Shown: in pieces, positions 1-34,584 of the stretch
How the letters are laid out: each line of letters starts with the position of its first letter
Position numbering within the stretch: position 1 is the first letter of the stretch
Origin: Streptosporangiaceae bacterium
GTDB taxonomy: Bacteria > Actinomycetota > Actinomycetes > Streptosporangiales > Streptosporangiaceae
DNA: 34,584 bases
Assembly (NCBI GenBank): GCA_030045175.1
Contig: JASIBM010000434.1
Span: forward strand, 1-34,584
Reading direction: 5' to 3'
Made by a program: the position numbers and the translations under genes
Notes under the pieces: model-generated
The model's database searches: none
What the model saw: only the letters and a program-made list of their open reading frames with translations
Told to the model about the DNA's origin: nothing

Positions 1-75
1 CACCTCGGCCTGCACCACCACCGGCAACGACGCCACCTCCGCGCCGGCGAGCCAGCCCAGCCCCGCCAGCACCAT
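1..75 (-). CDS. 5' end of a DUF222/HNH-endonuclease-like gene (partial, cut by the window edge)
   Basis: Reading leftward from an ATG at 75-73, the open frame runs off the window without a stop. It translates as MVLAGLGWLAGAEVASLPV followed by VVQAEV. This phrase resembles the N-terminus of actinobacterial DUF222 proteins, which usually carry a C-terminal HNH nuclease domain and occur in many copies per genome. Only about 25 residues are visible, so the assignment rests on a short hydrophobic N-terminal signature. A GTG six bases further upstream (81-79) is an alternative start, and no clear Shine-Dalgarno sequence decides between them. The nuclease domain itself lies outside the window. Confidence 0.4.
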   Translation of the reverse strand, partial: MVLAGLGWLAGAEVASLPVVVQAEV

Positions 76-496
76 GCCCACCGCCTCGCCCGCCGATGCT
101 GGCGCCCCGGGCTGGGGTGCAGCGGGCAGCTGGCCGGGAGCACACACCGGGTACCACCTCCCTGCACAGGCGACGAGCAACACAAGGCGACGAGTAAACG
201 GACAATCCGGCGAGGATCAGAACATGGTGTGGCGCGCATGCGCGCCAGCGGTGCCGCCCTGCTTAGCGGCGCAAGAATCTCATGAACGGAGGGCCGGCCG
301 GCCGGGACAACTTCTCCCCGTCAACAGGGGAGTCCACTGTGCCAGAACACTTCGCCTACGACTGTCCCGGTGGCGCCATCTCTCTAGAACACTAATCCGA
401 ATCATACCATGAGCCAGCGACAAGAACCAGCGCGAACCGTTGCCCGGCGACGCAATCCGGCCCGTCGTCAGTCGCCGGAGCCTGGCAGTGCAGGGG
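76..496. other. Gene-poor stretch with short repeats and a palindrome
   Basis: I see no convincing gene in these 421 bases. The open frames present lack recognisable protein features and third-position bias. The stretch holds a ten-base direct repeat AGGCGACGAG at 168-177 and 185-194 (period 17), a perfect 18-bp palindrome at 230-247, and a GC-rich hairpin at 314-332 (CTCCCC and GGGGAG around a seven-base loop). It should contain the promoter of the leftward gene at the edge and the 3' flank of the permease gene. The hairpin could be a terminator, but it has no T-tract. Confidence 0.5.
230..247. repeat. Perfect 18-bp palindrome
   Basis: TGGCGCGCATGCGCGCCA equals its own reverse complement, centred on GCATGC. 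It is non-coding. It could be a dimer-binding operator, but GC-rich palindromes also arise by chance in DNA of this composition. Confidence 0.6.
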
Positions 497-1354
497 TCAG
501 CCCGCGAGGCCGGCCAGCAAGTACCTGATCCCGATGGCCACGACGAGAACCCCGAGAGCCCGGCGGATCACCAGCTCGGGGAGCCGTGCCTGGATCCTCG
601 CCCCGGTGTAGGCGCCGGCCAGCCCGCCGATGCCGAGCGCGATGCCGGTTGGCCAGTCGGGCGCTACCGGGCCGTGGTCGCGGACTGACAGGATGAGGAA
701 GCTGATCACGCCCGCTACGGAGGTAACGAAGGTCGATGTCAGGGCGGCCGGCGCGACCTCGGCCGGCCGGCGGCCCGTGCCGATGAGGACCGGCGCCAAG
801 ATCGAGCCGCCGCCGATTCCGTAGATGCCGCCGATGCATCCCACCACGGCCGCCAGGCCGACGATTACCGGCGCTGTCAGTTCCCGCCGGCGAGACTGCG
901 CGGGGCTGGCCGAGGCTGCGTCGGGCGGGGATGCTGCGCCGGGCGGGGATGCTGCGCCGGGCGGGCGGGTGAGGGCGAGCCAGGTTCCCAGCGGGATCAG
1001 GACCGCGGCGACGACCAGGGCGAAGGCGCGCTGGCCTGGCAGCAGCTCGACCCGGATCACCGAGCCCGCGATCACGCCGGGCAGAGTGCCGGCGATCAGG
1101 CTGCCGGCCAGGCTGCCGCCGGCCTGGCCCTGCCGCCAGTACCGGTAGATCGCGCCTGGGGTGGCGATGACGTTGTACAGCAGGTTGGTCGGCGTGACCG
1201 CCGGGCTGGGCGTACCCAGGACGCTGACCTGGAAGGGGAGCAGCAGCACGGCGCCGGAGACGCCGGCGGGCGTCGCGATGACGGCGAGCAGGCAGGCCGC
1301 AAGCAGCGCGGCGATATCGGTCCATCCCGGTCCGAGCACGCCGCCACGGTACAA
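497..1354 (-). CDS. TauE/SafE-family membrane permease
   Basis: This 285-residue protein is almost entirely hydrophobic, with about eight predicted membrane segments in two halves. Each half begins with the glycine-rich signature of the TauE/SafE (DUF81) family: residues around GVSGAVLLLPF in the first half and GGIYGIGGGSILAPVL in the second. Members move sulfite, sulfoacetate or other small organic anions across the membrane; the substrate here cannot be read from sequence. The central cytoplasmic linker is extended by a PPGAAS-type repeat encoded by an 18-bp tandem repeat (923-965). The TTG start at 1354 has no obvious Shine-Dalgarno sequence; a GTG at 1339 is an alternative. It diverges from the sulfotransferase, and sulfur metabolism could link the two, but that is inference. 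Confidence 0.85.
   Translation of the reverse strand: MYRGGVLGPGWTDIAALLAACLLAVIATPAGVSGAVLLLPFQVSVLGTPSPAVTPTNLLYNVIATPGAIYRYWRQGQAGGSLAGSLIAGTLPGVIAGSVIRVELLPGQRAFALVVAAVLIPLGTWLALTRPPGAASPPGAASPPDAASASPAQSRRRELTAPVIVGLAAVVGCIGGIYGIGGGSILAPVLIGTGRRPAEVAPAALTSTFVTSVAGVISFLILSVRDHGPVAPDWPTGIALGIGGLAGAYTGARIQARLPELVIRRALGVLVVAIGIRYLLAGLAG
923..965. repeat. 18-bp tandem repeat (about 2.4 copies) inside the permease gene
   Basis: The unit GGGCGGGGATGCTGCGCC occurs at 923-940 and 941-958, and a third partial copy starts at 959. It keeps the reading frame and encodes the Pro/Gly/Ala/Ser-rich linker between the two halves of the TauE-like protein. It probably arose by replication slippage and may vary in copy number between strains. 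Confidence 0.8.
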
Positions 1355-1590
1355 GGATGAAAGCGGGCAGAGCGGTCTATGACCGGTCTAATTGCGCACG
1401 GCAACCGCCTGCCCAGGTCAATGATCGTCACCGGGCCGAGCTGGGGCTAGCGAGATCAGCCCCAGGGCGCGTGCTTGACCGGGATTATGATAACAGCAAG
1501 ATGCGGCAGCGTCCGGAGGGCGCTCGCAACCAAGGCCGGCGGTGGGTGTTGCCCAGTCGCCGGCGGCGCAATGCCACACTTGATCCAGCC

Positions 1591-2475
1591 ATGCCACCAC
1601 GCGCTCATATCCTGGTCGTCAACGGACGGAAGGTCCACCAGCCGGTCTTCGTGATCGGCGCGCCGCACTCCGGCGCGGACCTGCTGGCGCGCGCGCTCAA
1701 GCGAACCGCCGGGTTTCACTTCACCGTCGGCCAGCCGAGCGTGCTCAGCGTCGTCTACGCGTTCGCCCGCACGCCGTCGATCCAGCTAGGCCGCGGCGCG
1801 GCCGCCGCGACCGTGCTGCGCGACGCCTTCGCCCAGGCCTGGCAGGTCTCCCCGCACGCGTGCCTGACCTGCCGCGCCGAGTGCAGGCTGGCGCGGACCG
1901 GGCCGGAGTCGGGAAGCTGCGTCGACGAGCGGAACATCAGCAGGTACGGCGACGCCAGCCCGGCGCTGATGTACTGCGCGGAGTCCCTGGTCGACGCGTT
2001 CCCCGACGCGCGCATCGTGCAGGTGGTGCGCGACGGGCGGGCCGTCGTGGCCGCGATGCTCGCCGACCCCGAGGAGCTCGCCTGGTTCCGGCGCGGCGTC
2101 GCCAACGTCGACACCGAGTTCCCCAACCCGTTCTTCGGCGTCGAGACCGAGGATGACCTGGCGGCCTGGCCCAAGCTCTCGGCCGCGGGCAGGTGCGCGA
2201 TGCGGTGGCGTGGCTCGGTGCACAAGATGGCGCGCCTGCGGGGCAGCCTCGGCGCCGAGCAGCTGACCACGTTCCGCTACGAGCAGGTCGTGTCCGAGCC
2301 GCATCGGGTCGCGACCGCGCTCGGGGAGTTCGCTGGCGCGCAGGTCGGCCGGATCGACGTGCCGCCTGGCCAGCCTGGGCGCGGCAGCTGGCAGCGCGTG
2401 CTGAGCCCGGAGCAGCTCGCCGACATCGAGCGGGTGGCCGGCCAGCAGCTGCGCCGGGTGGGCTACGGCGACTAG
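1591..2475 (+). CDS. PAPS-dependent sulfotransferase family protein
   Basis: From ATG 1591 this gives 294 residues. PVFVIGAPHSGADLLARAL (about residues 18-36) matches the 5'-phosphosulfate-binding loop of PAPS sulfotransferases. ARIVQVVRDGRAVVAAML (about 140-157) matches the 3'-phosphate-binding segment with its conserved Arg-Asp. Between them is a cysteine cluster, C91-x2-C94-x3-C98, with C110 nearby, which could bind metal. The enzyme would transfer sulfonate from PAPS to an unknown hydroxyl or amine acceptor. The frame stays open upstream to 1357. An ATG at 1501 sits ten bases after a TATGAT hexamer (1486-1491) and could be a leaderless start, but the extra 30 codons are rich in Arg and weak in third-position GC. 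The 3' end is convergent with the GH15 gene, four bases away. Confidence 0.75.
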   Translation: MPPRAHILVVNGRKVHQPVFVIGAPHSGADLLARALKRTAGFHFTVGQPSVLSVVYAFARTPSIQLGRGAAAATVLRDAFAQAWQVSPHACLTCRAECRLARTGPESGSCVDERNISRYGDASPALMYCAESLVDAFPDARIVQVVRDGRAVVAAMLADPEELAWFRRGVANVDTEFPNPFFGVETEDDLAAWPKLSAAGRCAMRWRGSVHKMARLRGSLGAEQLTTFRYEQVVSEPHRVATALGEFAGAQVGRIDVPPGQPGRGSWQRVLSPEQLADIERVAGQQLRRVGYGD

Positions 2476-2479
2476 CCGG

Positions 2480-4330
2480 CTAGCCGGCGTCCTGCGGCGC
2501 GCGGCGGGTGTGCTCGCGCGCGTGCTGCTCTAGGTTCAGCGCCGCGATGATCAGTGGCACGTGGCTGAACGCCTGCGGGCTGTTGCCCACCTGGCGGCCA
2601 TACCTCGGGTCGTATTCCTCGCTGAGCAGGCCGAGATCGTTGCGCAGCGCGAGCAGCCGCTCGAACAGCGCTGTCGCCTCGTCGTACGCGCCTATCTGGT
2701 GCAGCGCGCCCACCAGCCAGAAGCTGCACGCCAGGAACGCGCCCTCGGTGCCTGGCAGCCCATCGTCAAGCGGCTCGCCGGGCTGGCCATAGCGAAGCAC
2801 CAGGCCGTCGCGGGTCAGCTCGCGCATGATCGTCCGGACCGTGGACACCACCCTGGCGTCGTCACCTGGCAGGAAGCCGACATCGGGGATCAGCAGCACG
2901 GCGGCGTCGAGCTCGGTGCTGCCGTAGTACTGGGTGAACGTGCCGCGGGTCCGGTCGTAGCCAGACTCGAGGACCTGCGCGTGAATCGCGTCCCTGGCGT
3001 CTAGCCAGCGCAGCACCGTGGACTCGCCCGCGCCGGACAAGCCCATCCGCGCCATCTTGATCCCGCGGTCGAAGGCCACCCACGCCATCACCTTCGAGTG
3101 GACGAAGTGCCTGCGCGGACCGCGCACTTCCCAGATGCCCTCGTCGGGCTCGCGCCAGTGCCGCTCGAGGTGGCTCAGCATCTCCTCCATCAGCTTGGCC
3201 GTGTGCCTGTCGAAGCCAAGCCCGGCCTGCTTGCCAAGCCCGAACGCATCGATCACCTCGCCGAAGACGTCATTCTGGCACTGGCCCACGGCGCCGTTCC
3301 CGATCCTGACCGGAGCCGATCCCTCGTACCCTGGCAGCCAGTCGGCCACCCACTCGGTTAGCCTGCGCTCTCCGGCCACGCCGTACATGATCTGCACGGC
3401 GTCGGGGCTCCCGGCGACCGCGCGAGCCAGCCAGGAGCGCCACGCCGCCGCCTCATCCAGGTAACCGGTCCGCAGCAGCGCCTCGAGGGACAACGTCGCG
3501 TCCCGCAGCCAGCAGTACCGGTAGTCCCAGTTGCGCACGCCACCGAGATCCTCGGGCAGGGACGTGGTCGGTGCCGCGACGATGCCGCCGGTCGGCTCGT
3601 AGGTGAGCGCCTTGATGGTGATCAGGGAACGGACGACGGCGTCCCGGTACTTGCCCTGATAGCTGCAGCGCGCTGCCCAGCCGGTCCAGAAGTCGGTGGC
3701 CTGGGCGAGCGCTTCCGTCGTGTCGAACGCGCGCGGCGGGCCGGGCAGGTGCGAGGGCAGCCAGGTCATGACGAACGGCACGCGCTGGCCGGCCTGGACG
3801 ACGAAGCTGGCGCGGTGCACCATCTGGTGTCCTACTAGCCGGACCGGTGTCCGCAGCCACACCGAGTCGGGTCCGGCCACCGCGTTGATGACATCGCCCA
3901 TCCGGCGCACCCACGGCACCACCCGGCCGTAGCCAAAGCGCATCCGCAGCACGCACTCCATCTCAACGGAGCCGGTCAGCCCCTCGACCACGCGCACGAG
4001 CGCGGGCGGAGCCGCATGCCTGGGCGGCATGAAGTCGGTGACCTGGACGCTGCCGCTGGCCGTCAGCCACCGGGTGGTCAGGATCAAGGTGTCCGGCAGG
4101 TAGCTTCGCTCGATGACTGGCGCCCTGGCGGCCGGCTTCGCGGCTTCGGCGGGACTCAGCCGCCACTGGCCGTTGCGCTCGTCGCCGAGCAGCGCCGCGA
4201 ACACGGCATCGGAGTCGAACCTGGGCAGGCAGAGCCAGTCGATCGCCCCGTCGCGGCCGACCAGCGCCGCCGTCTGCATGTCGCCGATCAGCGCGTAGTC
4301 CTCGATCGGCGGGTGGCGCGAGGGCGGCAT
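2480..4330 (-). CDS. GH15-family glycosidase (glucoamylase/trehalase type)
   Basis: This 616-residue protein begins IEDYALIGDMQTAALVGRDG, with DWLCLPRFDSDAVFAALLG, the N-terminal signature of bacterial GH15 enzymes that includes mycobacterial trehalase. The (alpha/alpha)6 barrel follows from about residue 215. RNWDYRYCWLRDA (267-278) is a substrate-binding motif. EPDEGIWEVRG (394-404) holds the likely general acid (Glu397 or Glu401), and EEYDPRYG from residue 571 holds the likely general base. It should hydrolyse alpha-glucosidic bonds by inversion. Trehalose or maltooligosaccharides are candidate substrates; actinobacterial proteins of this length are often trehalases, but sequence alone does not settle it. 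No signal peptide is visible, so it should be cytoplasmic. It diverges from the lipoprotein gene across 48 bp. Confidence 0.88.
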   Translation of the reverse strand: MPPSRHPPIEDYALIGDMQTAALVGRDGAIDWLCLPRFDSDAVFAALLGDERNGQWRLSPAEAAKPAARAPVIERSYLPDTLILTTRWLTASGSVQVTDFMPPRHAAPPALVRVVEGLTGSVEMECVLRMRFGYGRVVPWVRRMGDVINAVAGPDSVWLRTPVRLVGHQMVHRASFVVQAGQRVPFVMTWLPSHLPGPPRAFDTTEALAQATDFWTGWAARCSYQGKYRDAVVRSLITIKALTYEPTGGIVAAPTTSLPEDLGGVRNWDYRYCWLRDATLSLEALLRTGYLDEAAAWRSWLARAVAGSPDAVQIMYGVAGERRLTEWVADWLPGYEGSAPVRIGNGAVGQCQNDVFGEVIDAFGLGKQAGLGFDRHTAKLMEEMLSHLERHWREPDEGIWEVRGPRRHFVHSKVMAWVAFDRGIKMARMGLSGAGESTVLRWLDARDAIHAQVLESGYDRTRGTFTQYYGSTELDAAVLLIPDVGFLPGDDARVVSTVRTIMRELTRDGLVLRYGQPGEPLDDGLPGTEGAFLACSFWLVGALHQIGAYDEATALFERLLALRNDLGLLSEEYDPRYGRQVGNSPQAFSHVPLIIAALNLEQHAREHTRRAPQDAG

Positions 4331-4378
4331 GACACGAGCTTGCCCTCATCGGGCGCGTTCACGCCTAAGCTAGGGACC

Positions 4379-4753
4379 GTGCACAGGCAAGGAATCAAGC
4401 GGAACCGGCCGATGGCGGTCAGCGTGTCACTCGCGGCGGGCATCGCCGCCGGCGTGCTTGCCCTCGCGGGCTGCGCCAAGATGTACGCGGCGCTCGGCCA
4501 GGAGTACCTCCAGGTGCAGTTCGCCCCGAACACCTCGCTGACCGCGGCCCGTCACGTGACAGCGGCCTGCTCCCATATACCGAACGTGCGGCTGCAGCCA
4601 GTCAGGGCGACGACCGCCCAGCTGAACGTCGCCTATTCGGCCACCTACGTCGTCACCTACGCCAGCGACGCGAACCTGGCCCAGCTACAGGTCTGCCTGG
4701 ACCGGTTCCCCTCGGTGCAAGGCCTCACCGAGACCGACCCTGGCGACAGCTAG
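4379..4753 (+). CDS. Small secreted lipoprotein of unknown function
   Basis: From GTG 4379 this gives 124 residues: a basic N-terminus (HRQGIKRNRP), a hydrophobic core, and the lipobox LALAGC, which predicts lipidation of the cysteine after signal peptidase II cleavage. The mature part of about 90 residues ends TETDPGDS and contains two cysteines, one near AACSHIPN and one in LQVCLDRF, that could form a disulfide. I do not recognise the fold; the spacing is like small FtsX/MmpS-type extracellular domains, but this is only an impression. No Shine-Dalgarno precedes GTG 4379, so it may be leaderless. ATG 4412 is an alternative but would remove the basic n-region. Its stop overlaps the fdhD stop on the other strand (4750-4753). 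Confidence 0.65.
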   Translation: MHRQGIKRNRPMAVSVSLAAGIAAGVLALAGCAKMYAALGQEYLQVQFAPNTSLTAARHVTAACSHIPNVRLQPVRATTAQLNVAYSATYVVTYASDANLAQLQVCLDRFPSVQGLTETDPGDS

Positions 4754-5619
4754 CTCCGCGCGGCGCCTGCGTCGGCCAGCACCACCCGCTCGGCGCCGGC
4801 GTAGACGTTCATCGAGCCGCCGCGCAGGAAGCCGACCAGCGTCAGCCCGGCCTCCTGCGCGAGCGCGCAGGCCAGCGACGACGGGGCGGACACCGCGGCC
4901 AGCACCGGGCAGCCGGCCAGCACGGCCTTCTGCGCGAGCTCGAACGAGGCCCGGCCGCTCACAAGCAGCACGCAGCCGCGCAACGGCAGCCTGCCCTCGC
5001 GCAGCGCCCAGCCGACCACCTTGTCGACCGCGTTGTGCCTGCCCACGTCCTCGCGCGCGGCGAGCAGTTCGCCGTCCGCCGTGAACACGGCCGCCGCGTG
5101 CAGCCCGCCCGTGCTCGCGAAGACGCGCTGCGCGGCGCGCAGCGCCTCGGGAAGCTCGGCCAGCCGGTCCGCCGTGATCACGAGTGAATCTGCGTTAATA
5201 TCCCAAAATGGCCTAACAAAAAGCTCTTCGATGCTCGCCTTACCGCAAACGCCGCAGGCGCTCGTGCTCAAGAAGTTCCTGGCCCGCGCCGATGCGGCGG
5301 GCAAGCCGGGGCGAAGCCGGACGTCGGCGATGTTCCCGGTGCCCTCGTGGCCGGCATGCCCGCAGCTCGTGCCGTCGCAGAGCCTGATCGAGGCGATGTC
5401 GCCGGGGGAGCGGACCACGCCCTCGCCCACCAGGAAGCCCGCCGCGAGGTCGATGTCGTCGCCCGGCGTGCGCATGGTCAGCGTCAGCGCGCGGCCGTCC
5501 AGCCTGATCCCCAGCGGCTCCTCCGCGGCGAGCAGGTCGGCGACGTCGCTCACCTGGGGCGCGCCTGGAGGTCGCAGCGAGATCCGCCGTACCTTCCGCC
5601 GCGCGGTCCTTGACGTCAT
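4750..5619 (-). CDS. fdhD: FdhD, formate dehydrogenase accessory sulfurtransferase
   Basis: FdhD carries sulfur from a cysteine desulfurase to the Mo-bis-MGD cofactor of formate dehydrogenase, without which the enzyme is inactive. The 289-residue protein has the family length and the catalytic loop STSACGVCGKASIEE, with Cys122 and Cys125 matching the CxxC pair of E. coli FdhD. GDDIDLAAGFLVGEGVV, GGLHAAAVF and the EDVGRHNAVDKVVGWAL segment are also family hallmarks. The ATG at 5619 has a good ribosome site (GGAAGG about five bases upstream). It is divergent from fdhA by 54 bp, so accessory protein and enzyme probably share a control region. Its 3' end overlaps the lipoprotein stop. Confidence 0.95.
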   Translation of the reverse strand: MTSRTARRKVRRISLRPPGAPQVSDVADLLAAEEPLGIRLDGRALTLTMRTPGDDIDLAAGFLVGEGVVRSPGDIASIRLCDGTSCGHAGHEGTGNIADVRLRPGLPAASARARNFLSTSACGVCGKASIEELFVRPFWDINADSLVITADRLAELPEALRAAQRVFASTGGLHAAAVFTADGELLAAREDVGRHNAVDKVVGWALREGRLPLRGCVLLVSGRASFELAQKAVLAGCPVLAAVSAPSSLACALAQEAGLTLVGFLRGGSMNVYAGAERVVLADAGAARS

Positions 5620-5673
5620 GTTCGCCTTCCGTGGATCATCCGCACTGTCGCTCCCCAGAGATTACGTGCTTGG

Positions 5674-8600
5674 ATGAGTCTCGTGGCGACACCGATGGCG
5701 CGCTGGCCGGTGTACCGGCAGCTGACCGGGCGGGACAGGCTGGGCAGGGGCGTCGCGGCCAGGTCGGCTGCCACCGACGCGGCCGCGCCGAGGACCGCGA
5801 GCGCCGACCGGGTGGTCGCGTCGGTCTGCCCGTACTGCGCGGTCGGCTGCGGGCAGAAGGTCTACGTGTCGTCGGCCGGCGGGACCGACCACGTCACCCA
5901 GATCGAGGGCGACCCGGACTCGCCGGTCTCGCGGGGCAGGCTGTGCCCGAAGGGCGCGGCGAGCAAGGAGCTCGTGACCCATCCGGGCAGGCAGACGACC
6001 GTGCTCTACCGGCGCCCTTACGCCGCGAGCTGGGAGCCGCTCGGGCTCGATGCGGCGATGGACATGATCGCCGACCGGATGGTCAGGGCCAGGGACGAGA
6101 CCTGGCAGGAGCGGGCCGATGGCCGGCGGGTGGCCAGGACTACGGCGATCGCCAGCCTGGGCGGCGCGACGCTGGACAATGAGGAGAACTACCTCATCAA
6201 GAAGCTCTGGACCGCGCTCGGCGCGATCTCCATCGAGAACCAGGCGCGAATTTGACACTCCGCCACCGTTCCCGGTCTGGGAACTAGCTTCGGCCGCGGC
6301 GGCGCCACGACCTTCCCGCGCGACCTGATCAATTCCGATTGCGTGGTGATCTGCGGCTCCAACATGGCCGAGTGCCACCCGGTGGCGTTCCAGTGGGTGG
6401 TGGAGGCGAAGCTGCGCGGGGCCACGGTGATCCACATCGACCCGCGGTTCACCAGGACGAGCGCGCTGGCCACCAGGCACCTGGCCAACCGGGCAGGCGG
6501 CGACATCGTGCTGCTCGGGGCGCTGGTCAACCACGTGCTTTCCGGCGGGCACGAGTTCGGTGAGTACGTCGCCGCCTACACCAACGCGGCCGACGTGCTG
6601 CCGGAGGACTACACAGACGCCGAGGACGGCGGCGGGCTGTTCTCTGGCTACGACCCGGTCACCCGCAGCTACGACAACGCGAGCTGGCAGCCGACCGGCG
6701 AGCGTGACCTGACGCTGACCCACCCCAGGTGCGTGTTCCAGGTGCTCAAGCGGCACTTCGCGCGCTACACCCCGGAGCTGGTGGAGCGGGTCTGCGGCAT
6801 CTCGCTGGCCGACTTCGGCTACCTGGCCGACACGCTGGTCCGGTGCAGCGGCAGGGAGCGCACCACCGCCTGGGTGTACGCGGTCGGCTGGACCCAGCAC
6901 ACCACGGGCGTACAGCACATCAGGACCGCCGCGATCTTGCAGCTGCTGCTCGGCAACATGGGCAGGCCGGGCGGCGGGATCATGGCGCTGCGCGGGCACG
7001 CGAGCATCCAGGGCTCGACCGACATCCCGACGCTGTTCGACCTGCTGCCCGGGTACCTGCCGATGCCCAGGGCGCAGGACGCCAGCCTGGACGAGTACCT
7101 GGCCAGGCTGCCGGACACCGGCTTCTGGGGGCTCAAGCGGGCATACCTGGTCAGCCTGATGAAGGCGTGGTTCGGCGAGCACGCCACCGCGGGCAACGAC
7201 TTCTGCCTGCCGGACCTGCCGCGGCTGACCGGCGATCATGGCACCTACCGGACCGTGCTCGACATGATCGAAGGCAACGTCAGGGGCTACGTCCTGTGGG
7301 GCCAGAACCCGGCCGTCGGGTCGGCGGGCGGGCGGCTGCAGCGCCTCGCGCTCGCCAAGCTGGACTGGCTGGTGGTCCGCGACCTCACCGTGATCGAGAG
7401 CGCCACGTTCTGGAAGGACAGCCCGGAGATCGCGACCGGCGAGCTGGCCACCGAGCAGATCGGCACCGAGGTGTTCTTCCTGCCGGCCGCGTCGCACGTG
7501 GAGAAGGAAGGCAGCTTCACCAACACCCAGCGGATACTGCAGTGGCACCACAAGGCGATCGAGCCGCCTGGCGACGCGCGCAGCGACCTGTGGTTCGCCT
7601 ATCACCTCGGCAAGCGGATCAAGCAGCGGCTGGCCAGGTCCCGGCGCGGGCGGGACCGGCTGATCCAGCACCTGACCTGGACCTACCCGGAGGCCGGCCC
7701 GCACGCCGAGCCTGACGCGCAGGCCGTGCTCGCCGAGATCAACGGCCGGGCGGCCGACGGCAGGCCGCTCGGCGGCTTCACCGAGCTCGCCGACGACGGC
7801 TCCACGGCCTGCGGCGCCTGGATCTACAGCGGCTGCTTCGCTGGCGGGGTCAACCAGACCGCCAGGCGCAAGCCCGCGGCCGAGCAGACGTGGGTGGCGC
7901 CGCAGTGGGGCTGGGCCTGGCCGGCCAACCGGCGGATGCTGTACAACCGGGCCTCTGCCGACTCCCGCGGCAGGCCGTGGAGCGCCGCGAAGGCGTACGT
8001 GTGGTGGGACGCCGAGGCCGGGGCGTGGACCGGGCACGACGTGCCCGACTTCGAGCGGGCCAAGCCGCCTGGCTACCTGCCAGGTGCCGGGGCGAAGGGG
8101 CCAGCGGCCTTGTCTGGCACCGACCCGTTCATCATGCTGAACGACGGCCGGGCGCACCTGTTCGTGCCTTCCGGGCTCGCCGACGGCCCGCTGCCCGTGC
8201 ACTACGAGCCGGCCGAGTCGCCGTTGCGCAACACCGTGTACGCCCAGGACACCAGCCCGGTCAGCAGGCTGTACCCCGACCACGCCGTGACGGCGAGGCA
8301 GGTCGGCGGCCACGCGGCCACCTACCCGTGCGTGGTCACCACCTACCGCCTGACCGAGCACCACACCGCCGGCGGGATGAGCCGTACCCTGTCCAGGCTG
8401 GCCGAGCTCCAGCCGGAGCTGTTCTGCGAGGTCTCGCCCGCCCTGGCGGCCGAGCGCGGCCTGGAGAACGGCGGCTGGGCGACGATCATCACGGCGCGCA
8501 GCGCGATCGAGGCCAAGGTGCTCGTCACCCGCCGGGTGCGGCCGCTGCGGCTGGCCGACGGCTCGGTCATCCACCAGGTTGGCCTGCCCTATCACTGGGG

Positions 8601-8781
8601 CAGCGTCGGCCTGGTCACCGGTGACACGGTCAACGACCTGCTGGCGTTCGCGCTCGACCCGAACGTGCTCATCCAGGAGAGCAAGGTGGCGACCTGCCAG
8701 ATCGTGAGTGGCCGGCGACCGCGCGGCCCGGCCCTGCTCGACCTGGTGGCCCGCTACCGGCAGGAGGCTGGTCTGCAGTGA
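5674..8781 (+). CDS. fdhA: Formate dehydrogenase alpha subunit, selenoprotein (TGA 6253-6255 read as Sec194)
   Basis: The catalytic subunit oxidises formate to CO2 at a Mo/W bis-MGD centre. CPYCAVGC (Cys52, 55, 59) with Cys91 in RGRLCPKG binds one [4Fe-4S] cluster. The frame meets TGA after NQARI and continues in the same frame as HSATVPGLGTSFGRGGAT, then FPRDLINSD. Known formate dehydrogenases have NQARI-Sec-H here, so the TGA is read as selenocysteine and the product is 1035 residues rather than two broken pieces. A SECIS-like hairpin follows. C-terminal motifs (LSRLAELQPELFCEVSP; the molydopterin-binding beta-barrel) are intact. No twin-arginine signal is visible, so the subunit should stay in the cytoplasm. 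Start choice is weak: no clear ribosome site, and ATG 5695 is an alternative. Overlaps fdhB by 4 bp. Confidence 0.95.
6253..6284 (+). promoter_or_regulatory. Selenocysteine TGA codon and SECIS-like hairpin
   Basis: TGA at 6253-6255 is followed after 12 bases by a perfect six-base-pair stem, GTTCCC (6268-6273) and GGGAAC (6279-6284), closing a five-base loop GGTCT (6274-6278). In E. coli fdhF the SECIS apical loop also carries GGUCU, about 11 bases after the UGA, and SelB binds its bulged/loop G and U. Both loop sequence and distance match. The hairpin is inside the coding frame, as bacterial SECIS elements must be. Confidence 0.93.
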
Positions 8782-9773
8782 CTAGGCGGCTGCGGGGGGT
8801 TCCGGGGGGTCGCGCCCCCGGGCAGATACAGCTAGCGAGCCGGCTATACGGGCGGCTCGACGACGTGTCGGGTGAGGCCGGGTACCACGGTCATCCGGAG
8901 CGGGTCGGGTTCTTCACCGACACGAGCGTGTGCATCGGCTGCAAGGCATGCGAGGTCGCCTGCAAGGAGTGGAACGGGCTGCCCGAGCCGGACCCGGCCG
9001 GCCTCGCGCTTTCCGGCATGTCGTACGACAACACCGGCGCGCTCGGCGCCAATAGCTGGCGGCACGTGGCGTTCATCGAGCAACCCGGGCCTGTCGGCGC
9101 GAGCACGGGCGGCGGGGGCCTGCCGGACTCGGGGCCACTAGTGGCCGGCCCGGACGGGAGCCTGACGCTCAACCTGGGCCAGGGGTCGTCTCCCCAGGCC
9201 AGCTCATCGCCGCGGTGGCTGATGGCATCGGACGTGTGCAAGCACTGCACGCACGCCGCGTGCCTCGACGTCTGCCCGACCGGGGCGCTGGTCAGGACCG
9301 AGTTCGGCACCGTGATCGTGCAGCCGGACGTGTGCAACGGCTGCGCGTACTGCGTGTCTGCCTGCCCGTTCGGGGTGATCGACCGGCGCGAGGACGACGG
9401 CCGGGCGTGGAAGTGCACGATGTGCTATGACCGGCTGCGCGGCGGGCTCGAGCCCGCGTGCGCCAAGGCGTGCCCGACCGACTCGATTCAGTTCGGCCCC
9501 CTGGATGAGCTGCGGGAACGCGCCGGGCGGCGGCTCGCCGACCTGCACGCCGCCGGGGTCGGCGGGGCCAGGCTGTACGGCGCGGACCCGGACGACGGGA
9601 TCGGCGGGGCAGGCGCGTTCTTCCTGCTGCTCGACCGGCCCGAGGTGTACGGGCTGCCACCCGACCCGGTGGTCACGACCAGGGACCTGCCCGCGATGTG
9701 GCGGTGGGCCGGGGTCGCCGCCGGGGTGCTCGCGGCCGGAGTCGCCGTCGCCTTCGCCGGACGGCGGCGATGA
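8778..9773 (+). CDS. fdhB: Formate dehydrogenase iron-sulfur (beta) subunit
   Basis: This 331-residue ferredoxin-like subunit carries electrons from FdhA. Four cysteine groups for [4Fe-4S] clusters are visible: CIGCKACEVAC (52-62), CKHCTHAACLDVCP (154-167), CNGCAYCVSACP (186-197) and CTMCYDRLRGGLEPACAKACP split across 213-233. A hydrophobic segment at about 308-327, followed by GRRR, is a single C-terminal membrane anchor, as in FdhB/FdoH-type subunits. The GTG start overlaps the fdhA stop (GTGA) and has GGAGG at 8763-8767. The region 104-148 between cluster motifs is longer and more Gly/Ser-rich than usual. Translational coupling supports equimolar synthesis with FdhA. Confidence 0.93.
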   Translation: MTRRLRGVPGGRAPGQIQLASRLYGRLDDVSGEAGYHGHPERVGFFTDTSVCIGCKACEVACKEWNGLPEPDPAGLALSGMSYDNTGALGANSWRHVAFIEQPGPVGASTGGGGLPDSGPLVAGPDGSLTLNLGQGSSPQASSSPRWLMASDVCKHCTHAACLDVCPTGALVRTEFGTVIVQPDVCNGCAYCVSACPFGVIDRREDDGRAWKCTMCYDRLRGGLEPACAKACPTDSIQFGPLDELRERAGRRLADLHAAGVGGARLYGADPDDGIGGAGAFFLLLDRPEVYGLPPDPVVTTRDLPAMWRWAGVAAGVLAAGVAVAFAGRRR

Positions 9774-9793
9774 CACCGGACCACCGATTCAGT

Positions 9794-9846
9794 CATGATC
9801 ACGGAATCCTGTTGGCAAAAGCTGCGCACAGGAGTCCGTGATCATG
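9794..9846 (+). repeat. 19-bp inverted repeat (hairpin) between fdhB and nrfD
   Basis: CATGATCACGGAATCCTGT (9794-9812) and ACAGGAGTCCGTGATCATG (9828-9846) are reverse complements with one mismatch, separated by 15 bases. As RNA this is a very stable hairpin in the fdhB-nrfD junction. No T-run follows, but actinobacterial terminators often lack one. It may terminate or attenuate transcription before nrfD, protect the fdhAB message, or be a remnant of a small mobile palindrome. Confidence 0.85.
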
Positions 9847-9869
9847 CGCCGTTCGCACGGGAGATGATG

Positions 9870-10781
9870 ATGGCAGAGCAGGCACAGGTGCCGGCGGCTG
9901 AGTTTGGCTCCTATTACGGCAGGCCGATCCTGAAGGTGACCCGCTGGCGCGAGCCGCACCTGCCCGCGTACCTGTTCCTCGGCGAGCTTTCCGGCGCCGC
10001 CGCGGTGATGGGCGCGATCGCGGCGGCCACCGGGCGCCCTGGGCTGGCCAGGACCGGCCGGCTCGCCGCCGCCATCGCGGCGGCCGGCGGGGCCGGCTTC
10101 CTCACCGCCGAGCTTGGCCGGCCAGAGCGGTTCGCGAACATGCTCAGGGTGGCCAAGCCGACGTCGCCGATGAGCATGGGGTCGTGGCTGCTCGCCGCCC
10201 ACTCCGGGCTCACCGCCATCGCCGCGGCTAGCGAGGTGACCGGGCGGCTGCGCGGGCTCGGCGCCGCGGCTGGCGCGGCGTCAGCGGTCAGCGGGCCGTT
10301 GCTTGCCACGTACCCGGGCGTGCTGCTCGCGAACACGGCGGTGCCCGCCTGGCACCGAGGTCACCGCGAGCTGCCGTTGCTGTTCGCTGGCGGCGCGCTG
10401 ACCTCGGCCGCGTCTGTCGGCCTCGCGGTCGGGGCGGGCGCGAGGGACCGCGCGGAGGCTGGCGTGGCCAGCAGGCTCGCGCTGCTCGGCGCGGCGGTCG
10501 AGAGCGTCGCAGGATTCGGCCTGGAGACCCAGCTCGGGGTGGCCGGGGAACCGTACCAGGCCGGGCCGAGCGGTGCCTTGCTGCGCGCCGCCCGGCTGGC
10601 GACCATATCCGGCGCCGCCGCTGCGCTCGCCGCGCGCAGGAGCAGGATCGCGGCGGCCACCGCTGCCGCCCTGCTGGCCGGCGGCTGCCTGGCCGCCAAG
10701 TTCGCCGTGCTGCGAGCCGGCGTCGCGTCAGCGGCCGACCCTAGGTATGTGGTGGCTACGCAGACACCGAGCTCGAGCTGA
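9870..10781 (+). CDS. nrfD: NrfD/PsrC-like membrane quinone-interacting subunit
   Basis: From ATG 9870 this gives 303 residues. It contains EFGSYYGRPILKVTRW, then PHLPAYLFLGELSGAAAVMG, the N-terminal NrfD signature, and about eight hydrophobic segments. NrfD/PsrC proteins anchor Fe-S oxidoreductases in the membrane and exchange electrons with the quinone pool, so this subunit should link FdhAB to respiration. Three ATGs stand in tandem (9864, 9867, 9870); GGGAG at 9859-9863 is best spaced for the third. The open frame extends to 9795, but that start lies inside the 19-bp inverted repeat and is unlikely. The 3' end overlaps the convergent GT87 gene by 26 bp. Confidence 0.88.
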   Translation: MAEQAQVPAAEFGSYYGRPILKVTRWREPHLPAYLFLGELSGAAAVMGAIAAATGRPGLARTGRLAAAIAAAGGAGFLTAELGRPERFANMLRVAKPTSPMSMGSWLLAAHSGLTAIAAASEVTGRLRGLGAAAGAASAVSGPLLATYPGVLLANTAVPAWHRGHRELPLLFAGGALTSAASVGLAVGAGARDRAEAGVASRLALLGAAVESVAGFGLETQLGVAGEPYQAGPSGALLRAARLATISGAAAALAARRSRIAAATAAALLAGGCLAAKFAVLRAGVASAADPRYVVATQTPSSS

Positions 10782-12165
10782 CGGCCCGGATCAGCGAGTC
10801 GTCCTGCTGCGGCGCCGCGTCGGTCGTCGCGAGCGAGGCTCCGGCCGCGTCGGGAGGGCTGGGCTCGACCGCGTCCGGGCGCAGGCGCCGGCGCCACGAG
10901 GGCCACACGCTCACCAGCATCCCCAGGTAGATGACGCTGCCGACCGCGACGAAGAGGTTCCAGGTCAGCAGCGCCCAGCCGTGCGTGGCTGTGGTGGTGA
11001 CCTGGTAGATCTCCGGTGGCTGCACGCGCCAGGCAAGGAAGCCCCTGCCGGGCACGAAGGCCTGCGGCCCGCTCCAGTACCACGGCCACGAGCCCACGAC
11101 CGCCGCCGTCAGGAGCATCGTCGTCCACAGCGCCCACCGGCCAGCGCCGCGTGAGTTCATCGCCAGGCCGGCCAGCATGGCAAGGAAGGGCACCAGCCAT
11201 ACCCAGTGATGGTCCCAGCTGATCGGCGACGCCAGCACGCTGGTGATCCCGACCAGGACCCAGCCAGCAACCGGCCTGCCCGACCGGGTGAGGATCGCGC
11301 CGCCCGCGAGGCCGGCAAGCAACACGCCGAGCACGACCGACTCCCAGAGCGACTCCGCGTGCGGCACGCCGCCCTCCTGGCGCGCGATGAAGCCGAGCAG
11401 CGACTGGTTGACCAGCGAATCGACTCCTCCGGTCCGGCCGGGCTTGAAGAAGTAGCCGGTGAGCCAGTAGGACGCCGACTGCCCCGGCAGCACGATGAAG
11501 CCGACCACGATGGTGGCGGCGAACGTGGCCGCGGCGACCACGCCCTGGCGTATCTTGCCTGACAGCAGCAGGTAGGGGATGAAGATGACTGGGATCAGCT
11601 TGATCCCGGCCGCGATGCCGATGCCGGCGCCCTTCCACCGTCGCCTGTCATCGCGCGTCAGGTCCCACACCACGAGCAGCAAGAGCAGCGGCTCGATCTG
11701 GCCGAGTTGCAGCGCCTTCTGAACCGGCTCGATCCACAGCGCGATCGCGCTCACGAGGAGCGCCACGGTGACCCTGCTCGCGCCCCGGCGCCCCATCGCG
11801 CCGAGGGTAAGCCACGCGGTCAGCGGGACCGAGATCAAGCTGGCGACCGTCATCGCCCAGTGCAGCGCGTCCCAGGGCAGGAAGCTGCCGCCGGCGAACA
11901 CGATCGCGGCGAACGGCGTGTAGGTGAACTTGACGCCGTAGGCGTATTGCCACGAGTACAAGATCGATGGGAGCTGCCTGGTGAGCAGGCCGGCGTCGTT
12001 GTAGACGTTCAGGTCGAACCAGGTGAGCAGCAGCCCGCGATGCGCCGCCACGTCGGCGAGGTAGGCCGTCAGCGACAACAGGGCGAGCAAGGCCGCCGCG
12101 ACCAGGGTGGCGATGCTGACCACGCGGCTCCATGGCACCTGCCGGAAACCGGCCTCAGCCTGCAC
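10756..12165 (-). CDS. GT87-family mannosyltransferase-like membrane protein
   Basis: The 469-residue protein has ten or more hydrophobic segments. FDLNVYNDAGLLTRQLP in the first extracytoplasmic loop, with Asp residues in the position of the GT-C catalytic acids, and FTYTPFAAIVFA are typical of actinobacterial GT87 (DUF2029) polyprenyl-phosphomannose-dependent alpha-1,2-mannosyltransferases such as PimE relatives. GQIEPLLLLLVVWDL and AAGIKLIPVIFIPYLLL are further family segments. It would add mannose to a lipid-linked or cell-envelope glycan outside the membrane. The GTG start has GGAGGG six bases upstream. It separates selD from nrfD and has no obvious link to formate metabolism. The C-terminal tail of about 50 residues is polar and variable. 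Confidence 0.85.
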   Translation of the reverse strand: MQAEAGFRQVPWSRVVSIATLVAAALLALLSLTAYLADVAAHRGLLLTWFDLNVYNDAGLLTRQLPSILYSWQYAYGVKFTYTPFAAIVFAGGSFLPWDALHWAMTVASLISVPLTAWLTLGAMGRRGASRVTVALLVSAIALWIEPVQKALQLGQIEPLLLLLVVWDLTRDDRRRWKGAGIGIAAGIKLIPVIFIPYLLLSGKIRQGVVAAATFAATIVVGFIVLPGQSASYWLTGYFFKPGRTGGVDSLVNQSLLGFIARQEGGVPHAESLWESVVLGVLLAGLAGGAILTRSGRPVAGWVLVGITSVLASPISWDHHWVWLVPFLAMLAGLAMNSRGAGRWALWTTMLLTAAVVGSWPWYWSGPQAFVPGRGFLAWRVQPPEIYQVTTTATHGWALLTWNLFVAVGSVIYLGMLVSVWPSWRRRLRPDAVEPSPPDAAGASLATTDAAPQQDDSLIRAVSSSSVSA

Positions 12166-12396
12166 GCCAAGCCCTCCAAGTCCTCGAAATCCGGTTAGTC
12201 GCAGATGCCTATTGGTAATGACGCACGAGCACCGCGTTTGGTGCCTGAGCCCCGTGGCTTCAGGCTACGTGGGCGAGCGCCGCGCGTGGTACGCCGCGGA
12301 GCTATTCCGGGGGACGACCCCGGGCCCCGCGGCGGGGAAGAGCCTTCGCGGTGCGCATGCCCGGACCCGTGAGCCGACAACTACGGACAGTAGCTA
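12166..12396 (-). terminator. selD-GT87 intergenic region with three GC-rich hairpins
   Basis: Reading from selD towards the GT87 gene, three stems can form: 12325-12337 (CCCCG/CGGGG), 12307-12323 (CCGGGG/CCCCGG, loop GACGA) and 12243-12265 (a nine-pair stem GCCTGAGCC with one bulged T and a CCGT loop). None has a clear T-run. Together they are a plausible end for the selD transcript. The rest of the region holds nothing I recognise apart from the GT87 ribosome site. Confidence 0.45.
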
Positions 12397-13392
12397 CTAG
12401 ATCACCGCTATCACAGTATTACAGCGCGGGATGAGTTCTCCGATCACCGGCGCGCCCGGCACCTCGCCGGCCACCAGCAGGCCCCCGGAGGTCTGGGCGT
12501 CGGCCAGGAGCAGCAGCTCGTCTTCGGCCAGGTCACCGAAATCCGACTGCGGCGCGACCCAGGCGAGGTTGCGCCTGCTGCCGCCTGGCAGGTAGCCAGC
12601 CCGCAGCGCCTCCCTGGTGCCCTCGATCAGCGGGACCGCGCTGTGGTCGATGACGGCCGTCACCCCGCTCGCCCTGGCGAGCTTGAACGCGTGCCCGAGC
12701 AGCCCGAAGCCGGTCACGTCGGTGGCGCAGCGGACGCCAGCGGCAAGCGCCGCCCGGCTGGCCGCCGCGTTCAGCGTGGTCATCACCTCGACGGCAGCCT
12801 GATTGATCTCGCCGGTCGCCTTGTGCAGCGCGTTGAGCACGCCGGTGCCCAGCGGCTTGGTCAGCGACAGCGGCTGGCCAGGCACGCCGGCGTCGATCCG
12901 CAGCAGCCTCGCCGGGTCGGCCAGGCCGGTCACCGCCATGCCGTACTTCGGCTCGGGGTCGTCGATGCTGTGGCCGCCCGCGACGTGGCAGCCTGCCTGC
13001 CCGGCGATCTCGAGGCCGCCGCTCAGCACCTGCGCGGCCAGGTCAGCGCTGAGCACGTCCCGTGGCCAGCCGAGCAGGTTCAGCGCGATCAGCGGCTCGC
13101 CGCCGACCGCGTAGACGTCCGAGAGCGCGTTCGCCGCCGCGATCTGGCCGAAGAGCCTGGGGTCATCGATCACCGGCGTGAAGAAGTCGGTCGTCGCGAC
13201 CACCGCCCTGGTTGGGCTGATCTGGACGACCGCGGCGTCGTCGCCGTGCTCGACGCCGATGAGCAGGTCGGCAGGGCGCCGGGCCGGGATCAGCCGGGCG
13301 ACCGCGTCCTCGAGCTCGCCGGGCGGGATCTTGCACGCGCAGCCGCCGCCGCGCGCGTACTGGGTCAGCCGGACCTGGGCTGGCGTTTGCAT
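12397..13392 (-). CDS. selD: Selenophosphate synthetase SelD (selenide, water dikinase)
   Basis: SelD makes selenophosphate, the selenium donor for selenocysteine, from selenide and ATP. With ATG 13392 the protein has 331 residues. YARGGGCACKIPP places Cys18, Cys20 and Lys21 next to the E. coli catalytic Cys17/Lys20, so this is the cysteine form, not a selenoprotein. GVEHGDDAAVVQ, TTDFFTPVIDDPRLFGQIAAANALSD (metal and ATP binding) and GGHSIDDPEPKYG are classical SelD motifs. A GTG at 13410 would add six residues; ATG is preferred because the N-terminus then matches family length, though neither start has a good ribosome site. It is divergent from the acyl-CoA ligase gene. It supports Sec insertion into FdhA. 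Confidence 0.95.
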   Translation of the reverse strand: MQTPAQVRLTQYARGGGCACKIPPGELEDAVARLIPARRPADLLIGVEHGDDAAVVQISPTRAVVATTDFFTPVIDDPRLFGQIAAANALSDVYAVGGEPLIALNLLGWPRDVLSADLAAQVLSGGLEIAGQAGCHVAGGHSIDDPEPKYGMAVTGLADPARLLRIDAGVPGQPLSLTKPLGTGVLNALHKATGEINQAAVEVMTTLNAAASRAALAAGVRCATDVTGFGLLGHAFKLARASGVTAVIDHSAVPLIEGTREALRAGYLPGGSRRNLAWVAPQSDFGDLAEDELLLLADAQTSGGLLVAGEVPGAPVIGELIPRCNTVIAVI

Positions 13393-13474
13393 GAGTGAAG
13401 TATTTCGCACTTGCGCTGGACGCGCGGTCGTGGTGGCATAGCCGGAACGCGGGGTGGCATCACGGAGGAACCAA

Positions 13475-15325
13475 GTGACCAGTGCGGTGATCGAGGAGCG
13501 CGCGGCCGTCCAGGCGCAGGCAGGCGCCAGGACCCTGTGCGAGCTGCTGGCGGCGACCGCGGCGGAGCATGGCGACCTGCCCGCCTACTCCGACCGCGAG
13601 GATGGGGCGGCGTGGCAGACCCTGACCTGGCGCGAGCTGCGGGAACGAGTGCCCGCGCTGGCCGCGGCGCTGGTCGGGCTCGGGCTCAAGCCGGGCGAGC
13701 GCGTCGCGCTGATGCTGCCGAACCGGGTCGAGCACGTGCTCGCCGACCTCGCCGTGGTGCACGCGGGCGGGGTTCCCGTGACCTTCTACGCCACGCTCGC
13801 GCCGGACCAGATCAAGTACCTGGTGACCGACTGCGACGTGCGGCTCGCCGTGCTCGACGGCGAGCCGGAGCTCACCAGGTGGCAGCCGTTGCTTGCCGAC
13901 CTGCCTGGCCTGGCCAAGGTGATCGTCCGCGACGCGGCGGCGTGCCCGGCCGGTGAGCGTTACCTGCGCTGGGACGCGCTCGAATCGCTCGGCGACGCCG
14001 CCGGCGCGGCCGAGGTCGGCAGGCGAGTCGCCGCCATCGGCCCGGACGACCCGGTCACGCTGCTCTACACCTCGGGCACCACAGGCAACCCCAAGGGCGT
14101 CATCATCACCCACGGCAGCGTGCTTTACGAGTGCGCCACCGCGCGGATCGGCGGCACCCTGACCATGGGCGGCCGGTCGGTCTCCTACCTGCCGCTCGCC
14201 CACATCGCCGAGCGGATGCTGACGATCTACCTGGTCATCTACGCCGCCGGTCACTCCTACTTCTGCCACAACGCGGCGACCGACCTGATCAGGACCGTCG
14301 GCGAGGTCAAGCCGACGGCGTTCTACGGCGTGCCGCGGGTCTGGGAGAAGGTGCAGGCAGGCATCTCGGCGTTGCTCGCCGCCGAGCCGGACGAGGCCAA
14401 GCGCGCCGCCGTCGCCGCGGCCATGGCCACCGGGCGCAGGTACGTCGAGAGCCGCCAGTACGGCCGCGTGACGCCGGACGAGCTGGCCGCCGAGTTCGCC
14501 GCGGCCGACGAGGCCGTGCTCAGGCTGATCAAGAGCCTGCTCGGGCTGGACGAGGCGACCGTGGTCGTGAGCATGGCGGCACCGCTGCCGCCTGACGTCG
14601 GCGCGTTCTTCGCCGGCCTTGGCATGCAGATGCTCGACGTCTACGGGATGACGGAGACGACCGGCGCGTTCGCCACGAACACGCCTGGCGCGTTCAAGCT
14701 CGGCACGGTCGGCAGGCCGGTGCCTGGCATCGAGGTCATGATCGCGCCGGACGGCGAGATACTCGCCCGCGGCCCGCTCAACACCCCCGGCTACCTGAAC
14801 CTGCCCGCTCAGACGGCCGATCTGATCGACGCCGACGGCTGGCTGCACACCGGGGACATCGGCTCGGTCGACGCGGACGGCTTCCTCGCGGTCGTGGACA
14901 GGAAGAAGGAGCTGATCATCACATCTGGCGGGGAGAACATATCCCCGGCGGCGATCGAGAGCGCCCTGGTTGCCCATCCGCTGGTCGGGCAGGCCCTGGC
15001 CTTCGGCGACCGGCGCAAGTACGTCGTCGCGCTGCTCGCGCTCGACGGCGAGGTCGCCCCCGCCTGGGCCAGGGCGCGCGGGATAGATGCGTCCTCGCTC
15101 GCCGAGCTGGCCGAGCACCCGGCGGTGCTCGCCGCGGTGACCGACGCGGTGGACCAGGCCAACGAGCGGCTGGCCCGGGTGCAGCAGGTGAAGCGGTGGC
15201 GGCTGCTGCCGGTGGAGTGGACGGCGGAGACCGAGGAGCTGACGCCCACGTTCAAGCTCAAGCGCCGGGTCATCCACCGCAAGTACGCGGACGTGATCGA
15301 CTCGTTGTACGCCGAGGCCGACTGA
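13475..15325 (+). CDS. Long-chain fatty-acid-CoA ligase (FadD15-like AMP-forming synthetase)
   Basis: From GTG 13475 this gives 616 residues. The ribosome site GGAGG (13464-13468) six bases upstream decides the start. The AMP-binding loop LLYTSGTTGNPKGVI, the long-chain-type SYLPLAHIAERM, DVYGMTETTGAF, WLHTGDIGSVDADGFL and the hinge DRKKELIITSGGENISP are all present. FKLKRRVIHRKY near the C-terminus contains the catalytic lysine region. The enzyme activates long-chain fatty acids as acyl-AMP and then CoA thioesters, for beta-oxidation or lipid synthesis. It is a monocistronic gene flanked by divergent selD and a convergent regulator. It is clearly separate from the two shorter adenylating enzymes of the biosynthetic locus. 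Confidence 0.9.
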   Translation: MTSAVIEERAAVQAQAGARTLCELLAATAAEHGDLPAYSDREDGAAWQTLTWRELRERVPALAAALVGLGLKPGERVALMLPNRVEHVLADLAVVHAGGVPVTFYATLAPDQIKYLVTDCDVRLAVLDGEPELTRWQPLLADLPGLAKVIVRDAAACPAGERYLRWDALESLGDAAGAAEVGRRVAAIGPDDPVTLLYTSGTTGNPKGVIITHGSVLYECATARIGGTLTMGGRSVSYLPLAHIAERMLTIYLVIYAAGHSYFCHNAATDLIRTVGEVKPTAFYGVPRVWEKVQAGISALLAAEPDEAKRAAVAAAMATGRRYVESRQYGRVTPDELAAEFAAADEAVLRLIKSLLGLDEATVVVSMAAPLPPDVGAFFAGLGMQMLDVYGMTETTGAFATNTPGAFKLGTVGRPVPGIEVMIAPDGEILARGPLNTPGYLNLPAQTADLIDADGWLHTGDIGSVDADGFLAVVDRKKELIITSGGENISPAAIESALVAHPLVGQALAFGDRRKYVVALLALDGEVAPAWARARGIDASSLAELAEHPAVLAAVTDAVDQANERLARVQQVKRWRLLPVEWTAETEELTPTFKLKRRVIHRKYADVIDSLYAEAD

Positions 15326-15335
15326 GGCGCCTTCC

Positions 15336-15363
15336 AGCGCGTGCGGTCAGCGCGTGCGGTCAG
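15336..15363. repeat. 13-bp tandem repeat between convergent genes
   Basis: AGCGCGTGCGGTC occurs at 15336-15348 and again at 15349-15361, directly abutting, just after the acyl-CoA ligase stop and touching the end of the regulator gene. Probably slippage; no function is evident. Confidence 0.75.
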
Positions 15364-16022
15364 GCGGGCTCGGCATCGGTCAGCTGGGATGCGCGCTTTG
15401 CCCGGAGCCGCTGGTAGTGCCGCTGGGTCTTCGACCGGTTACCGCAGCCGCTCATGCTGCACCAGCGCCTGGTGTGGTTCTTGCTCGTGTCGACGAACAG
15501 CCAGCCGCAGTCCTGCCCCGCGCAGACGCGCAGGTTGGCACGGTCCGCCGCGTCTGCCTGGCCCGCGCCGGCTAGCAGGTCAATCGCGTCGGCCAGGATA
15601 ATCCACCCGGGCAGCCGCAGCGGGTCGCCGCCCGACCAGGCCCAGCGCCATGCGGTGCCATCGGTCACCAGCAGGCGCCGCGACTGCAGGCGCGCGACGG
15701 CGGCGCGCAGTGCGTCCGCGTCGGCTTCGTCCGGCTGGCGCCGCTCGGCGGATGCGCGCAGCACCCGGTAGAGCGTCTCGCGCAAGCTGATCGCCTCGTG
15801 GTAAGCCTCGGTGGCCTGCCAGGTCGCCGCGGCCGCGCGGGCGCGGTCGATGACGTCGCGATCGACTGCCTCAGTGGCGCCGGCCCAATCGATCAGCGCG
15901 ACGTAGCCGGGCAGGTAGTCGCGGCCACGCGGACCCCTGGGGTCAACCGTGTTGACGAAGTCCAGGCACAATCGCCCGCCGAGGCGAGCCGGCAGCCTGG
16001 TCAGCTCTTCCGTCCCTGTCAT
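15360..16022 (-). CDS. CGNR zinc-finger / ABATE-domain transcriptional regulator
   Basis: The 220-residue protein begins LGGRLCLDFVNTVDPRG, the N-terminal signature of the ABATE domain (DUF1470), a putative ligand-binding stress domain. The C-terminus has CAGQDCGWLFVDTSKNHTRRWC and SMSGCGNRSKTQRHYQR, the CGNR zinc finger with its Cys residues and the CGNR tetrad, which binds DNA. The ATG at 16022 is preferred over a TTG at 16046 because AAGGAAAGGGGG lies just upstream. It is divergent from azlCD across 113 bp holding two equally spaced dyads, so it is the best candidate regulator of azlCD and of itself. The ligand is unknown. Confidence 0.9.
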   Translation of the reverse strand: MTGTEELTRLPARLGGRLCLDFVNTVDPRGPRGRDYLPGYVALIDWAGATEAVDRDVIDRARAAAATWQATEAYHEAISLRETLYRVLRASAERRQPDEADADALRAAVARLQSRRLLVTDGTAWRWAWSGGDPLRLPGWIILADAIDLLAGAGQADAADRANLRVCAGQDCGWLFVDTSKNHTRRWCSMSGCGNRSKTQRHYQRLRAKRASQLTDAEPA

Positions 16023-16041
16023 GCGGCCCCCTTTCCTTCGC

Positions 16042-16073
16042 GTCAACCGTTTAAGCCGAGGTTACCGGTTGAC
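16042..16073. promoter_or_regulatory. Dyad operator 1 (TCAACC-N18-GGTTGA)
   Basis: GTCAACCG (16042-16049) and CGGTTGAC (16066-16073) form a perfect inverted repeat. It lies 20 bases upstream of the regulator start codon. The right arm contains the TTGACA used as the -35 of the inferred azlC promoter. Its partner dyad at 16099-16130 has the same arms and spacing. Confidence 0.7.
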
Positions 16074-16098
16074 ATCGGCAAGAGCCAAAGAATAGCAT
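16069..16098 (+). promoter_or_regulatory. Candidate azlC promoter (TTGACA-N18-TAGCAT)
   Basis: TTGACA (16069-16074) is a perfect -35 hexamer and TAGCAT (16093-16098) matches four of six -10 positions, 18 bases apart. Transcription would start near 16105, about 30 bases before the azlC GTG. The -35 lies within dyad 1 and the predicted start within the left arm of dyad 2, so a bound regulator would block it. Confidence 0.5.
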
Positions 16099-16130
16099 TT
16101 CAACCACCAAACGTTGTTACGGAGGTTGAC
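16099..16130. promoter_or_regulatory. Dyad operator 2 (TCAACC-N18-GGTTGA)
   Basis: TTCAACC (16099-16105) and GGTTGAC (16124-16130) repeat the arms of dyad 1 with the same 18-base interval. The right arm overlaps the azlC ribosome site GGAGG (16121-16125). The centres of the two dyads are 57 bp apart. Confidence 0.7.
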
Positions 16131-16135
16131 AACGC

Positions 16136-16921
16136 GTGCACCGTCAGCGGCGGGAACGGCGGGACTTCTGGGTAGGGGCACGGCTGATGTTGCCTGTGGC
16201 CGCCGGAGATGTCGTTGACGGGATAGCGTTCGGCGCGATCGCCGCGGCCGCCGGCCTCGGTCGCCTCGCCCCGGTCGCCATGTCCGCAAGCGCGTTCTCA
16301 GGCAGCGCGCAATACGCCCTGCTTGCCGTGCTACGCGAGCATGGCACCATCGTCACCGCCCTGTTCGCCGCGGCGGCGCTCAACGTCCGGTATCTCCCCA
16401 TGTCCGCCGCCGTGGCCGCGTCGACCACTGGCTCGCGCTGGCTACGATCCGCGCGGTGCCTGCTGCTCACCGACGAGTCCTGGGCAGTGACCAGCGGCGC
16501 CGACCTCGGAGACGGCGCAGGAGGCGCGCTGGTCGGCGCGGGCCTGACCGAGTTGCTCGCGTGGACCCTGGGCACGGCCGTCGGCGTGCTCGTGGGCAGC
16601 ATCCTGGGCAGCACCAGCAGGCTCGGGCTCGACGCCGCGGTCCCGGCGCTCTTCGTGTGGGTGCTGCGCGGCCAGCTAAAGGCACGCCCGGACGTGGCGG
16701 CCGCGCTGGCGGGCGGTGCGCTCGCCGCCATGCTGGTGCCGATTGCGCCGGCGGGCGTCCCTGTCATGGCAGCTGGCCTCGCGGCGGCGGCCTGGGGTGC
16801 CTGCCGGCCACCGGCCACCGATCGCGCTGGCCAGGATCGCGCTGGCCAGGATCACGCTGGCCAGGATCGCACGGCAACCGGAACCCGCGGTGCGGGGCAG
16901 CGACATGAACTGGATGGCTGA
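16136..16921 (+). CDS. azlC: AzlC-family branched-chain amino acid exporter, large subunit
   Basis: The 261-residue membrane protein carries the AzlC signature: GDVVDGIAFGAIAAAAG, then FSGSAQYALLAVL and a Lys-free ALNVRYLPMSAAVA segment, followed by LLTDESWAVT. AzlC with AzlD exports branched-chain amino acids or their analogues. The GTG start follows GGAGG by ten bases. The C-terminal 30 residues (RAGQD repeats) are encoded by a 15-bp tandem repeat and look like a non-conserved cytoplasmic tail. It overlaps azlD by one base, so the pair is co-translated. Being next to a carrier-protein locus it might export its product, but no sequence evidence shows this. Confidence 0.88.
   Translation: MHRQRRERRDFWVGARLMLPVAAGDVVDGIAFGAIAAAAGLGRLAPVAMSASAFSGSAQYALLAVLREHGTIVTALFAAAALNVRYLPMSAAVAASTTGSRWLRSARCLLLTDESWAVTSGADLGDGAGGALVGAGLTELLAWTLGTAVGVLVGSILGSTSRLGLDAAVPALFVWVLRGQLKARPDVAAALAGGALAAMLVPIAPAGVPVMAAGLAAAAWGACRPPATDRAGQDRAGQDHAGQDRTATGTRGAGQRHELDG
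16820..16870. repeat. 15-bp tandem repeat encoding the AzlC tail
   Basis: GATCGCGCTGGCCAG occurs at 16820-16834 and 16835-16849, a one-base variant at 16850-16864, and a fragment follows to 16870. It encodes DRAGQ-like units in frame, likely by slippage. Confidence 0.85.
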
Positions 16922-17229
16922 TGATGACTGGAAACTGGGTCGCGGTCGGTGCCGTGGCGGTGATCTGCGCCCTCATGCGCGTGAGCGCTCCGCTGCTGCT
17001 CGGCCAGCGGCAAGCCCCTCGTCTCATCCACGCGCTCGAGCTCGCGGTCCCGGCACTGCTGGCCGCGCTGATCGTCACTGAGACGTTCGGCGCGGGGCAG
17101 CGGCTTGTCATCGACCCGAGGCTGGCCGGCGTGGTGGCGGGCGGGCTGGTCGCGCTGGGCAGAAAGCCGCTCTGGCTGACGCTCGTGGTGGCGGTCGGCA
17201 CGACCGCGCTGGTCCGAGCGCTGATTTAA
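16921..17229 (+). CDS. azlD: AzlD-family small subunit of the amino acid exporter
   Basis: This 102-residue protein has four hydrophobic segments and is the normal partner of AzlC. VPALLAALIVTETFG and the following hydrophobic helices match the AzlD family, which is required with AzlC for export. The ATG overlaps the azlC stop (TGATG), with a second ATG directly after. The 3' end overlaps the convergent aminotransferase gene by four bases. Confidence 0.88.
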   Translation: MMTGNWVAVGAVAVICALMRVSAPLLLGQRQAPRLIHALELAVPALLAALIVTETFGAGQRLVIDPRLAGVVAGGLVALGRKPLWLTLVVAVGTTALVRALI

Positions 17230-18515
17230 GGTGCCGTGGCGCTGGCCAAGCCGCGGTCGAACCTGTCCATCAGCAGGTCCGCCTCTGTTGCGGTGAGGAT
17301 CAGCGGCGGGGTCACGAGCACGAAGCTGCTGGAGATGGAGACCAGCAAGCCGGCGGCGCGCAGGCACTGCTTGACGTGGTGCATTGCCTGAGCGGCCAGC
17401 GGCTGGCCGTCACCGTCGGCCAGCCCCACGGCGATCATCAGGCCGGGGCCGTGCACGCTGCGAACGGCCGAGTTTCCGATCCGGCCGGCGAACGCGGACG
17501 TGAGCTGCGCGCCCCGGTCGGCGACATTCGCCAGGACGCTGCCGTCGGCGAGCTCGTCGAGCACGGCCATTGCCGCCGCGACGGCGAGCGGAAGGCCATC
17601 GGCGGTAGACCCATGCGGGAAGACGCCCGCGGGTACCCCGAGCGCCCGCTCAAGCACGTCGTGGGTGACCGCGATCGCCGACAGCGCCGCGTAGCCGGAG
17701 GTCAGGGCCTTGCTCAGCAGCAGCATGTCGGGTTCTAGGCCGAGCTGGCCCGCGACCGTCAGGCTGCCGGTGCGGCCGAAGCCAGTGGTCACCTCGTCCA
17801 GGATGAAGTGGATGTCCGCCGCCTGGCACAGGTCTTGCACCTCGCGCAGGTAGCCGGGCGCGAGCTGCTGCACATCCGTGCCGAGGACTGGCTCCATGAT
17901 CACGGCGGACAGCCGGCCGGCGCCGATGCGGTCGACCGCTGACCGGAACGCGCCGATGTCACCGGCCGGAACGTGCCGCACGCCCGGGCACAGCGGGGCC
18001 AGCACCTCGTGCAACGGCCGCTCGCCGGTCAGGCTGCCAGCCAGGCCGGCGATGCCGTGGTAGCCGTCCCACAGCGCGAGCACCTCGGAGCGCTCCGGGT
18101 GCCCCTCGCCGATCCGGATGAACCGTGACAGCAGGACCGCTCCCTCTGCCGCTTGCGCGCCGGTCGTGCACAGGCGTACGTGGCGCAGGTTCGAAGGCAA
18201 CACCCCGGCCAGGCGGCTGGCGTAATCAAGCGCGATCTGGGTGGGCTGGTCATGCCTGATGATCTGGGCCGCAGGCAGCTCCTGAAGCTGCCTGGCGATG
18301 GCCGTCATGATCCGCTGGTTGCTGTAGCCAAGCGCGGTGCTCCACAGCGCGGAGCGCGCATCGAGGTACTCGCGCCCGAGTACGTCCCTGACGAAGCAGC
18401 CGCTGCCAGACACGAGCGCCAGGTCCGCCCAGGCGCCGTCGTCGTCAGCGGTCAGGGCGCTGAACCACAATGCTGGGTGCTTGCACGTGCAACCAGTGAA
18501 TTCCGCTGCTGTCAT
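17226..18515 (-). CDS. Class III PLP-dependent aminotransferase
   Basis: This 429-residue fold-type I enzyme has the class III hallmarks: RLCTTGAQAAEGAVLLSR (about 114-131, phosphate-binding turn), ILDEVTTGFGRTG (238-250, with the Asp that binds the PLP ring nitrogen) and LLLSKALTSGYAALSA with Lys269 as the Schiff-base lysine. Relatives transfer amino groups between omega-amino acids, amines or aldehydes and 2-oxo acids. It is the last gene of the leftward block, 20 bp after the BtrH-like gene, with an AGGAGG ribosome site. It may make or consume the aldehyde inferred from the ProA-like gene. The N-terminal CTCKH cysteines are unusual. Confidence 0.88.
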   Translation of the reverse strand: MTAAEFTGCTCKHPALWFSALTADDDGAWADLALVSGSGCFVRDVLGREYLDARSALWSTALGYSNQRIMTAIARQLQELPAAQIIRHDQPTQIALDYASRLAGVLPSNLRHVRLCTTGAQAAEGAVLLSRFIRIGEGHPERSEVLALWDGYHGIAGLAGSLTGERPLHEVLAPLCPGVRHVPAGDIGAFRSAVDRIGAGRLSAVIMEPVLGTDVQQLAPGYLREVQDLCQAADIHFILDEVTTGFGRTGSLTVAGQLGLEPDMLLLSKALTSGYAALSAIAVTHDVLERALGVPAGVFPHGSTADGLPLAVAAAMAVLDELADGSVLANVADRGAQLTSAFAGRIGNSAVRSVHGPGLMIAVGLADGDGQPLAAQAMHHVKQCLRAAGLLVSISSSFVLVTPPLILTATEADLLMDRFDRGLASATAP

Positions 18516-18535
18516 GGAACAGCCTCCTAGTCCGG

Positions 18536-19564
18536 CTAGCTGGGTTGGAGGATCGGCAGGGTGGCCGGGGGGCCGTAGCCGTGAGCTTGCACGAGGCAGG
18601 CCGCCTGCGCCTCGGCCTCGGTCAGCTGATCGAATGTCGCCCTGATCAGCGCTGGCCGCGCGCGGCCGCGCGCGGCCGACTCGAGCGCGAAGTGCAGGGC
18701 CATGGGCAGGTCACGCCACAGGTCGTGGAGTTGCCACACGAGCCGCCTCGCTGGCGAGTCGAGCGGGAGCTGGCCGAGATGGGCGTACCTGAATGCGTGA
18801 TGCCTCGCGCTGGCCCACATGTCATCGAAGAACCGTTCCCGGCCAGGGACCTGGTGGTCAGGTCCGGCCCACAGCCCGCCGAGGAACCGCAGCGCCGCCG
18901 CGGGCTCAGCGAGCCATCCGGGCGGCAGCGCCGTGGCCGCGCCGGGAACCGTGGCGCGGCCGAGCCACTGATAATGATCATCAGGCGGTAGCGGCACCGG
19001 GAGTCCGAACACGTATTCCTTGCGAAGCCGCAATTCCGGGCGCAGCGGCGACGGCGGGGTCATCGCCTCGGTCAGTTCGGTGGTGGTAAGCCATCCCGTG
19101 AACGGCTGCTGGCTTCCGCCGGGCAGCAGCGCCTGGAACGGGTCCTCGACCTGCCATCGCCCGCCGCGGTGCTCGCGCACCAGCAGGAAATGCGGCGCGC
19201 TGGCCTCGCCGCTGGCCGGTGACCAGGCCATCGAGCCCGTGTAGGTGACCGCGAGAACCCCGAGGCCCGCCCGCATCTCCGCGTCCAGGCCGGCCGGAAC
19301 GACAGCCGGGTCGGCCGTGCCGAGGTACCCGAGGCGGGAGCCGTCCGCCAGGTCGTTGAGCGCGAGCCAGTGATGGGAGAACGCGACGATCCCGCCTGGC
19401 AGGCCGGGTCGCACCGCCAGGCGCACGGAACGGGCGACACGGGCCAGCGGATCGGGGCAGCAGCCCTCGAGGTATCGCGCCAGCGCCGCCGTGTAGCAGC
19501 TCAGCTGCCCTGGCCCGATCTCGGCGGCCGCGGGCGCGGCGGGATCGCTGGCTGGCGGGATCAC
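18536..19564 (-). CDS. BtrH-like carrier-protein-dependent acyltransferase, copy 1
   Basis: The 342-residue protein resembles the BtrH_N/C39-like fold: LSCYTAALARYLEG places a likely nucleophile Cys23 at the start of a helix, APHFLLVREH supplies His125 and QVEDPF supplies Asp141, a papain-like Cys-His-Asp set. In butirosin biosynthesis BtrH moves a gamma-glutamyl-aminohydroxybutyryl group from a carrier protein to an amine. That role is inferred here; overall similarity is weak and the acceptor is unknown. The C-terminal half is helical and shows no motif I recognise. The GTG start overlaps the carrier protein stop (GTGA), so the two are translationally coupled. The second copy at 21400 keeps the same triad order. 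Confidence 0.6.
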   Translation of the reverse strand: MIPPASDPAAPAAAEIGPGQLSCYTAALARYLEGCCPDPLARVARSVRLAVRPGLPGGIVAFSHHWLALNDLADGSRLGYLGTADPAVVPAGLDAEMRAGLGVLAVTYTGSMAWSPASGEASAPHFLLVREHRGGRWQVEDPFQALLPGGSQQPFTGWLTTTELTEAMTPPSPLRPELRLRKEYVFGLPVPLPPDDHYQWLGRATVPGAATALPPGWLAEPAAALRFLGGLWAGPDHQVPGRERFFDDMWASARHHAFRYAHLGQLPLDSPARRLVWQLHDLWRDLPMALHFALESAARGRARPALIRATFDQLTEAEAQAACLVQAHGYGPPATLPILQPS

Positions 19565-19857
19565 GGTGGTGATTCCCTCGCGGTCTCGGCGGCGCGGGCG
19601 ATGAGCTCGGCGAGATCGCCAACGGTATGAATCGGCCCGCCAGAGAACAGGTCGTCGGGGAGCATCACGCCGAGCTCATCTTCCAGGCGGATCAGCATGC
19701 CAAGCAGCCCGAGCGAGGTCATGTGCAGCAAGGCGCCGTTGAGCGGCTCTGCTAGCGCTACGGTTTCCGGGTCGATCGAGAGCCGCGACTCCCTGACCAC
19801 CATCTTGCGGACCACGGCAAGCACGGCGTCGGGTACTGGCCTAGTCGCGTTCGGCAC
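19561..19857 (-). CDS. Free-standing acyl carrier protein, divergent (carrier protein 1)
   Basis: From GTG 19857 this gives 98 residues. LLHMTSLGLLGMLIRLEDELGV, split around Ser48, has the helix II pattern of carrier proteins, and LPDDLF...TVGDLAELI is the usual helix III-IV end. The serine that would carry phosphopantetheine is preceded by Thr instead of the common Asp. The open frame extends to 19938 inside the ProA-like gene, but GTG 19857 has AAGGGA upstream and gives a normal carrier length. It overlaps the ProA-like stop by 17 bases and the BtrH-like start by four. It is likely the partner of one of these two enzymes. Confidence 0.72.
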   Translation of the reverse strand: MPNATRPVPDAVLAVVRKMVVRESRLSIDPETVALAEPLNGALLHMTSLGLLGMLIRLEDELGVMLPDDLFSGGPIHTVGDLAELIARAAETARESPP

Positions 19858-21169
19858 CGCTGTAGATCCCTTCGTCACGCGCGCGGGCCGGGTCGGCGCC
19901 GAACCTGACGGCGCCATGGCCGTCGACCCGCCACCCATAGGTCATCAGTGCCCCCGCGGTCACCGGCCCCCGCACGTGCAGGCGGCCAGTGCTGATCACG
20001 ATCTCACTGCCCAGGCCGAGCGTCGGGCCGTCGTGCAGCCGGACAGAGCCGTTCACGATCACCGCCGCCGCGTCCACCTTGCGGCAGAATTCATCGGCGA
20101 CGTCTTCGTCCTCGGTGACGATGCCCTCGGTGTGCCCGGTTCCGTACCTGCCGACGTGCGTGATGGCCGCGCTAGGCCCAGGCACGCTGGCTACCGCGAG
20201 CGTGCGGGAGAGGAACTCACGGCCAAGGTCCGCCTCGGTCAGCGGCTCCACGGTCAGCCGCTCGGTAAGCGTTGCGGGCAGGCGCTCGAGCAGGTCGGCC
20301 GAGACCCGCAGGACCAGGGAGCCCATGCCGGGGTCGGTAGCGCGGGCGGCTAGCATCTCCAGGAATTCGCCCGAGATCGCGGCGTCGAGCAGGACCATCT
20401 CCAGCGCCGTGCAGCCTTCCGGCTCCGGCAGCTTGCCGTCAAGCACCAGGCGCACCGCTAGCGGAAGGTCGGCGGCGGCGTGCACGTACATGTGGTTGAC
20501 CCCGCCCCCGCCGACGATCATCGGGATGCGGGACAGCGAGCGGCACGCGTCGAGCAGGCTGGGGCTGCCGCGAGGTATGAGCACGTCGATGGCGTCGTCG
20601 CGGCGCAGCAGCTCGCGCAGCGCGGCCCGGTCCAGGTCGGGGAGCACCTGCACCAAGCCAGGCGGCAGGCCAGCCGTGGCGAGCGCCTCGCCGAGCACGC
20701 CGGCCAGCGCGGCATTGGTACGGGCGATCTCGGCGCCACCGCGCAGCAGCACCGCGTTGCCCACGCAGGCCGGCAGCAAGGCCCCGTCGATGGTGACCGT
20801 CGGCCGCGCCTCATAGATCATCAGCAGGACGCCGAGCGGCCTGGCCACGCGCCGGGCCACGGTACCTCCGGCACCGTGATGAACAGGCCAGGAACCGCCG
20901 AGCATGGCCAGCTCGTTGACCACTCGCTCGGCCAGCATTGCCATCGCGTCACGGTGCGCCTCGGTCAGGCTCATCCGGTGCAGCCAAGGCTCGGGCAGGC
21001 CGCGCTCTTGCCCCGCTCGCAGGTCCTGCGAGTTCGCCGCGGCGATCTGCGGCCAGCGGCTCGCCAAGGCGACGGCCAGCGACCGGGCGAATGCCGGGTA
21101 AGCCGGATCGCCGATGGCCGGAGCCTGCGCCAGGGCGGCACGTGCGGTCCGAAGGCAGTGATCGATCAT
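19841..21169 (-). CDS. ProA-like (gamma-glutamyl-phosphate reductase family) dehydrogenase
   Basis: The 442-residue protein is a full-length member of the ProA branch of aldehyde dehydrogenases. YEARPTVTIDGA (119-130), LLRGGAEIARTN, IPRGSPSLLDACR and the catalytic Cys253 in EPEGCTALEMVLL are in the expected order; E. coli ProA has CNTVETLLV there. LGLGSEIVIST and LHVRGPVTAGALMTY complete the C-terminal domain. ProA reduces glutamyl-5-phosphate to the semialdehyde with NADPH. No ProB-like kinase is in the window and a carrier protein gene overlaps the 3' end, so a carrier-bound acyl group may be the substrate instead; this is inference. ATG 21169 follows GGAGGT. It heads the leftward block. 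Confidence 0.85.
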   Translation of the reverse strand: MIDHCLRTARAALAQAPAIGDPAYPAFARSLAVALASRWPQIAAANSQDLRAGQERGLPEPWLHRMSLTEAHRDAMAMLAERVVNELAMLGGSWPVHHGAGGTVARRVARPLGVLLMIYEARPTVTIDGALLPACVGNAVLLRGGAEIARTNAALAGVLGEALATAGLPPGLVQVLPDLDRAALRELLRRDDAIDVLIPRGSPSLLDACRSLSRIPMIVGGGGVNHMYVHAAADLPLAVRLVLDGKLPEPEGCTALEMVLLDAAISGEFLEMLAARATDPGMGSLVLRVSADLLERLPATLTERLTVEPLTEADLGREFLSRTLAVASVPGPSAAITHVGRYGTGHTEGIVTEDEDVADEFCRKVDAAAVIVNGSVRLHDGPTLGLGSEIVISTGRLHVRGPVTAGALMTYGWRVDGHGAVRFGADPARARDEGIYSGAERD

Positions 21170-21204
21170 TACCTCCGTCCCTCCGCCCGGGATGCCGCCC
21201 GCTG

Positions 21205-21234
21205 GCCAGCAGACCGCTCAAGCCAGCAGACCGC
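21205..21234. repeat. 13-bp direct repeat in the divergent control region
   Basis: GCCAGCAGACCGC occurs at 21205-21217 and 21222-21234, four bases apart (period 17). It lies upstream of the ProA-like gene and could be a tandem regulator-binding site. Confidence 0.7.
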
Positions 21235-21243
21235 GCCCGGCGG

Positions 21244-21267
21244 AACCTGCCAAGCAATTGGCAGGTT
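21244..21267. promoter_or_regulatory. 10-bp perfect inverted repeat with GCAA loop in the divergent control region
   Basis: AACCTGCCAA (21244-21253) and TTGGCAGGTT (21258-21267) pair perfectly around GCAA. It lies between the divergent ProA-like and BtrH-like genes. As DNA it is a good dimeric operator; as rightward RNA it is a hairpin with a GNRA tetraloop. Confidence 0.7.
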
Positions 21268-21399
21268 GATGTCTGCGCGCCGATGGCAGCAAGTGGCCGC
21301 CTCGTAGTCGCACCGCGACCAGCGACGTACGTTCGGTTTCCAGCCACGTATGGTCAGTACTCAGCCGCGGGGTCGTTATCCCCGGAGAGGGTGACACTG

Positions 21400-22416
21400 G
21401 TGCCCAGTGTGCCGCCGCACGGCGTCCACGCCGCGTGCTCCCAGTTCCTGCCGATGGTGGCCGGGGCTTACCTGGACTGCGTCTCTGACGACCTGGCACT
21501 ACTGCTCGCCACGCGGGGCGTCGCCGACGTCGAGGCGGTGTTCGGCCAGGACTGGCGGTTCGACGTCCTCGACGATGACGGGCCGCTGCCCCGCCCAGGC
21601 CTGCCGCCAGCCGACCAGGACGACCTGATCGCCCGGCGCACCGGCTGGCGGCCACGCTGGCGGCCGGCCACCTCGCCCGAGCGCGACGCGCAGGACTGGT
21701 GCGCCGAGCTGAGCGCCGGCAATCCCGTGCTTGTCGTGGGCGACGCCTACCACCTGCCGTGGCTGCCGTACGCGGGCCGTGAGCACATGGCGCACGGTTT
21801 CGTGATCGACGGGCTGTCCTGGGACGACGGCGTCCTGACGGCGCATATCGCCGATCCCTACGACAACGTCACCCAATGGGGCCACGCGCAGCCCATGACC
21901 ACCCGCCAGGCGCTTGGCCCGCTCGCCCCCGCGCTCGCGGATGGCCGCTGGGCCGTCCTGGTCGCGGCCGGCCAGCCGCGCCAAGCCAATCCGGGCGAGC
22001 AGGCGGCCGCGAACGCCGCCGCCATCACCAGGGCCGCGGCAGACGGCAGTTACCAGCGCTTCATCGACGCGCACGAGGAGTCCGGCGTCGAGGAGATGGC
22101 GAGCCTGGCCCTCGCGACCTGGCTGCTGGCTCGCAACCGCGCCCTGCATGCCCGCTGGCTGGCCGGGCTGCCCGCCTGGCAGCGTCCCGACTGGCTCGCC
22201 GAGCGCTTCGAAGCCGAGATCAGCGGGGGCTGGCGCCGCGCCATGGAGATGACCTACATCGCGCTGCGCCGGCTGCGGGGCGGCCATGCGGCCCCGCCGG
22301 CCGCGATCCGATCGGTCCGGCAGGTAGCTGCCGCCGAGGAGAGCCTCGCGGCCTCGTTGCTTTCCAGCGCGCAAGGCTGGCCCGTCGCCAGGAGGCCAGC
22401 CGATGCACGCCAGTGA
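21400..22416 (+). CDS. BtrH-like carrier-protein-dependent acyltransferase, copy 2
   Basis: From GTG 21400 this gives 338 residues. LDCVSDDLALLLATRG puts Cys27 at a helix start, AHGFVIDG gives His132 and HIADPYDN gives Asp152: the same Cys-His-Asp order and spacing as the 342-residue copy at 18536-19564, although the proteins are otherwise very different. The His-containing segment with HGFVIDG...ADPYD is typical of C39-like and BtrH_N domains. The C-terminal half is helical. It opens the rightward block. Several GTGs (21391, 21400, 21409) compete; GAGG at 21387-21390 best fits 21400. The open frame reaches much further upstream, but only across the control region. It overlaps the next gene by 14 bases. 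Confidence 0.62.
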   Translation: MPSVPPHGVHAACSQFLPMVAGAYLDCVSDDLALLLATRGVADVEAVFGQDWRFDVLDDDGPLPRPGLPPADQDDLIARRTGWRPRWRPATSPERDAQDWCAELSAGNPVLVVGDAYHLPWLPYAGREHMAHGFVIDGLSWDDGVLTAHIADPYDNVTQWGHAQPMTTRQALGPLAPALADGRWAVLVAAGQPRQANPGEQAAANAAAITRAAADGSYQRFIDAHEESGVEEMASLALATWLLARNRALHARWLAGLPAWQRPDWLAERFEAEISGGWRRAMEMTYIALRRLRGGHAAPPAAIRSVRQVAAAEESLAASLLSSAQGWPVARRPADARQ

Positions 22417-23944
22417 CGCCATACTCCTGGCGGCAGGCAGGCAGCCAGATGCCATCGCCTTGACCGGGGCCGGCCAGCGGCCTGTTAGCTACCGTGACCT
22501 TGCTCAGGGCATGACCGGCCTGGCCGCCGGGCTGGCCGGCCGCACCAGCCAGGGGGCACGGATCGGCATCGTCAGCAGGAAGTCACCCGAGACGGTCATC
22601 GCGATGCTCGCCTGCCTGCACGCCGGCCGGTGCTTCGTCATGATCGACCCGGCGCTGCCGCCGCATCGCCGCGACTTCATCGTCACCCAGCCGGCCTGCG
22701 AGATCGTGCTCGCTGACCCGGCGACCGCCGGCCTGAGCTGGCCGGTGCCCGCCATCGACCTGGCGGGCGAGGTCGCGCGCGTCGCCCGCCAGGGCCAGGG
22801 CGCCGCGGCGGGCCGGCCGGCGGCACGCCCCGACGACGAGGCTTACGTGCTCTATACCTCCGGCTCGACCGGCGAGCCGAAGGGCGTGGTGATCACCCGT
22901 CGCAACATGCGGGCGTTCCTGCGGTGGGCGGCCGCGAGATTTCCGTTGCGCAGCGGCGACCAGGTGGCCGTGCACGCGCCGCTCCACTTCGACCTGCCGG
23001 TGTATGACCTGTACGCGGGCCTGGCGGGCGGCGCGACGCTGCACCTGGTGCCTGAGCGCGTGGCCCTGTTCCCGCAAGGGCTTTACCGGTTCCTTGCGCA
23101 GGGCGCGATCACCCACCTGTACGCGGTGCCCTCGGCGCTCGGTGCCCTGGCCGACCGCTCCACGCTCGGGCAGCACGGCCTGCCGGCGATGCGCCAGGTC
23201 CTGTATGCGGGCGAGGAGTTCCGGCCCAGGCCACTGGCCACGCTGATGGCCGCCCTGCCCCAGGTCAGGGTCAGCAACTTGTACGGCCCGATCGAGACCA
23301 ACGTGGTGACCTCCTGGACGCTGCGGCGACCGCCCGGTGACGGTGAGCGCGTCCCGCTTGGCCAGCCCATCAGCGGCGTGACGCTCGCCTTGCGCGACGA
23401 CAGCGGCAAGGCGTCAGAGCGCGCGGCGATGGAAGGCGAAGTGCTTGTCGCGGGAGATTGCGTCACCCCCGGCTACCTGGCCAGGCCCGATCTGACCTCG
23501 CAGAGCATGATCACGCTTACCACGGAGAGCGGGACCCGGCGCTTCTACCGCACCGGTGACTTCGCCGTCCGAGATGGCCACGGGGTGCTCCACTTGCTCG
23601 GCCGGCGCGACGGCCTGGTGAAGACGCGCGGCTACCGGGTGGAAATCGGCGAGATCGAGGCCGCGATCGGCTGGCATCCGGCGGTGAGCGAGGTAGCCAT
23701 CGTGGCGGAGCCAGATCCGGAGCTGACCAACCGGTTGCACGCGCTCGTCGTCCCGGCCGACCCCCAGCGACCCTGCCACGGCCTCGCCGACGCGGTGATC
23801 GCCCATTGCCGTCAGCGGCTGCCCGGCTACATGGTGCCCGGCCGGGTGCACGTTCTCGCTGAACTGCCGCGCACAGGCACAGGCAAGATCGCCCGCCAGC
23901 GACTGCCCGGCCTGATCGCCGGCCCGGCAGGAGAACCGCCATGA
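22403..23944 (+). CDS. Free-standing amino-acid adenylation enzyme 1
   Basis: The 513-residue protein is an NRPS-type adenylation domain without condensation or carrier domains. The core motifs are in order: LYTSGSTGEPKGVVIT (A3), HFDLPVYDLYAG (A4, with the Asp that usually binds an amino-acid amine), NLYGPIETN (A5), YRTGDFAVRDGHGVL (A7), GRRDGLVKTRGYRVEIGEIE split over A8, and RTGTGKIARQRL with the A10 lysine. It would activate an amino acid as aminoacyl-AMP and load a carrier, probably the one encoded next. AGGAGG at 22390-22396 sets the ATG start. VinM-like enzymes in macrolactam loci are a similar type. Substrate is not readable by eye. Confidence 0.82.
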   Translation: MHASDAILLAAGRQPDAIALTGAGQRPVSYRDLAQGMTGLAAGLAGRTSQGARIGIVSRKSPETVIAMLACLHAGRCFVMIDPALPPHRRDFIVTQPACEIVLADPATAGLSWPVPAIDLAGEVARVARQGQGAAAGRPAARPDDEAYVLYTSGSTGEPKGVVITRRNMRAFLRWAAARFPLRSGDQVAVHAPLHFDLPVYDLYAGLAGGATLHLVPERVALFPQGLYRFLAQGAITHLYAVPSALGALADRSTLGQHGLPAMRQVLYAGEEFRPRPLATLMAALPQVRVSNLYGPIETNVVTSWTLRRPPGDGERVPLGQPISGVTLALRDDSGKASERAAMEGEVLVAGDCVTPGYLARPDLTSQSMITLTTESGTRRFYRTGDFAVRDGHGVLHLLGRRDGLVKTRGYRVEIGEIEAAIGWHPAVSEVAIVAEPDPELTNRLHALVVPADPQRPCHGLADAVIAHCRQRLPGYMVPGRVHVLAELPRTGTGKIARQRLPGLIAGPAGEPP

Positions 23945-24216
23945 GCGGCGAGCCGGCCACGATGATCGAAGGCCTGGTCGTCCACGTCGTCGCCGATGCG
24001 CTCGGTGTCCAGCCCCAGGAGATCGTGACGGCGCCCACGCTCTTCGACGTTCCTGGCTTCGACTCGCTGACGGTGCTGACCATCTTGTCCCGCCTCGAGG
24101 CCGAACTCGGCGCCGAGATACCGCCGGACGCGATCGTGCCTGAGGCGTTCGAGTCGCTGCCCGCCCTGATCGCGTTGTTCCAGGGGGCCGCTTCGTGGCC
24201 AGGAGGGCAGGCATGA
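23941..24216 (+). CDS. Free-standing acyl/peptidyl carrier protein (carrier protein 2)
   Basis: The 91-residue protein has the carrier motif GFDSLTVLTILSRLEAELG with Ser42 as the phosphopantetheine site, and an IPPDAIVPEAFESLPALIAL end typical of helices III-IV. It sits between two adenylation enzymes and overlaps both (ATGA at 23941 and at 24213), so it probably accepts the aminoacyl group from one or both and presents it to the decarboxylase. Ribosome site GGAG is just upstream. Confidence 0.88.
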   Translation: MSGEPATMIEGLVVHVVADALGVQPQEIVTAPTLFDVPGFDSLTVLTILSRLEAELGAEIPPDAIVPEAFESLPALIALFQGAASWPGGQA

Positions 24217-25745
24217 TCCCCACGCTCCTGCATGACCTGCTTGATCATCGCGCCGCGGCAAGGCCCCAGGCGCCGGCCCTGACGCACGGGGACCGGACGT
24301 GGAGCTACGGTGAGCTGGCCCGCTGGTCCGCCGCCGTCGCGGGGTGGCTACGCGAGCAGCGCGTCGGCCGGGGTGACCGGGTGGTGATTCTCGGCCACAA
24401 CAACTGCCAGGCCGTTCCGCTCATCTTCGCCGCCGCGCGGATCGGCGCGGTATTCGTCCCAGTCAGCGACCAGGCCCCGGCACGACAGCTTGCGCATGTG
24501 GTGGCCGACAGCGGAGCCAGGCTCGTCGTGGCCACGCCCGGCGGCGCCGGCGCCGCAGGGCGGCTGGCAGGCGTGGCGGTGCGGACCGTCGCCGAGCTGC
24601 CGGAACCAGCCGGCCCGGCCACGCCTGGCGAGGCGCCGTGCCTGTCCATCGACCCGGTCTGCCTGATCTACACCTCGGGGAGCACGGCGATGCCCAAGGC
24701 CGTCGTGAGCACCCACAGGCAGGTGCTCTTCGCTGTCCAGGCGATCCAGAGCCAGCTGGCGTACCGCGACGATGACGTGGTGCTTTGCTGCCTGCCGCTG
24801 TCCTTCGACTACGGCTTGTACCAGATCTTCCTGGCGTGCGCGGCCGGAGCGCGGCTGGTCCTCGGCGATGACTCGGACGCGGGCCCGGCGCTGCTGCGAC
24901 GGCTGGTGCACGAGGACGTCTCGGTGCTGCCGCTCGTGCCCAGCCTGGCCGTGACGCTGTGCCGCCTGGCCGGCCGCGGTGGCCAGGCCCCCGCGCGGCT
25001 GCGGATGGTCACGAACACCGGCGCCGAGCTCACCCCGGCCATGTGCCGGCGGCTCCGGGCAGCGATTCCTGGCCTCGCCGTGGTCCCCATGTTCGGGCTG
25101 ACCGAGTGCAAGCGGGTCTCGATCGGCGAGCCGAACCTGGACCTGCGCCGGCCAGGGTCGGTTGGCCGGGCGCTGCCGGACACCGAGGTCATCGTGGCAG
25201 GCGAGGACGGCAAGCCGGCCGCGCCAGGAACGGTGGGCGAGCTGCTCGTGCGCGGGCCGCACGTCATGGCCGGCTACTGGAACGCCCCCGGGCTGACCGC
25301 GGCCCGGTTCCGCCGCGACAGCCTGGGCCAGCCGGTGCTGCACACCGGCGACCGGTGCCGCCTCGATGCGGACGGGTATCTCTACTTCGCCGGCCGCGGC
25401 GACGACATCTACAAGCAGGGCGGGATCAGGGTCAGCGCCGTCGAGGTGGAGTCGGCGGCGCTGGAGATCGGTGGCGTGGAGCTCGCCGCCGCGCTGCCCC
25501 CGAACGGCCGGTTCGGGTCACGGCTAGCGGTCACCGGCGACCTGACGCCGCACCAGCTGCTGACCGGGCTGCGAGATCGGCTCGGGGCGCAGAAGCTGCC
25601 AGACGAGTGCCGGGTCATGGCCGCCCTGCCGCTCGCCGTCAACGGCAAGATCGACCGCCGGGCGCTTGACGAGCAATGGGCGCAGGCCGTCGCCGGCCCC
25701 CCTGGCGTGGCGCTACAGGGCGAGCCCGCCGGAGCCAGGCCGTGA
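24213..25745 (+). CDS. AMP-forming amino-acid/acyl ligase 2 (exosortase-A-associated ligase type)
   Basis: From ATG 24213 this gives 510 residues; AGGAGGG at 24201-24207 decides against the open GTG at 24195. LIYTSGSTAMPKAVV (A3), LPLSFDYGLYQIFLA (A4), PMFGLTECKRVSI (A5), HTGDRCRLDADGYLYFAGRGDD across A7-A8 and NGKIDRRAL with the A10 lysine are visible. The SFDYGLYQ signature is typical of ligases that occur next to a PLP decarboxylase and a carrier protein in exosortase A loci, and the same three gene types stand here. It should load the substrate later decarboxylated by the next gene product. GTGA overlap with the decarboxylase. Confidence 0.82.
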   Translation: MIPTLLHDLLDHRAAARPQAPALTHGDRTWSYGELARWSAAVAGWLREQRVGRGDRVVILGHNNCQAVPLIFAAARIGAVFVPVSDQAPARQLAHVVADSGARLVVATPGGAGAAGRLAGVAVRTVAELPEPAGPATPGEAPCLSIDPVCLIYTSGSTAMPKAVVSTHRQVLFAVQAIQSQLAYRDDDVVLCCLPLSFDYGLYQIFLACAAGARLVLGDDSDAGPALLRRLVHEDVSVLPLVPSLAVTLCRLAGRGGQAPARLRMVTNTGAELTPAMCRRLRAAIPGLAVVPMFGLTECKRVSIGEPNLDLRRPGSVGRALPDTEVIVAGEDGKPAAPGTVGELLVRGPHVMAGYWNAPGLTAARFRRDSLGQPVLHTGDRCRLDADGYLYFAGRGDDIYKQGGIRVSAVEVESAALEIGGVELAAALPPNGRFGSRLAVTGDLTPHQLLTGLRDRLGAQKLPDECRVMAALPLAVNGKIDRRALDEQWAQAVAGPPGVALQGEPAGARP

Positions 25746-26989
25746 TCGCCGAAGAGGTCGCAGCGAAGTTCGGGACGCCTGTCTACGTCTATGACCTGCA
25801 GGCCGTGCGGGACGCCCACGCCGACCTGCGATCCGCCCTGCCGGCGCAGGCCGGCCTCTACTACTCGCTCAAGGCGAACCCGCACCCGGAGGTCGCGGCC
25901 GAGCTCGCCAGGCTTGGCTGCCGCGCCGAGGTGTCGTCGCAGGGAGAGATCGACACCGCCATCGGCGCCGGATTCCAGGCGGCTCGCATGCTGCTGACCG
26001 GGCCGGGCAAGACCGCTGACACGATCGCGCACGCGATGCGCAGCGGGGTGCGGGCGTTCTCGGTGGAGTCCCCCGCGGACCTTGCCAGGATCGGCAGCCT
26101 GGCGGCTGCGCACGGCACGGCTGCCCGCTGCCTGCTGCGCGTGAACGCGGACCAGCCCGTGCCCGGGCTCGGCCTGGCCATGACGGGCACCGCATCGCAG
26201 TTCGGCGCTGATGCCTCCTGGGTGAGCAGGCAGCCGGAGCTGTTCAGGCAAGCCGGCGCCGCCCGGGTGACCGGCCTGCACCTGTACATGGGAACCAACA
26301 TCGAGGACGAGGCGACCCTGCTGGCGCAGTTCCGGGTGGCGGTCGGCATCGCCGCCAGCCTGGCCGGGCCGTTTGGCGGGTTCGCGGAGGTGGACCTGGG
26401 CGGGGGCTTCGGGACTCCCTACGCCAGGCGCGGCGGCCGGCCACTATTCGGTGGCCTGGCGCGCCAGCTTACCGAGCTGCTCGACGGTCACCTGCCGGGC
26501 TGGCGCCAGCGCCGGCCACTGATCACCTTCGAGTCTGGCCGCTACCTGGTCGGCAGCGCTGGCTCGCTGATCTGCCGCGTCGTGGACACGAAGGTGTCCA
26601 AGGGGGTGCGGTTCGCCGTGCTTGACGCCGGGGTGAACCATCTCGGCGGGATGATGGGACTGCGCCGCATCCCGCCCATCGTCCCTGACCTCCTCACGCT
26701 GCCCGGCGATGGCAATGGCGCCCGCGTGCCCACCACGGTCACCGGGCCGCTGTGCACGCCGCTCGACACCCTCGCCCGCGACGCCCAGCTGCCGCCGCTG
26801 GCCGCCGGGCAGCTGGTCGCCATCCCGAACGTGGGTGCCTATGGCCTGACCGCGAGCCTGATGGCCTTCCTCGGCCACCCGGCCCCGGCAGAAGTGGTGG
26901 TGAACGGCGACAAGGTCGCCTCGGCCTCGCAGATCCAGCTCACCCGGACTCACCTGCTAGCCCGCGAGCCTGCTCGCTCGCGCGCATGA
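25742..26989 (+). CDS. PLP-dependent decarboxylase of the DapDC/ODC fold (BtrK/VinO-like)
   Basis: The 415-residue protein has the alanine-racemase-like barrel of diaminopimelate decarboxylases. LYYSLKANPHPEV gives PLP-lysine Lys44, DLGGGFGTPY (218-227) binds the PLP phosphate and GPLCTPLDTL (335-344) has the catalytic Cys338. True DapDC has CESGD at this place; the Thr-Pro-Leu-Asp variant occurs in the exosortase-associated subfamily. Relatives BtrK and VinO decarboxylate amino acids while tethered to a carrier protein, which fits the neighbouring ligase and carriers. GTG start overlaps the ligase stop, with GGAG seven bases upstream. Free lysine or ornithine decarboxylation cannot be excluded. 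Confidence 0.87.
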   Translation: MIAEEVAAKFGTPVYVYDLQAVRDAHADLRSALPAQAGLYYSLKANPHPEVAAELARLGCRAEVSSQGEIDTAIGAGFQAARMLLTGPGKTADTIAHAMRSGVRAFSVESPADLARIGSLAAAHGTAARCLLRVNADQPVPGLGLAMTGTASQFGADASWVSRQPELFRQAGAARVTGLHLYMGTNIEDEATLLAQFRVAVGIAASLAGPFGGFAEVDLGGGFGTPYARRGGRPLFGGLARQLTELLDGHLPGWRQRRPLITFESGRYLVGSAGSLICRVVDTKVSKGVRFAVLDAGVNHLGGMMGLRRIPPIVPDLLTLPGDGNGARVPTTVTGPLCTPLDTLARDAQLPPLAAGQLVAIPNVGAYGLTASLMAFLGHPAPAEVVVNGDKVASASQIQLTRTHLLAREPARSRA

Positions 26990-27021
26990 CCTCCGATGCC
27001 GCCCGAGCGGAAGGGAACACC

Positions 27022-27294
27022 ATGAGCAGCGTTGCTCTCGATCCGGACTTCGAGAAGGTGCTCAGGCGTCGCCTGACATACCTGGCTCCAGAAGCGCCGC
27101 TGTTGCCGGACGTACCGCTGAAGAGCCTTGGCCTCAACTCGCTGCTGGCCGTCGAGCTCATCTTCGACATCGAAGACGAGCTGAACGTGGCGCTGCCAGA
27201 CGAGGCGATGACCGCGCAGGTATTCGAGACGGCCGCGAGCCTATGGTCGGCCGTGAGCGACGCACGGACGCAAGCGGCGCTGGGGGCGCGATGA
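27022..27294 (+). CDS. Free-standing acyl carrier protein (carrier protein 3)
   Basis: From ATG 27022 this gives 90 residues; GGAAGGG six bases upstream decides against ATG 26986, which overlaps the decarboxylase stop. LKSLGLNSLLAVELIFDIEDELN has the helix II carrier pattern with Ser40, followed by LPDEAMTAQVFETAASLWSAV. The GLNS variant replaces the usual GLDS. Its stop overlaps the start of the flavoenzyme gene (ATGA), so the carrier and the flavoenzyme are coupled; the flavoenzyme probably acts on a group bound to this carrier. Confidence 0.85.
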   Translation: MSSVALDPDFEKVLRRRLTYLAPEAPLLPDVPLKSLGLNSLLAVELIFDIEDELNVALPDEAMTAQVFETAASLWSAVSDARTQAALGAR

Positions 27295-28487
27295 CCGCCG
27301 GGGCGAGCTCCCGGTCACCGGCCGGCCCCGAGCACGCGGACCTGGCACAGCGCCTGGCGGACGTCGCGGCGGTCATCAGGGAGGAAGCGGCCGTGATCGA
27401 CAGGGATGCCACGTTCCCGGAAAATGGCATGTCCGCGATCCGCAAGCAGGGCCTGCTCGGGCTGCTCGTGCCTGCCGAGTACGGCGGGCTCGGCGGCTGG
27501 CTGCCCGAATTCGTCGATGCCGCCGTCGTCCTGGCTGGCGAGTGCCTGTCCACGGCGCTGATCTGGGCGATGCACTGCCAGCAGGCGGCCACCATCGCCA
27601 GGCACGCCACCCCGCGGCTACGCCAGGACCTGCTGCCCCGCATCGCCGGGGGCGAGGTCTACATCGCGTCGGTCACCAGCGAGAAGGGCAAGGGCGGCCA
27701 CCTGCTGACCGCCCAGGCGCCGCTGCGGCGCGCGGGCGGCATGCTGGAGATCGACAGGGACGCTCCGATCGTCACCGGCGGTCAGCACGCCGACGGGTTC
27801 CTGATCACCATGCGCGACGACGTCTCGGCGCCAGCCAGCGCGGTCTCCCTGGTCTACGCCGACCGCGCGGAACTGACCGTGTCGGCGGCTGGATCCTGGG
27901 ATCCGCTTGGCATGCGGGGCACCCACAGCGTCGGCTTGCGGATCAACGGCCAGGTAGCCGGCCACAACCTGGTCGGCCTGCCCGGTGAGTTCCGCGAGGT
28001 CGCTGTGGCCACCTTCGCGCCAGTAGGTCACATCGGATGGGCCGCGTGCTGGCTTGGCGCCGCGCGCGCCGCCTTGCACCGCGTCATCGAGCTGCTGCGC
28101 GCCCCGGCCGGCCGGCGCCAGTTCGACCTGCGCTCGGAGCTGCTGCGGACCAGGCTTGCCCGCGCCAGGCTTGACCTCGACACGGTGGCAGCGATGATCG
28201 CGCAGTGCGTACGGGACGTGTGCGCCGCGCCGGACCTGGAGGCGATACCGGTCCAGCTGCGGCTGAACGCGCTGAAGGTGCTGGCCGCCGAGCGTTGCTT
28301 CGCCGTCGCTGACCTGCTCATCGAGGTCACCGGCCTGCGGCATGGCTACCTGCGCGACGCGCCGCTCGGCCTGGAGCGGGTGTTCCGTGACCTTCGCTCA
28401 GCCAGCCTGAATTACGCGAACGACCGGCTGTTGCTGGCAAACGGTGCGCTCGCCCTGCTCGACCGGGGAGTGACCCTTGCCTACTGA
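27291..28487 (+). CDS. Acyl-CoA-dehydrogenase-fold flavoenzyme (carrier-bound substrate dehydrogenase or monooxygenase)
   Basis: The 398-residue protein follows the acyl-CoA dehydrogenase layout: N-terminal helices with GLLGLLVPAEYGGLGG, a middle beta domain (YIASVTSEKGKGGHLLTA, DPLGMRGTHSVGLRING) and a C-terminal helical domain. The C-terminus (LGLERVFRDLRSASLNYAND) lacks the YEGT-type catalytic-glutamate motif of classical fatty acyl-CoA dehydrogenases. That pattern occurs in biosynthetic acyl-ACP dehydrogenases and in flavin monooxygenases of the same fold (DszC/VlmH types). A flavin reductase gene lies two genes downstream, which fits the two-component monooxygenase option, though dehydrogenation remains possible. 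It overlaps the carrier gene by 4 bp and the TrpB-like gene by 11 bp. Confidence 0.78.
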   Translation: MTAGASSRSPAGPEHADLAQRLADVAAVIREEAAVIDRDATFPENGMSAIRKQGLLGLLVPAEYGGLGGWLPEFVDAAVVLAGECLSTALIWAMHCQQAATIARHATPRLRQDLLPRIAGGEVYIASVTSEKGKGGHLLTAQAPLRRAGGMLEIDRDAPIVTGGQHADGFLITMRDDVSAPASAVSLVYADRAELTVSAAGSWDPLGMRGTHSVGLRINGQVAGHNLVGLPGEFREVAVATFAPVGHIGWAACWLGAARAALHRVIELLRAPAGRRQFDLRSELLRTRLARARLDLDTVAAMIAQCVRDVCAAPDLEAIPVQLRLNALKVLAAERCFAVADLLIEVTGLRHGYLRDAPLGLERVFRDLRSASLNYANDRLLLANGALALLDRGVTLAY

Positions 28488-29901
28488 AGAGCTGCTCAGC
28501 CACATTGAACCCGCCGCAGGCGCGGCCGTCGCGGTGCCTGCCGCGTGGTACAACCTGCTCGCCGACGCCGGCTTCGAGCTGCCGCCTGACGTGGCCAGCG
28601 GGGGCGAAGGCCCGAGCCTGCGGCCTCAGGTTCCGCTTAGCATCATCCGGCAGGAGCTATCCACCCAGCGCTGGATTCCCATCCCGGAGGAAGTCAGGGC
28701 TCGCTTCGCCGCCTGGCGCCCGACTCCGTTGCGCCGGGCCGAAGCGCTCGAGCGCGCGCTGGGCACCAGGGCCCGCATCTACTACAAGTACGAGGGGGGA
28801 AACCTCACCGGCAGCCACAAGCTGAACACAGCGGTGGCCCAGGCGTACTACTACCGGGCCGCGGGAGCCAAGCGCCTGGCCGTGGCCACGGGCGCCGGGC
28901 AGTGGGGCACCGCCGTGGCGGCCGCGTGCCAGATGTTCGGCCTGGCCTGCCAGGTGTACATGGTCCGGGCGAGCCTGCTTGCCAAGCCGCACCGCAAGAC
29001 CATGATGGAACTGCTCGGGGCGACCGTCACGGCGAGCCCGAGCGATGACACCGAGGTCGGGCGCAGGTTCCTGGCCGACGGCGCCGATGGCGGCACGTTG
29101 TCGATCGCCCTGGCCGAGGCCCTGGAGGAGACGCGTGATCCGGGCACCCGGTTTTGCGCGGGCAGCGGGGAAACGTACGCGCTGCTGCACCAGACGGTCA
29201 TCGGCCTGGAAGCGGCGGCCCAGCTGGCGGCCATCGACGAGGGCGTGCGGCCGGATGTCGTGATCGCCGCGCTCGGGGCGGGAAGCAACTTCGGCGGCAT
29301 CGCATTCCCGTTCCTGCGCGCCAGGCTCGCCGCGCGGGAGGTTCCTGGGGCCAGGCAAGCACCGGGGCAGCCGCTGCGGTGCCTGGCCGCTGAGCCTGCG
29401 GCGTGCCCGAAGCTGACCAGGGGCCGCTACGTCTACGACCACACCGACAGCTCGGAGCGGACGCCCTTGCAGAAGATGTACACGCTTGGCTATCGCTTCA
29501 CGCCCACCCCGATGCATGCCGGCGGGCTTCGCTATCACGGCACCGCCAAGATCGTCAGCGCGCTGTACGCGCGCGGCCTCATCGAGGCCGCCGCCTACCA
29601 GCAGCGCGAGGTGTTCGAGTCGGCGGTCCTCTTCGCCAAGTGCGAGGGCATCTTGCCCGCCCCGGAGAGCGCGCACGCGGTCCACGGGGCTATCGCGGAA
29701 GCCGCGCGGGCGGACGCTGACGGCACCGCCCCGCGCATCCTGTTCTCGCTGAGCGGGCATGGCATGTTCGACCTGGAGGCCTACCGCTCTTATCTGTGCG
29801 GTGACATGCCGGACGTGATCATTCCAGCCGCTGAGATCGAGGAATCCCTGGCCAGGCTCCCCGCGCAGCCGGAGCCTGCCGCAGCCGAGAGAACCGGGTG
29901 A
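28477..29901 (+). CDS. TrpB2-like PLP enzyme lacking the catalytic glutamate
   Basis: The 474-residue protein aligns with TrpB2, the stand-alone tryptophan synthase beta type. YYKYEGGNLTGSHKLNTAVAQ, split around Lys115, holds the PLP lysine, and the C-terminal GHGMFDLEAYRSYL is a TrpB2 hallmark. In TrpB and TrpB2 the segment reads ETGAGQ, with a Glu essential for beta-replacement; here it reads ATGAGQWG, so that Glu is Ala137. HKPNT is also changed to HKLNT. It therefore probably does not make tryptophan and may do another PLP beta-elimination or replacement. The TTG start has GGGGAG six bases upstream and overlaps the flavoenzyme gene. No trpA is present. Confidence 0.83.
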   Translation: MPTEELLSHIEPAAGAAVAVPAAWYNLLADAGFELPPDVASGGEGPSLRPQVPLSIIRQELSTQRWIPIPEEVRARFAAWRPTPLRRAEALERALGTRARIYYKYEGGNLTGSHKLNTAVAQAYYYRAAGAKRLAVATGAGQWGTAVAAACQMFGLACQVYMVRASLLAKPHRKTMMELLGATVTASPSDDTEVGRRFLADGADGGTLSIALAEALEETRDPGTRFCAGSGETYALLHQTVIGLEAAAQLAAIDEGVRPDVVIAALGAGSNFGGIAFPFLRARLAAREVPGARQAPGQPLRCLAAEPAACPKLTRGRYVYDHTDSSERTPLQKMYTLGYRFTPTPMHAGGLRYHGTAKIVSALYARGLIEAAAYQQREVFESAVLFAKCEGILPAPESAHAVHGAIAEAARADADGTAPRILFSLSGHGMFDLEAYRSYLCGDMPDVIIPAAEIEESLARLPAQPEPAAAERTG

Positions 29902-30497
29902 ATCAGGTGAATTACCCAGCAACGGCGCTGGGCTGGGCCAGCGCTGGCGAGCCGGAAGGACCGACCGCGTTGCGCCTGGACGCTCGCGCGCAAGACGGGA
30001 CGGAGCCGGCCAGCGCCGAGGAGTTCCGTGAGCTGATGAGGCACTGGCCGACCGGCGTGTGCGTGATCACCACGCAGGACGCGGATGGCCCGGCTGGCTG
30101 CACGGTCAGCTCCCTCATGAGCGTGTCCCTGAGCCCTCCGCTGCTCGTGATCGCCCTGGCGACCGGCAGCGTGACGCTGGCCGCGATCAGCCGGGCCGGC
30201 GCGTTCGGCGTCAACGTGCTTGGCGAGGAGCAGGGCGACCTGGGGCAGCGGTTCGCCAGCGGCGAGCACCGCGACCGGTTCAACGGGGTGAAGTGCCGGT
30301 ATCAGGGCCGGCTTCCGTTGCTGCCAGAGGTGGTCGCGTGCGTCGTGTGCACCGTCTGGGACACCGCGCCGTGCGCGGACCACGTGCTGGTCATCGGCAA
30401 GCCGGTATGGCACGCGGCGCGACATGACCTGTCCCCGCTGCTCCGCTTCCGCAGCGGCTACCGGCACCTCGCCGAGCGACCTACTGAGTGCGCTTGA
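29898..30497 (+). CDS. Flavin reductase (HpaC/VlmR-like)
   Basis: This 199-residue protein has the flavin reductase-like split-barrel fold: FRELMRHWPTGVCVITTQD, CTVSSLMSVSLSPPLLVIAL and FGVNVLGEEQGDLGQRFAS are characteristic, with RFNGV later. Such enzymes use NAD(P)H to reduce free FMN or FAD for a partner oxygenase. The acyl-CoA-dehydrogenase-fold enzyme two genes upstream is the natural partner. The first 30 residues are a poorly conserved extension. The GTG start overlaps the TrpB-like stop. It is the last gene of the rightward block, and its 3' end overlaps the LYS9-like gene by 17 bases on the other strand. Confidence 0.88.
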   Translation: MNQVNYPATALGWASAGEPEGPTALRLDARAQDGTEPASAEEFRELMRHWPTGVCVITTQDADGPAGCTVSSLMSVSLSPPLLVIALATGSVTLAAISRAGAFGVNVLGEEQGDLGQRFASGEHRDRFNGVKCRYQGRLPLLPEVVACVVCTVWDTAPCADHVLVIGKPVWHAARHDLSPLLRFRSGYRHLAERPTECA

Positions 30498-31626
30498 CGC
30501 TGATGTCGTGATCGGCCAGGAACGCCAGCCACCGGTCTACCCCGGGGGCGTCCGCCGCCGCCATGTGCAGGCCCGCGGTCATCTTGCCGGCCAGGATCTC
30601 AGTCACTCCGAAAGCGAGCGGCAAGGACACGCACCGGGCCATCGCGGATTCCGCCTGGTCTCCGGTGGTGTCCAGCAGGTACTGCCCTGACCAGGCTCGC
30701 TGCCCGCTTCGGTGGACGTCGAGGGATACGGCAAGTACCACCCGGTCGGGGCTGTCCGGGTCCGGCGGGTAGCGGACGGCTAGCTCGTCCGCCAGCTCGG
30801 CGATCCTGGCGGTGTTCCCGGTACTGAGTTCGGCGAAGATGGGCGCCCATGCGTCGAGCCAGCCGGAAAGTCGCAGCGTGCCGCGGATGAATGTGCGTAG
30901 CTGCCACGACGGGGGGAGGCCGTACTGCGCGGCGAACGGGACGCTGTCGCGGTTCGGGTAAGCCTCGAACGCCTCGCCGGACAGGTGCAGCTCGCGAGTC
31001 GCCTCCCAGGGGCGTTCGGTGCTCTGCTGGACTCCGCCGGCTATGTAGCGGGCGGGCTCGCACAAGGCAGCGAGCACGGCTCTCGGCGCCCAGGTGAACT
31101 GGTAACGAAACTCGCCGGCCACGACGGGCAGTCCGCCGCAGTAAGAGCTGAAGTCCACGACGGCAGCCTCGTCGCCAGTCGCCGAGATGGCGCTTGACAC
31201 CAGCTTGTGCGCGAGCAAGTGATCGATGCCGGGGTCGAGCCCTGCCTCGGTCAGCACCACCGCGCCCGCCCGCTCCGCGGCCTGCGCCACCGCGGCCAGA
31301 TCTGGCGACGTATAGCTGGAGCAGGCGAAATGCGCGCGCTGGGCGACGCAAAGCCGCAGCAACCCGGCGTGCTCGGTGGCGGGGAGCATGGAGACGACGA
31401 CGTCGCCGGGGCCGGCCTGCGCCCGCAGCGCCCCGATGCTGAACTCGGCGGGCGTCGCACGACCATCGAGGCCAAGCAGGCGCAGGCGCGTGAGCGCCTT
31501 GTCCCTGGTGCGAGCCCACATTACGACGCGGTCCGCATGGTCACACACAAACCGGACGCCACTGCCCGTGGACAGGCCGCTGCCGACCCAGTGCACGGTT
31601 CCGCTCGCGGTGCGGGCCTTAGTCAT
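30481..31626 (-). CDS. Saccharopine dehydrogenase family, LYS9-like (glutamate-forming type)
   Basis: The 381-residue protein begins with HWVGSGLSTGSGVRFVC, a nucleotide-binding Rossmann start, then MLPATEHAGLLRLCVAQRAHF and SSYTSPDLAAVAQAAERAG. LTEAGLDPGIDHLLAHK is the strongest family signature (saccharopine reductase). Yeast LYS9 links 2-aminoadipate semialdehyde and glutamate to saccharopine with NADPH, or splits saccharopine in reverse. The partner LYS1-like gene lies immediately upstream (ten bases). Together they could transfer an amino group from glutamate to an aldehyde. Actual substrates are not predictable. Confidence 0.82.
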   Translation of the reverse strand: MTKARTASGTVHWVGSGLSTGSGVRFVCDHADRVVMWARTRDKALTRLRLLGLDGRATPAEFSIGALRAQAGPGDVVVSMLPATEHAGLLRLCVAQRAHFACSSYTSPDLAAVAQAAERAGAVVLTEAGLDPGIDHLLAHKLVSSAISATGDEAAVVDFSSYCGGLPVVAGEFRYQFTWAPRAVLAALCEPARYIAGGVQQSTERPWEATRELHLSGEAFEAYPNRDSVPFAAQYGLPPSWQLRTFIRGTLRLSGWLDAWAPIFAELSTGNTARIAELADELAVRYPPDPDSPDRVVLAVSLDVHRSGQRAWSGQYLLDTTGDQAESAMARCVSLPLAFGVTEILAGKMTAGLHMAAADAPGVDRWLAFLADHDISVKRTQ

Positions 31627-31635
31627 GGGGGGCTC

Positions 31636-32697
31636 CTATCTGATGCCCGTGCGCTGGCAGGCGTTGTCGAACGCTTGCGCGCAGCGCTGCCAGGACGGTG
31701 GCTGATGAGCCAGGCGGAGCAGCCAGGGCAGCAGCTGCGCGGAGAAATCAGTGCTCGCCTCGACCGGAAGGAGGGCGGGCAAGTTGTCGATGGCGATGAT
31801 CTCCAGGGCGGGCGGGCCCTCGGCCAGGCGGCGAACCGGGCGCTGCCACGTCGTGACGCTGTCGTAGATCGGCAGCATGTTGAACGGCGATGCCACGTCG
31901 CAGGTCACGTCGGAGATGACCGCCAGCCGGCGCGCCGGGTCGGCAACATCGCTGACGGTCAGGAAGGGCGTGGCCGGGCGGGTGGTCAGCACCGCGTTCA
32001 CCAAGATGTCGTGTCCGAGCAGGGCGCGAAGATCGCGCACCCGAGTTTCCGCGATGTCCCATCGCGTTGGCGTGGCGCCAGCCGTCGCGAGCGCCGCGCA
32101 CGCGCCACGCCCTGACCGGCCCAGGGCGCCGAGGACGAGCGGCCGGGTGACCTCGCGGCCTGCGGACCTGCGCAGCGCCTCGTCCAGGTCCGACCTGGAG
32201 CAGGGCTGGAGCGGCGCGGATAGCAGGCCCGCCCGGTGCAGCACGGCCAGGGCAGCGCCTGCGTAACCGGCCCAGTAGCCGAAGGCGGCAAGCCTGCGGC
32301 CGTCGTCGTCGGTCAGGTACTCCATGTCAAGCAAGGCCCCCCGGCCAGCGGCGAAACGGCTCAGCAGCAGGCGGCCGTCCTGCTGGCCCTTGTAGGCGTG
32401 GCCAAAGAAGACATGGCGATGGCGCAGCGCGAACGGCTTGGCCGGGAGTTCCTTCAGCCCCAGCACATAGAAGTCGTCATCGGCGTCGGCCCACGAGCCC
32501 GCCCGGGCGATCGCGGCGCCGGCCGCGGCGTAGCCGGCGATGGGGAAGGCCCGGTGCGCGGACTCCTCCACGGTCAGCGCTATCCCCGCGCCGATGAGCA
32601 CGCTCGCGTCCGCAGGCACGATGGGAACCCGGGTTTCAGCGCGCCGCGTTTCACTGCGAATCCATAGCCGCAGGCCACTGGTCGCCGGCGCGGTCAC
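31636..32697 (-). CDS. Saccharopine dehydrogenase, LYS1-like (lysine-forming type)
   Basis: The 353-residue protein matches yeast LYS1 in order. RSETRRAETRVPIVP is the N-terminal alanine-dehydrogenase-like start. GLKELP puts Lys82 at the LYS1 catalytic Lys77, and FFGHAYKGQ puts His100 at catalytic His96. LLDMEYLTDDDGRRLAAFGYWAGYAGAAL is very close to the yeast segment, and LGALGRSGRGA starts the NAD-binding fold. LYS1 splits saccharopine to lysine and 2-oxoglutarate, or makes it. It is unusual in a bacterium, where lysine is usually made by the DAP route. It overlaps the LuxR gene by four bases and the LYS9-like gene follows after ten. Confidence 0.85.
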   Translation of the reverse strand: MTAPATSGLRLWIRSETRRAETRVPIVPADASVLIGAGIALTVEESAHRAFPIAGYAAAGAAIARAGSWADADDDFYVLGLKELPAKPFALRHRHVFFGHAYKGQQDGRLLLSRFAAGRGALLDMEYLTDDDGRRLAAFGYWAGYAGAALAVLHRAGLLSAPLQPCSRSDLDEALRRSAGREVTRPLVLGALGRSGRGACAALATAGATPTRWDIAETRVRDLRALLGHDILVNAVLTTRPATPFLTVSDVADPARRLAVISDVTCDVASPFNMLPIYDSVTTWQRPVRRLAEGPPALEIIAIDNLPALLPVEASTDFSAQLLPWLLRLAHQPPSWQRCAQAFDNACQRTGIR

Positions 32698-33620
32698 AGC
32701 CAGCCTCGCTTGGCGACGAGCACGCCGGCCTGGAATCTGCTGTCCGCCTCTATGTGCCGCAGCAGCACGGCGACGCGGCGCCGGACCGTCCGCACCGAGA
32801 TGCCGAGCTTGTGGGCCACCGTCTCGTCGGTCAGCCCGTCACCGAGTAGCTGGAGCAGGACGCGCTCCTCGCAGCCCATCTCGGTGACGGGATCTGCCGC
32901 GGCTGGGTCGGCGAGATACGGGGCGACATCCTTGGCCTCGGCCCACCAGGCATCGAACAGCAAGTACAGGACGCTGACGAGAATCGACTCGCCGACGAGG
33001 ACCGCATGCCGCGGTCCACCGTCGGCCGACCGGGTCAGCACGGCGGAGCGACCGTCGCACAGGAACATCTGGACTGTCGGCGCGGGGGTCGTGCGTACCT
33101 TGGCGCCCGCCTCAAGCTGCCTGGCCACCTTCTGGCGCAGGACGGGCTGGATCAGCAGCGCGGGCGGGTAGATGACGCGTAAATCGATATCGCGCTCCAG
33201 CGCCCTGAGCTTTGCGGACATAGTAAATTCTGTGCTGTTACGGGCAGTATGGTCGGTTTCCAGGTGGATCAGTGCCACATTGGATTTCGCGTTACTGATC
33301 TGCTCGAGCACGACGAGCGGGACAGCGTGCGGCTGCAGTATCGGCCGGACGGGCGCCATGGCGGGCGGACTGGCCGCGAGCTCGCTCACCAGGCGGGCTG
33401 TCTCGTCCCACAGGGCCTTGAGCTGGCGGGTCCTGCGGGCATGCTCGAAGTCGAGCTCGCTGCGCAGCTGCTCGAACAGGGTGGCCGGGTCCGCCTGCGT
33501 CATCCGGCCGCAGGCCGGCCGATGTGCGTTATCGCCCGCCAGCGAGGCGGCGCTGTACGAAGGCAGCGGCGACTTGCCCACCGTATCGTCGTGGAGGTGC
33601 TTGCCCATCCCGTCACGCAT
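32694..33620 (-). CDS. LuxR-type helix-turn-helix regulator with TrmB/PLD-like sensor region
   Basis: The C-terminus (about residues 250-300), EERVLLQLLGDGLTDETVAHKLG with ISVRTVRRRVAVLLRHI, is a LuxR-type helix-turn-helix. The middle, with PPALLIQPVLR, TVQMFLCDGRSAVLTRS and AVLVGESILVSVLYLLFDAWW, resembles the C-terminal sensor region found in many actinobacterial cluster regulators. The usual N-terminal TrmB winged helix is not recognisable. Start is uncertain: ATG 33620, ATG 33608 and ATG 33503 are possible, none with a clear ribosome site. The gene is first in the operon with the LYS1- and LYS9-like genes and is the likely pathway-specific activator of the whole locus. Confidence 0.78.
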   Translation of the reverse strand: MRDGMGKHLHDDTVGKSPLPSYSAASLAGDNAHRPACGRMTQADPATLFEQLRSELDFEHARRTRQLKALWDETARLVSELAASPPAMAPVRPILQPHAVPLVVLEQISNAKSNVALIHLETDHTARNSTEFTMSAKLRALERDIDLRVIYPPALLIQPVLRQKVARQLEAGAKVRTTPAPTVQMFLCDGRSAVLTRSADGGPRHAVLVGESILVSVLYLLFDAWWAEAKDVAPYLADPAAADPVTEMGCEERVLLQLLGDGLTDETVAHKLGISVRTVRRRVAVLLRHIEADSRFQAGVLVAKRGWL

Positions 33621-33667
33621 CAATTCGGTCGGTTGCTGGCAGATCCCTTTCCCTGAAGGCTAACCCA

Positions 33668-33696
33668 GCTTCCGCGACGGCTGCGGAAGCGCTTTT
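33668..33696. terminator. Candidate terminator hairpin downstream of the HTH gene
   Basis: GCTTCCGC (33668-33675) and GCGGAAGC (33683-33690) form a perfect eight-pair stem with a seven-base loop. It lies 72 bases downstream of the leftward HTH gene, so it is positioned to end that transcript. The only T-run (TTTT at 33693-33696) follows the stem on the rightward strand, for which there is no gene, so direction is ambiguous. Confidence 0.55.
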
Positions 33697-33761
33697 GCCG
33701 GCGGAAGTCGCTGCGGCCAGGCAGGCAGGCGGGATGATTCAGGGGCGCTGGTGAACCGAGT

Positions 33762-34337
33762 TCAGGACGGCGAAGTTCCTGCTGATCTCATATCCTGATA
33801 AGCCACTATAGAAGTCGACGATATCAGCCATACGCGGCCAACCTTGCGGCTGACGAACTCTCCGGAGCGCAGCAGCTGCCGGATCCTCGAGGTGGTTACG
33901 CCGAGCAGATATGCCGCCGTCCCGGTATCAACCTCCGGGGATGACAACGGGTCTACGGGAGCCCGGTCCGGTGGGTGGTCCGCTCTCGGCCGCCGGCCCG
34001 CGTCGGCCATTGACCGTCGTTGCTTCTCCCACTCCAGCCACTGACTCGCGGCTTCCCTGACAGCCGCGCAGGTCCACTGGAGCTCGTCCAGCCAGGCTGA
34101 ATCGAGCCGGCCGCGCTCGGCCAGCCGCCTCAGCGCCGCTAACTGCCCGGACCCGTGCTCTTCGATGAGGCGCCCGAGCGCCCACGCGGAGAATCCCTGC
34201 ACGGGGGCGACGAGGCAAGGCGCGTCGCCTTGCGCCTTCGCCCGTAACGCCAGCGGCGCGGCCAAGGGCCGGAAACCGGCCGAACGGCTGCGCGACTCCG
34301 GCTCGGCTGCGGCATCCACGATCATGGTCCTCCGCAT
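33762..34337 (-). CDS. Small helix-turn-helix (excisionase/MerR-like) DNA-binding protein
   Basis: The 191-residue protein has a C-terminal helix-turn-helix: VDTGTAAYLLGVTTSRIRQLL followed by RSGEFVSRKVGRVWLIS and SIVAYQ, the layout of HTH_17/excisionase-type domains. The N-terminal 110 residues are helical and Arg-rich with no motif I recognise. Two starts, ATG 34337 and ATG 34325, each follow a GGAGG closely. It is separated from the LuxR gene by about 140 bp including a hairpin, so it is probably not in that operon. It may be a replication or plasmid-type protein or a regulator; no integrase is nearby. Confidence 0.65.
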   Translation of the reverse strand: MRRTMIVDAAAEPESRSRSAGFRPLAAPLALRAKAQGDAPCLVAPVQGFSAWALGRLIEEHGSGQLAALRRLAERGRLDSAWLDELQWTCAAVREAASQWLEWEKQRRSMADAGRRPRADHPPDRAPVDPLSSPEVDTGTAAYLLGVTTSRIRQLLRSGEFVSRKVGRVWLISSTSIVAYQDMRSAGTSPS

Positions 34338-34584
34338 TACCTCCGGCTACCCGCCGCGCCGCCATCCATTCGGCGGCCGCCGATAGGAATCTTAGCCACG
34401 GCTCCGGCTCAGGTGATCTCAGTACAAGATCTCATTATCCGGCAATCCAGCCAGACATGGACACTCGGACACTCACGTCACTGAGCCGAGGCAGAATTCA
34501 GCAAATTTCAGGCGGGAAATAATATAACACGAGACTCTTTCGGATTCAGCGGTCGCGGACAGGAAGAAAGCTCGCGCTCGGCGG
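34338..34584. other. AT-richer non-coding end of the window
   Basis: No gene is visible in these 247 bases. Base composition is clearly lower in GC than the rest, with runs such as AAATAATATAAC at 34519-34530. It should hold the promoter of the HTH gene at 33762-34337 and possibly of a gene beyond the window. GATCTC occurs twice, at 34426-34431 and 34439-34444, but I cannot define a promoter with confidence. Confidence 0.5.

Follow-up and report, generated by a model that had tools for sequence, protein, structure and literature searches.

A ProA-like gene and its neighbours

The window, by which we mean the whole stretch of 34,584 nucleotides analysed here (Streptosporangiaceae bacterium, contig JASIBM010000434.1 of assembly GCA_030045175.1), carries a biosynthetic gene cluster arranged as two divergent operons (Table 1). 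On the minus strand, a ProA-like gene is followed by genes for a carrier protein (ACP1), a BtrH/AziU3-fold protein (BtrH_A) and an aminotransferase, while the plus-strand operon runs away from them, from the BtrH_B gene on. In all, the cluster holds three carriers and two BtrH/AziU3-like proteins.

Table 1. Coordinates of the cluster genes and associated features in the window
Feature	Position	Strand	Evidence and remarks
CGNR zinc-finger regulator, probable cluster regulator	15360..16046	-	PF11706/PF07336
Class-III aminotransferase, candidate aldehyde consumer	17226..18515	-	PF00202, 213.7 bits; also in L048
BtrH/AziU3-fold protein (BtrH_A)	18536..19564	-	Invariant Cys23, His125, Asp141; predicted fold
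Carrier protein ACP1	19561..19857	-	98 aa; GTG start 19857, stop 19561; phosphopantetheine Ser48 in MTSLG; PF00550
ProA-like, ALDH-fold reductase	19841..21169	-	Open reading frame from 21169 (start) to 19841 (end); 442 aa; catalytic Cys253; profile matches
Gap between the two divergent operons	21170..21438	.	Gene layout; probable shared promoter region
BtrH_N acyltransferase-like protein (BtrH_B)	21439..22416	+	PF14399, 34.2 bits; predicted start codon
Stand-alone adenylation enzyme (Adom), candidate ACP1 loader	22403..23944	+	TIGR01733, 324 bits, above cut-off
Carrier protein ACP2	23941..24216	+	PF00550, 37.1 bits
VinN-like side-chain-carboxylate adenylating enzyme (LigPEP)	24195..25745	+	Best solved relative 3wvn (VinN), 374.9 bits
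PLP decarboxylase (DCase), BtrK/VinO type	25676..26989	+	Best solved relatives 7ru7 and 2j66 (BtrK), 193 bits
Carrier protein ACP3	27022..27294	+	PF00550, 34.5 bits; easily missed in a long-ORF reading
Acyl-CoA-dehydrogenase-fold flavoenzyme	27243..28487	+	PF02771/PF00441; true start probably after 27243
TrpB-like PLP enzyme	28477..29901	+	NF009057, 560 bits, above cut-off
Flavin reductase	29898..30497	+	PF01613, 120 bits

The ProA-like protein matches the glutamate-5-semialdehyde dehydrogenase model NF001221/PRK00197 with 342.7 bits (cut-off 289) and the stricter proA model TIGR00407 with 298.6 bits, under its cut-off of 317.45; it is ~36-41% identical to most ProAs. The preliminary description of this DNA had reported the catalytic cysteine and the ProA motifs as intact and this proves correct: Cys253 lies within EPEGC-TALE, and the YEARP and PRG motifs are present as in ProA. 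Outside the ProA family, both sequence and fold point to an acetylating (CoA-thioester) aldehyde dehydrogenase of solved structure (5j78) as the closest relative. In the AlphaFold model of the ProA-like protein the domains are poorly placed (pTM 0.70, TM ~0.46 to ProA). The 17-bp overlap with the carrier gene that had been described is exact (19841-19857, the gene lying on the minus strand). The absence of a glutamate kinase is confirmed as well: there is no amino-acid kinase among the annotated window genes, and the four AA_kinase genes of the source genome all lie on other contigs, none of them on either of the two contigs that bear a cluster of this kind.

Several neighbours have recognizable relatives in known pathways. 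BtrH_A has no Pfam match; its structure model (pLDDT 80) matches AziU3 of azinomycin (8gs1/7wuw, Foldseek E 1.8e-9), which is part of the aziridine-forming complex AziU3/U2. LigPEP keeps the VinN residues Asp230 and Arg331 and has Thr in place of Ser299 (positions counted on 3wvn; for the roles of these residues, see PMC7756342), so that it probably activates an acidic amino acid at its side-chain carboxylate. With BtrK as the best solved relative of the decarboxylase, LigPEP and DCase form a VinN/VinO-type beta-amino-acid module. Read by eye, the A-domain code of the cluster resembles no clear known code.

The cluster is flanked by further genes. AzlC/AzlD exporter genes and the CGNR regulator (15360-17229) lie beside the aminotransferase, and the same gene types apparently occupy the same place in the sister cluster L048; they may regulate and export the cluster product. 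A CGNR-type gene also adjoins the cluster of Streptomyces NBC_00704 and, by eye, L048. On the other side, two adjoining saccharopine-dehydrogenase-like genes of the Sacchrp_dh_C and AlaDH_PNT_N types (30481-32697, minus strand) lie beside the cluster; the azaserine cluster likewise lists a saccharopine dehydrogenase pair. Further off, a formate dehydrogenase alpha subunit gene (5674-8781, plus strand) has one in-frame TGA at 6253-6255, corresponding to residue 194 (QARI-U-HSATVPGL), and is very probably a selenocysteine enzyme; close to it are fdhD (4750-5619), genes for beta and NrfD-like subunits, and selD (12397-13410, TIGR00476 368.6 bits).

ACP1 accompanies a distinct branch of the ProA family

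ACP1 is a carrier of the phosphopantetheine (PF00550) type and not of the LysW/AmCP type. Its GTG start is preceded, 9 nt upstream, by a ribosome-binding-like motif, GAAGGGA. The window protein is barely above the Pfam cut-off (21.4 bits against 20.8) and has T-S-L where D-S-L is usual; a homologue scores better (30.1 bits), and the alignment reveals a compact family in which Ser48 is invariant.

A scan with a subfamily-specific region of the ProA-like protein (IPRGSPSL...) found 23 loci, 22 of them in named actinomycetes and one in an actinobacterial MAG. One of these (L051, Nocardiopsis terrae) lies on the same contig as another match (L046, genome G069) and was counted once, giving an analysed set of 25 distinct members, the window and a second locus of the source genome (L009, contig C304) included. 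In the tree the 25 members group together (SH-aLRT 99), separated from 22 other ProAs by a long stem (2.2 changes per column); the tree was built by a quick method and the caution that applies to long branches holds for it. The two sides differ at 28 positions, each at least 90% fixed on both. Replaced in all 25 members are N124T, G202S, V209C, C225N, F378L and K396R, and in 23 of 25 R249E and Q395G; T379H is also specific to the subfamily. At least nine (nearly) invariant ProA positions have thus been replaced, five of them (N124T, G202S, V209C, C225N and R249E) before the catalytic cysteine and four (F378L, T379H, Q395G and K396R) after it. Cys253, Lys246 and Glu257 are common to the subfamily and the other ProAs, as are ~60 positions conserved to at least 95% in both. 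The window gene is not a housekeeping ProA but belongs to a separate branch found in biosynthetic clusters of actinomycetes. We have seen ~27 such clusters, in Streptomyces, Amycolatopsis, Micromonospora, Salinispora, Saccharopolyspora, Nocardiopsis and others.

This branch travels with ACP1. Wherever the contig continues, an ACP1 gene lies downstream of the subfamily ProA on the same strand (24 of 24 loci), against none of 52 other ProA loci (flanks of ~1.5 kb); such recurrence makes the adjacency more than chance. Apart from two Amycolatopsis loci, which have a thioesterase gene in between, the spacing is -17 to +224 bp. A fusion of the two genes in L049, suggested by automatic ORF extension, was discarded when reading the frame revealed a stop between them. 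The reverse search, starting from ACP1 in 395 genomes of the class, returned four strong matches (E < 1e-35), all adjoining a subfamily ProA: the two of the source genome, the known S. harbinensis cluster (by coordinates) and a new one in Streptomyces NBC_00704 (ProA-like WP_329418020.1, ACP1 WP_329418022.1). The weak ACP1-like matches of this search belonged to ligase/decarboxylase pairs lacking ProA. A plasmid protein search added a further pair, in Streptomyces sp. BHT-5-2 (L114), and in total two more ProA-ACP1 loci were found independently of the 24. The gene order of L114 is rearranged (Adom-ProA-ACP1-flavin reductase) yet ProA and ACP1 stay together, which argues that the pair survives rearrangement; an A domain is its direct neighbour there. 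On the basis of this genomic pairing ACP1 qualifies as the dedicated carrier of the reductase, operon adjacency in itself not proving a physical interaction.

Two of the newly found clusters have settings of their own. The NBC_00704 cluster (L113) is carried by a linear plasmid of 90 kb that also encodes gamma-butyrolactone regulators; a gene of the glutamyl-tRNA-synthetase family (L113, 33639-35306, minus strand) adjoins the cluster. Next to the cluster of L114 (2268-15200) lies a polyketide synthase gene (KS-AT-DH-ACP); the GC3 of the cluster is below that of the left flank, which suggests that it is an island.

Proline genes of the host genomes

Had the gene been the only ProA homologue of its genome, this would have spoken against the preliminary description; there are in fact two, 50% identical, though both are of the cluster type. 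The second likewise has ACP1 downstream. Its sister cluster (L009; C304, 282-12858) is a different one of the same family, encoding an SDR, a C-A-T NRPS and a fusion of a BtrH-like protein with a carrier domain; the BtrH_B homologues of L009 and L046 bear this carrier domain at the C-terminus.

The search for a housekeeping proA/proB pair, proposed at the outset, gave a divided answer. In other hosts the housekeeping genes are separate from the cluster: proB is above cut-off in all 22 genomes searched (382-425 bits), always away from the cluster and with no proB-like match close to it, and a canonical proA lies elsewhere in 20 of the 22 (480-525 bits). The remaining two, both Amycolatopsis, have no ProA besides the cluster enzyme but a divergent one (209-215 bits), so that in them the cluster enzyme may serve proline as well. 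In the source genome itself, an 82%-complete draft, neither a canonical proA nor proB was found. Four genus relatives all have a canonical proA, with proB within ~6 kb of it in three; given this proximity and the incompleteness of the draft, one gap in the assembly could be enough to account for the missing proBA.

Aldehyde-consuming neighbours and loading of the carrier

In each of the 25 main-set clusters, a gene for an aldehyde-consuming enzyme is adjacent to ProA or nearby: an SDR in 20, directly upstream of ProA, an aldo/keto reductase in three (L047, L055 and L062) and, as candidate sink, a class-III aminotransferase in two (the window and L048). Next to the ProA-ACP1 pair of L114 no such gene is obvious. 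That the partners swap among aldehyde-using types is the best indirect argument that ProA yields a free aldehyde, although SDR and aldo/keto reductase genes are common and their adjacency to ProA is no more than suggestive.

As to how ACP1 might be loaded, most of the clusters read have Adom, which in L114 is next to the pair. We also considered that LigPEP and DCase load ACP1 and decarboxylate its substrate, gamma-glutamyl-S-ACP1 then mimicking gamma-glutamyl phosphate. The idea was attractive because the closest relatives of ACP1 found outside the family are the carriers of such ligase/decarboxylase pairs, namely of conserved trios of the VinN/BtrK kind that occur, lacking ProA, in other actinomycetes (L099-L102). 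It is weakened by two facts: in the window, in NBC_00704 and in L114 the carrier that adjoins DCase is ACP3, and the stretches read of four clusters (L046, L049, L050 and L057) hold a second stand-alone A domain in place of LigPEP and DCase.

Discussion

We propose, with moderate confidence, that the gene encodes an off-loading reductase drawn from the ProA family, which reduces an ACP1-bound acyl thioester to the free aldehyde. An adenylating enzyme would load an amino-acid-derived acyl group onto the phosphopantetheine arm of ACP1; Cys253 would attack the resulting thioester to form an enzyme thioester, which NAD(P)H would reduce, and a free amino aldehyde would depart, to be consumed by the aminotransferase in the window and by an SDR or aldo/keto reductase in the sister clusters. 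The adenylating enzyme and the carrier would together stand in for ProB. In ProA/P5CS the cysteine attacks an acyl phosphate and the thioacyl-enzyme is reduced by NADPH (PMC8963878); moving from an acyl phosphate to the ACP1 thioester would require only a new leaving group, as in the acylating aldehyde dehydrogenases that are the closest non-ProA relatives. The preliminary description had suggested the release of a carrier-bound aminoacyl group as an aldehyde, and its genomic predictions hold: the carrier is constant, the kinase is absent, an aldehyde consumer lies nearby and the housekeeping genes lie elsewhere in other hosts. The reaction itself, its direction, the thioester as substrate, the aminoacyl nature of the acyl group and the cofactor are what we infer from them. 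Whether the whole clade has shifted from gamma-glutamyl phosphate to aminoacyl thioesters on a dedicated carrier, as an ALDH-fold off-loading reductase central to an unassigned family of actinomycete natural products in which a VinN/BtrK module, TrpB-like chemistry and BtrH/AziU3-like enzymes come together, appears to us evenly balanced.

Acylating aldehyde dehydrogenases are reversible and the enzyme could run in the oxidising direction, a free aldehyde and NAD(P)+ giving an acyl group loaded onto ACP1; the class-III aminotransferase of the window and of L048 could then yield the aldehyde from an amine. We consider this unlikely: nearly every cluster already has adenylating enzymes able to load carriers, the SDR and aldo/keto reductase partners of the sister clusters are usually reductive in biosynthetic clusters, and ProA itself works as a reductase (PMC8963878). 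Alternatively, a true homologue of ProA with an intact cysteine site may have kept to acyl phosphates, for example those of N-acyl or carrier-tethered glutamate, with the kinase encoded elsewhere and ACP1 tethering or channelling the substrate in the manner of azinomycin and vazabitide (AmCP). Azinomycin is in fact the closest carrier-plus-reductase precedent, the kinase AziC3 preceding the acyl-phosphate reductase AziC4 (PMC9570651), and an AziU3-like fold is encoded in the cluster; the lack of kinase genes among the annotated genes of the window, on both cluster contigs and, for proB, near the cluster in 22 genomes, together with a carrier that has no LysW/AmCP tail, nevertheless makes acyl-phosphate reduction distinctly unlikely.

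The thioester on ACP1 may also be the wrong substrate to consider. In most clusters the ACP1 gene stands between those for ProA and the TrpB-like enzyme, and the clusters have several carriers; ACP1 could thus serve, for example, the TrpB-like enzyme, the reductase acting on an aminoacyl adenylate, another soluble activated acid or a group held by ACP2, ACP3 or an NRPS. The ProA-ACP1 pair is intact, however, where the TrpB-like gene is elsewhere (the window, L047) or was not found adjoining (L048, L114), and we hold such a division of labour to be quite improbable. By far the least probable is that a housekeeping ProA came to lie beside a carrier gene by chance: the NF001221 score and the failure to find canonical proA/proB in the source draft would fit, but both such ProAs of this genome adjoin ACP1, the draft is incomplete, the genus relatives do have a canonical proA, three of the four with proB nearby, and the clade is distinct, with fixed replacements.

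If the thioester reductase that we favour is real, a new enzyme family would join the known aldehyde-releasing routes for carrier-bound intermediates, and it would illustrate how an acyl-phosphate reductase of primary metabolism is converted into a thioester reductase. RefSeq names at least one subfamily member 'glutamate-5-semialdehyde dehydrogenase', with the GO term proline biosynthetic process, and other members are thus probably mis-annotated too. The ~27 clusters also make a coherent target for product discovery. In the open-access literature searched, we found no paper on a ProA-family enzyme working with a carrier protein and none that names a product.

Compared to known systems, the subfamily shares with ProA of the proline pathway its family, catalytic cysteine and motifs, but differs from it in several ways: (i), it is partnered by a carrier protein and not by ProB, and the cluster has no kinase; (ii), it forms a separate clade; and (iii), its setting is a biosynthetic cluster. 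The CoA-acylating aldehyde dehydrogenases (the AdhE, EutE and PduP kind) have the same ALDH fold and the thioester-to-aldehyde chemistry that we propose, whereas the subfamily is ProA by sequence and its substrate is predicted to be bound to a carrier protein, not to CoA. The terminal reductase (R) domains of NRPSs also release carrier-bound acyl groups reductively as aldehydes, as predicted here; these have an SDR fold, while the subfamily is free-standing and of ALDH fold. The AmCP/LysW pathways of vazabitide and azinomycin are similar in their carrier-linked amino-acid chemistry, aldehyde step, aminotransferase and AziU3-like fold, but there a kinase makes the acyl phosphate for a separate reductase, whereas the window combines the lack of a kinase with a phosphopantetheine carrier. 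Finally, the VinN/VinO (vicenistatin), BolO/BolN/BolQ (bolagladin) and BtrK/BtrH (butirosin) modules resemble the window in their VinN-like ligase, BtrK-like decarboxylase, stand-alone carriers, ACAD-fold enzyme and BtrH-like protein; what sets the window apart is a ProA-like reductase paired to a carrier, which the texts consulted on those clusters do not describe.
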